Part shown: in pieces, positions 1-64,000 of the stretch
How positions within the stretch are numbered: position 1 is the stretch's first letter
Layout: every line of letters begins with the position of its first letter
From: Planctomycetota bacterium
Lineage (GTDB): Bacteria; Planctomycetota; Phycisphaerae; Phycisphaerales; SM1A02
Assembly (NCBI GenBank): GCA_003671025.1
Contig: QWPW01000002.1
Coordinates: forward strand, 46,299-110,298
Length of the DNA: 64,000 nucleotides
Reading direction: 5' to 3'
Position numbers and translations under genes: made by a program
Notes under the pieces: model-generated
Seen by the model: the letters and a program-made list of their open reading frames with translations, nothing else
The model's database searches: none
What the model was told of the DNA's origin: nothing

Positions 1-43
1 AGTGAGCCGCTGCGCTGACAACGAGTGAGCCGCTACGCTGAGG
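1..43. repeat. Direct repeat upstream of ruvX
   Basis: A block of about 19 bases beginning AGTGAGCCGCT occurs at 1-19 and again, with two differences, at 25-43, directly before the ruvX start. The window edge cuts the first copy, so the repeat may continue upstream. It leaves almost no room for a separate promoter, which suggests ruvX is read from a gene further upstream. Confidence 0.5.
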
Positions 44-46
44 CTG

Positions 47-535
47 ATGCGCTACTTGTGTATTGATCTTGGCGACAAACGTACGGGTTTCGCCTGCGGC
101 GATGACGTGTTGTTCTTGGTGCAACCGTTGCTCGTCGCAGAAGCTCCTTCACGCGAAGCGCAACTGGTTACGTCGCTCAAGATGATCGAGGAGTACGGAC
201 CCGATCGCGTGGTGCTGGGCATGCCCTTCAACATGGATGGCAGCGAGGGGCCGCGCGCGAAATTGACTCGCGAGTTCGGTGACGCGTTGTTGCAACGACT
301 TCCTCCACGCACACGCGTCACCCTCGTGTATCAAGATGAGCGACTCTCGAGCTTCGCCGCAGAAGAGAAACTCAATCGCACCGGACGCACACACGGCGAG
401 AAGAAAGCATTGCGCGACGCGCTCGCGGCGTGCGCGATTCTCGAGGATTTCCTGCGTGCGGCGCGCAACGCGTCGAGTGCAGCTCACACGAACATCGCCG
501 ATGAGGGCATCGACGACGACGAGCATCCGTCGTGA
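47..535 (+). CDS. ruvX: Putative Holliday junction resolvase RuvX/YqgF
   Basis: This 162-residue protein has the RNase H-like fold signature of the YqgF/RuvX family. The N-terminal strand carries DLGDKRTGFACGD (first acidic metal ligand), followed by VLGMPFNMDGSEG near residue 58, YQDERLSSFAAE near residue 95 and a C-terminal RDALAACAILEDF helix with the last acidic site. Family members are about 140 residues and are implicated in resolving Holliday junctions and in 16S rRNA 5' processing. A C-terminal Asp/Glu-rich tail of about 20 residues is extra. The stop overlaps the GTG start of the next helicase gene by four bases, so the two are probably translationally coupled. The ATG at 47 lies close to the family start. 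Confidence 0.85.
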   Translation: MRYLCIDLGDKRTGFACGDDVLFLVQPLLVAEAPSREAQLVTSLKMIEEYGPDRVVLGMPFNMDGSEGPRAKLTREFGDALLQRLPPRTRVTLVYQDERLSSFAAEEKLNRTGRTHGEKKALRDALAACAILEDFLRAARNASSAAHTNIADEGIDDDEHPS

Positions 536-2508
536 CTCGCCCAGTGATCATGCTCACGGACGAGCAACGCGCAGTCGTCGAAGCTCCCGATGACGCGCAT
601 TGCACAGTGCTCGCCGTTGCCGGCAGCGGCAAGACCACCACCATGGTCCATCGACTGGGCGAACTCGTCCTGCGCGGAGTCAAGCCCGCATCCATGCGCG
701 CAGTGATGTTCAACAAGGCGGCGCAGCTAAGTTTTCAATCAAGATTGAATGCCATCGGACTCGACAGCAATGCTCTGCGCGTGCAGACATGGCACGCGTT
801 GGCGTTTGGCATCGTGCGTCATCTTGAGTCCGTCAACGCCGTGGCGCGCATGCCCTTGATCACCGAGGGTGGCAAGATTCTCAGCATCGTTGGCGATTGC
901 TTACGCGACGAATTCGCCGAGCGCAATCAACATCCTGAAGAGGACGACGGCCGCGATGCCGAGTCCTGTCTCGAAGCGATTCGCGAGTGGAAGTCGATGC
1001 TGGTCGCACCCGCGCATGCGGCGCACAGCAAGGATGACTTTCTCGTCGCGGTGTATGCGCGCATGGAACGACGCCGCGCCAAGGAATTGTTTCGCACCTT
1101 CGATGATCTTGTGTGCGATGCCGTGAGCGCGCTTGAGGCCGACGCCGCGCGTCATGGACTGGCCGATCGCTTCGAGCATCTCATCGCCGATGAGTTTCAG
1201 GATGTTGATCACGCGCAGTTTCGCTTGTTGGAATTGCTCGCGGGAACGCGCGCGCGTGTGACCGTCGTGGGCGACGACGATCAAACGATTCACGAGTGGC
1301 GTGGTGCGCGCAGCGCGTTCATTCGTGGCGGATTTGCGCGGCGTTTCGCCACGCACCGCCATCTCGCGTTCACGCTTTCGACGAGCTTTCGCTTTGGTCC
1401 AACGCTCGCCGCCGCAGCGGAGCGCGCCATCGCGCCGGGACACGGACGCGTTGCCAAGCACATCGTTGCCTCGGATCTCGAGCAAGACTCGCGCCTCGAA
1501 GTGGTCACGGCCAGCGGCAACTCACCTGCGGCGCTCGATCCGTTGGTCGAAAAATTGCGCGCGTTGCTCGATCAGAAAACTCCGCCGAGTGACATCGTCG
1601 TGCTCGGTCGCTCATGGGCGCAACTCTTGGCGATGGAATGGCGCTTGCTCGCTGCGCGCATTCCCTTTCAGATGGACGAGCACGCGGCCTTCGCCAATGA
1701 CCCATCGCTTTCGCTGATGCTTGCCTACATTCGAGCTGTGCGTTCTGTGCGCACGCCGATTGATGAGACGCTCGCGCAGAATGTGCTGCGCCTCGTGAAT
1801 CGGCCGTTTCGCGGGGTTTCACGCAAGGGAATCGAGTCACTGCTGCGCGACGGCGCACGAACCGGGCTCACGCTTGCGGACATTTGTCTTGACGATGACT
1901 TGCACAAGATGGCGGGATTTCACGGCGGCGCGCGCATTGAATTGCGCGCGCTCGGAGCGGTTCTCCTCAAAGCAGCGCGACGTGACAACAGTTCCACGGG
2001 AGCCGCCGATGCCATTCGTGTGCTGCGCACCGAGATCGATTTCAAAGAGGCACTCGCGGCGCATCGCAGCGCCGCAAGTGTTGCGGAGTGTTTGCGCGCA
2101 TACGAAGTGCTCGAAGATTTCGCGCGCGTCGCGCAATGTTCGTTGACCGAACTCGATGCTCGGCTGGCATGCGTCGACACCACGCAAGGCGCGCCGCGCG
2201 AGCAATGCATTCGCGTCACCACTATTCATCGCGTAAAGGGCTTGGAGTGGGACTACGTCTTCATCCCCGAATGCGATGAAGGTTGGATGCCACTTCCGAG
2301 CGACGAAGAAAGCGGTTGCATGGACAAGCGCTCGAAGGACAGCACGCTCGGACGAAGCCCCGCGATCGAGAGCGAACGACGACTGTTCTATGTCGGCATC
2401 ACCCGCGCGCGCACGGCGTGCATCGTGAGTTGTGGTGATGACGCAACGCGCTCGCGCTTTCTGCGCGACGCGCTAGCGATCGCAGCTAAACCGCGCGTGC
2501 GTACCTAG
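532..2508 (+). CDS. UvrD/Rep-family superfamily 1 DNA helicase
   Basis: This 658-residue ATP-dependent 3'-5' DNA helicase acts in DNA repair or replication restart. The SF1A motifs appear in order: Q-motif LTDEQRAVV at the N-terminus, Walker A AVAGSGKTTTM near residue 30, Walker B LIADEFQDVD near residue 217, motif III VVGDDDQTIHEWRG, motif V TTIHRVKGLEWDYVFIP near residue 566 and motif VI ERRLFYVGITRAR near residue 617. It is somewhat shorter than PcrA/UvrD (about 720) and lacks the long C-terminal tail. The start is GTG inside the ruvX stop (GTGA). The family is secure, but whether it is the cell's main UvrD or an accessory paralogue cannot be told from one copy. Confidence 0.9.
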   Translation: MTRPVIMLTDEQRAVVEAPDDAHCTVLAVAGSGKTTTMVHRLGELVLRGVKPASMRAVMFNKAAQLSFQSRLNAIGLDSNALRVQTWHALAFGIVRHLESVNAVARMPLITEGGKILSIVGDCLRDEFAERNQHPEEDDGRDAESCLEAIREWKSMLVAPAHAAHSKDDFLVAVYARMERRRAKELFRTFDDLVCDAVSALEADAARHGLADRFEHLIADEFQDVDHAQFRLLELLAGTRARVTVVGDDDQTIHEWRGARSAFIRGGFARRFATHRHLAFTLSTSFRFGPTLAAAAERAIAPGHGRVAKHIVASDLEQDSRLEVVTASGNSPAALDPLVEKLRALLDQKTPPSDIVVLGRSWAQLLAMEWRLLAARIPFQMDEHAAFANDPSLSLMLAYIRAVRSVRTPIDETLAQNVLRLVNRPFRGVSRKGIESLLRDGARTGLTLADICLDDDLHKMAGFHGGARIELRALGAVLLKAARRDNSSTGAADAIRVLRTEIDFKEALAAHRSAASVAECLRAYEVLEDFARVAQCSLTELDARLACVDTTQGAPREQCIRVTTIHRVKGLEWDYVFIPECDEGWMPLPSDEESGCMDKRSKDSTLGRSPAIESERRLFYVGITRARTACIVSCGDDATRSRFLRDALAIAAKPRVRT

Positions 2509-2545
2509 ATGACTCACGCGCGATCAATGCGCGATCAGTGCTTGA

Positions 2546-3346
2546 TCATGCCTCAGCTGGCACTGGCCAACGCGCCGAGAGAGGATCGAGATACCAACGC
2601 AATTGTCCATCAACGGGGACGATGCCTTTGATGGGAATCTCGCTCGAGGGATCAGTGCCTGTCGCAATGCGGTGCAGCATTTGCGCCTTGTTTTTCCCTA
2701 GCACCAGCGCTGCGACAAAGCGCGCGCCATTGAGTAACGGATAGGTCATGGTCACGCGATCAGGCGGAACCACCGTCGGGCCGCGATTGAAGCTCGCCCA
2801 TCGATCGGTGACCAACTGCGCCTCTGAGTGCGGGAACAAACTCGCGGTGTGGCCCTCGTCGCCCATTCCCAGCAGCACGAAATCGAGGCGATGTTGGCCA
2901 TTTGCGCGCCGAGCCAGAGTTTCGCGCAGGTCGGTTTCGTAGCGAGCATCGGCGTCAGGCTCATAGGCGTAGATCGCATGCACGTTGGCCGGCGGGATGT
3001 CGGAATGCTCCACGATCAACTCGTGAATCTGTCGGAAGTTCGACTTCTCATGATCGAAGGGAACGCAACGTTCGTCGACGATCCACAGATGTGTGTGCGA
3101 CCAAGGGAAGTCGCGAAAGGACGGGTCGTACATGAGCCGGCGATAGAGCGGCATCGGCGTGTTGCCACCCGAGAGCGCGAGATGAAAGTCACCAAACTCG
3201 TGCACGCACTTCTTCGCCTGCAACAACATGTCGAGGCCGAGTGCGTCGAGCGCGGCATCACCGTCACCAGAAAGCACAACATGGCCGGGAAGATTCGGCG
3301 CAGTTGGAATGTGGTCCGTCAACTCGTATGTTTCGCCTTCGCTCAT
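2546..3346 (-). CDS. pgl: 6-phosphogluconolactonase
   Basis: A 266-residue DevB/NagB-fold lactonase that hydrolyses 6-phosphogluconolactone in the oxidative pentose phosphate pathway. Family motifs are visible: LALSGGNTPMPLYRRL near residue 58, WIVDERCVPFDHEKSNFR near residue 89 and LLGMGDEGHTASLFPHS near residue 158, which carries the catalytic His. It lies 30 bases downstream of zwf on the same strand, so both oxidative-branch enzymes are likely made from one transcript. It converges with the helicase gene across a gap of 37 bases in which I see no clear terminator. Confidence 0.93.
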   Translation of the reverse strand: MSEGETYELTDHIPTAPNLPGHVVLSGDGDAALDALGLDMLLQAKKCVHEFGDFHLALSGGNTPMPLYRRLMYDPSFRDFPWSHTHLWIVDERCVPFDHEKSNFRQIHELIVEHSDIPPANVHAIYAYEPDADARYETDLRETLARRANGQHRLDFVLLGMGDEGHTASLFPHSEAQLVTDRWASFNRGPTVVPPDRVTMTYPLLNGARFVAALVLGKNKAQMLHRIATGTDPSSEIPIKGIVPVDGQLRWYLDPLSARWPVPAEA

Positions 3347-3376
3347 CGACGCAGAGTACTCGACACCTGCCTCAGG

Positions 3377-4888
3377 TCACGCTTCATTGCGCCACGCGCG
3401 ACCATCGCGGCCGAGCAACTCATCGGCAGACGCGGGACCCCATGATCCGCACGCGTAGTTGGCGTGAATCGTGCTGCGTGCCATGGCCGAACGCTGATCG
3501 AGGAACGGCATCACTGCATTCCACGCGCCTTCGACTTCGATGCGATGCTTGAACAGCGTTTGATCGCCGCGCATCGCGTCGACGATGAGTGGCCCATAGG
3601 CTTCGATCGGCTCGGCTTTGAAGTGATCCGCGTAGTCGAGTTCCATGTCGACGTTCGCGCCGCGCAGTCCAAATCCCGGCACCTTCACTTCGAAACGCAA
3701 CTGCAATCGCTCCCGCGGAGCGACTTCGATCACGAGACGATTGGGCGTTTCCCCGCCAAAACCAGGCACTTTGCGGAAAAGATTGGCTGCTGGTGGTTTG
3801 AACTGCACCACCACTTCCGTGCGCTTGGTCGCGAGCTTTTTGCCCGAGCGAATGTAGAACGGCGTTCCCGCCCAACGCCAATTGTCGAAGTGCACTTTGA
3901 TCGCGGCGTAGGTCTCAGTGGTCGATCCTGGTGCGACGCCAACGAGTTTGTCATACGCGCCTTCCGTTGAATCGGCCGCAAACTGACCAAGCGCGCAGTG
4001 ACGCGCAACCTCGTCGCCTTCGGGAATCGAGATCGCGTCGATGATCTTGATCTTTTCCGCGCGCACATTTTCTGGCGTGTACAGGCTCGGCGGTTCCATG
4101 GCGACGAAGGCCAGAATCTGAAACAGATGCGACTGAATCATGTCGCGGATGGCGCCTGTCGCATCATAAAACGCGGTGCGTTGACCGACCGACACCGTCT
4201 CTGCTGCGGTGATTTGCACGTGATCGATGTACTGGCAATTCCACAGCGGCTCGAAAATCGAGTTGCCGAAACGCAGAACGAGCAGCGATTGCACCAACTC
4301 TTTGCCCAAGTAGTGATCGATGCGATAGATCGACTCTTCTTCAAACGCGCGACCGAGCGTGCGATTGAGACTGATCGCCGTCGCGGAATCGCGGCCAAAT
4401 GGCTTCTCCACAATGATGCGCTGCCAACTCTTCGCGGAGGGATCGATCGAACACCATCGCTTGCCTTCGACGACCAAACCTGCAGCGTCGATCTGTTCGA
4501 CGATCGGTTCGTACAGCGTTTCCGCGACGGAGAGAAAGATCAGCAGATTGCCGCGTGTCCCGTGTTCTTTCGCGAGCGCCGACAAACGCGCATCAAGCGG
4601 CTGATAGAACTCTGCCTTCGTTCCATCGCCTGCGATGTAAAAGATGCGCTTGGCAAACTCGTTCCACTTGGCTTCATCGAATCCGCGTGCGGACTTGGCC
4701 ACCCACGGCTTGAGTTCATCGCGCCATGCATCGTCGGTCTTCTCGCGTCGCGCTGTGCCCAACACAACCGTTGCGGGATGCAGCTGTCCCATGACATGCA
4801 TCTCGTACATTGCAGGCACGAGTTTGCGTTGCGTGAGATCACCAGAGGCGCCGAAGATGAGCAGGATGCATGGGTCGGTCTGAAGCAT
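3377..4888 (-). CDS. zwf: Glucose-6-phosphate 1-dehydrogenase
   Basis: A 503-residue enzyme of usual length that oxidises glucose 6-phosphate with NADP. The N-terminal Rossmann motif is FGASGDLTQRKLVPAMYE near residue 12, and the substrate-binding active-site motif RIDHYLGKELVQSLLVLRF begins near residue 188. The C-terminal half has the expected GKKLATKRTEVVVQFK and RGDQTLFKHRIEVEGAW stretches. It is the first gene of a zwf-pgl pair and supplies NADPH and pentoses. The ATG at 4888 is followed directly by the conserved core. The 61 bases to the recombinase gene show no feature I can name. Confidence 0.95.
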   Translation of the reverse strand: MLQTDPCILLIFGASGDLTQRKLVPAMYEMHVMGQLHPATVVLGTARREKTDDAWRDELKPWVAKSARGFDEAKWNEFAKRIFYIAGDGTKAEFYQPLDARLSALAKEHGTRGNLLIFLSVAETLYEPIVEQIDAAGLVVEGKRWCSIDPSAKSWQRIIVEKPFGRDSATAISLNRTLGRAFEEESIYRIDHYLGKELVQSLLVLRFGNSIFEPLWNCQYIDHVQITAAETVSVGQRTAFYDATGAIRDMIQSHLFQILAFVAMEPPSLYTPENVRAEKIKIIDAISIPEGDEVARHCALGQFAADSTEGAYDKLVGVAPGSTTETYAAIKVHFDNWRWAGTPFYIRSGKKLATKRTEVVVQFKPPAANLFRKVPGFGGETPNRLVIEVAPRERLQLRFEVKVPGFGLRGANVDMELDYADHFKAEPIEAYGPLIVDAMRGDQTLFKHRIEVEGAWNAVMPFLDQRSAMARSTIHANYACGSWGPASADELLGRDGRAWRNEA

Positions 4889-4949
4889 GCGCTGAGAGTA
4901 TCCGAGCCGTGCATTCGCAACAGCAGCCGCGCGCGCGCCGAACCTAAAA

Positions 4950-5891
4950 CTAGTGATCGAAACGCGGATGAAATTTACTCACCACTTCGCGCAATCGCGT
5001 CTTGTCGACGTGAGTGTAAATCTGCGTAGTGACCACGCTGCTATGACCCAAAAATTCCTGAACTGTGCGCAAATCGCAGCCTCCGCGTAACAAATCGGTG
5101 GCAAAGCAATGGCGCAGTGTGTGCGGATGAACATCATGCAAGCCTGCGACCGCCGCGTATTTTTTCACGATCATCCAGATGGCCACGCGCTCGAGCGGCT
5201 TCCCGCGATTGGAAACAAAGAGGCGGTGATCAGCCTGTATCTCGTTGCCCGCAACGAGCTCGCCGCGTTGCGTTTCGATCCAACGCGCCATCGCCTGCGC
5301 CGCGTGTGCACCCACCGGAACGATGCGTTGCTTGGAACCCTTTCCAACCACACTCATCGATCCAATCACGGGAAACCATTGGTTGAGTCGCACGCTGGCC
5401 ACTTCACTCGCGCGTAATCCTGCGGCGTACATGAGTTCGAGAATCGCGCGATCACGCACGAACAGCGCGCCGTGATCGGCACAAGGCGCTTCCACCAACT
5501 TGCGCATTTGCGCGGGCGAAATCGTGCCCGGAAGTCGACGCCACTTCGTCGGTCGCTCCATCAATCGCGCGGGATTCTCGGGAATCTCTCGCCGTGCATG
5601 GAGAAAGCGAAAGTAGACGCGCACCGTCGAAACATGACGAACGATGCTCACGGAATCGAGCGCGCGCACACGCGAGAGATAGCGCACATGTTCCGCGAGA
5701 TGCGCAGCCTCGACTGCGCCCGGACTGTGCACGCCGCGACTGACTAGATCGCCGACGAGGTCATCGAGATCGCGTCCATACGCGGCAATCGATGCAGGCG
5801 CGAGACCGCATTCGATGCGGATATACGCGAGAAAACTACGAAGCGACGCGGCGAATCCTGGCGTCTGCGCCGCGGTCCCTTTCGGAGCCAT
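4950..5891 (-). CDS. xerD: Site-specific tyrosine recombinase XerC/XerD type
   Basis: From the ATG at 5891 this is a 313-residue tyrosine recombinase, close to the 298 residues of XerD. The N-terminal SAM-like DNA-binding domain (SFLAYIRIECGLAPASI) is followed by the catalytic domain with Arg in GLRASEVASVRL, Lys in VGKGSKQRIVPV, the HTLRHCFATDLLRGG box, His in LGHSSVVTTQ and the nucleophile Tyr in QIYTHV. It probably resolves chromosome dimers at dif. An open frame continues to an ATG at 6041, adding 50 Thr/Pro/Ala-rich residues including a repeated TPVTPVTAVT. That part has weak G/C third-position bias, whereas another frame there is strongly biased and encodes the small Cys-rich protein, so I prefer the shorter start. 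Confidence 0.85.
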   Translation of the reverse strand: MAPKGTAAQTPGFAASLRSFLAYIRIECGLAPASIAAYGRDLDDLVGDLVSRGVHSPGAVEAAHLAEHVRYLSRVRALDSVSIVRHVSTVRVYFRFLHARREIPENPARLMERPTKWRRLPGTISPAQMRKLVEAPCADHGALFVRDRAILELMYAAGLRASEVASVRLNQWFPVIGSMSVVGKGSKQRIVPVGAHAAQAMARWIETQRGELVAGNEIQADHRLFVSNRGKPLERVAIWMIVKKYAAVAGLHDVHPHTLRHCFATDLLRGGCDLRTVQEFLGHSSVVTTQIYTHVDKTRLREVVSKFHPRFDH

Positions 5892-6135
5892 GGCTGTCAC
5901 GGCTGTCACGGGCGTCACGGGCGGAATCGCAGTCGTCGCCGCCGATGGTGAGCTCAACGACTCTCGCGTCGAGGCCGCGTGCGGCTTTGCCGTAGATGGA
6001 GCAGGCCTCGTAGTCGTTGGTACAGAAACTGATCGTTTCATCGAGGAGCACCGAGAGATGAGCGAGTGTCAATCGCCCACCGCAACCGAAGTCGCAAGTG
6101 TCGAAGCGGGGACAGAGCGCAAGACGGACGGACAT
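5836..6135 (-). CDS. Small Cys-rich protein, possible metal-binding
   Basis: A 99-residue ORF with an AGGAG ribosome-binding site eight bases before its ATG. The first 52 residues have the pattern CPRFDTC, then FGC, then FCTNDYEACSIYGKA. This resembles the widespread tiny bacterial family with C..F..C at the start and YC..DY..CARY at the end, whose function is unknown and which may bind zinc or an iron-sulfur cluster. The remaining tail is Asp/Arg/Ser-rich and overlaps the start region of the downstream recombinase gene by 56 bases in another frame. Third codon positions are mostly G or C throughout, which supports real coding. Seen: RBS, Cys pattern and codon bias. Inferred: family membership. 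Confidence 0.55.
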   Translation of the reverse strand: MSVRLALCPRFDTCDFGCGGRLTLAHLSVLLDETISFCTNDYEACSIYGKAARGLDARVVELTIGGDDCDSARDARDSRDSHGSERDRGADARIRRVAS

Positions 6136-6464
6136 CGCGGTTCTCCTGATCGGCATTCGTGCATCACTCGCGCGAGAGAAGCACAACGGCCGCGCTGTAT
6201 TCCATAACCCGACCCGTTCGATGCGAATGCGATGCGATGCAATCGGTGCATCAAGCAGTCGCACTCCGATGTCGGAGCACATGTGGGCAACGCATGTCAG
6301 TCGCGCGCATGTAACGCGATTCGCACTGCACGTCCCGCACGCATCGCCCCCCTCATATCGCTCCAAAGACCGATTCATCGAGCCTTGGCACGCGCGTTGC
6401 AAAGAGGTGGAGTACCCGCAAGGCAGGATGCCTCGCGACGACCCCAACAGGCAAGGAGTGCCGC
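6136..6464. other. Intergenic region carrying the flagellar promoter
   Basis: A 329-base stretch separates the divergent Cys-rich/xerD pair from the flagellar operon. It holds the sigma-54 promoter at 6385-6402 and the Shine-Dalgarno AAGGAGTG just before 6465. The rest contains short GATGC repeats near 6215-6245 and no ORF with coding character. Enhancer sites for a sigma-54 activator would be expected upstream of 6385, but I could not identify a palindrome convincingly. Confidence 0.5.
6385..6402 (+). promoter_or_regulatory. Sigma-54 (RpoN) promoter of flagellar operon
   Basis: TTGGCACGCGCGTTGCAA matches the sigma-54 consensus (YTGGCACG, four bases, TTGCW). The diagnostic GG at 6387-6388 and GC at 6399-6400 are exactly ten bases apart. 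It lies 62 bases before the first ATG of the flagellar cluster, a normal distance. Class II/III flagellar genes are under sigma-54 in many bacteria, so this implies an RpoN plus an activator of the FlrC/FleQ kind elsewhere in the genome. Confidence 0.85.
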
Positions 6465-6881
6465 ATGCGCCAGTCTTCTGAATCTGCAGAACGCCTCGTT
6501 TTCCGCGCGATTTCGGTGGTTTCGCCGGAATCAACCCGCTCATCGCAGCGCGCTCCTGAGGCGCAAGATCTGCCGACGATCGACCTCTTGGGCGCAGCGA
6601 TTGCGCGTGCTGCGCGACTCGCCGCCGCCAACGATCGCGCCCGCATGCCCGACCTGCGATTGGCCAACACGCAAGCCGCGGGACTGCTCAACGCCTCGCG
6701 CCGCGAGATGGACGCGCTCTTTACCGACCTCAACACCGACGAGGGTGAATTGCTGCCGCCGATCAACGCGACACCGAGCTACGTCTGGCGCTTCCACGCC
6801 GCGCCGATGGACGACGTCGCTCCTGCTGGCGCGTGCATTGCTTGTGATGGCCACACAGCCATGCTCGGAGCAATCGAATGA
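6465..6881 (+). CDS. Unknown protein, first gene of flagellar operon
   Basis: A 138-residue protein I do not recognise. It has a good Shine-Dalgarno (AAGGAGTG) and its stop overlaps the flgF start as ATGA, so it is clearly part of the flagellar operon and is its first gene after the sigma-54 promoter. The middle (residues 40-80) is an Ala/Arg/Leu-rich helix (IDLLGAAIARAARLAAAND) and the C-terminal third holds YVWRFHAAPMDD and CIACDG, a possible CxxC pair. There is no signal peptide or membrane segment. By position it could be a cytoplasmic chaperone or regulator for rod assembly, but this is inference from context only. Confidence 0.65.
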   Translation: MRQSSESAERLVFRAISVVSPESTRSSQRAPEAQDLPTIDLLGAAIARAARLAAANDRARMPDLRLANTQAAGLLNASRREMDALFTDLNTDEGELLPPINATPSYVWRFHAAPMDDVAPAGACIACDGHTAMLGAIE

Positions 6882-7675
6882 GTTACGGATTTCACCTTTC
6901 CACCGCGGGCGCCATCACTGGCATGCGTCGCCTCGACACCGTGGCCAACAACCTCGCGAACTCAACCACGGTTGGATTCAAAGCGGACATGCTCGCGCTC
7001 ACCGCGCGCAAGCCGGAGAACCTCGAGCACGCCGGCCTTCACGCGGACACCAACGCGTCGCTTGATGCGCTCGGCGGCGGATCACTCTTTCATCCCAGCG
7101 CGATTGATCTGCGTCAGGGTTCGTTGCGCGAGACCAAAAATCCGCTCGATATCGCGATTCATGGCGATGGGTTTCTCATGCTGGAAACTCCCAAGTCCAA
7201 AGGCGCACGGGGAGCAAAGCCTTCGAATGATGTGTTGCTCACGCGAGCCGGTTCGTTGACGCGCGATCCCAACGGACGCCTCGTCACCACCGCGACCGGC
7301 GCGCCGCTGCTCGACACCAACGGCAAGACCATCACGCTTGATCCAACGGATGCCAATGTGCGCATTGACGGAAATGGCCGTGTTTTCCAGGGCGAGGACG
7401 AAGTCGCGCGCCTCGCGCTCGTCGTTCCGCAGAACCTCGACAACCTCCACAAAGAGGGACGCGACGCGATGCGATTGGTGGGCGGCAAGTTCAAGCCTGC
7501 GCCTGACACCACCGAGATTCGCGCGGGCGCACTCGAAGAAAGCACGGTTGACGCCGTGGCCACACTCGCTGAACTCGTGCGCGTTTCGCGCGGCATTGAG
7601 TTCTCCACTCGACTGATGCAGTTTCAAGATCAGATGACCAGTCGCCTCGTCGACACCTTTGGTCGCTTTGGCTAA
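6878..7675 (+). CDS. flgF: Flagellar basal-body rod protein FlgF-type
   Basis: A 265-residue rod/hook-family protein, probably the proximal rod FlgF. The N-terminal helix has the family signature MRRLDTVANNLANSTTVGFK near residue 16, the middle has LDIAIHGDGFLMLETP near residue 91, and the C-terminal helix (VDAVATLAELVRVSRGIEF) is the coiled-coil partner that assembles the rod. The protein lacks a Sec signal, as expected for export by the flagellar type III apparatus. Its ATG overlaps the previous stop by four bases. FlgF and FlgG are paralogues, and I assign F because the next gene matches FlgG better. Confidence 0.88.
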   Translation: MSYGFHLSTAGAITGMRRLDTVANNLANSTTVGFKADMLALTARKPENLEHAGLHADTNASLDALGGGSLFHPSAIDLRQGSLRETKNPLDIAIHGDGFLMLETPKSKGARGAKPSNDVLLTRAGSLTRDPNGRLVTTATGAPLLDTNGKTITLDPTDANVRIDGNGRVFQGEDEVARLALVVPQNLDNLHKEGRDAMRLVGGKFKPAPDTTEIRAGALEESTVDAVATLAELVRVSRGIEFSTRLMQFQDQMTSRLVDTFGRFG

Positions 7676-7762
7676 GTCGCGAATCAACAACGCTGAGTCA
7701 CATCGCAGTCAATGAATCGCAACCAACCCTGCGCCACCTTGCGCCTCTGAAAGAACGACACC

Positions 7763-8572
7763 ATGAGCTACATCGCCCTCAACACCGCCGCTAGTGGACT
7801 CTCCGCTCTTTCCACGAGCTTGGACATCACTGCGAACAATCTCGCCAACGCGAACACCACTGGATTCAAAACTTCGCGCGCGAACTTTGAGGATCTCTTC
7901 TATCAAGAGCTCGCTCAACCAGGCATTCCAGGAGGCGACACCTTTCAACGCCCCACTGGTTTGTATGTCGGTCTCGGCACGCAGATTTCGGGGACGCAAC
8001 TCAACTTCGAGCAAGGCCCCGCGGAAACTACCCAGCAAGAGTTCGATCTCATGATCGAAGGCGATGGCATGTTTCAAGTCGCGATCTCACCTGATCTCAA
8101 CGGTGGCATCGGCTACACGCGCGCAGGAAATTTCACGCTCAACGCCGATGGTCAACTCGTGCTGGGCAACTCCGCGGGATCAATCATGCTCCCGGAGATT
8201 CAGATTCCCGAAGACGCGTCGTTCGTTTCGATCGCGCAAAACGGCGTGGTCACGGGCACGCTTCCAGGACAGTCGCAACCGGTTGAGCTCGGGCAAATCA
8301 TGCTCGCGCGATTCATCAATCCAGCCGGCCTCGAGACGGTGGGCAACAACGTGTACATCCCCACGGGCATGAGCGGCGAACCGACTGAAGGTGAGCCGAC
8401 ACTCGAAGGAATGGGCGGTTTGCGCCAAGGTTTTCTTGAAGCATCGAACGTCGATCCCGTCACGGAACTGGTCACGTTGATCAAGACGCAACGCATCTTT
8501 GAGATGAACAGTCAAGTCATCCAAGCGGCCAACGAGACCCTCAAGAACATCTCCAACATTCGCGCCTTCTGA
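7763..8572 (+). CDS. flgG: Flagellar distal rod protein FlgG
   Basis: A 269-residue distal rod protein of usual length (about 260). It shows the N-terminal ASGLSALSTSLDITANNLAN and TTGFKTSRANFEDLFYQEL, the QGPAETTQQEFDLMIEGDG core near residue 88, and the conserved C-terminus LVTLIKTQRIFEMNSQVIQA followed by NETLKNISN. It sits in the order flgF-flgG-flgA-flgH, like many flagellar operons. The 87 bases after flgF contain no evident promoter. The ATG at 7763 immediately precedes the conserved start SYIALNTAASGL. Confidence 0.93.
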   Translation: MSYIALNTAASGLSALSTSLDITANNLANANTTGFKTSRANFEDLFYQELAQPGIPGGDTFQRPTGLYVGLGTQISGTQLNFEQGPAETTQQEFDLMIEGDGMFQVAISPDLNGGIGYTRAGNFTLNADGQLVLGNSAGSIMLPEIQIPEDASFVSIAQNGVVTGTLPGQSQPVELGQIMLARFINPAGLETVGNNVYIPTGMSGEPTEGEPTLEGMGGLRQGFLEASNVDPVTELVTLIKTQRIFEMNSQVIQAANETLKNISNIRAF

Positions 8573-8590
8573 TTGGCGGCAAGGATCTTT

Positions 8591-9685
8591 ATGACCGCAG
8601 TGCGAAACTCATTCATCCTCGTTCTCACCATGATCATCTGCGTGGTCGACGCCTCGGCGGCGGGCACGTCGACTGCAACGCTGCGCAGTTCGGTGCGCGT
8701 GGCTCATGGCGCGGTGATTACTCTCGCCGACATCGCAACACTCGACGGCGAGCAAGCGCAATCGGCGGGAACACTGGAAATCGCGCGTGCCGAAAGCGGT
8801 GCGTTTGAAATCAGCGCTGAACAAGTGCGACAGAAATTGGCGGCGCATGCAGGCGCAACTTCATCGACGCAGGCACTGATCACGGTGCGCGGCGAACGCG
8901 TCGTCGTTCGTCCTTCGCGCGGGCGCGCTGGCGAAGTTGCGCTGGCGATGGACCCAGACTCTCGCGCGACAGGAGCAAGCAGCGCATCGGCCACGCGTGC
9001 CGCAGTCAAGGACACGAACACACTTGTCGATCCCAAACTGCATGTCGGCGCATCGACGCCGCTGGGCATCGTCTGCGAAATGCTGCTCAACACGTGGGAC
9101 ACTCAACGCGCCGCGTTGCGCTTGGAAATCAAAGACGCGGATCTGCAACAACTCACGCCGCGCGCGGGATTGCGCTACGAAATCGCGGCAAAGAGTGCGC
9201 TGCGCTCCGACCGCGTCGACTTTGAAGTCATCGCATACACCGGAACAAAGATCACTTCACGCGAGCGCATTCGTGTGCTGCCAAAGCTGGAGTCGTCGGT
9301 CGCGATCATCACCGCTGACACGCGCCGCGGTGCGCATCTTGATGCCGCGTGTGTGCGCAGTGAGACACGCTTCCTTGCGCCATCGATTGCGGCGCGCGTG
9401 GTTGAACCGAACTCGATTGCCGACTCGGTGTTGGCACGCACGCTGCCCGAAGGAAGCATTGTGGAGAGCGATGACCTCGCGCGCGAAGTCACCGTTCATC
9501 GCAACGATCGAGTCATCGTGCGTCGCGAGATCGGCATGATCGCCGTCGAGCTCGAAGCGGTTGCGCTCGAAGATGGATCGATGGGCGACATAATCGCACT
9601 CGAAACTCGCGGAGCTGGCCGCGGACGTGATTCCAAAGCATTGTCCGCTGAAGTTGTTGGTCGCGGACGCGCCGTCGTTCGCTAA
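8591..9685 (+). CDS. flgA: Flagellar P-ring assembly chaperone FlgA
   Basis: A 364-residue periplasmic protein. The N-terminus MTAVRNSFILVLTMIICVVD is a Sec signal peptide with cleavage likely after DASAA. The C-terminal part has the SAF/FlgA pattern: YTGTKITSRERIRVLPKL, RGAHLDAACVRSETRFL, VVEPNSIADSVLARTLPEGS and NDRVIVRREIGMIAVELEAV, ending with GDIIALET. FlgA chaperones FlgI during P-ring assembly. An in-frame TTG at 8573 touches the flgG stop, but the ATG at 8591 is preceded by AAGGA at good spacing and gives a clean signal peptide. It is longer than the E. coli protein (219), the extra length lying in the N-terminal half. No flgI follows in this window. Confidence 0.85.
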   Translation: MTAVRNSFILVLTMIICVVDASAAGTSTATLRSSVRVAHGAVITLADIATLDGEQAQSAGTLEIARAESGAFEISAEQVRQKLAAHAGATSSTQALITVRGERVVVRPSRGRAGEVALAMDPDSRATGASSASATRAAVKDTNTLVDPKLHVGASTPLGIVCEMLLNTWDTQRAALRLEIKDADLQQLTPRAGLRYEIAAKSALRSDRVDFEVIAYTGTKITSRERIRVLPKLESSVAIITADTRRGAHLDAACVRSETRFLAPSIAARVVEPNSIADSVLARTLPEGSIVESDDLAREVTVHRNDRVIVRREIGMIAVELEAVALEDGSMGDIIALETRGAGRGRDSKALSAEVVGRGRAVVR

Positions 9686-9708
9686 CCGTTGGCACGAACC
9701 ACACCGCA

Positions 9709-10560
9709 ATGCGCGTCATCACTGACGCGCGGCGCATCCTAAAACCTCTGCAAAACGCCATGATTTCACCGATTCTCCTCAGCGTCTGTCTCGCCGCCGA
9801 CACCACGGTTTCCTCGCCGCTGCCGACGACGATGCCCGTGACCACGCCTAGCGCGACTGGCACGTACGGCACCGCGACCAATCCCAAGCGCGTCATGCGC
9901 GACGATGAGAAACCGATTGCGCGTGCCACACGATCTCTCACCGTGATCGCGCTCGAGGAACAAGAAGCATCACCGCGCGACCTGCGTGATCCACGAGCGA
10001 CCGACGCGGGATGCATCTTCGCGGTGCAGGAGCCCGAGCCGCGCGCGTTTGCGGTACACGACCTCGTGACCATCGTCGTGAGCGAAGTGAGCAAATCGAA
10101 CAGTGCCGCCGACGCGAAAGCGGAGAAGAGTTACGACATCGAAGCCGCGGCCGATGCATGGATGAATATGGATCCCACTTCGTTCGGCACCGACTTCGGC
10201 TCCACCGTTGACAGCGAAGACTTGCCCATGATCGCAGTCGGTGGTGACAAGAAATTCAAAGGCAAGGGCAACTACGCGCGCAGCGACACGTTCACCGCAC
10301 GAGTCACCGCAGAGATCGTGGAGATTCGTCCCAATGGACTGCTCATCTTCGAAGCGCGTCGCGAGATCGTGAATGACGGCGAGAGCCAAATCATGCAGCT
10401 TTCCGGCAGTTGCCGACCAGAAGATGTTGACGCCAACAACCAAGTGCAGTCACAACGCATCGCCGACGCAGTGATCAAGAAGGTCACCACCGGTGAACTG
10501 CGCGACACTGCGGAGAAGGGCATCGTCGCCAAAATCTTGGACACGATCTTCGCCTTCTAG
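9709..10560 (+). CDS. flgH: Flagellar L-ring protein FlgH
   Basis: A 283-residue outer-membrane ring protein of the flagellar basal body. The FlgH core is clear: VHDLVTIVVSEVSKSNSAAD near residue 118, then GKGNYARSDTFTARVTAEIV near residue 184, NGLLIFEARREIVNDGESQ, and the C-terminal SGSCRPEDVDANNQVQSQRI. FlgH is normally a lipoprotein. Here the signal region (AMISPILLSVCLAADT) has a Cys but a poor lipobox with Val at -1, so lipidation is doubtful. Two starts are possible, the ATG at 9709 (basic N-region) and the ATG at 9760, and neither has a good Shine-Dalgarno. The gene ends the operon and converges on trpC across 29 bases. Confidence 0.88.
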   Translation: MRVITDARRILKPLQNAMISPILLSVCLAADTTVSSPLPTTMPVTTPSATGTYGTATNPKRVMRDDEKPIARATRSLTVIALEEQEASPRDLRDPRATDAGCIFAVQEPEPRAFAVHDLVTIVVSEVSKSNSAADAKAEKSYDIEAAADAWMNMDPTSFGTDFGSTVDSEDLPMIAVGGDKKFKGKGNYARSDTFTARVTAEIVEIRPNGLLIFEARREIVNDGESQIMQLSGSCRPEDVDANNQVQSQRIADAVIKKVTTGELRDTAEKGIVAKILDTIFAF

Positions 10561-10589
10561 CGCGACACGACGGTGCGCCCCACGACGTC

Positions 10590-11396
10590 TTAGGACAACA
10601 ATTCGCGCAGCGCCGCGCCGGGATCAGGCTGACGCATGAGATGTTCGCCCACCAGTGCGATGTGAATTCCATGCGCGCGCAATCGCGCCAAGTCCGCGGG
10701 CGTGCGAATGCCCGACTCACTCACCAGAATGCTGGTGTCCTCGAGCAACTCGGCCAATCGCATCGAATGCTCCAACGAAGTCTTCATCGTGCGCAAGTCG
10801 CGATTGTTGATTCCCAGCAGCGAGTAACTCGCTTGAGGAAATCCCACGATGTTGACGGCGCGCAGCAGGTTGTCGACATCGTGCACTTCGAGCAGCGTGG
10901 TCATTCCCAATTCGGTGGCGAGAATCTGGAAGTCGATGATGTCGCGCTCAGGCAAGACCTCACCGATCAAGAGAATCGCGTCCGCGCCGGCCGCGCGCGA
11001 TTCCCACACTTGATAGATGTCCACCAGAAAATCTTTGCGCAGCACGGGGAGTTTCACCGCGTCGCGAATCATGTGGATGTAGCTCAAATGCCCACCGAAA
11101 TCGACTTCATCGGTGAGGCAGGAGATCGCGCTCGCGCCGTTGGCGGCGTACGACTTCGCGATCGCGACGGGATCGAAGTCCTCGCGAATCACGCCCGCCG
11201 AAGGGCTCTTGCGTTTCACTTCGGCAATGATGTGAGTCTGGTGCGCGTGTCGGCGATCAACGAGCGCGCCGAAAAAATTGCGCGGGCGACCGAGTTCACT
11301 GATGCGCTCCTTGAGCTCTTCAAGAGGAACGGCGGCGCGCGCACGTTCGACTTCTTGGAACTTTCTCGCGACGATGTCTTTCAGAACTGCCTGCAT
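10590..11396 (-). CDS. trpC: Indole-3-glycerol phosphate synthase
   Basis: A 268-residue TIM-barrel enzyme of tryptophan synthesis. Barrel strand motifs are intact: HIIAEVKRKSPSAGVI (catalytic Lys), NGASAISCLTDEVDFGG, LRKDFLVDIYQVWESRAAGA (second catalytic Lys), LLIGEVL, LLGINNRDLRTMKTSLEHS and LVSESGI. The length is standard. It stands alone here rather than in a trp operon, but trpS lies 1.1 kb away on the other strand. The ATG at 11396 begins the usual MQAVLKDIVARK helix. Confidence 0.95.
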   Translation of the reverse strand: MQAVLKDIVARKFQEVERARAAVPLEELKERISELGRPRNFFGALVDRRHAHQTHIIAEVKRKSPSAGVIREDFDPVAIAKSYAANGASAISCLTDEVDFGGHLSYIHMIRDAVKLPVLRKDFLVDIYQVWESRAAGADAILLIGEVLPERDIIDFQILATELGMTTLLEVHDVDNLLRAVNIVGFPQASYSLLGINNRDLRTMKTSLEHSMRLAELLEDTSILVSESGIRTPADLARLRAHGIHIALVGEHLMRQPDPGAALRELLS

Positions 11397-11571
11397 ACGG
11401 TGGCCACACGCAATGAGGGGTCAGATGACGGAACTTGTTGAGGCAAGAGACGGCGACCGTCGCCACAAATCCTAAACGCGCGCGACGAATCGCGTACAAC
11501 CTGCGCCGTGAACGCCGCCGAAATTTTGGAACACGCTGCGCATCATTCGTGGGTGCACGCATGAAACTGCG

Positions 11572-12501
11572 ATGGCCCACCTGATGCGCTTGCTTGCCGC
11601 CTCCATCATCGACACTTCGACGACGGCGCATCAGTCGGCCTCGAGCGCAATCGTTCCTGCGCAAGACGCAGCTGCTCTGGGCAGTCCTGCGACTGATGGG
11701 CCGACGCCGCTGATGTGGATTTTCCTTGCGATTGCCTGCATCGGCGCATGCATCTGCGTCTCGCGACGATCCATCCGCATCCTCAATCCGATCCCATCGG
11801 GCCGACTCCCTCGTGACGGCGCGATCGGTGCAGTCGCGATGTTTCTCTTCTTCGCCGCAGGATCCGTCGGTGCGATTGTGGGCGCACAGTTGTCCGTGGA
11901 TGACGAAGCGTTCGCACGACTCACGCGCGCAACGACGGGCAACATCGCGCAACTGCTCTGTGCAGCAGCGTTCATTCTCTCGCCACTGTTCGTGGTCGCG
12001 GCACGAACGAAGTGCAAAGTTTTGCCGGCAATCACTGCGGGAATCGTGGGCTTCGTCCTCGTCGCGCCGTTGGTGACTGGAGCGGCGCTGCTGGTCAACG
12101 CAGTGTTGACCTTCATGGGTGAACCGCCCGCGCCCACGGTAGCGCACTCGACATTGATCTTGCTGCGCGACAAAGGTGACGTGCTCTTCACCGTGCTGAC
12201 GTTGGCGCAAGTGACTCTGCTTGTGCCTCTCGCTGAAGAGCTAGGTTGGCGCGGATTGCTGCAACCATCGTTACGCGCAGCGGGACTCGGCGCGTACTCC
12301 GCAGTGTTGGTGACCGCGTTGTTGTTCGCGTCGATTCACTGGAGTGTGATTCCCGTCGACGGTCGCGCGGCAGGGCTCATCATGCTCTTTGTGCTAGGAA
12401 TCGCCTTAGGAATGCTGCGCGAGCGCACCGGCGGAGTGCTCGCATCAGTCGTGTTACATGGCGTGTTCAACGCGGCCAATGTCGCGCTTGTCCTTGCATA
12501 A
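11572..12501 (+). CDS. CPBP-family intramembrane metalloprotease
   Basis: A 309-residue membrane protein with about eight hydrophobic segments. The C-terminal half carries the CPBP (CAAX protease and bacteriocin-processing, Abi/Rce1-like) motifs: EELGWRGLLQP (Glu-Glu...Arg), SIHWSVIP (His) and HGVFNAANV (His with Asn), which form the intramembrane metal site. The N-terminal half has membrane helices only. The substrate is unknown; family members process prenylated proteins or peptides. It is divergent from trpC with about 175 bases between. An ATG at 11584 is an alternative start. Confidence 0.8.
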   Translation: MAHLMRLLAASIIDTSTTAHQSASSAIVPAQDAAALGSPATDGPTPLMWIFLAIACIGACICVSRRSIRILNPIPSGRLPRDGAIGAVAMFLFFAAGSVGAIVGAQLSVDDEAFARLTRATTGNIAQLLCAAAFILSPLFVVAARTKCKVLPAITAGIVGFVLVAPLVTGAALLVNAVLTFMGEPPAPTVAHSTLILLRDKGDVLFTVLTLAQVTLLVPLAEELGWRGLLQPSLRAAGLGAYSAVLVTALLFASIHWSVIPVDGRAAGLIMLFVLGIALGMLRERTGGVLASVVLHGVFNAANVALVLA

Positions 12502-12543
12502 TCACGCGCGTGTGCCGATTGCATTTGCCGTAACTTGCGCGCC

Positions 12544-13623
12544 ATGAGTACTGCTTCAGCGAATTCCAACAAGCCGCGCATTCTGACCGGCGACACGCCG
12601 ACTGGAAGCCTTCATCTTGGACATTGGGTTGGCAGTGTGCAACGGCGTGTTGAGTTGCAACGCAGTCACGACTGCTACTTCATCATCGCCAACATGCATG
12701 CGTACACCACGCGCTTGGCCAAGAGTGACGAGATTCGCCGCGACTCGATCGAGATCGTGCGCGACTATCTCGCGATGGGCATCGATCCCGAATGCGCGAC
12801 GATCTTCTTGCAAAGCGAAATCCCCGCCATCGCGGAGCTCACGTTTTTGTTTGCGATGTTGATCCCCTTCAACCGCGTCATGCGCAATCCCACGCTCAAG
12901 ACTGAGATCGAACTCAAGGGTCTCGGCGAGACATACTCATTTGGCTTTCCCCTCTACGCGGTGGGGCAAACTGCGGACATTCTTGCGTTTCGTCCTGTTG
13001 GAGTGCCCGTCGGCGAAGACCAAGTTCCGCACCTCGAACTCACGCGCGAAGTTGCGCGACGCTTCAATCAGATCTTCTGTCATGTCGATGAGCACGCTGA
13101 GGATGCTGATCACACCACGCTCGGCGGGGTGTTCCCTATTCCGCGCGCCGATGTGGGCAAGGTCGGTCGCCTCGGTGGTATTGATGGTGTCAACAAGATG
13201 TCGAAGTCGCTCAACAATGCGATCTACATCAGTGACAGCGCCAAAGAAGTCGAGAAGAAGGTCAAGAAGATCTTCACTGGTCGGCAAACTGCGACCGAAG
13301 CTGGCGACATCAACAATGTGCTCTTTCAGTATGTGCGCACGTTCATCACTGACGCTGCGCGCGTGCAAGAGCTCGAAGAGAAGTACGCCAAGGGCGACAA
13401 CATCGGCGATGGGCACATCAAGCTTGAGGTTGCCGCGGCGATCAATGCGTTGCTCGAACCGATGCGCGAGCGACGCGCTAAGTACGAAGGCAACGAAGAC
13501 CTCGTCATGGAGATCCTCAAAGCTGGCTGCGCGCGCGCGAACATCGTGGCCGAAGAAACACTGGCACGGGTGAAGAGCAAAGCGAATCTCGTGTCATGGC
13601 CGCGCGCGCTGGCCTATGTGTGA
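12544..13623 (+). CDS. trpS: Tryptophan--tRNA ligase
   Basis: From the ATG at 12544 this is a 359-residue class I aminoacyl-tRNA synthetase that charges tRNA-Trp. The HIGH-type motif is TPTGSLHLGHWVGSVQ near residue 16, and the KMSKS loop is NKMSKSLNNAIYI near residue 218. Between them are the usual SEIPAIAELTFLF, GFPLYAVGQTADILAF and VGEDQVPHLELTREVARRFN stretches. The length agrees with long-form bacterial TrpRS. The reading frame extends three codons upstream to a TTG, but the ATG places the core correctly. Confidence 0.95.
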   Translation: MSTASANSNKPRILTGDTPTGSLHLGHWVGSVQRRVELQRSHDCYFIIANMHAYTTRLAKSDEIRRDSIEIVRDYLAMGIDPECATIFLQSEIPAIAELTFLFAMLIPFNRVMRNPTLKTEIELKGLGETYSFGFPLYAVGQTADILAFRPVGVPVGEDQVPHLELTREVARRFNQIFCHVDEHAEDADHTTLGGVFPIPRADVGKVGRLGGIDGVNKMSKSLNNAIYISDSAKEVEKKVKKIFTGRQTATEAGDINNVLFQYVRTFITDAARVQELEEKYAKGDNIGDGHIKLEVAAAINALLEPMRERRAKYEGNEDLVMEILKAGCARANIVAEETLARVKSKANLVSWPRALAYV

Positions 13624-13628
13624 TGAGC

Positions 13629-13650
13629 TCGCGCGACTTGCTTCGCGCGA
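13629..13650. terminator. Possible hairpin between trpS and apaG
   Basis: An eight-base inverted repeat, TCGCGCGA, with a six-base loop lies six bases after the trpS stop, between two convergent genes. There is no run of T on either side, so intrinsic termination is doubtful. Confidence 0.3.
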
Positions 13651-13671
13651 TTCACCTACGTCGGTTTCGTC

Positions 13672-14118
13672 CTACGAAACAAGGTAAAAACGCGCGACCT
13701 GAGCCATGAACGGCTCGCCGTTGCGCTCGAAGGTGAAGTGTCCTTCCATCGTGCCCCACGCCGTGAGCATCGGGCAAAAGCTCGAGTACTCAAAGCTATC
13801 GCCAGGACCAAGTTCAGGATGTTGACCCACCACGCCTGGGCCTTCGATGACGCGCTCTTCGCCGTCGCCGTCGATGATGCACCAGTGTCGATGCGCAAGT
13901 CGGATTCGACTCTCACTCTCGTTGCGCATGGTCACGGTGTAACTAAAGAGAAACCTCTTCTCCGCGCGCGATGATTGACCCGCCATAAACGCAGGGCGAA
14001 CAATGATGCGCACGCCGTCAGTGACGACTTCGGAATTGTGATTGGTCGGAGTGGCAACTGCGGTCATTTCCTGCAGCATAGACAGGGTTTGCGCGCATGA
14101 TGAGGTCACGCGGTTCAT
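13672..14118 (-). CDS. apaG: ApaG-domain protein (Co2+/Mg2+ efflux-associated)
   Basis: A 148-residue single-domain ApaG protein with a beta-sandwich fold. The conserved pieces are GVRIIVRPAFM, RFLFSYTVTMRNESESRIRL, HRHWCIIDGDGEERVIEGPG, VVGQHPELGPGDSFEYSSFC and TAWGTMEGHFTF. ApaG is linked to polyphosphate or nucleotide binding and to Co/Mg resistance, but its biochemical role is unclear. The frame stays open further upstream, but the ATG at 14118 has GGAG eight bases before it. An ATG at 14067 would give a 131-residue protein nearer the family length. It is divergent from asd. Confidence 0.85.
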   Translation of the reverse strand: MNRVTSSCAQTLSMLQEMTAVATPTNHNSEVVTDGVRIIVRPAFMAGQSSRAEKRFLFSYTVTMRNESESRIRLAHRHWCIIDGDGEERVIEGPGVVGQHPELGPGDSFEYSSFCPMLTAWGTMEGHFTFERNGEPFMAQVARFYLVS

Positions 14119-14156
14119 TCGCGATGCTCCCGCGACTGCGATAGACTCGAACTCGC

Positions 14157-15278
14157 ATGATGCAGTTTCACTCCCACCCATCAGTTGCAATCGTCGGCGC
14201 CACTGGTGCCGTTGGTCGCGAAATGCTGGAAATCCTCGCGCAGCGCAAGTTCCCCATGCGTTCGCTGCGACTCTTCGCCTCACCACGATCCGTGGGCACG
14301 CGCATTCCGTTCGCCGACACGTCGATTGCCGTTGAAGCGCTCGAGCATGGAATGCCTAGCGACGTTCTTGGGGACGTTCCTAGGGACATTCCTAGGGACA
14401 TTCCTAGGGACATAGATCTCGTGCTTTTCTCCGCAGGCAAAGGCATTTCCAAAGAGTGGGCGCCGAAGTTTGTCAGCGCGGGCGCGATGGTGATCGACAA
14501 CTCCAGCGCCTTCCGCGCCGATCCCGCGTGCCCGTTAGTCGTGCCCGAAGTCAACGCGCATGCGCTCGAAGCGCTGCGTGCTCCGGCGATCATCGCGAAT
14601 CCCAATTGCTCGACGATCGTTGCGTTGATGGCGGTGACCCCGCTGCATCGCGCGTTGGGCGTGGAGCGCATGGTGGTTGCGACCTATCAAGCCGCTTCAG
14701 GCGCGGGCGCGGCCGCGATGTCGGAACTCGAGAAGCAAGCGCACGCGTTTGTTGCGGGAACGCCGATGGATACCGCGATTTTCGGTCGCCAGTATCTGTT
14801 CAATGTTTTCAGTCACAACTCGGCGATCGGCCCCGATGGCTACAACGAAGAAGAACGCAAACTGCTCACGGAGACTCGACGCATTTGGGAATCTGATTCG
14901 GTGCGCGTGAGTGCGACGTGTGTTCGCGTCGCGACACTACGCGCGCATGCGGAAGCGATTCATCTCGAGTTCGCACGCGCAACGAGTGAAGCGGAAATCC
15001 GCGCGTTGCTCGCTGCGGCTCCTGGCGTGCGCGTCGTCGATGATCGCGCGGCCAATCGATTTCCTGAACCGCTCGATGCAGCAGGCTGCGACGATGTACT
15101 GGTCGGCCGCATTCGTATGGATCCGAGCATCGCGGGAAATCGAGGCGCCGCGCTCTTTGTCTGTGGCGATCAGATTCGCAAGGGTGCGGCGCTCAACGCG
15201 ATTCAAATCGCGGAGTTCTTCCTCCCGCGCAACGCGCCCGCCACTGCGCGCACGTGCCACGCGCCGGCTGCGATTTAG
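14157..15278 (+). CDS. asd: Aspartate-semialdehyde dehydrogenase
   Basis: A 373-residue enzyme of the aspartate pathway (lysine/diaminopimelate, threonine, methionine) that reduces aspartyl phosphate. It shows the NADP motif VAIVGATGAVGREMLEIL, the DNSSAFR stretch, VPEVN, the catalytic Cys in IIANPNCSTIVALMAVTPL, and YQAASGAGAAAM. It is about 30 residues longer than usual. Part of the excess is an in-frame run of four-residue repeats (DVLG-DVPR-DIPR-DIPR) just before DLVLFSAG, encoded by near-identical 12-base units. This is unusual in a housekeeping enzyme, but the frame and all catalytic motifs remain intact. Confidence 0.93.
   Translation: MMQFHSHPSVAIVGATGAVGREMLEILAQRKFPMRSLRLFASPRSVGTRIPFADTSIAVEALEHGMPSDVLGDVPRDIPRDIPRDIDLVLFSAGKGISKEWAPKFVSAGAMVIDNSSAFRADPACPLVVPEVNAHALEALRAPAIIANPNCSTIVALMAVTPLHRALGVERMVVATYQAASGAGAAAMSELEKQAHAFVAGTPMDTAIFGRQYLFNVFSHNSAIGPDGYNEEERKLLTETRRIWESDSVRVSATCVRVATLRAHAEAIHLEFARATSEAEIRALLAAAPGVRVVDDRAANRFPEPLDAAGCDDVLVGRIRMDPSIAGNRGAALFVCGDQIRKGAALNAIQIAEFFLPRNAPATARTCHAPAAI
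14361..14408 (+). repeat. 12-base in-frame tandem repeat inside asd
   Basis: Four 12-base units occur head to tail: GACGTTCTTGGG, GACGTTCCTAGG, GACATTCCTAGG, GACATTCCTAGG, followed by a partial GACAT. They encode DVLG, DVPR, DIPR, DIPR. The last two are identical, which points to recent slippage. Because the unit is a multiple of three, copy-number changes would leave the enzyme in frame. Confidence 0.9.
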
Positions 15279-15667
15279 GCTCATTTGTCGCAATTCTTGA
15301 AGAGTTCCGCGCAGAGAAGTTCTCTGGCGAGCTGGTCTCCATGATTCTCTTCTGATTCTCTTTTGATTCTCCGCCGCCATAAGCGAGGGTCTCATGCCAC
15401 CGGTTCCGGGCGTTCGCAGCCATTCATCTCGGCTCGTTCTGTTTTCTTGGGAGCCCTCCATGCCGATGCCACGCATCTCTGCGCTCGCGGCCACTGGTAA
15501 TGGATCACAATCGCCGCAGTGCCAGGCGATGCCGACGACGTCGATAATTTCATTCTGTCTCTGATCGCGGCTCGATCAGCGCTCACATTGCATGTCGGCA
15601 GGTGGCTTCGCGGAGCACCGAGCGCGCCACGCGTGTTGATGGGTAACTGATGCGCACGACGAAACAT

Positions 15668-15688
15668 CGCTCGCTTCACGAGCGAGCG
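15668..15688. repeat. Hairpin upstream of tRNA-Gln
   Basis: A perfect eight-base inverted repeat, CGCTCGCT and AGCGAGCG, with loop TCACG. It lies about 15 bases upstream of the probable -35 element of the tRNA gene. It lacks a T-tract, so it may be a degraded terminator or a protein site. Confidence 0.4.
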
Positions 15689-15702
15689 CACCAACTGTTG
15701 AC

Positions 15703-15730
15703 TTGAAGATTCGACCACCGAAGCTACTAT
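15703..15730 (+). promoter_or_regulatory. Probable promoter of tRNA-Gln
   Basis: TTGAAG at 15703-15708 and TACTAT at 15725-15730 are separated by 16 bases and match the sigma-70 boxes at four positions each. The -10 ends 13 bases before the mature tRNA start. A stronger -35 (TTGACT at 15698) exists, but its spacing of 21 is too wide. Confidence 0.4.
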
Positions 15731-15743
15731 GACGCGCCTCGTT

Positions 15744-15814
15744 TGGGGATTGGTGTAACGGTAGCACAAGTGATTCTGATTCACTTTGTCCTAGTTCGAA
15801 TCTAGGATCCCCAG
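15744..15814 (+). tRNA. tRNA-Gln (anticodon CTG)
   Basis: A 71-base cloverleaf. The acceptor stem TGGGGAT pairs fully with ATCCCCA, with discriminator G. The D arm is TGGTGTAACGGTAGCACA. The anticodon stem AGTGA/TCACT encloses loop TTCTGAT with anticodon CTG, which reads the Gln codon CAG. The T arm contains GTTCGAAT with stem TCCTA/TAGGA. CCA is not encoded. It is a stand-alone tRNA followed by a strong terminator. Confidence 0.97.
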
Positions 15815-15822
15815 TTACTGCA

Positions 15823-15861
15823 ACACGCGGCGTTCTTGCGAGAACGCCGCGTGTTTCGTTT
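15823..15861 (+). terminator. Intrinsic terminator of tRNA-Gln
   Basis: A perfect 14-base inverted repeat, ACACGCGGCGTTCT and AGAACGCCGCGTGT, with loop TGCG is followed by TTCGTTT. It begins eight bases after the tRNA. Confidence 0.9.
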
Positions 15862-15882
15862 GATGCTCGTGTGTGTTTGCAC

Positions 15883-15919
15883 CGTGATCACACTGTGATC
15901 AGACTGTGATCAGACTGTC
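15883..15919. repeat. 11-base tandem repeat with GTGATCA cores
   Basis: Three near-identical 11-base units (CTGTGATCAGA type) lie between the tRNA terminator and the 3' end of the lipoprotein gene. Each core TGATCA is itself a palindrome. The function is unknown. The period of one helical turn would suit cooperative protein binding, but the location downstream of convergent units makes simple slippage more likely. Confidence 0.6.
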
Positions 15920-15943
15920 TTCGTCGCGCGTCGATTGCCGCGC

Positions 15944-16504
15944 TCAACGACCTTCCGGTCGCGCGAACTGCACGCTGCGAACTCCGCGCAGCCACACGCG
16001 ACCACTTGCATCGCTCGGCTCAAACCACGCGACCAAATCCACGCTCTGCACCGGAAGCGCATCGCTTCCATGATTGGCAAGCAACGAAAGCGTGAACTCG
16101 TAACACGGGCCCGCCAGTGCGATCGAACGCGATGCATGGGCGACTTCCGCCGACATCACCCATTCACGCAGAGGCTCACCGCCGGCCGTTTCCACCGACG
16201 ACGATTGACCGAGGCGATAGATCGAGAAGTGAAATGTCCCCGCACAAAACAGCGGCGCGGGATGCGGTTTGGAGAAGAGATACGCCGTGATGTTCAGCGA
16301 ATCCGGAAAGAGATTTCCATCGCTGTCCGCCGGCTTCGGGCCAAACGTGACTGCCATCGCGTTGGGCATCGTGCCCGCCGGAGCCACCGGACTCAGGGTG
16401 GGTTTGCGCACAGGCGCAGTGCCATCCGACGTGGTGGTCTTCGTTTCACACGCTGTGCCCTGAAGCACGCATATCGCCAACAGTGCGGCGCGAGACACTC
16501 GCAT
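15944..16504 (-). CDS. Lipoprotein coupled to the giant secretin gene
   Basis: A 186-residue protein. MRVSRAALLAICVLQGTACE is a signal peptide ending in a lipobox-like GTAC, so it is probably lipidated at Cys. The mature part has a Thr/Pro linker followed by a beta-rich domain with PDSLNITAYLFSKPHPAPLF, FHFSIYRLG, YEFTLSLLANHG and LVAWFEPSDASGRVW. I recognise no named family, though similar one-domain lipoproteins of unknown role seem common in planctomycetes. Its ATG overlaps the stop of the giant secretin by one base (TGATG), and a GTG lies just upstream, so translation is coupled. By analogy a secretin-associated lipoprotein could act as pilotin, but this fold is not evidently that of known pilotins. 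Confidence 0.7.
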   Translation of the reverse strand: MRVSRAALLAICVLQGTACETKTTTSDGTAPVRKPTLSPVAPAGTMPNAMAVTFGPKPADSDGNLFPDSLNITAYLFSKPHPAPLFCAGTFHFSIYRLGQSSSVETAGGEPLREWVMSAEVAHASRSIALAGPCYEFTLSLLANHGSDALPVQSVDLVAWFEPSDASGRVWLRGVRSVQFARPEGR

Positions 16505-19500
16505 CACTGGACAACTCCCGCGCTGCTTGGAGTTGTTGCAGGTGTTGTTGTCGGTGTCGTTACAGGTGTCGCAGTTGCGGGCGATGGACTCGCTGCTTCA
16601 TCTGTTGGCCCCAACTTCGGACCGGCACCGTCATCGGTTTCTGGAATCTTCGTGAGATCTGTCGCCGAGCCTGACGACGTCTTCGTCTGCACGCCTTGCA
16701 GTTCGCCCTTGCGAATCTGATCAAGCAACGCGGCCGGCAGCGTGAGTTTGTTGAGTTGCGACTCGGTGATTTCCCTCGCGCGATCGATCCCGCCAGAAGA
16801 CGGCGAACGGATGACATGCGGTGTCAGCACGATCAACAACTCGGTCTTCGAACTGCTCTCTTTGAACTGGCGAAACAACACGCCCAACAGCGGGATGTCG
16901 CCGAGAAGTGGAATCTTGGTGTCGACGCGCTCGAAACGATCGCTGATGAGTCCACCGATGACCACGGTTTGCCCATCCTTCACCGTCACCGTTGTGGTGG
17001 CGCGGCGACGAGTCACCACTGGGCTCTCGAAGTTCTCCGAGATTTGCGTGGTTTGCAGCGAGAGTCGCGAGATCTCTGGCTCGATCTCCATGCGCACAAA
17101 GCCTTCGGGATTGATCGACGGCGTGACCTTGAGCAAGATGCCGATGTCCTCAGGCGTCACGCTTGACTGCTGTCCCGCAGCCGAAAAACTCACCGCGTCA
17201 GGAAGTCGCACCGTCTCGCCGACTTGGATAGAGCCTTCCGAATTGTTCTCCACCATCACCGATGGATTGGACAACACCTGAACTCGACTCTGCGAAGCAA
17301 GCGCGTTGATGAGCAGTTCAAAGTCTTCCGCGCCAATGGCAACGTTGGGCGTTCCCGAATTGGAGAACAACGAACCCAACAGCTGATTTCCTCGTTTTCC
17401 GCCCACGCCGTTGAGGTTGCCCAGGCCCGCCACAACACCAAACTCACCAATCTGGCCCAAACCAAACTCAGGCCCGAGTGATTCAGTTGAATCCAACGAC
17501 ACTTCCGCGAGCAGCACTTGAATCAGCACTTGTGGCGGATCGACATCGAGTTCGTCAATGATCGCCTTCACGCGCTCGAGATATTTAGGACTCGCATTGA
17601 CCAGCACGGTGTTGGATTTCTGATCACCCACCACCGTGACTTCGCCTTCGAGCATCTTCGACGCGCTGGGAAGTTCTTCCGCCGACAACGTCTGCAGAAT
17701 CTTGCGTTGATCTTCGCTCACGAACTCATTGACCACGCGCGCGACTTCGATCGCGGTTGCGTTCTTGAGTTTGTAGACGCAAGTCTCGCGCTCGTTCGCC
17801 TCTTGCGCGTCGAGTTCGTTGACGACTTTCTCCACCAGCTCGAGGTAGTTGGGCGTGCCCGAAACCAAGAGTGAGTTGGTGCGATCATCGACCGTGATCG
17901 AGAGTTGCATGCGGTCATCGGGAACGAGCGTGAGATCAGAGCCGAGCATGTCCCCTGCATTGGGAGTTGCCGCAGTCGCCGCGCTTGCGTTGGCCATTGC
18001 ATCGCCGGGCTCGCGCGGCTTGAGCACATACAGATTGCCCGATTGGCGCAGATTGAACAGTTCCTTGAGGATGCGCGCCATTGCGCTGGCATCCGCGTTG
18101 GTGAGTTTGAAGATGCGAATGTTCTGACTGCCGCTGGTCGAGCTGTCGAGATCCTTGATCATCCGCTCGATCAACTCCATGGACTCGCGCGGCGCGCGCA
18201 CGATCACGGTGTTGGTACGGACATCGGGCGTGAGCGAAATCGATTGCCGAGTCGCCGCCGAAATCTCCATCTCAATCTCATCGCCCTCGACGCCTTCGAT
18301 CTGCTTGAGGTACTTCAACACCGTCGCCTGCTGACCTCCACGTCCCGCGAGCGAATTGCCCGAGAGCACATTCTGAATCAGCGCAACCGTCTCTTGCACA
18401 TTCGCGCCTTGCAACGGGATGTACTTGATCTCCACCACACTCTGCGGCGTGGCACCATCGAGTTGCGCGACGAGTCGACGAATCGCCGAGACATCGGCTT
18501 CGGGCCCACTGGCGATGATCGCGTTGAGACGCGCATCGGCAGAAACCTGAATCGTGTTCGCGCCGCGTCGACGATTCTCTTCGCCGACATACATCTCATC
18601 GAGCATGCGAACCATGTCCGCCGCCGTGGTCTTGGACAACACAAGAATTTCAAACGGCTTGTCCGCGAGTTGATCTTGCGCTGCCTTGGCTAGCAGTTCG
18701 ACAAGTCCTTTGACCACTTGGAGATTCTCTTCGCTCGACGCAATGATGAGCGCGTTCGACGCAACATCGGGCATGATCGAAACTGCATCCGACGGCACTT
18801 CCGAAGTCCCCAACGAATCGGCGCGGTCACGCATCAACTGTTGCAGTCGAGGCGCAATCGATTCAGCGCGCGCGGCGTCAAGCGCAAGCACATGCACGCC
18901 AATCGCTGGATTTGCGGGGATTGCGTCGAGTTTGGCCACGATCTGCCGCACCAACGCGCCGTCCTCTGGTCCACCGGCAACGAGCAAGCACGACGTGCGC
19001 GGATCGGCAATGACCAACGGCTTCACCCGCTTGGCCACCTCGGGCGAGAGTTCGGCGTAGCGACGATTGAGAATTTGCGTGATCGCGCCCGCGAGCCGAT
19101 CGAGATTCGCTTTCTCCACGGGAATGACTTCGACGCCCGACTCTTCCATGAGTTGATCGGTGTCGAGATCGACGAGCAACGACTGCAACACATCAAACGC
19201 ATCGGCGCCCGCGGCGACCAACAGTTGATTGGTGCGTTCATCGGCGGCGATGACTACGCGTTCGAGATCGGCAGTCTCAGGACTCGATCGCTTGAGTCGA
19301 TCAACGCGCGCATCCATCATGCGCGTCAAGATTGCGGCGAGACGCGGCGCGCTCGCGTTCTTGAGATCAAGCGTGCGAATCTCGCGGATGTCGGGCGACA
19401 CTTTGAGATCGAGACTCTTGAGCAGTTCCTCAAGCACCGCAAACGAACGCGTGCTGGTCGAAACCACAATCGAGTTCAAGCGCTCATCGGGAACGACGCG

Positions 19501-22500
19501 CACACGGTCTTCGGCGCGAATCGCCTTTGCGGCAAACTGTTGATCAAACAACTGCACCAACAGTGGACCGATGCGCGACGCGCTCGCGTTTTCCAACGGA
19601 TAGATACGCACCAACGCACCCGGCGCCGCAGCTTCGGTGTCGAGCAGCTTGACCAACTCCAACACGATCTCGAGATTCTGCGTGCTCGCGACCAACACCA
19701 ACGAGTTGGTGGACATGTCGGGACGAATCACCAACTGCGTGAACGGGACGAAGACATCGCTTTCGATCGACGTCGCCGCAGCACCAGGATTTGCGCGCGC
19801 CATGCGAATGCGACCGACCTGCTTCTGCAACGGTCCGCTCTCGGGCAAGTTGGTCGAACCATCGACCAACACTGCGCGCAAAAGATCGGCGATGTCACGC
19901 GCGTCGGCGTATTGCAACTTGATGATGCGTGGCTCGATCCATCCCACCGCTGTTTGCGAATCAAGACGTTCGCGCAGCACATCGACCAACGCCACTGCCT
20001 CTTCTTTTCCCGCGACCACCACAGTGTTGGTGCGATCATCCACCGAGATCGCGATGTCTTGCGCCAGCGCTTCGCCAGTTGCGCCACCCGCTTGCGCTTT
20101 CACTTGCGTGCCCGTGAGCCCGCCGATTTGTTTTCCTTGCGCGAACAACTCGCGCACGATGCGCACGAACTGAGTCGCTTGAATGTTCTCCAACGGGAAG
20201 ATGCGCACTGTCGCGGCGTCGGTCACTGGCAGCGAGTCAAACAATCGCGCCGCCTCTTCAAGCGCGCGCACATTGTCTGGTGTCGATGCAATCACAATCG
20301 AGTTGCTAGTGACGTCGGCGAAGATCTTGATCGGCTTCTGCAAGTCGAGCGCAATCGGTTCGCCCGTGCCATCAGGCTGAATGCGCAGTCGACGCACTTG
20401 CTCTTGCAGCGCGCGCGCGAGATCGCCCGTCTTTGCTCCCGCTGCCGCTGGCGCCGTGGATTGCGCCACCATCGCATTGAGGGTTACTGCAACGCTCAAT
20501 GCTGCAGCGTTCTTCATGCGCACGACTCGCATCTGCGCGTCGGCCGTCGGTGGATCAGCGTCAATTGATTTGAGCAGCGACACGATGGTGTCGCGATCAG
20601 CGGGATTGGCCACGATGACCAACGCACTGCGGCCGCTCGCCACCGCAACTTTGAGCGGTTCAGAAATCACCTTGGACACGCTGTCGAGTGCTTGCGGCTT
20701 ATCGAGGCCGATTTCTTCGATGATCTTCTTCGCGGCTTCAGGCGCAGTATTCACCAAGTCAATGATGAAGATTCCCTTCGATGAATCTGGCGCGAGCGAG
20801 TCCATTTGCTCGACCAACGCTTTGATCTCATCAAAGATCGGACCTGTCGACGCAATCACCAATCCGTTGGACACCGTGTCGATCTGAATCGAGAGCGGAA
20901 GATTCGCTTGCCGCGCGCGCTGCGCAAACGCATCGCGAATCGCACTGGCAATGCGTGACGCTGGTGCTGCCTTCAGTTGCAGCAGATGAACTTGCAGTCC
21001 TTGTTCTGTCGCTTGTTGTTGCAACGCTTCGGCGATGGCCGCGATCTGCGCGTAGTCCTCGTCGGAAGCGCGCACGATGAGCGCGTTGCTGGTGGCATCG
21101 CCGACGATGCGCAGTCCGCGATCGCGTCCATTGTTGCGACCCAATCCGTAGACGCGCTCGATGGAACGCGCGAGTTGCTCGGGATTTCCGTAACGCACTT
21201 CGATAAGACGAGGCGGTGGCAACTGTGCGAAATCAGGCTGATCGAGCTGTGCAATGATCGCTTCGATCTTGCGCATGTTGGCTGGGCTCGCCGCGATGAC
21301 GAGATTGTTGGAGAACTCATCGGCGCTCGCGCTGACGAACTCTTCAGGCTTCACTTGATTGACGATGACCGGTTGCGCTTCGCCTTCCTTCGGCTTCGCA
21401 TCAGGAGGTCGGTTCACGGGCTGGGCGCGAAACGCGTCGTTGATCGCCGCCGCAATACTGCGCGCATCGGCATGCTTGAGTCCGATGACGCGCAACTGAC
21501 GCGAACCGTCAAACTGTTCGCTGTCGAGCTTGATCACCAACTCACGAATCGCGGGCCACTCGGATTCTTCGGCCGAGATCACCAATGAGTTCGTTGCTTC
21601 ATCACCGACGATGCGCACCGATTGCTTCGCAGGCGAATCAGGGTCGACCGCGAACTGTCCGTAGAAGTAGCCCAACGCTTCTTCCACACCCGCGGCCTTC
21701 GCACTCTTGAGCGGCACAAATTCGGTGATTCGTTTACGCGTGCTGGGAATATCAATCGCCTTCACCACTTCGGTGATGGTGGCGAATTGCTCGGCAGTTC
21801 CCGCGATGATCAGTCGGTTCTCGACGGGATCCGCTTCGATGCGCGGGCCTTCGTCCGCCACTCCATTTTCCGTCGCAGGGGTTACTCCTGCGGCGAGCCG
21901 CTCGAGAGTCATTGCGATTTCGCGCGCAGCCGCGTGATGCAAATCAATCACGCGCAATTCGATGGGACTGCGCGCAGGAGCCTCTTCGAGTCCCGCGAGC
22001 AATTTCTCGATGACGGAAAAACTCTCGGCAGTCGCGGTGACGATGATGGTGTTGGATCGTCGATCGGCAACGATGCGTGCGCTCACTTGCACCGCCGGCG
22101 AGTCTGGGTCAATCTTGACCGCAACTCCTTGCGTGCGTCCCTTGCCGTCGAGTTGCAGCGATTGCGTGAGCACGCGCACGGCATCTTCCGCGCGCGCCGT
22201 GGTGAGTGTGAACGTTCGAATGATGGTTTCTTCGGCGCTCGCTGGTGAATCGAGTCGCTCGATCAACGCGCGCACTTGCGTGAACTGTGTTCCAGGCGCA
22301 CTCACCAGAACACTGTTGGTACGCACATCGGCAGTGATGGTGACACCTTGCGCGCCGCCACGACCGCGAAACTGCTCCGAGACCATGCGCGCGATTTCGG
22401 TCGCTTGTCCCTTCTTGAGCACGACGATGTCACTCTGTCGATCGCCACCTGATTGCGGTTGATCCAAGCGCGACACGAGATCGCGAATGGTGCCCAGCTC

Positions 22501-25500
22501 TTCAGGGGTCGCCGCGACGAGCAACGCTCCGCCGGACGCGCTGGGAACAATCGTCGCTCCACTCGCGCCGCCTGCAGCAGCCGCGGCTTTGTCATCGAGG
22601 AACTGCTTCAACGTCTGCGCGATTTCTTCTGGCGTGGCGAATTCCACGGGAATCACCGCAGTTTCACGCCCTTCTTGCGCGAGCGTGGTCGCAAGGCTGC
22701 TCACGAGCGCTGCGATTTCTACGTGCTGCGCCGCCGTCGCACGCACCACAATCTGTCGTGATCGAGGAATGGGAATGATGCGCGAACCTGTGGTTGCCGT
22801 TTGCGTTTCCCACGGTCGTTGCGCGCGCTCACCCAAGGCATCGCGCACCAATGATGCGATCTGTTCGACATCGCCTGCAGGAGCGGCATAGGTCTTCACC
22901 GTGCGCGCTTCGCCTTCGCTCTGCGCAATGTCGAGCGCGTCAACAATTTCGCCAACGAGAGTGAAGCGATCGCCGCGTCCCGCGACAATCAACACGTTGC
23001 GCCGCTCATCACCGCGCACGCTCACTGAATCATCGGGTCCACCGCCGCCCATCTCCATCACCATTTGCTCGACGGTGCGCGCGATGTCGCCCGCACGCGC
23101 GTGACGCAGCGAGATGACTTTGAAGTCGAACGCTTGTGCTGCGTCGGGCGCGTCGAACGATTGCGCAAGCTCGCCGATTTCGGTGAAGTCGGCTTCGCTG
23201 GCCGCGATAAACAGCGTGGAACTGCGGGGATCACCAATGATGGAAACCGAACGCTGTCCACCGCGTGCGCGTCCTGGCACCGCGATCTGCGCGCGATCAT
23301 CAAACAGTTTTTGTAACGCTTGTGCGACGCGCGTTGCATCGGCACGCTCGAGTTTGATCTGGCGAATCGCAAACTGTCGCGTTGCGCTGCGATCGATCTC
23401 TTTGAGAACCGCACGAATCTCCGCGAGCACAGTCTCATCCGCGCGCACGAGCAACACACCGGCCGCGTCATCGGCAACCACTTGTGTGTTCTCGCGACGA
23501 GAAGCGTCGAGCGCGAGCACAACCTTGTCGATGGTGGCTGCGGCTTCACTTGGCGTGGCATTCGCTAACGCGATGGTCTCGAGAGGCAACTTGCCACTCG
23601 CGCTGGGTTCATCGAGACGACTCACGATGCGCTGAATCTCCGGCGCGACTTCTGCTCCACCCGCGACGAGAATCGTGTTGGTGCGATCGTCCGCCGAAAA
23701 TTCCGGCGCACTCACCACGATGCCTTGTTGCGAGAGCGAGCGTCCGCGCGCAGCAAAGATCGCTTGCAAATTGCGCGCGAGTTCACTGGCTTTCGCATAT
23801 TTCAGCGGAATCAAACGCATTTCGGGCGCCAAGGCGCGCTCTTCGCGATCAGCAAACGCGACGAAGCGATCGGCGAACGCGACTGCTTCGGGCGAGCCAA
23901 TCACGGTGATCGCATTGATCCCCTTCTCGGCAAACACGCGAAGTTTGGTGGGATCAAACGTCACATCCGAGAGCACGCTCTCGGCGGACGTTGCATCAAC
24001 AGCAGCTCCGTCTTGGACAACAACTGGCGCAACATCGTTGGCAATCGTCACTGCGAGTGCGCGCAACTTCGCGCCGCCGCCTTGCGCGAGCACCGCTTGC
24101 AACGCTTCGGCGATGCGCGATGCACCAGCGTTGCGCAGTGGGTAACTCTTCACCACCACTTGTTCAGTCTGCTGACCGCGCGCAAGCGTCGCGACCAGTT
24201 GACCCACCGAATCGAAATCGCGGTCGCTCGCAACAACGAGGAGTGACCGCGTCTCCTCGTCGGCAACGATGGCAATCCTCTTCGCGAGATCACCAACAGC
24301 GCCACCTGCAGGCGTCATGCGCGCGATTGCGCCCACCACGATCGATGCTAGTTTTGTTGGATCGCTCGACGCAGGAAGTTTGATCGAGCGAATACGCGAG
24401 CCTTCGCCCGGAAGTGATTTCGATGCTTGCTCGATGAGCCGCATCGCACGTTCGATTTCGCGCGGCGAACCGAGCAACAACAACGAGTTTGAGTCCTTGT
24501 CGACGGCGACGGTCACGCCTTGCGCTTGCTTCACTTCATCGGTTGCGGGCGCGTTGACTGGCGCGACAGCGTCTGGCGGAGTTTGCGCAAACACCGCGCT
24601 CATAAACGCGAATCGCGCCGGCAGCATCGGTGGCCAAACAGGTTGCGCGCTGTCGATCGAACCCACATCACCACGCGAACCGTTCGGTGGTTTCTTCTCG
24701 GGTTCGTAACGCTTGAGCAGTTCTTCGACCGAGATCACTTCCACGGATTCGTCGGACGATTCCATCATGCGTCGCACCAAACGCGCGACCTCTTCGGCAT
24801 CGCCATTCGCTGGATCAAGCGGCACTGAACGCAGCGTGCGCGTCGTCGCGACTGACGCGCTGTCCAACTTAGAGACGATTCCTTCGATGGTCGCGTACTG
24901 CTTGTTAGTCGCACGCACCAGCAAACTGTTGCTCGCGAGATTGATGCGAATGGTGGGCGGAGTTTCGGTGCCGTCGTCGGTCTCGAACAGATCGACCAAA
25001 CTTTTGGCGATCTCAGCGGCATCAGCGTTGCGCACCGAAAGCACGCGCACCGTGCGATCACTCTCGCCCTGAGTCACGACATCGAGTTGCAGCAACATCT
25101 CTTCCGCGGCATCGAGCGCACTAGGCATCGCCGAGATGATCACGGCGTTGAGTCGTTCGTCCGCGATGACGCGCAGCGGCGGTTCCGCACTCGCGCCAAC
25201 GGGCAATGCGGGACGCGCGCGTTCTGCGCGACGCTCTTCACCTGCGAGCAGTTGCTCGACCAACGGAGCCATCTGCGCCGCACGCGCATTCTTGAGGAAC
25301 ACGGTGCGCACACGCGCAGCATCACGCGGACCACGCACGTCAATCGCGCGAATCACCGCATCCACTTCATCGAGCTGCGCAGGATCAGCAGTGACCACGA
25401 TGGAATTACTCGTCGCTTCCGCGCTCACTGATGCGCGGCGACGATTTGGCTGCGACGCCGCGCGCGCACTCAACGCTTGCTCCACCGCTTTGGCCACGTC

Positions 25501-28500
25501 CGCGGCGCCCGCTTGCGCGAGCGGATACACGCGAATCTCGACCGGCTCATCGCCGTCACGCGGACGATCCAATTGCCCCACGACTTCACTGGCCAATGGC
25601 ATCAGTTCGGTGGGCGCGGTGATGATCACGCGGGCATTGAGCGGATCAGCGACCGCCTTGGGCTCGACCACGGCAACGCCAGCTTTCGCCGCCGCCACCA
25701 ACGACGCGGGCCATCGCGAACGATCAAGCAACACCGCATTGAGCGCATTCACCGCGACATCAGGTGAAATGTGCTTGAGCTGAATCACGCGAAAATCCGC
25801 AGCAGGAGCAGCAAACGCCTGCGCATCGAGTTGGGTGAGCAACTCTTTCGCCTGCGCCGCGCCCTCGACAGTCCCGATGATGACGATGGTTCCCGATTGC
25901 GCAAGCGCGGAGAGTTCGGTGCGATTCGCGCCCGACGTTCCGGTTGCTTCGAGCACGCGACGCGCTTCATCGACCAGTGCCGCGACGGGCGCCTTGAGCG
26001 GTGTGAACATCGCCCATGTGCGATTCGCCGCATCGCCTTCGCGATCGAGTTCTTTGATGAGTCCTTCAGCCACCGCCATGATGCGCGCGGCTCCCGAAAC
26101 GATGAGCGCGTTGGTGCGCCCATCGGCTTCGACATTTACCGGCGGAGTCGCATCGGGCTGTCCGCGATTGCGTCGCATGCGCTCGAGCACGATGCGCGGA
26201 TCGGCTTGCTGCTGATCCGAAAGCAATCGTTGCACCAAGGGTGCGATGCGCGCCGCGTCGGCATTCTTGAGCGTGAATGATTTCGCATCGACCGCATCAA
26301 GCGAGGGCGATTCATCGAGCGGCGTGATCAGTTTTTCTGCTTCATCGAGATCGCTCGGTGGACCAACCAACAACAGCGCGTTGGCTCCTGCCGCGGCAAT
26401 CACTTTCACTGCCAACGGTTCGCGGGTGGTGGGATTCGTCGCTGCGGCAAGTGCCTGCGACAAACTCACCGCGACTTGCGCGGCATCGGCATACGACAAC
26501 GGCCGCACACGAACGATGGGCTCACCAGTTGTGACGTTGCCCTCATCGAGTTGGCGCACCAACTCTTCGACCACGGGAATCAACATGTCGGGCGCGCTGA
26601 CGATGAGCGCGTTCGACCGTCGATCCGCCGCGACATCGAGCACGCGATCTTGCTTGGCTACGAGCATCGGCTCGATTTGCGCCAATCGTCCTTCGAGCGC
26701 ACTGCGCACCAACGGCGCGAGAATCTCGGCTTTGGCAACCTTGAGTTTGAACACGCGCAATGTCGTCGCAGGCTGCGCCGCTCCTTCGATGCCACGCACG
26801 ATCTGTTCGACCTTGGTGAAAATCGCCGGAGGTCCACTCACTACCAACGTCTTCGATACAGGCTCGACACTGACGACTGTTCCCGAACCTTCAGTACCGA
26901 GTTGGCCTGCGGTCGCGAGTTCGCGAATCGTCTTGGCCACCGTCTCAAGATTCGCGTCGGACAAACGCCACGTGTGAATCTCAGCATCAGGCGTTGCTTG
27001 CGCGCGATCAAGTTGTTCGACGAGTTTTTCAAACCCAGCCATGCGCGACATCGGCGCATCGACGATGAGCGAGTTGGTTGGTCCATCTGCGCGCACCACC
27101 ACTTCACGCGGCGGCTGCAACTCGGGGCGTGCGCGGCCACGCGGATCAACGGGCACCGGCGGCTGCGGATACATCTCGTCGATGGTCTTGGCCAACTCCG
27201 CAGCACGCGCGACCTTCAGTGAGAAGATGCGAATCTCGCGGTCCGAAGCGGACTGACGCGTCGCACCGTTGAGGTCTTCGACCAACTGCTGAATCTCGGG
27301 CAACAAGTCGGGATGCACTGCGACGATGAGCGCGTTTGTTTGCGGTTCCGCCGTGATTTGCACGGGTTTCTGATTCTTCTCATCGGGCGCGCGTTGCGCG
27401 TAGCTCGCATTGAGCGCCGAGGCGAGTGTGGTCGCATCAGCGCTGCGAAGTTGCAGAATGCGCAGTGGCGGCGTGTTGCCCGCGGGCACATCAAGGTTCT
27501 TCACCAACATCGCGAGCAACTCATGTTGCCGCGCATCGGCCGCGACCAACACTGAATTCGTTTTCTCCAACACTTCAATCGCAGGCTCACGCGCGAAGCC
27601 CGCAGATTGTCCAAGACGACTCGCGGCCATGCCATCGAGATACGCCTTCACATCAACCGCCTTGGTGTGTGCGATGGGAATCACGCGCACATCAACACTC
27701 GGCGTCGTCGCCACCAACAGTTGACGACACGCATCGGTGAATCGCGCCAACGGCTCTTCGTCGCCACTGGCCACGATGGTTCCGTTGGCCGTATCGATCT
27801 CGGTTTCGATGGTCGGGCTCTCGCCTTCGACCACTTCGAACGCCGCAAGCTTGTTGGCCTTGATCACAATTTGCGCAGCATCGGCGGCGCCAACATCAAT
27901 CACGCGCACGCCGCGCTTGGTCGCCACCGCTTGCAATTGCTTGAGCAACTGCTCGGTCTTTTCAAACGTGGTGCTGTCGCCCGCGACGATGAGCGTGCGG
28001 CTCAACGGCTCCGCTTGAATCAACACTTCCACAGGCTTCGTGCCATCGACTGGAGGCTTGGCCAACATTCCGCGCGCGGCGAGGTCGCGCAAACTCTGCG
28101 AGATACGCTCGATGTCGCCCTTGTCCACGTGATAGGTACGCAGTTCCGCTTGCGGAGGAAGCGGCGTGCGATCAAGTGTCTGCACCAGTTGTTCGAAGCT
28201 CGCGCGTCGTTCGGTGGGCGCTTCGACGATGAGCGAATTCGTCGTCGGATCAGCCGCGACAAATACTTCCTTCGGCTTCTGCAAGTGAGGCAGAGGACGA
28301 CCACGCGCATCGAGTGGAACTGGTGGCGCGGGATAAAGTCGATCAAGCGCGGTGGCCAAATCAACGGCCTTCGCAGACTTGAGTCCCACCACAAATGTTT
28401 CGCGTGTTGGACCAACGCCCGCATCGCCCGCGCGATTCATCTCATCGATAAAGGTGCGCACCTCTTCGAAGATGTCCGCGTGCGCCGTGAGGATGAGCGT

Positions 28501-30987
28501 GTTGGTGGTGGAATCGCTTTCGATACGCACTGGTTTGGCGCGGCGCTCTTCGGGTGCGCGTCCGTCGAAACGTTTGGCCAACATCGCGGCGATTTGCGCT
28601 GCGTCGCCGCCACGTACTTGGAGCAGTCGCAGCGGTGGCAACTCTTCCGGCGCGGTCACATCAAGATCAGTGATGAAAGTCTCGAGCAACGCCAACTGCG
28701 GCGCTTCACCGACAACATAGAGCGCGTTGCTCGGCTCAATGACTTTGATTTCGATCGGCGCAACGTTGCGCGCAGGGTCAAGCGGCACAGCGCTCGCGAC
28801 CAGTGGCGCCAACTTCGCGGCAACATCAGCGGCCGCAGCAACACGCATGGGAATAATCTTGCCCACGCGCGGAGGCGGCATGAGTGTGCGCGCCTGCATG
28901 ATCGCTTGCTCATAGAGCGTGACTGCTTCTTTGCCACCACTCACCAGCAACGCGCCACTCGCCGCATCGACTTCGATAGTGGGAAGCGGAAGATCTGGAG
29001 AGTCCGCGCCTGTGCCAGCGCCGCGCGCAATCTGCGCGTACACCGAACTTGCGCGCTCAACCAGTTTGTTCGCGTCCACGCCAGGAACAGGAATCGCTCG
29101 GAACGAAAATGCATCGCGCGAAGGACGATCGAAACCTGCAACCAGTGATTGCACTTGCGCGACTTGGCTGGGCGTTCCCGAAATCAACAGCGACTTGGTT
29201 GCGTCAAGCGGTTCGATCACCGGCGGCGTAAACGTGGTGCCATCGCGCGGATCGAGAATCTGTTTGGCCAACTCGCGCAGTTGCGGCGCGATCGCGCTGG
29301 GCAACGCGTTGTTCACTGCAATTTGTCGCGTCTCGCGTTCGATCGCACGTGAAGCATCGACTTGATTGAGCAACTCGGTGAAGCGCTGAATCGATTGCGC
29401 GCTACCGACCAACACCAACTCGCGACTCTTCTCATCGAGCTCGATGCGCAGGCTGCGCGCGGGATCGGCGGCTGGTGTTTGTTGTTCGTAAAGCTCACGC
29501 GTGCGAGTCACGGTCTGCTCAGGGTTCGCACTCGTGAGGCGCATCATGCGCACTTGTCGTTCGACGTTGGTGGGACGATCGAGTGTGTCGACAATCGCGC
29601 GAATGCCCGCGATATCCGCGGAATCGCCCGCGATCAACACCGTGCGTCCATCGGGACCCGCGACCAACGACGTCTCATCTTGTTGCCGCTTCGAGAGCAA
29701 CGACTTCGCCGCCGCGAGAATCGCGTCGGGTGATGCGCTCTCCAACTCGATCGCCGCAATCGCGCGATCGCCACGCAAACGCTCGCGCACACTCGCTGAC
29801 TTTCGCGCGATGGTCGAAGGATCGAATCCTTCCATCTCGCCGATGAATCGTTCGGCATCGTCAATCGATGCGAGATCACCGACCACAGTGACGCGCTCTG
29901 CTTCTGGCAGCGCCACGATCGTTGGCTTCTTGTCCGCGGGATAGCCCACGAAAAGTTGCTCGAGGCGTTCCTTCGCTGCGGCGGCTTTCACCTTCACCAC
30001 TGAAAATGTCTTCATGCCTCGACCACCAGAAGCGGTCGGCGAGGCGCCGTTAGCCACAGGCACATCAAGCAATTCGATGGTCTGCTTGAGTTGTTCGATC
30101 TTGGCTCTTGAACCGCGCGCCACGATGGAGTTGGTGCGATCATCGGCCGCGACCACCAGACCAGCGACGCGATTCTCCTCGATTTTGCTGCGTTTCCCGT
30201 CGGCGGGATTGATCACGTACTCAACGACGCGTTCGCCCATGAGTGCTTGCAAACTCTTGAGCAGCGTCGTCGCTTGTGCGTGTTGAATCGCAATGAACTC
30301 GATCACGTTCTCGACATCTTGACGATCGAGTTCATCGATGATCAGTTGCAATCGACGCACTTGCGCCGCGGTCTCGACGATGAGCACTGCGTTCTGTTGT
30401 TCGAGCGCCGTCACCGATCCGTAGGTCGCGATGAGATTCTTGAGTTGCTCTGCGACGGGCTTCGCTTGCGCATTGAGCAGCGGCAAGACCACAGTGACGA
30501 TTTGGTCGTCGGTGATTTGCGCGGGCAACGTTCCCACAAACGTCGGAACATTCTCCTTCTTCATCTCATCGAGCTTCTGCAGAAACAGCCGTCCGCCTTC
30601 CACGCGCAGCATGCAATCTTGAGTTTGCAACAACACGTTGAGCGTCTGCAACGCTTCGCTAAGCGAGTAATCCTTGGGATAGATGTAGTCGACAGTGCCC
30701 TTAGGGACTTCGATTTCGCGCACGATGGGATAGCCAGTGACGCGACTGAAGTAGTCGAGAATCTGGTCGTACGTCTGCCCCTTGAAATTGAATCGCAGTC
30801 GAGGCGCGGGCGTGGCTTGTGACGCGCTCGTTGGTGGAGCAGTCGGCGCACTCGACTCTTGTGTTGGTGCGACGGGAGTCGTCGCGTCGCTTGCAGTTTG
30901 CGCCAACGCGCCCACGGGATTGGTCGCCATGACCGCCGCCAAAAGCGGCGTGAGTCCTGGCGCTGACAACGGAAGGCGCTTTTTCAT
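16504..30987 (-). CDS. gspD: Giant type II secretion secretin GspD with about 52 N-modules
   Basis: An uninterrupted 4827-residue outer-membrane secretin, about seven times the size of ordinary GspD (650-700). The start at 30987 has GAGGAG seven bases upstream and a textbook signal peptide (MKKRLPLSAPG..., cleavage after GALA). Residues 61-135 form an N0/STN-like domain (LRFNFKGQTYDQILDYFSRV). Residues about 140-4480 are about 52 tandem NolW/Secretin_N-type modules, each near 83 residues, most with a D-x-R-T-N-S-L-I-V-type strand (DDRTNSLLVSG, DPTTNSLIVEA). Residues about 4480-4727 are one complete secretin pore domain: VQVLSNPSVMVENNSEGSIQ, DGQTVVIGGLISDR and IPLLGDIPLLGVLFRQFK. The tail is Thr/Pro-rich. 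It is preceded by gspM and followed by a coupled lipoprotein. Known GspD forms the outer-membrane channel. Why so many periplasmic modules are present is unknown. Confidence 0.95.
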   Translation of the reverse strand: MKKRLPLSAPGLTPLLAAVMATNPVGALAQTASDATTPVAPTQESSAPTAPPTSASQATPAPRLRFNFKGQTYDQILDYFSRVTGYPIVREIEVPKGTVDYIYPKDYSLSEALQTLNVLLQTQDCMLRVEGGRLFLQKLDEMKKENVPTFVGTLPAQITDDQIVTVVLPLLNAQAKPVAEQLKNLIATYGSVTALEQQNAVLIVETAAQVRRLQLIIDELDRQDVENVIEFIAIQHAQATTLLKSLQALMGERVVEYVINPADGKRSKIEENRVAGLVVAADDRTNSIVARGSRAKIEQLKQTIELLDVPVANGASPTASGGRGMKTFSVVKVKAAAAKERLEQLFVGYPADKKPTIVALPEAERVTVVGDLASIDDAERFIGEMEGFDPSTIARKSASVRERLRGDRAIAAIELESASPDAILAAAKSLLSKRQQDETSLVAGPDGRTVLIAGDSADIAGIRAIVDTLDRPTNVERQVRMMRLTSANPEQTVTRTRELYEQQTPAADPARSLRIELDEKSRELVLVGSAQSIQRFTELLNQVDASRAIERETRQIAVNNALPSAIAPQLRELAKQILDPRDGTTFTPPVIEPLDATKSLLISGTPSQVAQVQSLVAGFDRPSRDAFSFRAIPVPGVDANKLVERASSVYAQIARGAGTGADSPDLPLPTIEVDAASGALLVSGGKEAVTLYEQAIMQARTLMPPPRVGKIIPMRVAAAADVAAKLAPLVASAVPLDPARNVAPIEIKVIEPSNALYVVGEAPQLALLETFITDLDVTAPEELPPLRLLQVRGGDAAQIAAMLAKRFDGRAPEERRAKPVRIESDSTTNTLILTAHADIFEEVRTFIDEMNRAGDAGVGPTRETFVVGLKSAKAVDLATALDRLYPAPPVPLDARGRPLPHLQKPKEVFVAADPTTNSLIVEAPTERRASFEQLVQTLDRTPLPPQAELRTYHVDKGDIERISQSLRDLAARGMLAKPPVDGTKPVEVLIQAEPLSRTLIVAGDSTTFEKTEQLLKQLQAVATKRGVRVIDVGAADAAQIVIKANKLAAFEVVEGESPTIETEIDTANGTIVASGDEEPLARFTDACRQLLVATTPSVDVRVIPIAHTKAVDVKAYLDGMAASRLGQSAGFAREPAIEVLEKTNSVLVAADARQHELLAMLVKNLDVPAGNTPPLRILQLRSADATTLASALNASYAQRAPDEKNQKPVQITAEPQTNALIVAVHPDLLPEIQQLVEDLNGATRQSASDREIRIFSLKVARAAELAKTIDEMYPQPPVPVDPRGRARPELQPPREVVVRADGPTNSLIVDAPMSRMAGFEKLVEQLDRAQATPDAEIHTWRLSDANLETVAKTIRELATAGQLGTEGSGTVVSVEPVSKTLVVSGPPAIFTKVEQIVRGIEGAAQPATTLRVFKLKVAKAEILAPLVRSALEGRLAQIEPMLVAKQDRVLDVAADRRSNALIVSAPDMLIPVVEELVRQLDEGNVTTGEPIVRVRPLSYADAAQVAVSLSQALAAATNPTTREPLAVKVIAAAGANALLLVGPPSDLDEAEKLITPLDESPSLDAVDAKSFTLKNADAARIAPLVQRLLSDQQQADPRIVLERMRRNRGQPDATPPVNVEADGRTNALIVSGAARIMAVAEGLIKELDREGDAANRTWAMFTPLKAPVAALVDEARRVLEATGTSGANRTELSALAQSGTIVIIGTVEGAAQAKELLTQLDAQAFAAPAADFRVIQLKHISPDVAVNALNAVLLDRSRWPASLVAAAKAGVAVVEPKAVADPLNARVIITAPTELMPLASEVVGQLDRPRDGDEPVEIRVYPLAQAGAADVAKAVEQALSARAASQPNRRRASVSAEATSNSIVVTADPAQLDEVDAVIRAIDVRGPRDAARVRTVFLKNARAAQMAPLVEQLLAGEERRAERARPALPVGASAEPPLRVIADERLNAVIISAMPSALDAAEEMLLQLDVVTQGESDRTVRVLSVRNADAAEIAKSLVDLFETDDGTETPPTIRINLASNSLLVRATNKQYATIEGIVSKLDSASVATTRTLRSVPLDPANGDAEEVARLVRRMMESSDESVEVISVEELLKRYEPEKKPPNGSRGDVGSIDSAQPVWPPMLPARFAFMSAVFAQTPPDAVAPVNAPATDEVKQAQGVTVAVDKDSNSLLLLGSPREIERAMRLIEQASKSLPGEGSRIRSIKLPASSDPTKLASIVVGAIARMTPAGGAVGDLAKRIAIVADEETRSLLVVASDRDFDSVGQLVATLARGQQTEQVVVKSYPLRNAGASRIAEALQAVLAQGGGAKLRALAVTIANDVAPVVVQDGAAVDATSAESVLSDVTFDPTKLRVFAEKGINAITVIGSPEAVAFADRFVAFADREERALAPEMRLIPLKYAKASELARNLQAIFAARGRSLSQQGIVVSAPEFSADDRTNTILVAGGAEVAPEIQRIVSRLDEPSASGKLPLETIALANATPSEAAATIDKVVLALDASRRENTQVVADDAAGVLLVRADETVLAEIRAVLKEIDRSATRQFAIRQIKLERADATRVAQALQKLFDDRAQIAVPGRARGGQRSVSIIGDPRSSTLFIAASEADFTEIGELAQSFDAPDAAQAFDFKVISLRHARAGDIARTVEQMVMEMGGGGPDDSVSVRGDERRNVLIVAGRGDRFTLVGEIVDALDIAQSEGEARTVKTYAAPAGDVEQIASLVRDALGERAQRPWETQTATTGSRIIPIPRSRQIVVRATAAQHVEIAALVSSLATTLAQEGRETAVIPVEFATPEEIAQTLKQFLDDKAAAAAGGASGATIVPSASGGALLVAATPEELGTIRDLVSRLDQPQSGGDRQSDIVVLKKGQATEIARMVSEQFRGRGGAQGVTITADVRTNSVLVSAPGTQFTQVRALIERLDSPASAEETIIRTFTLTTARAEDAVRVLTQSLQLDGKGRTQGVAVKIDPDSPAVQVSARIVADRRSNTIIVTATAESFSVIEKLLAGLEEAPARSPIELRVIDLHHAAAREIAMTLERLAAGVTPATENGVADEGPRIEADPVENRLIIAGTAEQFATITEVVKAIDIPSTRKRITEFVPLKSAKAAGVEEALGYFYGQFAVDPDSPAKQSVRIVGDEATNSLVISAEESEWPAIRELVIKLDSEQFDGSRQLRVIGLKHADARSIAAAINDAFRAQPVNRPPDAKPKEGEAQPVIVNQVKPEEFVSASADEFSNNLVIAASPANMRKIEAIIAQLDQPDFAQLPPPRLIEVRYGNPEQLARSIERVYGLGRNNGRDRGLRIVGDATSNALIVRASDEDYAQIAAIAEALQQQATEQGLQVHLLQLKAAPASRIASAIRDAFAQRARQANLPLSIQIDTVSNGLVIASTGPIFDEIKALVEQMDSLAPDSSKGIFIIDLVNTAPEAAKKIIEEIGLDKPQALDSVSKVISEPLKVAVASGRSALVIVANPADRDTIVSLLKSIDADPPTADAQMRVVRMKNAAALSVAVTLNAMVAQSTAPAAAGAKTGDLARALQEQVRRLRIQPDGTGEPIALDLQKPIKIFADVTSNSIVIASTPDNVRALEEAARLFDSLPVTDAATVRIFPLENIQATQFVRIVRELFAQGKQIGGLTGTQVKAQAGGATGEALAQDIAISVDDRTNTVVVAGKEEAVALVDVLRERLDSQTAVGWIEPRIIKLQYADARDIADLLRAVLVDGSTNLPESGPLQKQVGRIRMARANPGAAATSIESDVFVPFTQLVIRPDMSTNSLVLVASTQNLEIVLELVKLLDTEAAAPGALVRIYPLENASASRIGPLLVQLFDQQFAAKAIRAEDRVRVVPDERLNSIVVSTSTRSFAVLEELLKSLDLKVSPDIREIRTLDLKNASAPRLAAILTRMMDARVDRLKRSSPETADLERVVIAADERTNQLLVAAGADAFDVLQSLLVDLDTDQLMEESGVEVIPVEKANLDRLAGAITQILNRRYAELSPEVAKRVKPLVIADPRTSCLLVAGGPEDGALVRQIVAKLDAIPANPAIGVHVLALDAARAESIAPRLQQLMRDRADSLGTSEVPSDAVSIMPDVASNALIIASSEENLQVVKGLVELLAKAAQDQLADKPFEILVLSKTTAADMVRMLDEMYVGEENRRRGANTIQVSADARLNAIIASGPEADVSAIRRLVAQLDGATPQSVVEIKYIPLQGANVQETVALIQNVLSGNSLAGRGGQQATVLKYLKQIEGVEGDEIEMEISAATRQSISLTPDVRTNTVIVRAPRESMELIERMIKDLDSSTSGSQNIRIFKLTNADASAMARILKELFNLRQSGNLYVLKPREPGDAMANASAATAATPNAGDMLGSDLTLVPDDRMQLSITVDDRTNSLLVSGTPNYLELVEKVVNELDAQEANERETCVYKLKNATAIEVARVVNEFVSEDQRKILQTLSAEELPSASKMLEGEVTVVGDQKSNTVLVNASPKYLERVKAIIDELDVDPPQVLIQVLLAEVSLDSTESLGPEFGLGQIGEFGVVAGLGNLNGVGGKRGNQLLGSLFSNSGTPNVAIGAEDFELLINALASQSRVQVLSNPSVMVENNSEGSIQVGETVRLPDAVSFSAAGQQSSVTPEDIGILLKVTPSINPEGFVRMEIEPEISRLSLQTTQISENFESPVVTRRRATTTVTVKDGQTVVIGGLISDRFERVDTKIPLLGDIPLLGVLFRQFKESSSKTELLIVLTPHVIRSPSSGGIDRAREITESQLNKLTLPAALLDQIRKGELQGVQTKTSSGSATDLTKIPETDDGAGPKLGPTDEAASPSPATATPVTTPTTTPATTPSSAGVVQ
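17546..30570 (-). repeat. Array of about 52 degenerate NolW-like modules
   Basis: Reading the protein by eye I count about 52 successive units of 70-115 residues. Each begins with a strand like RVIxLKxADAxxIA, continues through a variable loop, then the D-x-R-T-N-x-L-I-V strand, and ends with a helix like IxxLVxxLDxP. Sequence identity between units is mostly low, so these are old protein-level repeats and not DNA-level tandem copies. Units 25, 27, 42, 43, 44, 50 and 51 carry longer insertions. The count may be off by one or two where a unit is weak (units 3, 12, 20, 41). Confidence 0.85.
26525..28868 (-). repeat. Two five-module blocks duplicated in tandem in gspD
   Basis: Block A (about 27701-28868, residues 706-1095) and block B (about 26525-27700, residues 1096-1487) each hold five modules in the same order. 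Matching landmarks are YPAPPVPLDARGRPLPHLQ in A and YPQPPVPVDPRGRARPELQ in B; DPTTNSLIVEAPTERRASF and DGPTNSLIVDAPMSRMAGF; LRLLQVRGGDAAQIAAML and LRILQLRSADATTLASAL; LDVTAPEELPPL and LDVPAGNTPPL. The spacing between equivalent landmarks is about 1160 bases, which shows growth of the array by multi-module duplication. Confidence 0.8.
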
Positions 30988-30994
30988 TCGCTGG

Positions 30995-31000
30995 CTCCTC
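30995..31000 (-). promoter_or_regulatory. Ribosome-binding site of giant gspD
   Basis: GAGGAG on the minus strand ends seven bases before the ATG at 30987. It decides the start against an in-frame codon at 31017, which would add ten residues before the signal peptide and has no such site. Confidence 0.85.
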
Positions 31001-31297
31001 GAGATTCTCGCTGTCACGCGGCGAGTCCAATTCTTCGACTGTCGATTGATTCATCAGCGATGAATCACAGGCTTGCAGCGCGGTGTTGAGTCACCGTCTT
31101 CAAGCCTCAAAGTTCAAGCCCGCGCAAAAAACCACGCCTGCGCCTGAACCGAAATCCTGAACGAGTATCTGACGCCTCACCCCTCAACCCGCCAGTGCGA
31201 CGGGGTGCTGTACGAGTTGCATGCATCAAACATTGCATGGAACCTCGCACGGCCTAAGGGGCTCGACCTTGCGCCGCACACTCTGTCCCAACGCACT
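31001..31297. other. Non-coding gap before giant gspD
   Basis: Almost 300 bases separate the gspM stop from the gspD start in an operon whose other genes overlap or nearly touch. I see no ORF with coding bias, no clear sigma-70 or sigma-54 promoter and no strong terminator. It may hold a promoter for separate control of gspD or a long leader, but the sequence alone does not show it. Confidence 0.4.
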
Positions 31298-32353
31298 CTA
31301 TTGAGTACCTTGGGCACGTTGCGTGAGATTGTTTCCGATCTGAACGCGGCAAGATCCGCCGGGCGCGTCGAATACTGCGAAATCGTACTCAACCGCGCGT
31401 AAAACAAGTTCGCCCACGGGGGTTCCGGGGACTAGCGTAAGTGCCGCGCCGCTAGGAACATGACGGAGCCACGCCTCGGGGCCGGACGGTCCCTCGACCA
31501 CCGCGGTCAACATCCACTCTCCGTAGGGAAAGGCTCCGCTGGGCGCGATGACGGGAAGCTCTGCTCCGGCACCAACGTCTACCGTTGGCGCGGTGCCTGG
31601 CAATACCGCGACCACAGTCGTCGGCGGAGCGATTGGCGGAGGGGGCGGCGGAATGCGAAAGGGGTTCGACGCGAAGAGCTGGTCAAAGCGATTCGCCGAC
31701 GCGAGTACCGCGGGGTCAACGACCAACACCGACTTGGGCGCGCGGCCTGGAAGGAAGATGGTGGTGAGTCGGATCGAGAGTCGAACCGCGCCGCCGTCGG
31801 CGGTCGGATCGAGTCTCATCGACTCGATACGCTTGGTCCAAGGCTCGGCGTCGACTCGGAAAAGCAGGCGGAAGACCTGATCAGCGCGCCCGGAGGCGGT
31901 GATCGAGGCCTGAACCTCCACAAAATCTGGTTCGTCGCGGAGCTTGCGTTCTTCGGGTCGCTTAAACTCTTTCTTGGCGGGGGTTCCTCGGGCGACGGAA
32001 GTTCCCGTCGTGACCGAGAACTCCGAGAAGCCGAGTTCCTCGCAGACGCGGTTGAGGCGGCGACGAACTTCGCTGTCTACCAGTTCGAGCGAGGGCCCGA
32101 GGGTGCGATCGGCAGCGCCAGTGATTTTCTTGTCGAGCGCGGCGCGCCCGTCGCGGTCGGCGCGCGCTTTGGTGAGGACACCGATGTACATGTCGCTGTC
32201 GCTGAGCGCCTTGGTTCGCTCCTCGCTGAGCCGATTCTCACCCACGAGATAGCCGAGGCTCGAGCCGATCACGACCGCGATGGCGATGACCACGCCAAGC
32301 CAGTGGCGCGAGATCCAACGAGGGATCGGATGAGCCATCGCTTGGCTGATCAT
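31298..32353 (-). CDS. gspM: GspM-like inner-membrane protein with GspC-like C-terminal domain
   Basis: A 351-residue bitopic protein. A cytoplasmic N-terminus is followed by one membrane helix (residues about 20-37, WLGVVIAIAVVIGSSLGYLV) and a periplasmic part. Residues about 45-215 resemble GspM/PilO, with a helix and a ferredoxin-like segment (VFRLLFRVDAEPWTKRIESM, LSIRLTTIFLPG). A Pro-rich linker (FRIPPPPPPIAPP) near residue 234 leads to a final domain (residues about 279-345) with WMLTAVVEG, GPEAWLRH, GTPVGELVLRAVEYDFAVF and GGSCRVQIG. This has the beta-pattern of the GspC homology region/PilP, which in known systems binds the secretin N0 domain. No separate gspC is seen, so this may be an M-C fusion. 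The ATG overlaps the gspL stop (ATGA). Confidence 0.7.
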   Translation of the reverse strand: MISQAMAHPIPRWISRHWLGVVIAIAVVIGSSLGYLVGENRLSEERTKALSDSDMYIGVLTKARADRDGRAALDKKITGAADRTLGPSLELVDSEVRRRLNRVCEELGFSEFSVTTGTSVARGTPAKKEFKRPEERKLRDEPDFVEVQASITASGRADQVFRLLFRVDAEPWTKRIESMRLDPTADGGAVRLSIRLTTIFLPGRAPKSVLVVDPAVLASANRFDQLFASNPFRIPPPPPPIAPPTTVVAVLPGTAPTVDVGAGAELPVIAPSGAFPYGEWMLTAVVEGPSGPEAWLRHVPSGAALTLVPGTPVGELVLRAVEYDFAVFDAPGGSCRVQIGNNLTQRAQGTQ

Positions 32354-34038
32354 GAAGATCCTCCGCTTGGCGCGTTTGTGTCCGGCGGCGATGGGTTCGC
32401 GTCACTTGGTGCTGTGACAACGGCTGGTCGCGGCGCGAGGTCCGCGGTACGCACGGTGTACGCAAACGGATATTGCAATCGTCGTCCACCACGCGCGTCG
32501 GCGCCGGTTGAACCGAGTGTGTAACTCTTCTCTTTCACCAACGCATCACGCAAGCCATCGGCGACGGTGCGATCCTTCGCCTCGCCATCGAGAATGAACT
32601 TGAGTTCGGGCGCCGCGATGAATTTTCCACTGCTGCTGTACTCAATGTCAGTGTTGGACAACTGCGCACTCAAACCATCAAGCACAACGCTCGATGGATC
32701 AGGCGCAAAGCGACGCAACGCTTCGAGATGATCAAGCCAAGTCGGCGACATCGCGCGATAGGCTTCAACATGACCGAGCATGAGTTGATCACGCTTGGTG
32801 CGACGAAGTTCGGGCAGCGCGTTACGCGCCTTCAACTCGAGATCATCGCGACGTTCTTCAAGCGCGTGCCAAGACTGGCGACCGAATGTCCATCCACCGA
32901 GTGCCGCGATGAGCAACGCACCAGCGACGATCAACACGCGTTGACGCATGCGCGCCGCAACATCGATCAACGGAGTTGGATGCAACAGATCGATTGCGCC
33001 GCCATTGGTACTCAGCGCTGCCTCGTCTTCGAGCAGCAATCCCACCAGCGGCCAACACGCTGCACGCACCGCGTCGCGCGCTGCAACATCAGGAAAATCC
33101 ACCAGTGGATGCGCGTGAAGCATGCTCACTGAGCATCCGCATGACGTCGCAACTTGTGCTTGCAAGAGTTGTCCCGTGGAGTCGTCGGTTGCGATCACCA
33201 CCCGATCAAGCACCAGTGAAGTCATCGATGTGCGCAGTGCTGCAAGCAAGCGACGCAGCTGTACGTGAATCGCCGTCGCGCGCGTGGTTGCTTCCCCCGT
33301 TGCAAGCGAAGCTCCGCGCGCGTGCAGCAATTCGCCGTTGGAAATGACGACAAACTCCACGCCATCCGCGCACGCGTCGATGAACAACGTCGTGCCGTTG
33401 CGATGGGTTGGATGTGTGCGAATCAATGCCAACGCGCCCAACGCGCGAATTCCCACGCGGGCAACAGGAAGACTCACGCGTGTGACCGCTGCCTGCACGC
33501 GAGCGCTCACTGCTGCGGCCACGATGACTGTCGTTCGTCCCGCGCCTTTGCGCACCAACTGAAAGTCGCCCAACGTTTCGACGCCGCGCGCTTCGACCGA
33601 TTCGGGCGCGTAGTCACGCGCAAGCGCGATGCGCGCCATGCTGCGCACTTCGGCTTCATCATCCGCGGGAAGCTCGACCATTCCCATCAACACGGATTCG
33701 CGCGCGAGCGCCAAGATGCACCCTTGCGCTGCGTCGTTTGCCGAAAATCCATGCGGCGTGAGATCGAGTGGCGCGGGCGCATCGCTCGTTGCCGCAGCAA
33801 GCACATCGACAACATCTGAAGAGTCATCGCGAAGACTTTGCGTCGTCGCGGCAGCATCAATCGCGAACTCGACCGCGCGCGAAATGCTCAACCGGCCTGC
33901 GACGCGTTCGCATTGCACAACGCGCATCGTGACGCCACCAAAGTCGACCGCCATGTTCCGAGCCTTCGAGCCGCGTCGTGTGGACGAACTCTCTGAAGCC
34001 GCAGTGTCGATTGGATCATGGGGTTGAGCGGAGTTCAT
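32350..34038 (-). CDS. gspL: GspL-type (PilM-PilN-like) type II secretion platform protein
   Basis: A 562-residue inner-membrane platform protein. From residue 30 there is an actin-like ASKHA domain like PilM/GspL (MAVDFGGVTMRVVQCE, LARESVLMGMVELPADDEAE, RIALARDYAPESVEARGVET, FIDACADGVEFVVISNGEL). A single membrane helix follows near residues 365-387 (VLIVAGALLIAALGGWTF). The periplasmic part has a coiled coil (LEERRDDLELKARN) and a PilN-like ferredoxin fold (WLDHLEALRRFAPDPSSVVL to YTVR). GspL links the ATPase GspE in the cytoplasm to GspM and the pseudopilus. It lies between gspK and gspM as in standard gsp operons and overlaps gspM by four bases. Confidence 0.85.
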   Translation of the reverse strand: MNSAQPHDPIDTAASESSSTRRGSKARNMAVDFGGVTMRVVQCERVAGRLSISRAVEFAIDAAATTQSLRDDSSDVVDVLAAATSDAPAPLDLTPHGFSANDAAQGCILALARESVLMGMVELPADDEAEVRSMARIALARDYAPESVEARGVETLGDFQLVRKGAGRTTVIVAAAVSARVQAAVTRVSLPVARVGIRALGALALIRTHPTHRNGTTLFIDACADGVEFVVISNGELLHARGASLATGEATTRATAIHVQLRRLLAALRTSMTSLVLDRVVIATDDSTGQLLQAQVATSCGCSVSMLHAHPLVDFPDVAARDAVRAACWPLVGLLLEDEAALSTNGGAIDLLHPTPLIDVAARMRQRVLIVAGALLIAALGGWTFGRQSWHALEERRDDLELKARNALPELRRTKRDQLMLGHVEAYRAMSPTWLDHLEALRRFAPDPSSVVLDGLSAQLSNTDIEYSSSGKFIAAPELKFILDGEAKDRTVADGLRDALVKEKSYTLGSTGADARGGRRLQYPFAYTVRTADLAPRPAVVTAPSDANPSPPDTNAPSGGSS

Positions 34039-34140
34039 CGTTGGTGCGTGTTGACGTGAGTGCTATCAAGCGTTCGCAGAGGAACACCCGTGCGGTTCAT
34101 GCGCTGCAAAAAGCGCTGACATTTGCTGAGAAAACCCACA

Positions 34141-35673
34141 CTACTCCCTACCGCCGACATCTCGGCCGAGGGCCGAAGTGCGCACGCGCACCGAACGCGA
34201 TGGAAGACTTCGAATTGTCGCAGGTTCGACCTCTGATTCCAACGGCGCATCTTCCCTCGAGAAGAAATCATTGTCGCTTATGCGACTCGCCGCCTCATCG
34301 ACGCTCGTCGCTGGCACTGACTGGTTGGCGCTCTCGCTTGCGAGCGTCGTGTCCGAAGCTTTCGATTCCGCCAGCGCAGAAGCAAGCAGACGCGCCGTGG
34401 GCAACATCGAAACGTCACGCAGGAACACCACGCGCGGTCGATCGCCCGCAATATCCACGATGCAATCAAACGCGACGACTGCTCGACTCGACGTGGGCTC
34501 ATCGGAGCGGCTGGCCATGGAGTCGTTGGTCTCGCCCGCGCGCTCGTCCTCGCTGGCGCCGAGTTCATGTCGCGCCTCGATGCGAAATCGCCACGCGGTC
34601 GAGCGAAACGAAATGCGTCCCGCGACGGCGACGTACTCCTCGACGCTCATCACTCGTCGCGACACTAGCCATGAGGTGCCACGGCGCTCTTGATCATCGA
34701 GCGTGTCGCGCAGATCCACGATGCGCGCGGCTTTCTCGAGACCGATTCCAGGAATCGCCGCGAGCACGCGCTCGTCGGCACGCACGATGTCCACGCGTGA
34801 TGGAGCAGTCGCGCCAGCGAAGGTCGTGCACTGATTGAGCAACGCGTCGACGCGCTCGAGTGACACGCCGCGCGAGATCAGTTCACGCGCGATGCTGTTG
34901 TCGTCGGCTTGTTCGATCGACGATTTTGCCGCGTTTTCAAGCGCTTCCCGCTCGGACTCGTCGAACTGCGCCATCGCGGCCGTCGGCGCCGCAGTCGCGC
35001 CTTCACTGTTGGATGCGTCACTGTTGGATTCTTGCGTCGCCGCAACGATGTCGAGTCGAGGCGAGCCGTCGAGCGCGACCAATGCTTCGCGCGCGTGCGC
35101 GGTCAAGAGTCCCATCAGCGGTAACGCTTCGTCGATCTCTGCGGGTTCACGCTCGCCGAGCGTTCGCATGGCGCCCATCACGATGCGTAACGCGCGCAGT
35201 TGCGTCCCTTCATCGGCGAGGCCGGCGCATCCGTCGATCGAAGGCAACGGCCGCGCCGTCACGATGCGCTGAGCGAGTTCCACGACAGCGTCTGCTTGAT
35301 CGTGCAGCAGGGCTTGCATCACTTCGGGAGACAACTCTTCGAGCGCGATCTTCGCGCCTTCGCTTTGCACGAATTCACCGTCAAACAAAGGCATTGCCGA
35401 CACTTCGATCCGATCAAGATCATCGCCCGCGACTAACAGCATCGGCTCGATGGTGGGAGTCTTGCCCGCGAGCACGTCCGTGCGCGCGTTGTGCAACGCG
35501 TCGGCGACCAAGGCCACACCGTCAAGCGCCGCCATGCGCAAGCGTCGGTCGGAGTCGGACGCGCGCGAGTTCGCGGTCGTTGCACGCGCGGCGAATATCG
35601 CGCCCGTTGCTACGAGGATCGCCGCGGCGACAACCACCACGGTGGCCACGAGCACGAAGCCGCGGCGGTTCAC
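34141..35673 (-). CDS. gspK: Type II secretion minor pseudopilin GspK
   Basis: A 510-residue GspK, larger than the usual 300-330. The leader is short and basic (MNRRG) with cleavage before FVLVATVVVVAAAILVATGA. As is normal for GspK, the Glu at +5 is absent. The large periplasmic part includes a helix-hairpin-helix-like segment near residues 274-318 (VDALLNQCTTFAGA, DERVLAAIPGIGLEKAARIV) typical of GspK, and Ser/Glu-rich insertions near residues 210-245 and in the C-terminal third. GspK caps the pseudopilus tip with GspI and GspJ. The GTG start overlaps the gspJ stop by four bases (GTGA). A 102-base gap follows before gspL. Confidence 0.85.
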   Translation of the reverse strand: MNRRGFVLVATVVVVAAAILVATGAIFAARATTANSRASDSDRRLRMAALDGVALVADALHNARTDVLAGKTPTIEPMLLVAGDDLDRIEVSAMPLFDGEFVQSEGAKIALEELSPEVMQALLHDQADAVVELAQRIVTARPLPSIDGCAGLADEGTQLRALRIVMGAMRTLGEREPAEIDEALPLMGLLTAHAREALVALDGSPRLDIVAATQESNSDASNSEGATAAPTAAMAQFDESEREALENAAKSSIEQADDNSIARELISRGVSLERVDALLNQCTTFAGATAPSRVDIVRADERVLAAIPGIGLEKAARIVDLRDTLDDQERRGTSWLVSRRVMSVEEYVAVAGRISFRSTAWRFRIEARHELGASEDERAGETNDSMASRSDEPTSSRAVVAFDCIVDIAGDRPRVVFLRDVSMLPTARLLASALAESKASDTTLASESANQSVPATSVDEAASRISDNDFFSREDAPLESEVEPATIRSLPSRSVRVRTSALGRDVGGRE

Positions 35674-36392
35674 TGCGTTTCTCCGTCGCGAATGCGCCGC
35701 AGCGCCAACGCGTCAATGCGCGGCGCACCGGGGATGCGAAAGAATCGCGTGCGATCCGCGGGCGAGTCGGTGATTTCAACGGGTGCGGCGTCGTCGAGCG
35801 CATCGTCCGACGCACTGTCATTGGCGTTGTTCAACACGCTCGCGACAGGAGCGAACCACAGGGAAACTTCGATTCCCACGGGAAATGCGCCCATTTCTGC
35901 ACTGTCGAACGCGTCCGCCCAACTGCTCTCGTTGAGATAGCGCACGCGCATCGCGCGCACTGGTGCGGCCAACGCATCGCGCGCCGAACCATTGATAAGT
36001 TCGATCACGCCGCTGGATTCGTTGAAGGAAATCTGCAGCGCCGCGCGATCCCCGAGGATCGATTCACCGTCATCACCGAGTGCCACTGCAGCGTGCGTGA
36101 TTCGAAGTGACGCTTCGTTGCCCGCAATGCCCGCGCGTCCCGAAGCATCGACGACGACAGCGGTCGCGAGTGAACGCTCGCACGCGGCAAACACCGCGTC
36201 GGCAGTTTCGAGTCGCTCTGCGAGACGCGCCAATCGCTCGCGCGACGCGCTCAAGTTCACCGTGAACACCGCGAGCGCGCCGAGAAATGCGGTGGCGATC
36301 GCGACGGCCACAATTGCTTCCAACAGCGTGAATCCTCGATGGATTCGGACACCATGACGGAGCGCGTGTGCACTGAAGCGCTCGCGACTCAT
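35670..36392 (-). CDS. gspJ: Type II secretion minor pseudopilin GspJ
   Basis: A 240-residue pseudopilin. The prepilin peptidase site is RG^FTLLEAIVAVAIATAFLG near residue 20 with the conserved Glu at +5. An amphipathic helix (SASRERLARLAERLETADAV) is followed by a beta-rich head (ALGDDGESILGDRAALQIS, SGVIELINGSA, PVRAMRVRYLNESSW). The position between I and K and the size fit GspJ, a tip-complex component. The ATG overlaps gspI by four bases. Confidence 0.82.
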   Translation of the reverse strand: MSRERFSAHALRHGVRIHRGFTLLEAIVAVAIATAFLGALAVFTVNLSASRERLARLAERLETADAVFAACERSLATAVVVDASGRAGIAGNEASLRITHAAVALGDDGESILGDRAALQISFNESSGVIELINGSARDALAAPVRAMRVRYLNESSWADAFDSAEMGAFPVGIEVSLWFAPVASVLNNANDSASDDALDDAAPVEITDSPADRTRFFRIPGAPRIDALALRRIRDGETQ

Positions 36393-36877
36393 CGCTTCGA
36401 ACCTCGAGTGCGTTCTCCAAGATCAATGGATTGCTCGTACACGCCGATGACGACTGGTTCTGCGCCTGAATTGTCGTACACCGTTGCGCGTGCTCGCGCG
36501 AGTGACACACTCGCGCTCGGAAGCAACACTACTTCGACGGAGAGATCATCCGCGGCTGCGAGTGGTGTATCGCTCGATGCACTTCCCGCGCCACCACTGC
36601 CTCCGTCTGCGGAACCGCGCAGTTCACTCGCGCTCACCAATCCTGCGTCGAGTTGCGCCAACTTGCTTGCCGCGAGATCGCACGCGCGCGCGCGCAATTC
36701 AGCGCGGCGAACTCCATCGAGCGCCGAGCGCAACGCAGACATGGTGAAGGTTGCGGCGCCGGCAAACATCGCGATTGCAAGCAGCAGCTCCAACAAGATT
36801 CCACCACGCCGCGCGCGAGGCAACACGTGAGCAACTCGTCCGCGCCGCGCGAGACTGTGTGCTGTGCAAAATTGCAT
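36389..36877 (-). CDS. gspI: Type II secretion minor pseudopilin GspI
   Basis: A 162-residue pseudopilin with an unusually long leader of about 25 basic residues before RG^GILLELLLAIAMFAGAAT. Cleavage may be before GILLEL or one residue later, and Glu at +5 is present. The helix continues through SALRSALDGVRRAELRARA, and CDLAASKLAQLDAGL matches the GspI pattern ANxxAxxxL. Gly/Ser-rich sequence interrupts the head (GSADGGSGGAGSASS). The stop overlaps gspJ and the start lies 13 bases after gspH. A shorter start cannot be excluded. Confidence 0.78.
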   Translation of the reverse strand: MQFCTAHSLARRGRVAHVLPRARRGGILLELLLAIAMFAGAATFTMSALRSALDGVRRAELRARACDLAASKLAQLDAGLVSASELRGSADGGSGGAGSASSDTPLAAADDLSVEVVLLPSASVSLARARATVYDNSGAEPVVIGVYEQSIDLGERTRGSKR

Positions 36878-36890
36878 GAATCCTCACGAG

Positions 36891-37769
36891 TCAGCGGGTT
36901 GGACGCGCGGAGCCTGAAGCGGAGGGAGACTCGGTCTTGGGGGATGTTGCGCTGCGAACGGGCTCGCGCTCAACATCAAACTCCTTGCGAGTCGTGTTGT
37001 CGGAAACAACAGGCGCTGCGACTGCGCGCGGACGACCAGTGGTGCGATCAACCTTGAGCGTGCGCGCTAATCCCGCATCGGTACGCAACATAAAGATGGG
37101 AGCGACAATCGCAGTTCCATCGGGCAAGAAGATCGCCAATGTCTGCGGTGCGCTCGTTGACTCATCTGTTGACTTGTCATCGGTCGCGTTGGTTGCAGCA
37201 CGCATCTTTGTCGCGCCTGCACGCGTGCCTACGCCGTCGAGCTCATCACTCTTCAACTCGGCGCCCTCAGCGGAATCGAGTTCGTCGCCTGTTCGTGCAA
37301 TGCTCACGCCTGGTGGAAGATCAAACCGTGCCCACGCTTCGACAATGGAAAGTTCGCTGTCGCCTCCGCCGGCTTCGCTGCTAAACAGCTGCGTTTCGCC
37401 GCGATCGCTCTGCGCGCGTGAGGGCGAACTTGCGTTTTGTTCGGCCGAAGCCGAACTCAAACCCGCGTCATCGCCCTCATCACTCTCGTCGACTCCATCC
37501 GACATCCAACGCGCATGCACCGTTCCCGCGCCAGTGCTAATCACTTCGACAGGGCGACCTTCTTCACGCGCCGCAGCGCGCGCCATCATCAACTGCATCG
37601 CGATCGAATCTTCCGCCGCATCGAGTTCGCGTCCACCGAGCCAACCCATTCCCCAAGGGACGACGATTGCGCCGATCACCACCATGATCGCCATCACCGC
37701 GAGCAACTCGAGAATCGAGAATCCGCGGCGAAGCGTGATGAGAAAGGAGTGAGAGCGCATGCAAGTCAT
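36891..37769 (-). CDS. gspH: Type II secretion pseudopilin GspH
   Basis: A 292-residue pseudopilin, longer than typical GspH (160-190). The processing site is RRG^FSILELLAVMAIMVVIGA near residue 16 with Glu at +5, followed by the GspH-like segment DSIAMQLMMARAAAREEGRP. A long acidic, Ser/Glu/Asp-rich insertion (about residues 90-140, e.g. DGVDESDEGDDAGLSS) and another near residue 180 account for the extra length. LAIFLPDGTAIVAPIFML near the C-terminus is the usual final sheet. Two near ATGs (37769, 37760) are possible and neither has a clear RBS. Confidence 0.78.
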   Translation of the reverse strand: MTCMRSHSFLITLRRGFSILELLAVMAIMVVIGAIVVPWGMGWLGGRELDAAEDSIAMQLMMARAAAREEGRPVEVISTGAGTVHARWMSDGVDESDEGDDAGLSSASAEQNASSPSRAQSDRGETQLFSSEAGGGDSELSIVEAWARFDLPPGVSIARTGDELDSAEGAELKSDELDGVGTRAGATKMRAATNATDDKSTDESTSAPQTLAIFLPDGTAIVAPIFMLRTDAGLARTLKVDRTTGRPRAVAAPVVSDNTTRKEFDVEREPVRSATSPKTESPSASGSARPTR

Positions 37770-37810
37770 AAAGAAGGAGTCATCTCATCGCGTCATCATC
37801 AACGCCGACA

Positions 37811-38347
37811 TCAACCGCCGCTTGCGGGTGAGTTGCCTGATCCCGACGAAGAATCGGATCCTGAGAAATCACCAAAGTCATCGCCGCCCGCTTCTTTGCG
37901 GCCGTCGTGATTGGAGATGTCGTCCTCGGTGCCCTCTTGTCCATCTGGGCCGATCGAGATGATGTCGAAATTCGCGCCGTCAATAACCGTGCTGGGAGCA
38001 TGGAAAATCCACGCGTTTCCCCACGTGTCCTTCGGCTTTGGCTCCTTCAAGTAAGGACCGCCGTACTTCGCTTTGTCCTCGTCGGTGGCGATCGCTTCTT
38101 TGGACCAGAGCACCGAAAGGCCCTCTTCTTCCGTGGGCCAACGCTTCAACTCGACGCGGAATGTCTCCAACGCGTTCTCAAACGCCTGCAATTGCGCACG
38201 CGCAAGCTTGAGGTCGGCTTTCTCACTTGCTCCCAGCACATTGACCAACACGAGGCTGCCGATGGCGAGCAGAATTCCGATCACGATGAGAAGTTCGAGA
38301 ATCGTGAAGCCGCGATTGCGGACAGACTTGCGTACAGACTTGCGCAT
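37811..38347 (-). CDS. gspG: Major pseudopilin GspG
   Basis: A 178-residue major pseudopilin. The leader MRKSVRKSVRNRG is cleaved before FTILELLIVIGILLAIGSLV, with Glu at +5. The G-specific features follow: ALETFRVELKRWPTEEEGLS, GGPYLKEPKPKDTWGNAW, and the calcium site region IISIGPDGQEGTEDDISN. A 30-residue Gly/Ser/Asp tail is extra. A good Shine-Dalgarno (TAGGAGA) precedes the ATG. The leader contains a 12-base direct duplication (38322-38345) encoding KSVR twice. GspG forms the pseudopilus shaft. The 122 bases to gspF hold nothing I can name. Confidence 0.93.
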   Translation of the reverse strand: MRKSVRKSVRNRGFTILELLIVIGILLAIGSLVLVNVLGASEKADLKLARAQLQAFENALETFRVELKRWPTEEEGLSVLWSKEAIATDEDKAKYGGPYLKEPKPKDTWGNAWIFHAPSTVIDGANFDIISIGPDGQEGTEDDISNHDGRKEAGGDDFGDFSGSDSSSGSGNSPASGG

Positions 38348-38469
38348 AGGTTTCTCCTATAGGACGAGTTTGGTGGAGTCACGATTCTAAAGCGATGCAC
38401 AACCTGATCGACGCTGTCACTCGATCAAACAAAAAATAAAGCGTGATGCGTGCGATCGCTTATCGCCCA

Positions 38470-39654
38470 CTACAACTGTGATGAGAGTTGCATCATCGGC
38501 ACGACGAGGGCGAGGAAGATGAACATCACCACGCCCGCAATAACCAGCAACATGGCCGGTTCCATCAAGCGCAAGAGCATGCCCAAGGTGCGATCAATGC
38601 GCGCTTCCATCGTGTCAGCCAAACGAATGAGTACCGAGGGAAGATTGTTTGCGCTCTCGCCGACACTGATGATTTCAAGCACGTCATCAGGAAAGAGTCC
38701 GCTGTCCGCGAGCGGCTTCGAAAGTGGTTCGCCGTGACGCACCAACTCGCTCGCTCGCGTAACTGCGTCCGCAAGAATTGGATTCCCTGCGGAATCGCGC
38801 GCGATGTCGAGCGCCTGAAGCATGGGGATTCCGTTCTCGAGCAAGGTTCCCAACATGCGCGCAAATCGCGCCACTGCGATTGATGCGAAGAGCGGACCAA
38901 GTGTGGGCACGCGCATCGATGTGCGCACCATTTGCAATCGAACCGACGGATTGCGGAGCGCAATCACCACGCCCACAAGTGTTGCCAGCACGAAGCTCAC
39001 GGTGAGCCATGCATGCGCAGTGACGATTGCGCTCGTCGCCAAAAGCAACCGCGTGGCGATGGGCAGGTCGGGCATCTTCGAGAAGAACTCTGCGAATTTC
39101 GGCACAAAGAACACCAATGAAGCCACGATCACGCCAGCGCCAACGAGCAAGAGGACTGCGGGATAGAGGAGATTTCCGATGACGCGTCCGCGCAGATCGG
39201 CTTGTTGCTCGAGCAGCGTCGCGAGGCGCGCGAGCACTGGTTCCAAGAATGCGCCGCGTTCACCAGCGCGAATCATCGCGACATGTACGGGCGCAAAGAT
39301 GCGCGGATGTTTATCCATCGCATCGGCGAGACGCTCACCGCCCGAGAGTGATTCAGCGACTTCACCCCATGCGGCGGCGAGTGTGGGATTGCTCTTCGCG
39401 CGCGCCAACAAACCTAAGCCACGCAAGAGTGGAACGCCAGAACGAAGCAGTTCGGAAAGTTGGCGATAGCTCGCCGAGAGCGCGCGCACTCCAACACGAC
39501 CGCCACGCTTGCGCGAACGCGCCGCATCCACGCGTATCGGCGCCAGTCCGCGCGCGGCCAAGTCGGTCAACATCGCTGATTCATTGGCAGCATCGGCGCG
39601 TCCCTTGACGCGTCGACCACCAGCATCGCGCGCGATGTATGCAAAGGACGGCAT
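38470..39654 (-). CDS. gspF: Type II secretion inner-membrane platform protein GspF
   Basis: A 394-residue polytopic platform protein of normal length. MPSFAYIARDAGGRRVKGR is the canonical N-terminus, so I place the start at 39654 rather than at the in-frame codon 20 residues upstream. Two GspF domains are seen: SYRQLSELLRSGVPLLRGLG with GGERLADAMDKHPRIFAPV, and FARMLGTLLENGIPMLQALD with VRHGEPLSKPLADSGLFPDD. Three membrane helices separate them and close the protein (MLLVIAGVVMFIFLALVVPM). GspF anchors GspE and the pseudopilus base. It is the first gsp gene in the window. No gspE is adjacent upstream. Confidence 0.93.
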   Translation of the reverse strand: MPSFAYIARDAGGRRVKGRADAANESAMLTDLAARGLAPIRVDAARSRKRGGRVGVRALSASYRQLSELLRSGVPLLRGLGLLARAKSNPTLAAAWGEVAESLSGGERLADAMDKHPRIFAPVHVAMIRAGERGAFLEPVLARLATLLEQQADLRGRVIGNLLYPAVLLLVGAGVIVASLVFFVPKFAEFFSKMPDLPIATRLLLATSAIVTAHAWLTVSFVLATLVGVVIALRNPSVRLQMVRTSMRVPTLGPLFASIAVARFARMLGTLLENGIPMLQALDIARDSAGNPILADAVTRASELVRHGEPLSKPLADSGLFPDDVLEIISVGESANNLPSVLIRLADTMEARIDRTLGMLLRLMEPAMLLVIAGVVMFIFLALVVPMMQLSSQL

Positions 39655-39668
39655 GGGTTCATAGTAAA

Positions 39669-39698
39669 GCCGCGCACACCTGTTTAGGTATGCGCGGC
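39669..39698 (-). terminator. Hairpin terminator after PEP-CTERM gene
   Basis: GCCGCGCACACCT and AGGTATGCGCGGC form a 13-base stem with one mismatch and loop GTTT. On the minus strand it is followed by TTTACTAT, a short T-rich run. It separates the PEP-CTERM gene from gspF, so gspF probably starts its own transcription unit. Confidence 0.6.
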
Positions 39699-39770
39699 CG
39701 TTGGTATGCATCATTCACTCACTCACACTTCAGTCGTTCAAACGTGATTCATCAGTCACTCGACGAGCGA

Positions 39771-40553
39771 TCAACGACGACGGCGCGCAACAAATCCCGC
39801 AAGTGCCAGGAGTGCGATCGCGCCTGGCGCAGGAACAGATGCCGTCTCAAACAGCAGTTCCACGCCGTATTTTTCGCCGAGTCCCGCTTCGCTCACTTCA
39901 AGCATCATGCCTTGCGTGATCAAGAGTCCGCCGTAGACCGCGGGTTGCGATTCACCTCCGCCGCCCGTCGAACTACCAGGACCGAAACCTCCCTCCGAAC
40001 CCGAACCTCCGCCACCAGAAACTGGGCCGCTGTGAAGGAATCCAGAGAAGCTCATCGTTGCAGCACCACCGGCACCGAGCGAAACAAAGTGTTGCGCGTT
40101 GTAGTGTTGATCTCCGCTCACGCTGTCGCACGCGGAAACGCGGGCGCACAGCACGGGATCGGTCTCGCCTAAGTGTTGCGCAACGACTCCGGCGTAACTC
40201 ATCGCGGTGGTGCCATCAAGCGGCGCGCCCACGATGTGAATGAGATCGATGTCTGCGCCAGGACTCCAAGTTCCGTAGCTGTTGCCGCCGCCATCACGCA
40301 CACGCACGCCGACGAGAGCAAGACTTCCGCCGAGTTGTTGCATGATTCCGAAGAGATCGAATCCAACAATGGTGCGCGGCGAAACAGTGTCAACTCGGCT
40401 CGAGATAAAGTTCGAGTAGGCGCCGGCATATTCAAGAGTTGGACGGGGTGCGATCTGGCGGATGGTGCCAAGATCAACAGTAAGGGATGCGGTAGCGATG
40501 CCAGTGAAGGCGAAGGCTGCGAGAACGCTGGAGGTGCTGATATAGCGATGCAT
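39771..40553 (-). CDS. Secreted PEP-CTERM-like protein
   Basis: A 260-residue exported protein. The ATG at 40553 opens a signal peptide (MHRYISTSSVLAAFAFTGIA, cleavage near TAS). The mature domain is beta-rich and of unknown function (VGFDLFGIMQQLGGSLALVG, GTWSPGADIDLIHIVG, two Cys near CARVSACDSVSGD), followed by a Gly/Ser-rich linker. The C-terminus VPAPGAIALLALAGFVARRR plus a final Arg is a PEP-CTERM sorting tail of the planctomycete kind: VPxPG, hydrophobic helix, basic cluster. Known relatives are recognised by exosortase and removed from the membrane anchor. No exosortase gene is in the window. The 393 bases upstream are shared with a divergent gene. Confidence 0.8.
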   Translation of the reverse strand: MHRYISTSSVLAAFAFTGIATASLTVDLGTIRQIAPRPTLEYAGAYSNFISSRVDTVSPRTIVGFDLFGIMQQLGGSLALVGVRVRDGGGNSYGTWSPGADIDLIHIVGAPLDGTTAMSYAGVVAQHLGETDPVLCARVSACDSVSGDQHYNAQHFVSLGAGGAATMSFSGFLHSGPVSGGGGSGSEGGFGPGSSTGGGGESQPAVYGGLLITQGMMLEVSEAGLGEKYGVELLFETASVPAPGAIALLALAGFVARRRR

Positions 40554-40669
40554 GTTTTTTGATGTCCTATTGGCTGTCCGCCGCTTGTTCGTCGACTGCG
40601 TGAACCAATCACGGAGTACGCGGCGAAGACAAATCAAAGATCGAATACAGCGCTGCAGATCCAAATGAA

Positions 40670-40924
40670 TTGAACGCCTTGACGAAACAGCACGACGATC
40701 TATGTCGACGGTGCGGGATGCGCAGGCAAACCTCACCTTCGAGCGCGCAGCTGTGTCGAGTGTGTGATCTGTGCGGGCGCGTGATTGAAGAGCGCCGCGG
40801 CGTCGATGGCCACGAATCACCTGAGAAACAAGCGAAACGCGCACAAGCGCGACACGAACTCGTCACGCGCGAGCCAGAGACGGATTGCATGCGTGTTGAA
40901 CGACGAGCCTGCGCGAACGAATGA
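40670..40924 (+). CDS. Possible small zinc-ribbon protein (weak)
   Basis: An 84-residue frame with a TTG start and no visible Shine-Dalgarno. It contains CRRCG near residue 12, then CRVCDLCG near residue 32, which could form a four-Cys zinc ribbon, followed by a charged helix (ESPEKQAKRAQARHELVT). It lies between the divergent PEP-CTERM and binding-protein genes and ends 22 bases before the latter. The rest of this 393-base gap holds no other candidate. Chance is possible; support is only the Cys spacing and fair codon bias. Confidence 0.28.
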   Translation: MNALTKQHDDLCRRCGMRRQTSPSSAQLCRVCDLCGRVIEERRGVDGHESPEKQAKRAQARHELVTREPETDCMRVERRACANE

Positions 40925-40946
40925 CGCATCGCGGTACTCTTTACGC

Positions 40947-41870
40947 ATGCGTGTTGTCAGCCTGCTTCCTTCCGCTACCGAATTACTCATCGCTGTGGGC
41001 GGGCGCGACCTCTTGGTTGGACGCAGTCATGAGTGCGATTTTCCACTGGGGTTGCAGGGAGTTCCCACGCTCACTCGCGCGCGCACGCATGGACTCGCGC
41101 ACGGCAGCTCCTCCAGCGCAATCGACGCCGAGGTTTCCGCCGCGCTTGCGACGGGCGCGAGTTTGTACGAGCTCGACGAAACACTTCTCGCACAACTCGA
41201 GCCTGATGTGATCATCACCCAGAACTTGTGCGAGGTCTGCTCCATCGATCTACGCACGGTGGAACGCGTGGCCAACACGCTTAAGAAAAAGCCACGCGTG
41301 CTCAGTCTCGATCCAAAGAGTGTGTTCGATGTCTTCGATGATCTCTTGCGCGTTGGTGATGCCGTCGGTCGGCCCGCGCAAGCAGAGGCAGCGATGGTTC
41401 ACTTGCGCGCGCGCTACTGGAGCGCGATTGATTTCGTGAACCCATTCATCTCGGGGCCGGAAACGCTTTTTCTCGAGTGGGCCGATCCGCCGTTTGTCGG
41501 TGGACACTGGACTCCCGCGCTCATCGCCGCGGCTGGTGCGCGGCACTCACTCAACGTTGCGGGCGCGAAGAGTCGTCGCGTCGCGCCCGAAGAAATACTC
41601 GAGGCCGCACCCGAGCGGGTGATCATCTGTCCTTGTGGATTTGACCTTGCGCGTGTGCGCGAAGATCTCGCGCAACTCGAAAAAACCCGCTGGTGGCCGC
41701 TGCTTCCCGCGGTGCTTGATCGCAAGCCCGGCGCGATTGCGTTGGTCGATGGCAACCAGATGTTCAATCGACCAGGACCACGATTAGTGGACGCGTTCGA
41801 GTGGTTGGTCGGTTGGATCAACGACCGCGACGAGTTGATTCCGCCGACGTTCCCCGTCGAATATCTGTGA
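40947..41870 (+). CDS. BtuF-like cobalamin/Fe3+ binding-protein domain
   Basis: A 307-residue protein of the class III periplasmic binding-protein fold, similar to BtuF-like cobalamin-binding proteins. It begins directly with the domain (MRVVSLLPSATELLIAVGG, LLVGRSHECDFP) and continues with LEPDVIITQNLCEVCSIDL, LFLEWADPPFVGGHWTPALI, APERVIICPCGFDLARV and VDGNQMFNRPGPRLVDAFEW. There is no signal peptide, although transport-related homologues are secreted. Signal-less versions are known in bacteria and plants and are of unknown role. No ABC transporter permease or ATPase is adjacent, so it may be a cytoplasmic ligand-binding protein. The ATG at 40947 fits the family start. Confidence 0.8.
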   Translation: MRVVSLLPSATELLIAVGGRDLLVGRSHECDFPLGLQGVPTLTRARTHGLAHGSSSSAIDAEVSAALATGASLYELDETLLAQLEPDVIITQNLCEVCSIDLRTVERVANTLKKKPRVLSLDPKSVFDVFDDLLRVGDAVGRPAQAEAAMVHLRARYWSAIDFVNPFISGPETLFLEWADPPFVGGHWTPALIAAAGARHSLNVAGAKSRRVAPEEILEAAPERVIICPCGFDLARVREDLAQLEKTRWWPLLPAVLDRKPGAIALVDGNQMFNRPGPRLVDAFEWLVGWINDRDELIPPTFPVEYL

Positions 41871-42041
41871 CGGCGCGCGCTCCCGTGCGCGGCACTGGTT
41901 CATCGCAGTCTGAAGTGAAGAGGAATGCGTCGCGCTCGTCCGATCACTCGCGGAGATGACTCACGCTCTGCCCAATCGGCAGCACATAGACACGACGCAG
42001 CCGTCAATGACACCGTACTTCCATGAAACACGCCGCGAACG

Positions 42042-42058
42042 TTGGCGCGGAGTTTGCC
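42042..42058 (+). promoter_or_regulatory. Candidate sigma-54-like promoter before clpB
   Basis: TTGGCGCGGAGTTTGCC has the GG and GC pair ten bases apart and differs from the sigma-54 -24 box by one base. It ends 43 bases before the clpB ATG. A single match of this kind in a GC-rich genome could be chance. No CIRCE element or clear sigma-32 promoter is seen here. Confidence 0.35.
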
Positions 42059-42101
42059 TTGTCGCGCGACCAATTCAAACTTGGAAGAATGAGGAACCAC
42101 T

Positions 42102-44723
42102 ATGAGATTCGATCGATTCACCACTCTCGCGCAAGAAGCCGTCGCCGCCGCACAGTCCTCCGCTGCTGCTGCGGGTCATCCTGATATCTCGCCGTTGCAT
42201 CTGTTGAGCGCGATGATCGCGGAGAAGAACTCCTCCACCGCATCGCTCTTGCAGAAGGCAGGGTTCGATCCGTCGCGCGTGCGCGAAGTGGCGCAGGCGC
42301 AATTGCGTCGCTTGCCCACCGTGCAAGGCGGCTCCGGCGCGAATGCCTCACGCGAGTTGAGCGAAGTGTTCGCGGTTGCTGAGCGTGATGCGCTCAAGAT
42401 GAAAGATGCGTATGTCTCGAGCGAACATCTCATGCTCGCGCTCGCCGCGGTGAAGAGCGATGCGAAAGAAGTGCTGGCCACGCTTGGTGTGGATCGTGCG
42501 CGTGTGCTCGCGGCGGTCGAAGCGATTCGCAAAGCTTCTGGCGTCACCAATATCGCCGACCAAAACGCAGAGTCGACGTACGAGGCGCTCAAGAAATACG
42601 GAATCGATCTCGTCGAGAAAGCGCAGCAGGGAAAGATCGATCCTGTCATCGGTCGCGATGAGGAAATCCGTCGCTGCATGCAAGTGCTTTCGCGACGCAC
42701 GAAAAACAATCCTGTGCTCATCGGCGAGCCCGGCGTGGGCAAGACGGCGATCGCCGAAGGCCTCGCCATTCGTATCGTCAACGGCGACTGTCCCGAGTCG
42801 ATGCGCGAGTCGCGCATCGTTTCACTTGATGTTGGTCAATTGCTCGCGGGCGCGAAGTATCGCGGTGAGTTTGAAGAGCGCCTCAAGGCCGTGCTGCGCG
42901 AAGTTGCGTCGAGCGAAGGGCGCATTATTCTGTTCATCGATGAACTGCACACCATTGTGGGCGCGGGACAGAGCGAAGGCGCGGTCGGCGCGGGACAACT
43001 GCTCAAGCCCGCGCTTGCTCGCGGCGAATTGCGCTGCATCGGCGCGACCACCCTCGACGAGTATCGCAAGCATGTCGAGAAAGACGCCGCGTTCGAGCGA
43101 CGCTTTCAACCAGTGCAAGTGGGCGAACCGTCGATCGATGACACCATCGCCATCTTGCGCGGACTCAAGTCGCGTTACGAAACGCATCACGGCGTGCGCA
43201 TTCAAGACGGCGCGTTGATTGCCGCGGCGACTCTCTCGCAGCGCTACATCACCGAGCGCTTTCTTCCCGACAAAGCGATTGACTTGCTCGATGAAGCGGC
43301 CTCGCGTTTGCGCATCGAAAATGATTCGATGCCTGCGGAACTCGACGAGTTGAAGCGGCGCATCATGCAACTCGAGATCGAACGCGAAGCACTCAAACTC
43401 GAGAAGGATCCCGAATCGAAGAAGCGACTCGCGATCATCGAGAGTGAACTCGCAGAGCTCGGCGAACAAAATCGTGCGATGACCACGCGCTGGCAACTGG
43501 AGAAGAGCGAGCTCGATGCGGTGAAGTCGATCAAAGCGAAGATCGAGCACGGGCAAACCGAGTTGGATCAAGCGAAGCGTCGCGGCGATTTCGAGCGCGC
43601 CTCGCGTCTTCAATACGGCGAACTGCGCGAACTCGAAACGCAACTCGCGGCGGCGGAAAGTTCCTTTGCGCGTCGTCAAGCCGAGGGCACTGCGATGGTC
43701 AAAGAGGAAGTCGACAGCGAGCAGATTGCGGAGGTCGTGGCCAAGTGGACAGGCATCCCGCTCACCAAACTCATCGAGAGTGAACGCGAGAAATTGCTGC
43801 ACATGGAGAAGGAACTCGCGCTGCGCGTAGTGGGACAACACGAAGCGGTGACCGCGGTGTGCGAGGCTGTGCGACGCAATCGCGCAGGCTTAGGCGAGCC
43901 AAATCGCCCCATCGGTTCGTTCTTGTTTCTTGGTCCCACTGGCGTCGGCAAGACTGAGTTGTGCAAAGCGCTCGCGAGCTATTTGTTTGACACGCAAGAG
44001 GCGATGGTGCGCATCGACATGAGTGAATACATGGAGCAGCACGCGGTGTCGCGGCTGATTGGTTCACCGCCGGGTTACGTCGGTCACGATGAAGGCGGAC
44101 AACTCACCGAAGCAGTGCGTCGTCGTCCTTACTCAGTCGTTCTCTTTGATGAGATGGAAAAGGCGCACGCCGATGTCTCGAACGTGTTGCTGCAAATTCT
44201 CGATGACGGTCGTCTCACCGATGGTCAAGGTCGCACGGTTGATTTCTCCAACGCGATCGTGGTGATGACATCGAACCTCGGCTCGCACGCGATTCTGGAG
44301 ATGACCGATCGTCACGAAGATGAGTCAATGATCGAGGCGCATGTGCGCGGCATTCTCAAGAAGCACTTTCGCCCCGAGTTACTCAATCGCATTGATGAGA
44401 CGGTGATCTTCCGCGCACTCACGCGCGAGCAATTGACGGGTGTCGTCGAGATTCAGTTGAGCAGTTTGCGTCGACGACTGGCCGCACGCGGCATGACTCT
44501 TGGTGTGACTGCGGGCGCCACCGAAGCACTCGTCAGCGAAGGCTACGACCCACAGTTCGGCGCGCGTCCGCTCAAGCGCGTCATTCAACATCGCATTGAA
44601 AATGCGCTGGCAGGCAAGATCCTCGGCGGTGAACTCAAAGAGGGCGACTCCATTCGAGTCGACTATCAAGGAAAGAGTTTCACCTTCCAGAAGATCGTTG
44701 CACCCACTGAGCAAGTGCGCTGA
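42102..44723 (+). CDS. clpB: Chaperone ClpB
   Basis: An 873-residue Hsp100 disaggregase of usual length. Residues 1-145 are the ClpN repeats ([31 protein letters not shown]). AAA+ domain 1 has Walker [16 protein letters not shown] near residue 208 and Walker [16 protein letters not shown]. The ClpB-specific middle-domain coiled coil occupies about residues 405-525 ([20 protein letters not shown]). AAA+ domain 2 has [15 protein letters not shown] near residue 606, [13 protein letters not shown] and sensor [14 protein letters not shown]. With DnaK it rescues aggregated proteins after heat stress. A GAGGAA ribosome-binding site precedes the ATG. Confidence 0.97.
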
Positions 44724-44741
44724 CGCGTGAAGTGTCGGGCT

Positions 44742-45527
44742 TCATTGCGCCGCTGTGGTGTTCATCGTGTCGAGTCGAGCGATGATGGCCTGCAGTTCCG
44801 TTGGGCGAATCGCAAACTGACCGACGAACGGGCGTGCGTGCAGTAAGAGCACGCAGAAACAGAACGACACCGCAAGCGCGACCAGCGTGAGCGCGAGTTT
44901 GCGCCCGCGCGGCGCGTCGCCGTGGAGCGCGCCGATGGAAATCAACAGCAAGATTGCGAGCAGTATCACCACGATCCATCGCGGCGGTGACATGTACGCG
45001 AGCCCATCACGGATGCGCACCTCACGTGCAGTTTCTGCGGCGTCAACAGCGTCGATGAGATCGGCGTCTCCTGTGACGCGCGCACACTTGCGCAGCGCGA
45101 TCAGCTCAGCCGGTCGAGTGCGCACCGCGTGCGCGTCGTTGAGCGTGGGCCACTCTTGCTCGACTAGGAAGTGCGCGTAATTGCCTACCGCCAGACGAGT
45201 CTGTTGCGACTGTTCGGCGGTCAGCATGCTCTCGGAGTCATCGAGCGCAGTGGCCAAAGCCAACGCTTCATCGACGACTGCATGGTTGACGCGGTCACCA
45301 CGATCCCAAACCCACACCGCGTTGAACGAGAGAAGCAGCCCGAATGCCACCGCGATTTGCGAGGTCACTTCGGCTTCGAACTTCACCAACTTCTTCCCGT
45401 CTGCACCACACAGGTAAGGCACGATGACGCGGTGAACCGAGATCGCGACCGTGCCCCAAAACATCACAACGCAGAGCATGATTACAACCGCGGGAAGCGC
45501 CAGAAACGCATCAAAGAGTGGGAACAT
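44742..45527 (-). CDS. DUF4239-type bestrophin-like membrane protein
   Basis: A 261-residue membrane protein with two N-terminal helices (FLALPAVVIMLCVVMFWGTV; IAVFGLLLSFNAVWVWD-like region near residue 60) and two C-terminal helices (WIVVILLAILLLISIGAL; LALTLVALAVSFCFCVLLL). The soluble middle has TALDDSESMLTAEQSQQTRL and LVEQEWPTLNDAHAV. This arrangement fits the DUF4239 family, whose function is unknown and which is sometimes compared with bestrophin channels. The frame runs far upstream without a stop, but the ATG at 45527 gives the expected N-terminus and avoids overlap with the divergent glycosyltransferase. Confidence 0.65.
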   Translation of the reverse strand: MFPLFDAFLALPAVVIMLCVVMFWGTVAISVHRVIVPYLCGADGKKLVKFEAEVTSQIAVAFGLLLSFNAVWVWDRGDRVNHAVVDEALALATALDDSESMLTAEQSQQTRLAVGNYAHFLVEQEWPTLNDAHAVRTRPAELIALRKCARVTGDADLIDAVDAAETAREVRIRDGLAYMSPPRWIVVILLAILLLISIGALHGDAPRGRKLALTLVALAVSFCFCVLLLHARPFVGQFAIRPTELQAIIARLDTMNTTAAQ

Positions 45528-45549
45528 CGACGAACGGTACCATCTAGAA

Positions 45550-47406
45550 ATGCAGGGACTGCTTCGATCTCTTAGCGCACAGAGCGCGTGGCGCAAACGA
45601 GATTCATGGCTGTTTTCGGCGGCAATCGTCACAGTGTTGGCCGCGTGCGTGTTCCTCGTGGGCATCAGCGCAGTGCCCGTCACTGATCGCGATGAGCCAC
45701 GCTTTGCGCAAGCATCGCGACAGATGGCGCAGAGCGATGCGCTCGAAGATTGGATCGTGCCTCGCGTGGGCGACACGATTCGTCTGAAGAAACCACCGCT
45801 GGTGTATTGGGTGCAAGCGCCGTTTGCATGGATCGCTTCGGGTGGTGATGTTTCACGCGATGCGATTTGGATGTATCGCTTGCCCAGCGCGATCGCCGCG
45901 TTGGTCGCCGCGCTCGCGACGATGTGGCTCGGCCGCGCCATGTTCGGCGCCAACACCGGACTGCTCGCCGCATGCTTGCTCGTGGTGTCGCCCGTCATCG
46001 TCACTGATTGCCACATGGCGCGCGCGGATGAACTCTTGCTCGCCATCACCACGCTCGCGATGTGCGTGGGCTGGACGCTGTGGCGCACGCATCGACTCGC
46101 ACCAGAAACACGCGGTGGACTGCCGTTGCCACGCGTCGCGTTGTTCTGGTTTTTGATCGGACTCGGCGTGCTGGCCAAAGGACCGATCACACCGTTCGTT
46201 GCGGGCAGTGCCGCAGTTGGTCTGGCAATCACTCGACGTGAATGGCGTTTTCTCTGGCGATTGCGCCCGTTTTGTGGCGTTGTGGTCTTGAGCGCGATCG
46301 CGTTGCCATGGCTGTGGCTCGCGGTGCAGTCCGTCGGATTCGACACACTCAAAGCGGCGTTTGAAAAAGAAGTCTTGCTGCGCGCACGCGAAGGCGCAGA
46401 AGGTCACGGAGCGCCGCCGGGCTTTTATCTAGTGACGTTGGTGGTGTTTTTCTTCCCTGGCTCATTGCTCACGGCGCTGGGATTCGTGCGCATGATGAAG
46501 CGCGCGTTTGTCATCAATCGATGCGAAGGCGAGAGTTGGTGGACACGCATCAAGCGACACGCCGTGAGCACGCGCGGTCGCGATGCGGAGCTCTATCTCT
46601 TCATGTGGGCAGTGCCAACATGGCTGGCGTTTGAGCTGGTGATCACCAAGTTCCCGCATTACATCTTGCCGATCTATCCAGCGATTGCGCTGTTCAGCGC
46701 GCGCGCAGTACTCGGTGGAATGCGCGCGCTCACCAAGCCGCTTAATGGTGGAGATCGATTCGGCTTTGGCGCGTGGATGATTGTCGGAATCGTGCTGACG
46801 CTCGCGGGGCCGATGCTCTACCTCACGTTGCTTGCGCGAGGATTGACCGCACCCGCGTCGCCGTCATTGCCCGCACTCGCGGACAACGGCGTGGTGATGT
46901 TCACGTTGGCATCACTTGCATGTGTGCTTGCCGTCGTGCTGCTCGTGCGCGCGCGCAGTTGCGCGATCCGCGGCGCGTTCACCGCGGCCATCACCTACGC
47001 GATTCCCGCGACGGCGTTGGCGGAGATGGCGCTCTTTGGCGTGTGGTTGCCCAACACGCGGTGGATTTGGAACACGCCGCGCATCGTGGGCATCGTCGCG
47101 CATGACAGTGGAACATCGCCTGGCGCTGCAGGTTTTCCCCTCATTGGCTGTGTTGGCTATGTCGAGGATTCGTTGCTGTGGACGACACACAACCGCATGA
47201 TCCGTTTGGGTTCGTCAGTGCGAGAGGACAATCGCGCCGCGATGTTGGCGTGGTGTCGCGCAAATCCGGGGGCGTATCTCTTGCTCCCGCGCGCATCCGT
47301 CGCGGAGTTCGCGGCAGTCGGCGTGACGGTCGGTTCACTCGAAGGATTCAACTACTCGAGTGGTGACGAAGTGAGCCACACGGTGTTGCGACTGAATCAG
47401 GAGTGA
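45550..47406 (+). CDS. ArnT/PMT-like membrane glycosyltransferase
   Basis: A 618-residue polytopic GT-C glycosyltransferase (ArnT/PMT_2 type). After the first membrane helix comes the catalytic periplasmic loop with VPVTDRDEPRFAQASRQM, where the Asp-Glu pair is the hallmark, and LKKPPLVYWVQAPFAWI. About ten membrane segments follow (FWFLIGLGVLAKGPITPFVA). Relatives move sugars from polyprenyl phosphate to lipid A or proteins; the substrate here is unknown. The C-terminal 100 residues form a soluble domain. I chose the ATG at 45550 because it is just before the hydrophobic start; longer frames overlap the divergent gene. Confidence 0.82.
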   Translation: MQGLLRSLSAQSAWRKRDSWLFSAAIVTVLAACVFLVGISAVPVTDRDEPRFAQASRQMAQSDALEDWIVPRVGDTIRLKKPPLVYWVQAPFAWIASGGDVSRDAIWMYRLPSAIAALVAALATMWLGRAMFGANTGLLAACLLVVSPVIVTDCHMARADELLLAITTLAMCVGWTLWRTHRLAPETRGGLPLPRVALFWFLIGLGVLAKGPITPFVAGSAAVGLAITRREWRFLWRLRPFCGVVVLSAIALPWLWLAVQSVGFDTLKAAFEKEVLLRAREGAEGHGAPPGFYLVTLVVFFFPGSLLTALGFVRMMKRAFVINRCEGESWWTRIKRHAVSTRGRDAELYLFMWAVPTWLAFELVITKFPHYILPIYPAIALFSARAVLGGMRALTKPLNGGDRFGFGAWMIVGIVLTLAGPMLYLTLLARGLTAPASPSLPALADNGVVMFTLASLACVLAVVLLVRARSCAIRGAFTAAITYAIPATALAEMALFGVWLPNTRWIWNTPRIVGIVAHDSGTSPGAAGFPLIGCVGYVEDSLLWTTHNRMIRLGSSVREDNRAAMLAWCRANPGAYLLLPRASVAEFAAVGVTVGSLEGFNYSSGDEVSHTVLRLNQE

Positions 47407-47441
47407 AAGACTGAGCGCGCAACAAGCACGATGCGATCGGC

Positions 47442-48632
47442 TCATCGAGTCGGCGCGGGCAGCGTGTGTAGGACGAACGGAAAAACGAACTTGACCGAGA
47501 CCTCGGCTGCACTCGCGCCCGCCGTGAATGGCACGCCACGCAGAGTGACGTCGCAGAGAAACTCACCTTCACTGCAACTGTCGGCGGGCCAATCCACGTC
47601 AATAGTCGGCAGAAACTTTGCCTTTTGCCGGAGTGCGCGAACGAAGGTCAGCTCGCGCTCGCTGAGATCTCGACAACGCAGCACAACACGCGTCACTTCG
47701 GCCTGCACGAACGACTGAGTAGGCAGGTCTATGTCCCTCAGACCTGCGCGCGCTGGAAGTTGCAGCGTCAGTGCGCCGCCAGCGATCGGAACGAGTATGA
47801 GCGCTTCTTGTGAGACAAGACTACTCAAGTACGGCGCGTGTGCCGCGAGCACATCCCGCATGGCTTCGTCGTCGTAGCTCATAAGGATCACAACGTCGTA
47901 GAGCGTTGCGAGCTCCGAAAGATTCAACTGCTTCAACGCGATCGAGCGGTCGACGAGTTCAGTGCGTGTTGCTCGCAAGTCTCGCGCAGCCTGCACTGCC
48001 ACGCCCAGTTCCACGCTCAGCTCGAACGGGTCATACGTGGATGCGATCGCTACGAGTGTGGGAAAGTCTCGCTCGTTCTCTGATCGCGGCCTGGACTGCG
48101 TGCCTACTTTGGGGACAAAGAGCTGTGGAAAACGGCCTCGCAAGAGCTCTTCGATGGTGGCGAAGTCCGCAACGCTGCCGTCGATGTTTCGACTGTAGCC
48201 GCGTGTTACGAGGGGTTCCCACGCGCCGTAGCTACCGGCAAACATCGCGTGAGCCAACTGCAGATCACTCAGTTGCGCTGCTGCCATCGTTCGGATCGAA
48301 ACGACGCGTGTGACGTTGTCGCCGCTGGCAAGCACGAGCGCGAACGCGGCAACGACCACTCCGCACGCTGCTGACTTCCAGCGCGGCGTACGCATCTTCG
48401 CGGTGCGCGCCTTGACGGTGTACAACGAAGCGCCACACTCGGGACACGCTGCGTGCGGCGCCGAGCGCAAATCATGATGACAACGGCGACAGCAATCCGC
48501 GCGCTTGGTGCAACGCGCGACGAACGTCATCACGCAACATGCCGCGGCGGCGGCAACGCCGAGTTCAATCGCCACCAGCAGTGACTTGTCGAAGCGATTC
48601 GAGAGCAGAAGTTCGAAGAGTGGCGCGAGCAT
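47442..48632 (-). CDS. Zinc-ribbon membrane protein of unknown function
   Basis: A 396-residue protein I do not recognise by name. A membrane helix at residues 18-37 is followed by a cytoplasmic-type zinc ribbon with Cys48-x2-Cys51 and Cys63-x2-Cys66 (CCRRCHHDL, CPECGASL). A second membrane helix at about 88-105 (ACGVVVAAFALVLASGD) precedes a large soluble, probably periplasmic domain with no known motif. Proteins with this ribbon-helix-domain build are common in planctomycetes as lineage-specific families. It converges with the glycosyltransferase and is 10 bases downstream of the GAF gene, so the two may be co-transcribed. Confidence 0.7.
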   Translation of the reverse strand: MLAPLFELLLSNRFDKSLLVAIELGVAAAAACCVMTFVARCTKRADCCRRCHHDLRSAPHAACPECGASLYTVKARTAKMRTPRWKSAACGVVVAAFALVLASGDNVTRVVSIRTMAAAQLSDLQLAHAMFAGSYGAWEPLVTRGYSRNIDGSVADFATIEELLRGRFPQLFVPKVGTQSRPRSENERDFPTLVAIASTYDPFELSVELGVAVQAARDLRATRTELVDRSIALKQLNLSELATLYDVVILMSYDDEAMRDVLAAHAPYLSSLVSQEALILVPIAGGALTLQLPARAGLRDIDLPTQSFVQAEVTRVVLRCRDLSERELTFVRALRQKAKFLPTIDVDWPADSCSEGEFLCDVTLRGVPFTAGASAAEVSVKFVFPFVLHTLPAPTR

Positions 48633-48642
48633 GGAGTGTTGC

Positions 48643-49056
48643 TCAGAAGAACGCGTGGGCGCGCTTCATGAGCAACTGCTCCTCATCACTGGTGAATGTG
48701 CGTTGCGCACGAGTCGCGACGCCGAGTGTTCCCATGATGTCGCCGCTTGCGCTGAGCACGGGAACACACACGCTGCCTGCGAGGCCCGTCTCTTTTGCGC
48801 CCAGGCGAACATCGCCCGACGTGTCTTGCTGAATGTTGCACGAGTTCACCGCGCATTTGCGTTGCGCGGCGAGCCCCGCCATGCCCTTGCCCAGCGGAAC
48901 CACGCGCGCCAGTTCCAGCACATGCGCGGGAATCCCGATCCCTACTCGCAAATGCAACGCGCCATCGGCGGCGATCACATGAAACGTGCCGCTTTCCGCA
49001 TGAAACTCGGCAAGAATCGCGGCGAGCGTATTGAGGTCCGCATCAGAAAAAGTCAT
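48643..49056 (-). CDS. GAF-domain protein
   Basis: A 137-residue single GAF domain. Visible GAF signatures are GTFHVIAADGALHLRVGIGI, VPLGKGMAGLAAQRKCAVNS, and VCVPVLSASGDIMGTLGVAT, ending with FTSDEEQLLMKRAHAF. GAF domains bind small ligands such as cyclic nucleotides or act as redox sensors (fRMsr type). Here Cys is present in KCAVNSC, so a redox role is possible but unproven. Two starts compete: the ATG at 49056 (used here) and a GTG at 49098 next to the stop of the small upstream ORF. Confidence 0.75.
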   Translation of the reverse strand: MTFSDADLNTLAAILAEFHAESGTFHVIAADGALHLRVGIGIPAHVLELARVVPLGKGMAGLAAQRKCAVNSCNIQQDTSGDVRLGAKETGLAGSVCVPVLSASGDIMGTLGVATRAQRTFTSDEEQLLMKRAHAFF

Positions 49057-49101
49057 GCGGTGAGTGTAATCAATGACTGATCCGCTGTTGCGCGTCACTC
49101 A

Positions 49102-49327
49102 TTACGCGTCGAGCTCGTAGGCACGGAGTAACACCGCGCGCGCGAGTTCGAGCAACGCATCGCAGATCGGTCGCAGATACGCCTTCGCAAGTGGAAACTG
49201 CGCGACGAAGACTTCGTCACAGTTTTTTGACGGCCTTCATCGCGGCTTTCGCTGGAGATTTCGCAGGACTCGCAGCGACTGCGCGTGACGGAGTCTTGGT
49301 GCTCGCGGCGCGTTGTGGATTGCTCAT
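49102..49327 (-). pseudogene. Small Lys/Ala-rich gene with a frameshift at an A6 run
   Basis: From the ATG at 49327 a frame of 36 codons reads an Ala/Pro/Lys-rich, histone H1-like peptide (SPAKAAMKAVKKL) and stops at 49217. In the next frame a strongly codon-biased stretch continues (DEVFVAQFPLAKAYLRPICD, then LLELARAVLLRAYELDA) to a TAA at 49102-49104. That second part has no start codon of its own after the preceding in-frame stop. Removing one A from the run of six A near 49225-49231 would join both into one protein of about 74 residues. It could be a recent mutation, a sequencing error or slippage-based expression. Confidence 0.5.
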
Positions 49328-49378
49328 GACTCAAGCTGCCTTGTGGAAAAAGTCCACGGGCACAGCGTGCGAACCCGC

Positions 49379-51358
49379 TCAATCAAGCGGACGGCCATCC
49401 CAACGCACGAACGATTCAATCGCCGCGTACTCCGCCAATCCCAAGCCGTCGTACACCTTGGCGGTGTTGGCATTGCGTTGCTCGGCGCGTTCCCAAAACT
49501 CACGCTCGTCGGCGCCGGGAAAGAGCGCGCGATCCTTCTGCGATTGATGCTTGAAGATCGCGGTGCGCTTGCGCGCCACTTCGTCGGGCGAGAGCGGCAC
49601 GGCCATTTCGGTTTGCTCGACGTCCCACTCTTGCCATGCGCCGCGATAGAGCCACGTGGTGCACTCACTCATCCATGATTCGCCAACACACTCACGCAGC
49701 GCCTGGAAAATCGCCGCCAGACACACGCGATGCGTTCCATGAGGATCACTGAGATCGCCCGCCGCGTACACCTGATGCGGCTTCACCGAGCGCAACAACG
49801 CCTTCACGATTTCGATGTCGTCAGTGCCGAGCGGCTTCTTGCGCACGCGACCGGTTTCGTAAAACGGCATGTCTAAGAAATGCAGTCGCTCTTCGGGAAC
49901 TCCGCAGTAAATGCCCGCGGCCTTGGCCTCGCCTTTGCGAATGAGACCCTTGAGTCGTTGCACTTCAGGCGGATCAAGTTCGCCGGGACGCTTGGACATC
50001 AAGATGCGCGCAACGTCGTCACCGAGGCGCTGGGTCTTGTCGCCTTCGAAACCAAACATGGCGTTGAAGTCGGCGGCGAAATCGAGGAAGCGCAGCGCTT
50101 CGGCATCAAACACCGCGATATTGCCCGATGTTTGATAGGCGACATGAACCTCATGACCTTGATCGACGAGGCGAATGAATGTTCCGCCCATCGAAATCAC
50201 ATCGTCATCAGGATGCGGCGAGAAGATGAGCACGCGCTTGGGGAAGACATCGTCGCCGGGACGATCGATATCACCAGACTGTTTGCGCGCGCTGGGTTTT
50301 CCGCCCGGCCAACCGGTGATGGTGCGCTGCAGTTCGCGAAACACGGAGATGTTGAGGTCGTACGCGCGTCCACGCAGCGCGATGAGATCTTGGAGGTGAT
50401 GCTCGTTGTAATCCTCGGCGGTGAGTTTGAGGATCGCCTTGTTGGTCGTGCGCGACAACCAAATCACGGCCTTGCGCGCCAGTGCATCGGTCCACTCGAG
50501 ATCATGCGCGGATGAACACCACGGCGCCTTGCATCGCTCGATTTCTGCGGCGGCGGCGCGATCGAGATACACCTGAGCATTGGGATGTTCTTGCAAGAAG
50601 CTCGCGGCCACCGCATTGGTGATCGCGCCTTCAACCGCGCGCGCGACTACTGGCGCTTTGCCCTCACCAAACGCAATCATCACCACGCGCTTCGCTTCGA
50701 GGATCGTGCCCACACCCATAGTCACTGCGCGTGAGGGAACATTTTCTTCGCCGAAGAAATCGCTCGCGGCATCTTTGCGGGTGACGCTGTCGAGGGTGAT
50801 GACGCGCGTGCGACTCTCGCGCGAAGAGCCGGGTTCGTTGAAACCGATATGGCCAGTTCGCCCGATTCCCAGCAGCTGCAGGTCGATTCCGCCCGCCGCG
50901 CGAATCGCGCGCTCGTAGCGTTCACACATGGCGCGCACATCATCTTCCGCCGCGGTGCCGTCAGGAATGTGCGCATTGGCGGGATCGATGTCCACGCGAT
51001 CAAAGAGATGCTCGCGCATAAATCGGTGATAGCTCTGCAAGTCGCATGGCTGCATCGGCCAGTACTCATCGAGATTGAATGTCACCACGTTGGCAAACGA
51101 GAGGCCATCTTCGCGATGAAGTCGCACCAATTCTTCGTAGACACCAGTTGGTGTCGAACCAGTCGCGAGTCCGAGGACGCACTGCTCTCCCCTCGCGGCT
51201 TTGGCACGGATGAGTTGCGCAATCTCGCTCGCCACCGTCACCGAAACTTCCTTGGCGCGATCAAACACGCGCGTGATGATGCGCTCGGCGGGAGAAGGGA
51301 TTTCGTAATACGACGGGACTGCAGTTTTAGTCACAGGTTTCGATTCGATGGTGGCCAT
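49379..51358 (-). CDS. NagB-type deaminase fused to PIG-L/LmbE deacetylase
   Basis: A 659-residue two-domain enzyme. Residues about 20-280 form a glucosamine-6-phosphate deaminase domain (LGLATGSTPTGVYEELVRLH, VVTFNLDEYWPM, LLGIGRTGHIGFNEPGS). Residues about 375-600 form a PIG-L/LmbE N-acetylglucosamine deacetylase domain with zinc-binding SPHPDDDVISMGGT and DLSDPHGTHRVC. Together they could remove the acetyl and then the amino group of GlcNAc-type phosphates, giving fructose 6-phosphate, as separate NagA and NagB do. I infer this route; NagA itself is unrelated to PIG-L. The ATG at 51358 precedes the domain, while a TTG at 51409 overlaps the aroC stop. Confidence 0.88.
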   Translation of the reverse strand: MATIESKPVTKTAVPSYYEIPSPAERIITRVFDRAKEVSVTVASEIAQLIRAKAARGEQCVLGLATGSTPTGVYEELVRLHREDGLSFANVVTFNLDEYWPMQPCDLQSYHRFMREHLFDRVDIDPANAHIPDGTAAEDDVRAMCERYERAIRAAGGIDLQLLGIGRTGHIGFNEPGSSRESRTRVITLDSVTRKDAASDFFGEENVPSRAVTMGVGTILEAKRVVMIAFGEGKAPVVARAVEGAITNAVAASFLQEHPNAQVYLDRAAAAEIERCKAPWCSSAHDLEWTDALARKAVIWLSRTTNKAILKLTAEDYNEHHLQDLIALRGRAYDLNISVFRELQRTITGWPGGKPSARKQSGDIDRPGDDVFPKRVLIFSPHPDDDVISMGGTFIRLVDQGHEVHVAYQTSGNIAVFDAEALRFLDFAADFNAMFGFEGDKTQRLGDDVARILMSKRPGELDPPEVQRLKGLIRKGEAKAAGIYCGVPEERLHFLDMPFYETGRVRKKPLGTDDIEIVKALLRSVKPHQVYAAGDLSDPHGTHRVCLAAIFQALRECVGESWMSECTTWLYRGAWQEWDVEQTEMAVPLSPDEVARKRTAIFKHQSQKDRALFPGADEREFWERAEQRNANTAKVYDGLGLAEYAAIESFVRWDGRPLD

Positions 51359-51405
51359 GTGGTTGCCCGTGTTGCTGCTCGTGATGTTGCTGTTGCCTAA
51401 ACGTG

Positions 51406-52572
51406 TCAAAGCGCGCGCGCGGCAAGAACATATCCGTCATACGCCGCGCGAACTTCGCGCATCGAGTCGCCGCCAAACTTATCGAGAAACGCGCGTGCAA
51501 TCTCGAAGGCAACGGCGTTCTCCATCACCACGCTTGCGGCCGCGACCGCGCTGACATCGCTTCGTTCGTAGGCGCTCGACGCGGGCGCGTGGGTGATGAA
51601 TTCAACACTGGGCATTCCGCGCAGCAAAGTCGAAATCGGTTTCATGGTGCCGCGCACGACCACAGGCATGCCGTTGGTCATGCCGCCTTCGAGTCCGCCC
51701 GCGTTGTTCGAGGGACGCACGAAGCCCAAATGCGACTGCGCGCGCAGTGCCTCGTCAAAGGTGATGGGGTCGTGCACCGCGCTGCCAAAGCGCGCCGCGC
51801 ACTCGCGACCGAGACCGATCTCAACTGCTTTGAACGCTTGAATTCCCATCACCGCAAACGCGAGTCGCGCGTCGAGACGATCGTCCCAATTCATGCACGA
51901 ACCCAATCCTGGTGGACATCCAAACACGTGCACTTCGCACCAACCACCAACGGTGTCCTTCTCAACCTTGGCGCGATGAATCAACTCGACGAGCTGCGCG
52001 TCAACGATTGGATCGGGGCAATACACATCACTCGCATCGCGCAGACGGACCAGTTCGTCGAGCTCTGATTCATGAATCTCGCGCGTGCTGTTCACATCGA
52101 TTGCGCCGCGCACAAATCCAAACACGCGAATGCCAAACGCATCGAGCACGCTGCGTGCCACTGCGCCGGCCGCAACACGCGCAGCCGTTTCGCGCGCACT
52201 CGCACGCTCCAGTGTGCTGCGGCAATCGGGCGTGAGATATTTGAGACTGCCCGCAAGATCCGCGTGACCGGGCCGCGGCCGCGTGATGCTGGGAGTCTTC
52301 ACGCTGTCGTCGATGCGACTGTCTTTGTTGGCGACGCGCAACGCAATGGGTGAACCGATGGTCTTTCCTTGGCGCAATCCGCCGAGAAACTCGACCACAT
52401 CGGTTTCCATCTTCTGCCGCGCACCGCGTCCGTATCCACCTTGACGGCGGGACAATTCGTGATTCACACGCGCGCTGTCAATCACAACATCGCTGGGCAT
52501 TCCATCGATGATCGCGACGAGCGCGGGTCCGTGTGATTCACCTGCAGTTTGATATCGAAGCGGTCGAGCCAT
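51406..52572 (-). CDS. aroC: Chorismate synthase
   Basis: A 388-residue FMN-dependent enzyme for the last step of the shikimate pathway. It has the N-terminal RYQTAGESHGPALVAIIDGM, then RRQGGYGRGARQKMETD, STLERASARETAARVAAGAV and the C-terminal GGLEGGMTNGMPVVVRGTM with KPISTLL. The length is normal. It supplies chorismate for tryptophan, whose trpC lies elsewhere in the window. The downstream NagB/PIG-L gene is 47 bases away on the same strand. Confidence 0.96.
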   Translation of the reverse strand: MARPLRYQTAGESHGPALVAIIDGMPSDVVIDSARVNHELSRRQGGYGRGARQKMETDVVEFLGGLRQGKTIGSPIALRVANKDSRIDDSVKTPSITRPRPGHADLAGSLKYLTPDCRSTLERASARETAARVAAGAVARSVLDAFGIRVFGFVRGAIDVNSTREIHESELDELVRLRDASDVYCPDPIVDAQLVELIHRAKVEKDTVGGWCEVHVFGCPPGLGSCMNWDDRLDARLAFAVMGIQAFKAVEIGLGRECAARFGSAVHDPITFDEALRAQSHLGFVRPSNNAGGLEGGMTNGMPVVVRGTMKPISTLLRGMPSVEFITHAPASSAYERSDVSAVAAASVVMENAVAFEIARAFLDKFGGDSMREVRAAYDGYVLAARAL

Positions 52573-52680
52573 CGACGGATTGTGGCGGTTTCGCTGCGCG
52601 CGCGCTATGCCCTCACGCAGCGAATCAACTGATCACTCCGCGATTCGATGCGTGCACACATGGAGGGCGCGCGGCTTCGC

Positions 52681-53913
52681 TCACTTCTCCGCGATCAACT
52701 TCCAGATGGAGCCGGGGTTGTTGCGCTCTTGTCCGCCATCGAATGCGGTCACGATGAGCGTGCCGTCATTCAACGCGTCGATCGACGCGATCAACGCGGC
52801 GCGCTTCTGCGTGAGAACGACGGGCTTAGTGGGCACGCCGTCGATCATGCGAATCCCCCACACTGTGCCGTACTGAAAGTCGGCGTAGACATAGACACCA
52901 TCGAGTTCAGGAGTCGCAGCGCCGCGATAAACGCGACCACCAGTCACCGAAACGCCTTCGCGATGGTGATACTCAATGACGGGTTCTTTGAAGGGACCAA
53001 CACCTTTGCCGCCAGTGAATGCGCGTGTGCCTTCGCGCGCATTCCACCCGTAATTTCCGCCCTTTTCGATGATGTCGATCTCTTCCCAAATGTTCTGACC
53101 GACATCGCCCGCCCACAGTAGACCGGTCTTCGAGTCAAACGCCATGCGCCAAATGTTGCGCAGACCGAGCGCCCAGATTTCTGGCTTCGCTCCAGCCGTT
53201 GCAACGAACGGATTGTCCGCGGGGATGGCGTAAGGCGCACCATCGTCACCCTTGCGCGACACATCAATGCGCAGCACTTTGCCTAAGAACGTCGACATCG
53301 ACTGGCTGTTGTGATGCGGATCATCGGCCGCACCACCATCGCCTAGCGAGAGGTAAAGAAATCCATCGGGACCAAAGTTGATCGAGCCGCCGTTGTGATT
53401 CGAGTATGGCTGCGCTTGGGTGATCAACACCTCTTCGCTGGCTGGATCGATGGTGATGCCATCTGCACTCACCGCGAAGCGCGACAGGATGGAACGGCGC
53501 GGCTTGTTCGCCGTGTAGTAGAGGTAAACCTCTTTTTTCGTGGGGAAATCAGGAGAAAACGCGACCGAGAGCAGACCCTCTTCGTTTCCGCCATCGTTCA
53601 CGCGCGCCTTGATGTCGAGCACGATGGTCGGCGCCGCCGAACCTGAATCGTTCGCGTCCACCATCAAGATGCGACCCGCTTGCTCGACGATGTACAGATG
53701 CGCGGGATCGGTCGGTAGCTGCAACGATTGAATCGGTCGCAGCAGTGCCAACTCGGGGAGCATGCGCACCCACTGCAACTTCGGAATCGGCGCGCCTTCT
53801 GCGAACACCTGCGCCGGTGCAGTCGCCCGTTTTGGCGCGCTGACTGGTGGCTTCGCGGTGTCTTGCGAAAGAGTGGTGAGCGTGAGGGTGAGTGCGAAAA
53901 GAGTTTCGAGCAT
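52681..53913 (-). CDS. PQQ-dependent sugar dehydrogenase-like protein (GSDH)
   Basis: A 410-residue secreted six-bladed beta-propeller of the glucose/sorbosone dehydrogenase family. The N-terminus MLETLFALTLTLTTLS is a signal peptide. Family motifs are LYIVEQAGRILMVD, GNEEGLLSVAFSPDF, HNGGSINFGPDGFLYLSLGD, WALGLRNIWRMAFD and AGDVGQNIWEEIDIIEKGGN. The catalytic His and the PQQ-contacting Arg are thus likely present (NHNGGS, GLRN). Planctomycetes carry many such proteins; the real substrate is unknown. Confidence 0.85.
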   Translation of the reverse strand: MLETLFALTLTLTTLSQDTAKPPVSAPKRATAPAQVFAEGAPIPKLQWVRMLPELALLRPIQSLQLPTDPAHLYIVEQAGRILMVDANDSGSAAPTIVLDIKARVNDGGNEEGLLSVAFSPDFPTKKEVYLYYTANKPRRSILSRFAVSADGITIDPASEEVLITQAQPYSNHNGGSINFGPDGFLYLSLGDGGAADDPHHNSQSMSTFLGKVLRIDVSRKGDDGAPYAIPADNPFVATAGAKPEIWALGLRNIWRMAFDSKTGLLWAGDVGQNIWEEIDIIEKGGNYGWNAREGTRAFTGGKGVGPFKEPVIEYHHREGVSVTGGRVYRGAATPELDGVYVYADFQYGTVWGIRMIDGVPTKPVVLTQKRAALIASIDALNDGTLIVTAFDGGQERNNPGSIWKLIAEK

Positions 53914-53998
53914 GGCGCGCTTTCAGTTGGGAATACAGAGCGTGGATCCTAACTTATAGGCATCGAAACTAGGCGCAGATGTTTCTTACACTTCGCGC

Positions 53999-54685
53999 AT
54001 GCTCACGATCCACTCGCTGTTGACGCTCGTCGCACTTCCCATCGCCGCCGCGCTTGCTCCACCTCCATCGATTGCGCCTCAAGTTGTCGCGATTGATGCG
54101 ACGAAAGAAACCAGTGAGGGCTTCGTCGCGATTTTCGACGGGAAAACGCTGGAAAAATGGACGGGCGACAGCAAGGGATACAAAGTCGAAGAGGGCGCGA
54201 TTGTGTGCCAGCCTGGTGGCACGAACCTCTTCACCGTGAGCGAGTACGGCGACTTCGAGTTGCGCTTTGAGTTCCAGTTGAGTGCGGGCGCAAACAACGG
54301 CATCGCGTTGCGCGCGCCTCTCGAAGGTGATCCTGCGTACGCGGGCTTCGAGTCACAAATCCTCGACAACAGCGCTGATATGTACAAGGACCTCAAAGCG
54401 TGGCAATACCACGGTTCGCTTTACGGAGTGGCCGCGGCCACCGCGAATGCGCTGAAGCCAGTGGGCGAGTGGAACAGTGAATCGATCACCATGAAGGGAT
54501 CGATCGTGAAGATCCAAGTCAACGGCGTGACCATCGTTGATGTTGATCTCGCCAAAGTCGCGCCTGAAGGCAAGACCGTCAGCGAAAACAAAGTGAATGG
54601 ACTCACGCGCGCCAAAGGACACATCGGCTTCTGCGGTCACGGCGATCGCGTGGCCTATCGCAATCTGCGCGTTCGTTCGATGTGA
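53999..54685 (+). CDS. Secreted DUF1080 (3-keto-disaccharide hydrolase-like) protein
   Basis: A 228-residue exported protein with a signal peptide (MLTIHSLLTLVALPIAAALA). The rest is one DUF1080 jelly-roll/LamG-like domain: FVAIFDGKTLEKWTGDS, YKVEEGAIVCQPGGTNLF, YGDFELRFEFQLSAGANNGI and GHIGFCGHGDRVAYRNLRV. The family is abundant in planctomycetes, and some members cleave 3-keto-glycosides. It is divergent from the PQQ-type sugar dehydrogenase (85 bases apart), and both are secreted carbohydrate-related proteins, which could be a functional pair (oxidation, then cleavage). That link is inference. Confidence 0.85.
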   Translation: MLTIHSLLTLVALPIAAALAPPPSIAPQVVAIDATKETSEGFVAIFDGKTLEKWTGDSKGYKVEEGAIVCQPGGTNLFTVSEYGDFELRFEFQLSAGANNGIALRAPLEGDPAYAGFESQILDNSADMYKDLKAWQYHGSLYGVAAATANALKPVGEWNSESITMKGSIVKIQVNGVTIVDVDLAKVAPEGKTVSENKVNGLTRAKGHIGFCGHGDRVAYRNLRVRSM

Positions 54686-54727
54686 CGATGTGCCATCTGT
54701 CGCACAGTGCGATGCGATGATCGTCGC

Positions 54728-55807
54728 TCACACCACGTAGTACTGACCGAAGCGATTGCTGATGAAATCGTCGTAGCGCACATCTTCCATGCGCACGAGA
54801 CCCTTTTGTGGAAGTTGGTCATCCTTGAGCAGATCGAGCATCGCGCACACGCCCGCGGCGGTGGTGATCTGGATGCCCGTCCAATGCTTGCCGTTGATCT
54901 CACGACCAGGAACGCGGCGCGCATCGCTCTTTTCCACGAGTTTTCCCGCCTCAATGCCGATGGCTACGCACACGATGACGATCACATCTTGCTGCGTCGC
55001 GGGAATTGCGCGCTCAAAGATGGTGCAGAGTTCTTCGCGATGATCGATGAAGCCCAAGTCGTGCAGCAGGAACTTCATGAGTTTGCAGTGGCCGGGATAG
55101 CGCACTGTCTTGTAGTTCACGTTGCGCGCGCGCCCTTGCAGCGACTCGCCCAAAGAACCGAGTCCACCTGAAGTATTGAACGCCTCGTACATCGTGCCAT
55201 CGATGGTGAACTCTTCGAGATTCTCCAGTGCGGGCAGCAGTGTCATCTTGCCGTCGACCAGCGCCTCGCACGGATTGCAGTACTCGTTGATCAAACCGTC
55301 GGTCGACCACGTGAGGTTGTACTTGAGTTGATTGGTAGGCGATTGCGGCAGCGCGCCGACGCGACAACGCAACTCGTGAATCGAAGTCATCTGCTTCGCC
55401 AAGTGATTGGCCGCAATAGTGATGAAGCCCGGAGCCAAACCGCACTGCGGAATGAACGCGGTCGACGCGCCCTGCGCGAGCGCCATCACCGACTTGGTGA
55501 CTGCAACGTCTTCGGTGAGGTCGAGGTAATGCGCGCCCTGCTCTTTCGCGCATTGCGCGATGAGCGTGTTGCAAAAGAATGGCGCGCACGAGATCACTGC
55601 CCACGCGCCCTTGAGTGTCGCGTCGAGGTCACTCTTCTTAGAGAAGTCGATGGTCGCGCCGGTCGCACCTGAGAGATCCGAAATCGCCGAGCTCCACGAC
55701 GCCTCGTGCGCATCGACGATGTGCACCACGTAGTCGCCCGTCTGCGCCAACAGATTCGCTGCCATTCGACCGATTTTGCCTGCTCCGATGATGACGACGT
55801 TTTTCAT
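54728..55807 (-). CDS. Saccharopine dehydrogenase-like oxidoreductase
   Basis: A 359-residue protein with an N-terminal Rossmann fold (MKNVVIIGAGKIGRMAANLL) and the saccharopine dehydrogenase C-terminal domain (CGLAPGFITIAANHLAKQM, RVGALPQSPTNQLKYNLTWS, LINEYCNPCEALVDGKM, TVRYPGHCKLMKFLLHDLGF). This resembles the Lys9/saccharopine reductase type and the related carboxynorspermidine dehydrogenases. The exact substrate cannot be set from sequence. It is transcribed alone and converges with the DUF1080 gene. Confidence 0.85.
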   Translation of the reverse strand: MKNVVIIGAGKIGRMAANLLAQTGDYVVHIVDAHEASWSSAISDLSGATGATIDFSKKSDLDATLKGAWAVISCAPFFCNTLIAQCAKEQGAHYLDLTEDVAVTKSVMALAQGASTAFIPQCGLAPGFITIAANHLAKQMTSIHELRCRVGALPQSPTNQLKYNLTWSTDGLINEYCNPCEALVDGKMTLLPALENLEEFTIDGTMYEAFNTSGGLGSLGESLQGRARNVNYKTVRYPGHCKLMKFLLHDLGFIDHREELCTIFERAIPATQQDVIVIVCVAIGIEAGKLVEKSDARRVPGREINGKHWTGIQITTAAGVCAMLDLLKDDQLPQKGLVRMEDVRYDDFISNRFGQYYVV

Positions 55808-55911
55808 GATGCGCTCGTGAGTTCAATTCTGAATGCGAAGTGTCGTTGAGTGATGAGTTGCCGCGATGCGGGACGACAAGAGTAGACACATTGATCGACC
55901 GTGCCCTCAAC

Positions 55912-57117
55912 TCATTTGAACCGAAACTCAATCACTGAAAAATCGTCGTCCCACGTCACCGGCGCGCCGTTATGGCCCGTAGTTGCATCGGGTGCGAGCC
56001 CCTTGCCTTCGAGCATGACCCGCGTTGTTTCCGCGACCAATGCATCGAGAATTCCCGGGCCCGCGTGATGGCGAAGAAATGCTTCAAGGTTCTCCAAACC
56101 CCAGATTCCCCCGCCTTTCAGATGCAATTCGAACACGCCGTCGGAGTAGAGATAGAGACGATCTCCCGCTTCGATGGTGATGCGTTCGGTGGGCGCGATG
56201 TACTCCTCGGTCACTCCCACCATGTAAGTGGTTGATTCGAGCGTGATCAGTTTGTCGCCGCGCACGAGGTACGAAGGCGGATGTCCTCCACCCGACCAAG
56301 CGAGTTCACGAGTGCGACGGTTGTACACGCCGTACCACACTGTGAAATACATGCCGTCGTGACGAGACATGGGGAACGCAACATTGAGCGCGGCCAACAC
56401 GCGCGAAGGATCGCACGCTTGTTCCTTCTCCAACGAACCAGACTTGATGAGGTTCATCGCCGACACACCCATGAGCGCTGGCCCCACGCCGTGGCCACTT
56501 ACATCAAGCACGTACGCGGCGAGATGATCTTCGTCGATCCAGTGATAGCCAAACACATCACCACCGAGCGATTCACACGGAGCGAAGCGCCAATCCGCAC
56601 TCACATCACCGTGCATCGGTGGATCAAGCAACGACTGCACATATTGCGCCGCCCGTTGAATCTCCGCCTTCATGTGCGCTTCACTCACGCGCAACGCTTC
56701 GAACGCGGCGTTGCGCTCGAGCTGCATGCGATATCCGTGCGAGTGATGACGAATGCGCGCGACCAACTCCACAGGATGCGGGAGTTTCACCAGGTAATCG
56801 CTGGCGCCGCGCGCGAACGCGTCGGCCTTCACCGTCGCTTCTTCTTTACCCGTGAGCATGATCACGGGAACATCGCGCGTCGCTTCGTGATTGCGATATT
56901 GGGTGACCAGATCGAGGCCGTTTCCTGTGGGCATTTCGATGTCTTGCAAGATCACCGTGGGGCGAAACTCACACGCCACCGCCAACGCCTGCTGACCATC
57001 CTGCACCGAGCGATACTCGCAATTTCCCTGCGAGAGAATCATGCGCCGCACCGCTTCGCCCACGATCGCTTGATCATCAACAAGCAACACTCGATCAATA
57101 GTTTCAAACGCAGTCAT
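55912..57117 (-). CDS. Response regulator with PP2C (RsbU/SpoIIE) phosphatase
   Basis: A 401-residue protein. Residues 8-130 form a receiver domain with phosphoacceptor Asp59 (TVILQDIEMPTGNGLDLV), acidic pair Asp14-Asp15 (VLLVDDQAIVGEA), Thr in VIMLTGKEE and Lys in DYLVKLPHP. A short coiled coil (residues about 130-165) joins a SpoIIE/PP2C phosphatase domain (SLGGDVFGYHWIDEDHLAAY, VLDVSGHGVGPALMGVSAMN, SGGGHPPSYLV, LYLYSDGVFEL, DDFSVIEFRF). Such proteins dephosphorylate anti-sigma-factor antagonists in partner-switching cascades. It ends the chemosensory operon and overlaps cheB by four bases, so it is a likely output of this pathway. Confidence 0.9.
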   Translation of the reverse strand: MTAFETIDRVLLVDDQAIVGEAVRRMILSQGNCEYRSVQDGQQALAVACEFRPTVILQDIEMPTGNGLDLVTQYRNHEATRDVPVIMLTGKEEATVKADAFARGASDYLVKLPHPVELVARIRHHSHGYRMQLERNAAFEALRVSEAHMKAEIQRAAQYVQSLLDPPMHGDVSADWRFAPCESLGGDVFGYHWIDEDHLAAYVLDVSGHGVGPALMGVSAMNLIKSGSLEKEQACDPSRVLAALNVAFPMSRHDGMYFTVWYGVYNRRTRELAWSGGGHPPSYLVRGDKLITLESTTYMVGVTEEYIAPTERITIEAGDRLYLYSDGVFELHLKGGGIWGLENLEAFLRHHAGPGILDALVAETTRVMLEGKGLAPDATTGHNGAPVTWDDDFSVIEFRFK

Positions 57118-58265
57118 GGTGTTTGTTCCTTCTTCATGCGAGTCTCACTGCGCGGCGCGCGTCCCATGCGTTTGCTGATCGCGGCACCGATGACGTCAAG
57201 CGAAAGCGTTTCGCTGGCGGCGCCGAGTCGATGTGCGGTTCCAGGCATTCCCCACACGATGCTGCTCGCCTCATCTTGCGCGATGGTGTGCCAACCCGCG
57301 CGACGCAGTTTCAGTAGTCCGTCAGCGCCATCACGTCCCATGCCTGTCAGCAAGAGCGCGATGCCAGGACGCGCGTGCGCGGCGAGTGACGCGAAGAGTT
57401 CATCCACTGCGGGGCGATGGGTGAGTTCGAGCGGTTCGTCGCGAAACTCAATTGCTCCGCTGCCATTGATGACCATGTGACGATCTTCGCTGGCCACCAA
57501 AATTTGCCCCGCACGCGGAACAACACCGCGCCGCGCAAGCTCGACAGGACGCGCGATTTCACTGCTCAGCCACGTGACAAAGCCAGCAACGAACTCAACA
57601 GACACATGCTGTACCACCAACACTGAAGCGTTGAGATCAAGGGGCAATGCAGCGAGCACTGCGGCCAACGCGCGTGGTCCACCTGTCGAGGCGCCAATCG
57701 CGATGATGGGCGAATGTGCCTTGTTTTCAGGGGAAATCGACGAGCCCGCAGCAGGAAGCGCCGTCAGTGCGCGCGAACTCGCGGGCACGATCGATGGCGA
57801 AGTTGCAGCGCTGCTCGCCTTCGAGGCGGTAGCGATGACCGCATTCGAACTCGCGTTGCTTGGCGCGTCATGGCGACCAAAGCGTTCGACAAGGTGAATG
57901 CGCCGCAGTAATTCCGTGGCACCACTGAGCCCACCATGCGCACCAAGCGTCGGCGTGTTCACTGCATCAAGGGCACCCGCGCCGAGCGCTTCGTACACCA
58001 ACGCTGCGTTGCCACTCACGGTGGCCGTCACCACCAAAATGGGACACGGCGACGCGCGCATGATCTTTCGTGTCGCTTCCACACCATCCATGCGCGGCAT
58101 GATGAGATCCATCAAGATTAGATCAGGCACATCCTTCGCGGCCATCTCGACTGCTTGTGTTCCATCCTTGGCAATCCATGCAATCTTGAGTGAAGCGTCC
58201 GATGTCACCACTCGACGCAACGCCTCACAGGCGACGGCGAGATCATTCACAATCGCAACTCTCAC
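57114..58265 (-). CDS. cheB: Chemoreceptor methylesterase CheB
   Basis: A 383-residue CheB. The receiver domain has phosphoacceptor Asp53 (LILMDLIMPRMDGVEATR). The usual acidic pair is Asn7-Asp8 (IVNDLAVACEAL), one acidic residue replaced. A long Ala/Ser linker (residues about 130-185) leads to the methylesterase domain with catalytic Ser in IAIGASTGGPRALAAVL, His in VLVVQHVSVEF and Asp in LLTGMGRDGADGLLKL. It removes methyl groups from the receptor for adaptation. It overlaps the cheA/Y gene upstream and the PP2C gene downstream by four bases each. Confidence 0.92.
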   Translation of the reverse strand: MRVAIVNDLAVACEALRRVVTSDASLKIAWIAKDGTQAVEMAAKDVPDLILMDLIMPRMDGVEATRKIMRASPCPILVVTATVSGNAALVYEALGAGALDAVNTPTLGAHGGLSGATELLRRIHLVERFGRHDAPSNASSNAVIATASKASSAATSPSIVPASSRALTALPAAGSSISPENKAHSPIIAIGASTGGPRALAAVLAALPLDLNASVLVVQHVSVEFVAGFVTWLSSEIARPVELARRGVVPRAGQILVASEDRHMVINGSGAIEFRDEPLELTHRPAVDELFASLAAHARPGIALLLTGMGRDGADGLLKLRRAGWHTIAQDEASSIVWGMPGTAHRLGAASETLSLDVIGAAISKRMGRAPRSETRMKKEQTP

Positions 58266-60562
58266 GCGCCACTTCCTGGTGATGTTGCGTTGAGATCGAC
58301 GAGGTCGCGCACGGTGTCTGAAAACGTGCTGTCCTGAAACGCGCCCTTGGTGAGATACGCGGTTGCGCCCGCTTCAAGTCCGGCGAGCCGATCCTCTTCG
58401 CGATCCTTGTACGAGACGACGATGACGGGAATCGCGGCAAATCGTGCTTCGCCACGCAATGTGCGCACGAACTCGATGCCGTTCATGCGCGGCATGTCGA
58501 TGTCGCTCACGATGAGATCAAACGCCTCGCTTTGACGAAGCGCAGCCCAACCATCAAGCCCATCCACCGCGGTCTCGACTTCGAAGCCAAGCCGCACAAG
58601 AAGTTGACGTTCCACTTCGCGCACGGTGGCCGAGTCATCCACGATGAGCGCGCGCCGCTTCTGGCGTTGCGTCATGCGCTGCACCGCGCGAGCTCCGCGC
58701 AGACGACCTTCGCTCAAGGCAACGCGCACCGATTGCAGCACATCTTCGGTGTCGATGATGAGCACGGGCTCGCCACTCTCGCGCACTGCTGCTGCCGACA
58801 AATGCGGAACCTTGCCCAAGCGCGCGTCGAGTGCGCGCACCACCAGGTCCTCTTCGCCCACCAATCCATCGACGGCAAATCCATAGCGTTCGTCACCGCT
58901 GCCCAAGATCACCACGTGATCACGCTCGGCAATGCGACGCGCTTCGCCGAGACCGAGCACGCGCGCGGCATCGATGACACCAATGCTCTTGCCGTCAAGT
59001 ATGAACTGGCTGCGTCCTTCGATGCTGGTGATCGCGCCGCGCTCAGGAACGGCAACGCGATCGATGCGCGCCAAGGGAAACGCCAGCGTTTCGCCGGCAA
59101 CATCGACCAACAGCGCGCGAATCACCGAGAGCGTGATGGGCAACTCAAGTTCAAAGACCGTGCCGCGACCGAGCTCGGTTTCGATGCGCGCCACGCCGCC
59201 GATTTCGCGCGCGGTCGATTGCACCACATCAAGTCCCACGCCACGGCCTGAAATCTCGGTGATCTGCGCTGCGGTGGAGAACCCGGGCAAGAAGAGAAAC
59301 TCGAGCAATTCCTGGCGAGTCATGCTCGCAGTCATTTCGCGCGTTGCCAACGCTTTGCGCTCGATGCGTTCGCGCAGTTGATCGACATCGATGCCGCGTC
59401 CATCATCACTCACGCGAATACGCAGCAGTCCCGCATGATGCCGCGCTTCCACACGCAGCACTGCTTGCGCAGGCTTTCCTTGCGCGCGTCGTTCATCAGG
59501 CGTGTCGACGCCATGATCAACCGCATTGCGCAAGAGATGATTGAGCGGCGCATCAAGCCGAGCGAGAATGTCGCGATCGACTGGCACCGAGTCGCCGATG
59601 ATTTCCAAGCGCGCGTCTTTGCCCAGCGTGCGCGCCAAATCGCGCACTGTGCGAGGCAACGCAGCGGTCGCGTCAGCGAAGGGACGCATGCGACTGGACA
59701 AAACTTCGTGATAGAGCTGCGTTGATGTCTCTTCACCGCGACGAATCGCGCCTTCGATGGAAAGCAAATGCGTGAGCACACTGGCGCGTCCGCGATCCAC
59801 TGCCGCACGTGCCGGCGCAAGCACGCCCGACTCTGCGCCGAGCGCGCGCAGCTTGCCGCGCAACGTGTCGAGTTCGTCTTCCACGCGCACCAGTTCGCGC
59901 TTGAGTCCGAGCGCCTCGTCGCGAATCGTGCCTAATCGCCGCGCTTCCAGCATGGTTTCGCCTGCGAGCTGCAAGAGTCGATCGAGTTTTTCTGCGGTGA
60001 CACGCACACTCGACGCGCGCGTCGCCGCTGCTACGTGGGGCGACGCTGCATGAGTCGATGCCGCTGGCGCAAGATCGATTGATTCGCTTGCCACCACCAC
60101 CGCCGTGGCAGTAGGAACGGGAACTACATGCTCCGCGATGATTGGTTTGGGTTTGTTGCTCGCAACCGGCGGCTCCACGCGCAACGCCTCGACCAACGCA
60201 TTGACGGCGCTCATGTTCGCGGCGGTCCATGCGGGAACTTCGTGCTCTTCTGCTTTCGCTAACGCCGCCAGCAGATCAGTTCCGCTGAGAAGCTGATCAA
60301 TGCGCGCGGGACGAATCGGCTCGCGGCCCTTTTGCATTGCGACCAACACATCTTCCATCGCGTGCGACAACATCACGGCGACGTCAAGCCCGATGACACG
60401 CGCGGCACCCTTGATCGAATGTGCTGCGCGCATGAGCGGCTCGACCGCCGCGGCATCGCTCGATCCTTCGAGACGCACCAGTCCTTCGCTGAGCGCGGCG
60501 GCATAGAGCTCCGCTTCACCGCGAAACAATTCGTGCAAACTAAATCCACCGAGATCGCTCAT
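58262..60562 (-). CDS. cheA: Hybrid chemotaxis histidine kinase CheA-CheY
   Basis: A 766-residue kinase. Residues 1-110 form the Hpt/P1 domain with His48 (MRAAHSIKGAARVIGLD). A variable Ala-rich linker follows, then a dimerisation helix (EKLDRLLQLAGETMLEARRL). The ATPase domain has NHLLRNAVDHGVDTPDE, VSDDGRGIDVDQL and SGRGVGLDVVQ. A CheW-like P5 domain (LLVDVAGETLAFPLARIDRV) precedes a C-terminal receiver (RALIVDDSATVREVERQLLV, Asp in LIVSDIDMPRMNGIEF). There is no separate CheY gene in the operon, so the fused receiver may serve as phosphate sink or output, as in FrzE-type kinases. The gene overlaps both neighbours by four bases. Confidence 0.93.
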   Translation of the reverse strand: MSDLGGFSLHELFRGEAELYAAALSEGLVRLEGSSDAAAVEPLMRAAHSIKGAARVIGLDVAVMLSHAMEDVLVAMQKGREPIRPARIDQLLSGTDLLAALAKAEEHEVPAWTAANMSAVNALVEALRVEPPVASNKPKPIIAEHVVPVPTATAVVVASESIDLAPAASTHAASPHVAAATRASSVRVTAEKLDRLLQLAGETMLEARRLGTIRDEALGLKRELVRVEDELDTLRGKLRALGAESGVLAPARAAVDRGRASVLTHLLSIEGAIRRGEETSTQLYHEVLSSRMRPFADATAALPRTVRDLARTLGKDARLEIIGDSVPVDRDILARLDAPLNHLLRNAVDHGVDTPDERRAQGKPAQAVLRVEARHHAGLLRIRVSDDGRGIDVDQLRERIERKALATREMTASMTRQELLEFLFLPGFSTAAQITEISGRGVGLDVVQSTAREIGGVARIETELGRGTVFELELPITLSVIRALLVDVAGETLAFPLARIDRVAVPERGAITSIEGRSQFILDGKSIGVIDAARVLGLGEARRIAERDHVVILGSGDERYGFAVDGLVGEEDLVVRALDARLGKVPHLSAAAVRESGEPVLIIDTEDVLQSVRVALSEGRLRGARAVQRMTQRQKRRALIVDDSATVREVERQLLVRLGFEVETAVDGLDGWAALRQSEAFDLIVSDIDMPRMNGIEFVRTLRGEARFAAIPVIVVSYKDREEDRLAGLEAGATAYLTKGAFQDSTFSDTVRDLVDLNATSPGSGA

Positions 60563-61218
60563 ACGAGACTCCGCGCAAAGAGCGTGGCCAAACGCGACTC
60601 GTCGAGAATCGAAACTAACGTCGGGGTCCCCGACGCGCCCACATCGCTCGTCGCTGCATCCAACTCGATGAGCGCAACGGTGCAGCCATCAAATGCGTGA
60701 CGCAGCGTGGTTGGTGGCGCGAGCATGCGCGCGTCTTCAATGCGACGCACTCCTTCGATGTGTTCCACTGCGAAAGCCCATCGATTCGACGGCTCGCCCA
60801 CCACCACAAACTGCGTTGCGGGCGCGGTCGATTGAATCCCCAGTGCCGCGTCGATGCGCGCGACCAATGTGAGCTCGCCGCCAATGTTTGCGATGCCCGC
60901 GAAGACTTCGTTGATGCGATGGGGAATGCGGCGCACCGACGAGAGTTCCACCACGCGATGCGCACCGCGTGCTTCAACCGCGAGCCGCTCGCCGCCCACC
61001 GTGAACACCAGAATGCTGCGCACCGCTCCAGTGCGTGACTCGAGAGGCGCCGCAACCAACGCAGTGTTCGATTCGATCTCGCTCGGTGACAACGCGCGAT
61101 CGAGAAGCGTGCGCATGCGCACGAGACTGTTGTCCACCGGATTGTCCGCGGCAATATTGCGTGCGTGCCCCGCGTGTGCGGCGTTGCTCGGAGACGGATG
61201 ATTCGCAGAGCTGCTCAT
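60559..61218 (-). CDS. cheW: CheW-domain coupling protein (second copy)
   Basis: A 219-residue CheW-like protein with an N-terminal extension of about 70 residues before the domain (ILVFTVGGERLAVEARGAHR, VVELSSVRRIPHRINEVFAG, IANIGGELTLVARIDAALGI, WAFAVEHIEGVRRI). CheW links receptor and kinase. Two coupling proteins in one operon, of different build, suggest either two receptor classes or a modified array. The frame is open further upstream, but the ATG at 61218 avoids overlap with cheR (22-base gap). Confidence 0.82.
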   Translation of the reverse strand: MSSSANHPSPSNAAHAGHARNIAADNPVDNSLVRMRTLLDRALSPSEIESNTALVAAPLESRTGAVRSILVFTVGGERLAVEARGAHRVVELSSVRRIPHRINEVFAGIANIGGELTLVARIDAALGIQSTAPATQFVVVGEPSNRWAFAVEHIEGVRRIEDARMLAPPTTLRHAFDGCTVALIELDAATSDVGASGTPTLVSILDESRLATLFARSLV

Positions 61219-61240
61219 GGGTGCGCTTTCGCAAAGACTA

Positions 61241-62473
61241 TCACGACCGACCCTCATCACTTTCGCGCGACAAGTGCACGCGAAGCGCACGCGCGCGCAA
61301 CCGAGACGCTTCACCCGTCGCGCCACGCGTCTCCGCCAATCGCGCGCCCGCGACCAGTGCCGCTTCACAGAAACGATCGAGGTAAAGCGCCTTGGTGATC
61401 GATGCCGCGGCGTGCGCGAGATCACCCGACATCTCCAATTCGAGCGCGAGTGCGACATGCGCCTGCGCATCAAATGGCGTCAATGCGACTTGCGCGTGAG
61501 CGCGAGCAAGCGCGTCAAGCGCCGGAACGGTCGACGCCATCGGAATGAGCGCGGACACCTTTTTTTCTAGGTGTTTCGCAGCGATCATCGCGCGCGGCGT
61601 GAGCGTTTCTGCAACGACTTGCGCCGCGCGCGGCACGCTCGCATCAGCCATGAGCGCAAATGCCCCGGGCACATCGACGGGAATCCAGCTGGTTGCCAGC
61701 GATGCCGCGTGCACCTCAGAATGACCGACGAGCAGCACGCCTCCTGGCGCGACCAGTTTGCACGCATTGCGAAACGCGTGGTCGCGCGCCTGCGCCGTGA
61801 AGTAGATCGCAACGTTGCGCAGACAAACAATGTCGTACCGAGTCGCAGCGGCTCGCGCTTGAATCATGGTGCTCGCAAGGTCGCACGTTTGTGCACGCAC
61901 CATCGAGTGCAACGAGTCATCAGGCTGACAATTCGCGTCGATCACAGGGAAGTATCGCCGCGCCCACAGTGGCAACTCCGCGCGCACATGCATGCCCGAA
62001 AAAGTCGGCGCGTCGCGAAAGAGCGCGCCGTTGCGATCACTCGCGTGAATGACGCAACCCGCAACGCTGCGCGAACTCTCGCTGCGGCCATGAAAGATGG
62101 ACGCGGCCAGCGCGTATGGCTCACACCATCCGCCGCAACCCAAGACCAAGACTTGCAGCTGCTCGGATGCATGCGCGCGCGCAAAGGCGCGCACGAACTC
62201 AAACGACTCGGGATAGCGGAAGAGCCACGTTTCAGGCGGAGTGAACGCGGCTTCGATACGTGCGTATTCCTCGGGGATTTCGCGCACTTTTGCGAAGTAG
62301 GTCGCTGTGTCGATCGCGAGCTCGCTCATGCGCGTGCGCACCATCGCGCGCAAACGCTGCATCGAAAACGCGTCGGACGCCAATGCGCTCTCGTGATGCA
62401 AGCGCGCGGCCAACGAGGTCAACGACGCAGCCGACTCGTGTTCATCCCGCGAATCACGCGACGGCGGGTTCAC
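61241..62473 (-). CDS. cheR: Chemoreceptor methyltransferase CheR with C-terminal TPR-like tail
   Basis: A 410-residue CheR. The GTG at 62473 overlaps the cheW stop (GTGA), which decides the start. The N-terminal helical domain (MQRLRAMVRTRMSELAID, RIEAAFTPPETWLFRYPESF) matches CheR. The SAM-binding motif reads VLVLGCGGWCEPYALAAS, where CheR normally has GCASGEEPYS, so the Gly-Glu is changed to Trp-Cys. The later motif CLRNVAIYFTAQARDHAF is standard. The C-terminus (about residues 320-400) is helical, TPR-like (FDAQAHVALALELEMSGDLA). It methylates receptor Glu residues; activity with the altered motif needs testing. Confidence 0.87.
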   Translation of the reverse strand: MNPPSRDSRDEHESAASLTSLAARLHHESALASDAFSMQRLRAMVRTRMSELAIDTATYFAKVREIPEEYARIEAAFTPPETWLFRYPESFEFVRAFARAHASEQLQVLVLGCGGWCEPYALAASIFHGRSESSRSVAGCVIHASDRNGALFRDAPTFSGMHVRAELPLWARRYFPVIDANCQPDDSLHSMVRAQTCDLASTMIQARAAATRYDIVCLRNVAIYFTAQARDHAFRNACKLVAPGGVLLVGHSEVHAASLATSWIPVDVPGAFALMADASVPRAAQVVAETLTPRAMIAAKHLEKKVSALIPMASTVPALDALARAHAQVALTPFDAQAHVALALELEMSGDLAHAAASITKALYLDRFCEAALVAGARLAETRGATGEASRLRARALRVHLSRESDEGRS

Positions 62474-62979
62474 GAATCTGTACTCGCGGGCAACTCGCGC
62501 AGCGCGGCATCTCCCTCGAGAATCCTGCGGCAACGCAGCAATTGCACCATTCCCTGCGCGTCGACCGTGGTGGGACCTAAGTGCGGCGCTCCTGCAAAGG
62601 CGAAGCCCGCATGCGCGCCAACATCAGTGAAGTCACACTCGCCTAGACCAGTGATCTCAGGAACGAGCAATCCCACGAGCTTGCCAACACTCGCATCAAA
62701 GCTCGAAGAATCGCTGTGAAATCGTGCCGCGCTGAAGAGATCCGCTTCCAGCCGCAACACCACAATGCGAGAACCCATGCGCAGTGATTCGCTGCCGCCA
62801 TTCACCAGCATGGGCAGATCGACCAACGGAACTAACGCGCCGCGCAAGTTGAACAAGCCCAGCAACCACGGCGGTCCAGTGAGGGCGCTGCGATAGTTCA
62901 CCACCGGCAAAACTTCACGAATCTCGGCGCAATCAAGGGCAAACCGTCGCGCGCCGATGGTGACGAACAGCACTTGCAT
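62470..62979 (-). CDS. cheW: CheW coupling protein
   Basis: A 169-residue Che[41 protein letters not shown] and GLFNLRGALVPLVDLPML are the family signature (the NxRG motif is NLRG). VGLLVPEITGLGECDFTDVG and the C-terminal segment complete the two-barrel fold. Its ATG overlaps the receptor gene stop by one base and its stop overlaps cheR by four, so mcp, cheW and cheR are tightly coupled. Confidence 0.9.
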   Translation of the reverse strand: MQVLFVTIGARRFALDCAEIREVLPVVNYRSALTGPPWLLGLFNLRGALVPLVDLPMLVNGGSESLRMGSRIVVLRLEADLFSAARFHSDSSSFDASVGKLVGLLVPEITGLGECDFTDVGAHAGFAFAGAPHLGPTTVDAQGMVQLLRCRRILEGDAALRELPASTDS

Positions 62980-64000
62980 CAGGCGCGACCTGTTCCTGTT
63001 GGCGTCGCGCTCGAGTTGACGACGTTGTGTTCGTCCAACTGAAATCGTGCCACGGCGTCTTGCAGCACCGCGACTGCGTGCGCCAACTCGTCGGCCACGC
63101 GACCAAACTCGCCGACACTCACGACCGTCTGTTGCGCGCCCGCGGCGACTTGCACGACCGCTTCATCGATCTGGCGCACGCCGATCGCTTGACTACTCAT
63201 GCCTCGTTGCACGCCAGAAAAACTTTCGAACACCGCGTTCATCTCGCTCATGATGCCGGACATGTCGTTGGCGATGCGTTGCACGTTGCTGCTGCTGCCG
63301 CGCATTTCGCTGGTAAATCCAGCCATCGAACGCACGCCTGACGAGACTGCTCCTTGCATCTGATGGACAATGCGTTCGATATCAAGCGACGCGCTTGCGG
63401 TTTGATCAGCGAGTCGACGAATCTCACGCGCGACCACCAAGAAGCCGAGACCTGCGTCGCCGGCCTTCTCCGCTTCAATCGCCGCGTTGACCGAAAGCAA
63501 ATTGGTTTGCTCAGCGACTTTCGAAATCGTCTCGACCACCGAGTTGATCGACTCCGCCTTCTCCGAAATCACTTGTAAATGCTCGCCGATATCACCTGTG
63601 GCGAGATCAAGTCGACGCATGGACACCGCCATCGCATCGAGTCCCACACGACCCGCCTTGGCCGCGTCGGCGGTCCGGCGCGCACCGGCGTCAATCGCTT
63701 CGGTTGACTGCGCGAGCTCGGTTCCGGTCGCGGCAATCTCACGGATCGCCGAAGCGATTTGCGCGGTCGAGCCGCCGAAACCGCGGGTGGTTGCTTCTTG
63801 CTCACGACTCGTGGCCGCGAGTTGCGCACTGGTGGCCGCGAGGCGCGTCGAAGCCGATCGCACCGCACCGACAATCCCCGCGAGGTCTTGGTTCATGCGC
63901 GTCATCGCGCGCGTCAACTCCGTTGTCTCGTCGCCGCCTCCGCTGAGCGATGCGCCGTGATTTGAATTCATCGTCGCGTCGGAGGAGAGGTCTCCCGCTG
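62979..64000 (-). CDS. Methyl-accepting chemotaxis protein (5' part beyond window)
   Basis: The C-terminal 340 residues of a chemoreceptor. The conserved hairpin is [20 protein letters not shown] with [18 protein letters not shown]. Long flanking coiled coils are rich in Ala/Ser/Thr. An in-frame ATG at 63971 could be mistaken for the start, but the frame stays open to the window end, and AGDLSSDA followed by [20 protein letters not shown] looks like the second half of a HAMP domain. Membrane and sensor parts therefore probably lie upstream, outside the window. It is the first recognisable gene of the che operon. Confidence 0.88.

Follow-up and report, generated by a model that had tools for sequence, protein, structure and literature searches.

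The window, by which we mean the whole 64,000-nucleotide stretch of planctomycete DNA analyzed here, carries on its minus strand a type II secretion system (T2SS) operon in the order F-G-H-I-J-K-L-M-D, whose final gene is a giant gspD-type frame (16504–30987, 4827 aa from its ATG). The longest frame, counted from a GTG start, spans 16504–31017 (4837 aa); we chose the ATG at 30987 because it opens a typical signal peptide, MKKRLPLSAPGLTPLLAAVMATNPVGALA (30901–30987), read from the sequence and with predicted cleavage before Q40 in the numbering of the 4837-aa frame. Behind it, in a single open frame, follow an N0-like region (aa about 73–168; 30514–30801), 52 contiguous secretin N-modules (aa 169–4493; 17539–30513), and one complete secretin pore domain (aa 4572–4737; 16807–17304), giving a subunit mass of 516 kDa. 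A sequence-only reading of this DNA had described just such a 4827-residue frame, with a signal peptide, about 52 N-modules, and a single complete pore, and had placed it in a T2SS operon, without naming a strand; these statements hold.

Pfam searches identify the pore as a PF00263 (Secretin) match at 3.6e-47 over positions 1–169 of the 169-position profile, as in GspD-type pores. PF03958 (Secretin_N) sums to 1330 bits over the giant protein, with 41 stretches passing individually, and a module HMM built in this analysis resolves exactly 52 modules. The two Pfam searches, which the earlier reading had proposed as a check, confirm that the modules are secretin N-domains and that the pore is complete. 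The closest PDB sequence matches are GspD structures (5wq7 at 1.8e-51; 6hcg). The median gap between modules is 2 aa and the median start-to-start spacing 78 aa. The module at position 25 (slot 25 below; aa 2058–2200, 24418–24846) is interrupted by a long linker, and inside the slot lies a short, partly hydrophobic stretch, MLPARFAFMSAVFAQ (aa 2131–2145; 24583–24627). In every giant inspected, the N0-like region can be recognized by where it lies and by its conservation, and it is kept in both groups examined; a search of its profile against the PDB found no relative by sequence, and Pfam STN had no match in the giant protein. We detected no DNA-level tandem repeat inside the gene, which indicates that the modules are old and diverged, and traces of block duplication are visible in the similarity of modules 9–11 to modules 14–16.

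Upstream of the giant gene, on the same strand, the operon encodes the inner-membrane platform protein GspF (414 aa, 38470–39714; PF00482 2.2e-56, GspF 1.5e-94) and the major pseudopilin GspG (178 aa, 37811–38347; PF08334 5.2e-26, TIGR01710 above cut-off). These are followed by four minor pseudopilins: GspH-like (292 aa, 36891–37769; gspH 1.2e-6, below cut-off), GspI-like (162 aa, 36389–36877; XpsI 6.8e-5 and gspI 4.6e-4, below cut-off), GspJ-like (240 aa, 35670–36392; N_methyl above cut-off, gspJ 3e-5 below it), and GspK-like (510 aa, 34141–35673; below cut-off, assigned from an HHH motif and operon position). The giant gene therefore has the GspF, GspG, and minor pseudopilin neighbors of a gspD, with GspF and GspG clear and the minor ones, including GspK, below cut-offs. 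The GspL/PilM-like protein (562 aa, 32350–34038) is itself without a match, and its ortholog in genome G027 matches PilM_2 at 1.3e-9. The GspM-like inner-membrane protein (351 aa, 31298–32353) has a proline-rich linker and a C-terminal domain; just one of eight orthologs gave a T2SSB match (3.6e-4). This C-terminal domain may be HR-like and a possible docking partner for N0; a PDB profile search with it found no relative. GspE-type ATPases are encoded elsewhere in the genome, outside this operon. The giant does not look like a PilQ-type secretin, as a Pfam search found no AMIN match and its neighbors are GspF, GspG, and pseudopilins rather than PilM-N-O-P.

Another secretin of the same genome, 983 aa long, is of the ordinary kind, with four N-modules detected; it lies by a GspK-like gene in a second T2SS-like cluster (L067, on contig C56 of G000). 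A further secretin has 708 aa and one detected N-module. Within the window, genes for a flagellar rod protein of the FlgG type, an FlgA-like protein, and the L-ring protein FlgH lie at 7763–10560 on the plus strand, separated from the giant gene by about 6 kb. Together, the ordinary secretins and the rod and L-ring genes imply that the membranes lie at their usual distance in some places at least, for the latter genes at the flagella.

Array modules are colinear orthologs under purifying selection

To compare arrays, we matched modules between related giants and found that they are one-to-one colinear orthologs, or slots, across three families (f1, f2, and f4). Reciprocal best matches to the window protein in fixed order number 37–52 in f1 and f2 and 36 in a shortened f4 version. 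Across the 47 tabulated giants, in-slot scores average 122–384, as against about 45 out of slot, and slot order gives a rho of 1.00, whereas shuffled orders reach at most 0.57. Slots 1, 2, 27, 32, 42–44, 46, and 49–53 are found in all 47. Length variation in the f1/f2/f4 group mostly reflects missing internal blocks, the middle slots being those that are lost and less conserved; the shortest complete giant found (G018) has 2559 aa and 23–24 modules.

Every module is under purifying selection, with pN/pS per module of 0.08–0.65 (pairwise medians 0.18–0.29), compared with 0.13–0.21 in the pore and 0.56–0.72 in the C-terminal tail; these ratios are indicative because synonymous sites are near saturation. 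The sequence-only reading had argued that nearly all modules are under selection from a strictly conserved D-x-R-T-N strand. Its conclusion was right, on the strength of pN/pS rather than of the motif, which is far from strict: D-x-[RT]-[TSL]-N occurs in about 15 of the 52 modules.

Giant secretins recur across the Phycisphaerae

Among 61 close relatives, secretin frames of 3500–5100 aa occur in many genera, including the single-contig genomes G024 and G046, and the named records among these relatives are mostly Phycisphaerales (Planctomycetota). The closest C-terminal matches, listed phylum-wide, had suggested that giants are limited to one order, a view overturned by a class-wide Secretin_N search in which giants recur across the class Phycisphaerae with 23–63 modules. 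The largest, in G795, has 6169 aa and 63 modules. The search of related genomes for large secretins that the earlier reading had recommended thus revealed many of them, in several families of the class. In another class, that of G161, secretin frames are mostly 1200–1500 aa, with a few of 2000–3300 aa.

Giants (3949–4990 aa when complete) also occur in families f5 and f6, which belong to the same order as the window. They are colinear with one another, and what they have in common with the first group is largely slot 1 plus slots 43–53. In all, we distinguish at least four array groups, each internally colinear: f1/f2/f4, f5/f6/f109/f110/f117, f103, and f114. Between groups there are about 10–23 reciprocal matches, often in poor order. 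Colinearity that extends across families in the second group and is lost between groups within one order is poorly explained by plain divergence in time. The large expansion apparently happened repeatedly, by independent amplification possibly combined with lateral transfer. Secretin trees are consistent with repeated expansion, with weak support at deep nodes; the G866 sequence is cut before the pore domain, so that its placement in the second tree is meaningless.

Several relatives without a giant (G045, G048, G044, G053, G395, G182, and G356) have the corresponding operon with a three-module GspD of 691–873 aa, and these short proteins carry the closest secretin domain, at about 35–41% identity. 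Such relatives, within the order and beyond it, share the F-G-...-D operon of the giant but have three modules in its place. Because a three-module GspD sits in the corresponding operon, the array appears to have grown in place, most likely by amplification from a three-module GspD. For the same reason, we take the 52-module protein as a variant of GspD although it departs from the usual three modules.

Two other apparently short secretins were set aside. One, of 855 aa in G060 (contig C296), runs off the edge of its contig and probably represents the last part of a second giant, and the 801-aa frame of G486 is likewise open. G060 itself (L174, L175, and L178) apparently has two giant secretins, one of 4234 aa and one of at least 3710 aa that continues on another contig.

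Some giants are split within the array

The slot 25 linker, which often contains a hydrophobic stretch, is a fission site in one related genus (g43). In three of its loci (L098, L121, and L153), the giant is encoded by two adjacent genes, each for an exported protein, with the break inside module 25: the first stops halfway through the module, and the second begins with a signal-peptide-like start, positioned where the window protein has its hydrophobic stretch, and continues with the second half. A different break occurs in G974 (L223), where one gene holds 33 modules and the next has a signal-peptide-like start, 15 modules, and the pore. We considered whether the two-gene relatives are assembly errors, against which argue the shared break point in three genomes and the new signal peptide. 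We also considered whether slot 25 is the seam of two fused genes; because the break falls within one module, an intact ancestral module that underwent insertion and then fission is the simpler account. Covalent continuity of the array is evidently dispensable, which non-covalent stacking explains easily.

Modeled modules resemble secretin N-domains

To examine the fold, we modeled two parts of the protein with AF2, the last modules together with the pore (pLDDT 69, pTM 0.37) and slots 13–22 (pLDDT 78, pTM 0.34). Both models show recurring β-α-β-β-α units. Single modeled modules superpose on solved secretin N-domains at 1.4–2.5 Å across about 59–71 residues, and three consecutive mid-array modules, taken as a unit, match GspD N1-N2-N3 approximately, at 5.5–6.2 Å over 188–191 residues. 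By these models, the array modules share the fold of secretin N-domains. The low pTM values mean that AF2 leaves the global shape of the array, tube or folded, undecided. The length of a ten-module block is nearly constant, at 788–804 aa across orthologs down to about 38–40% identity, which suits an array of fixed geometry better than a loosely strung one.

Discussion

Secretins normally have about three to six N-domains, a number thought to be related to the width of the periplasm. The GspD proteins of E. coli, Vibrio (EpsD), Klebsiella (PulD), and Pseudomonas (XcpQ) share with the giant a signal peptide, N-modules folded in the same way, and a C-terminal pore, and their genes likewise stand together with those for GspF, GspG, and minor pseudopilins; the N0-like region of the giant is a candidate counterpart of their N0. 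They differ in size, with about 500–660 aa and three N-modules after N0 compared with 4827 aa and 52 modules. The PilQ of Thermus thermophilus (757 aa) offers a likeness in that its extra N-rings, six stacked rings in total, lengthen the periplasmic channel in an organism with a wide periplasm (PMC5745081); it has been called unusual at six rings, however, and serves a type IV pilus and DNA uptake, whereas the giant has nine times as many modules and belongs to a T2SS operon. We found no report of giant secretins of this kind in the open-access literature. The parts are already known; what the papers searched do not describe is a T2SS secretin at ten to twenty times the usual N-module number, conserved slot by slot and apparently built repeatedly in one class. 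Beyond the sequence-only reading, the present analysis adds slot orthology, class-wide recurrence in at least four architectures, gene breaks within a module, and the origin of the array in place from a three-module GspD.

The giant is best explained as the GspD, or outer-membrane secretin, of a T2SS in which the N-array was amplified in place from three to about 52 modules. We propose, with a probability of roughly one in two, that these modules are stacked into a very long periplasmic conduit. By analogy with known secretins, about 12–15 chains would oligomerize via the C-terminal pore. Each module slot would form one ring, so that about 53 rings would stack into a continuous conduit running from N0 near the inner membrane, perhaps docked on the GspM-like protein through its possible HR domain, to the pore, and this conduit would sheathe a long pseudopilus and its cargo. 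At ~27 Å per ring, a full stack of 52 modules and N0 would measure about 143 nm, and a 15-mer would weigh 7.7 MDa; a conduit of this length would have to be placed where the periplasm is greatly enlarged.

Several results argue for such a stack: the N-domain fold of the modules and the N1-N2-N3-like triplet, the very short linkers and steady block length, slots that are colinear across families and all under purifying selection, and the presence of the remainder of the T2SS. In the split giants, ring–ring contacts would hold the parts together. There are published precedents as well, as N-domains stack as rings in XcpQ, where N0-N1-N2 reach a height of 80 Å (PMC5646246), six rings span the wide periplasm of Thermus in PilQ (PMC5745081), and planctomycetes, namely, Planctomycetia, are documented to have a much enlarged periplasm (PMC5394234). 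The strongest counter-evidence is cell size. Cells of the freshwater Nemodlikiaceae measure only 0.4 x 0.3 µm (PMC6461901), and the genus of the window, also freshwater, is probably close to or within this family; a radial tube of 143 nm is hard to fit into such cells. Also weighing against the stack are the ordinary secretins and flagellar genes of the same genome, the fact that the enlarged periplasm is known for Planctomycetia and not for Phycisphaerae, and the low pTM values and approximate nature of the N1-N2-N3 match.

These same small cells, ordinary secretins, and flagellar genes would suit a contiguous array of another shape than a straight tube. Its chains would bend or fold back and surround the pore with a thick sleeve, cage, or vestibule, all inside a periplasm no wider than usual. 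The variation from 23 to 63 modules between species is in keeping with this arrangement, and the long flexible linker of slot 25 could be a mid-array hinge. It is, however, the only obvious hinge, nearly all other linkers being very short, and in a 12–15-mer every chain would need to fold back clear of its neighbors; we regard this arrangement as possible though rather unlikely. Of the three mechanisms offered by the sequence-only reading, namely, a very long channel, a flexible folded-back scaffold, and a cargo-collecting chamber, the evidence speaks for contiguous stacking rather than a flexible string, and it fits a straight tube as well as a folded one.

A more doubtful proposal is that ring formation is confined to the modules next to the pore, such as slots 43–53, the others serving as a cargo-capturing array with a slot or block for each substrate. 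Each slot does have its own conserved identity, slots 43–53 are common to the first two groups whereas the others are private to each, the middle slots are lost and less conserved, and a passage in PMC5646246 cites reports of secretin N-domains touching secreted substrates. The tight linkers and constant block length speak against it, however, and fission inside a module would detach half of the array unless the halves associate. Finally, an assembly artifact or decaying gene, suggested by frame breaks in some metagenome-assembled genomes (MAGs), is refuted for the gene family, since the gene has no DNA tandem repeat, its modules are under purifying selection and colinear across families, and unbroken giants occur in the single-contig genomes G024 and G046 and on a 3.9-Mb contig of G763, so that the artifact named by the earlier reading as its possible undoing has almost no chance of being the explanation. 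The MAG arrays concerned (L086 and L148) are broken over several frames, probably by sequencing errors.

Extending the stacked-ring conduit to the class, we tentatively envisage about 25 to 64 stacked rings in Phycisphaerae (roughly 70–170 nm and several MDa), arising by several independent expansions and exceeding any described secretin channel. The array may amount to a channel of extraordinary length or to a periplasmic structure of a new kind. Arrays of 23 to 63 modules are natural length variants with which to ask whether N-rings measure the periplasm, the naturally split modules make it possible to ask directly whether rings stack without covalent links, and the giants call for a look at the envelope of these mostly uncultured planctomycetes.

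The gene directly upstream of gspF (39771–40844, minus strand) has its probable true start at M98 and encodes a protein with a signal peptide and a PEP-CTERM-like tail, VPAPGAIALLALAGFVARRRR. Most genomes of the genus have it, three others give weak matches, and its product is a candidate surface protein or substrate of the T2SS with the giant secretin.
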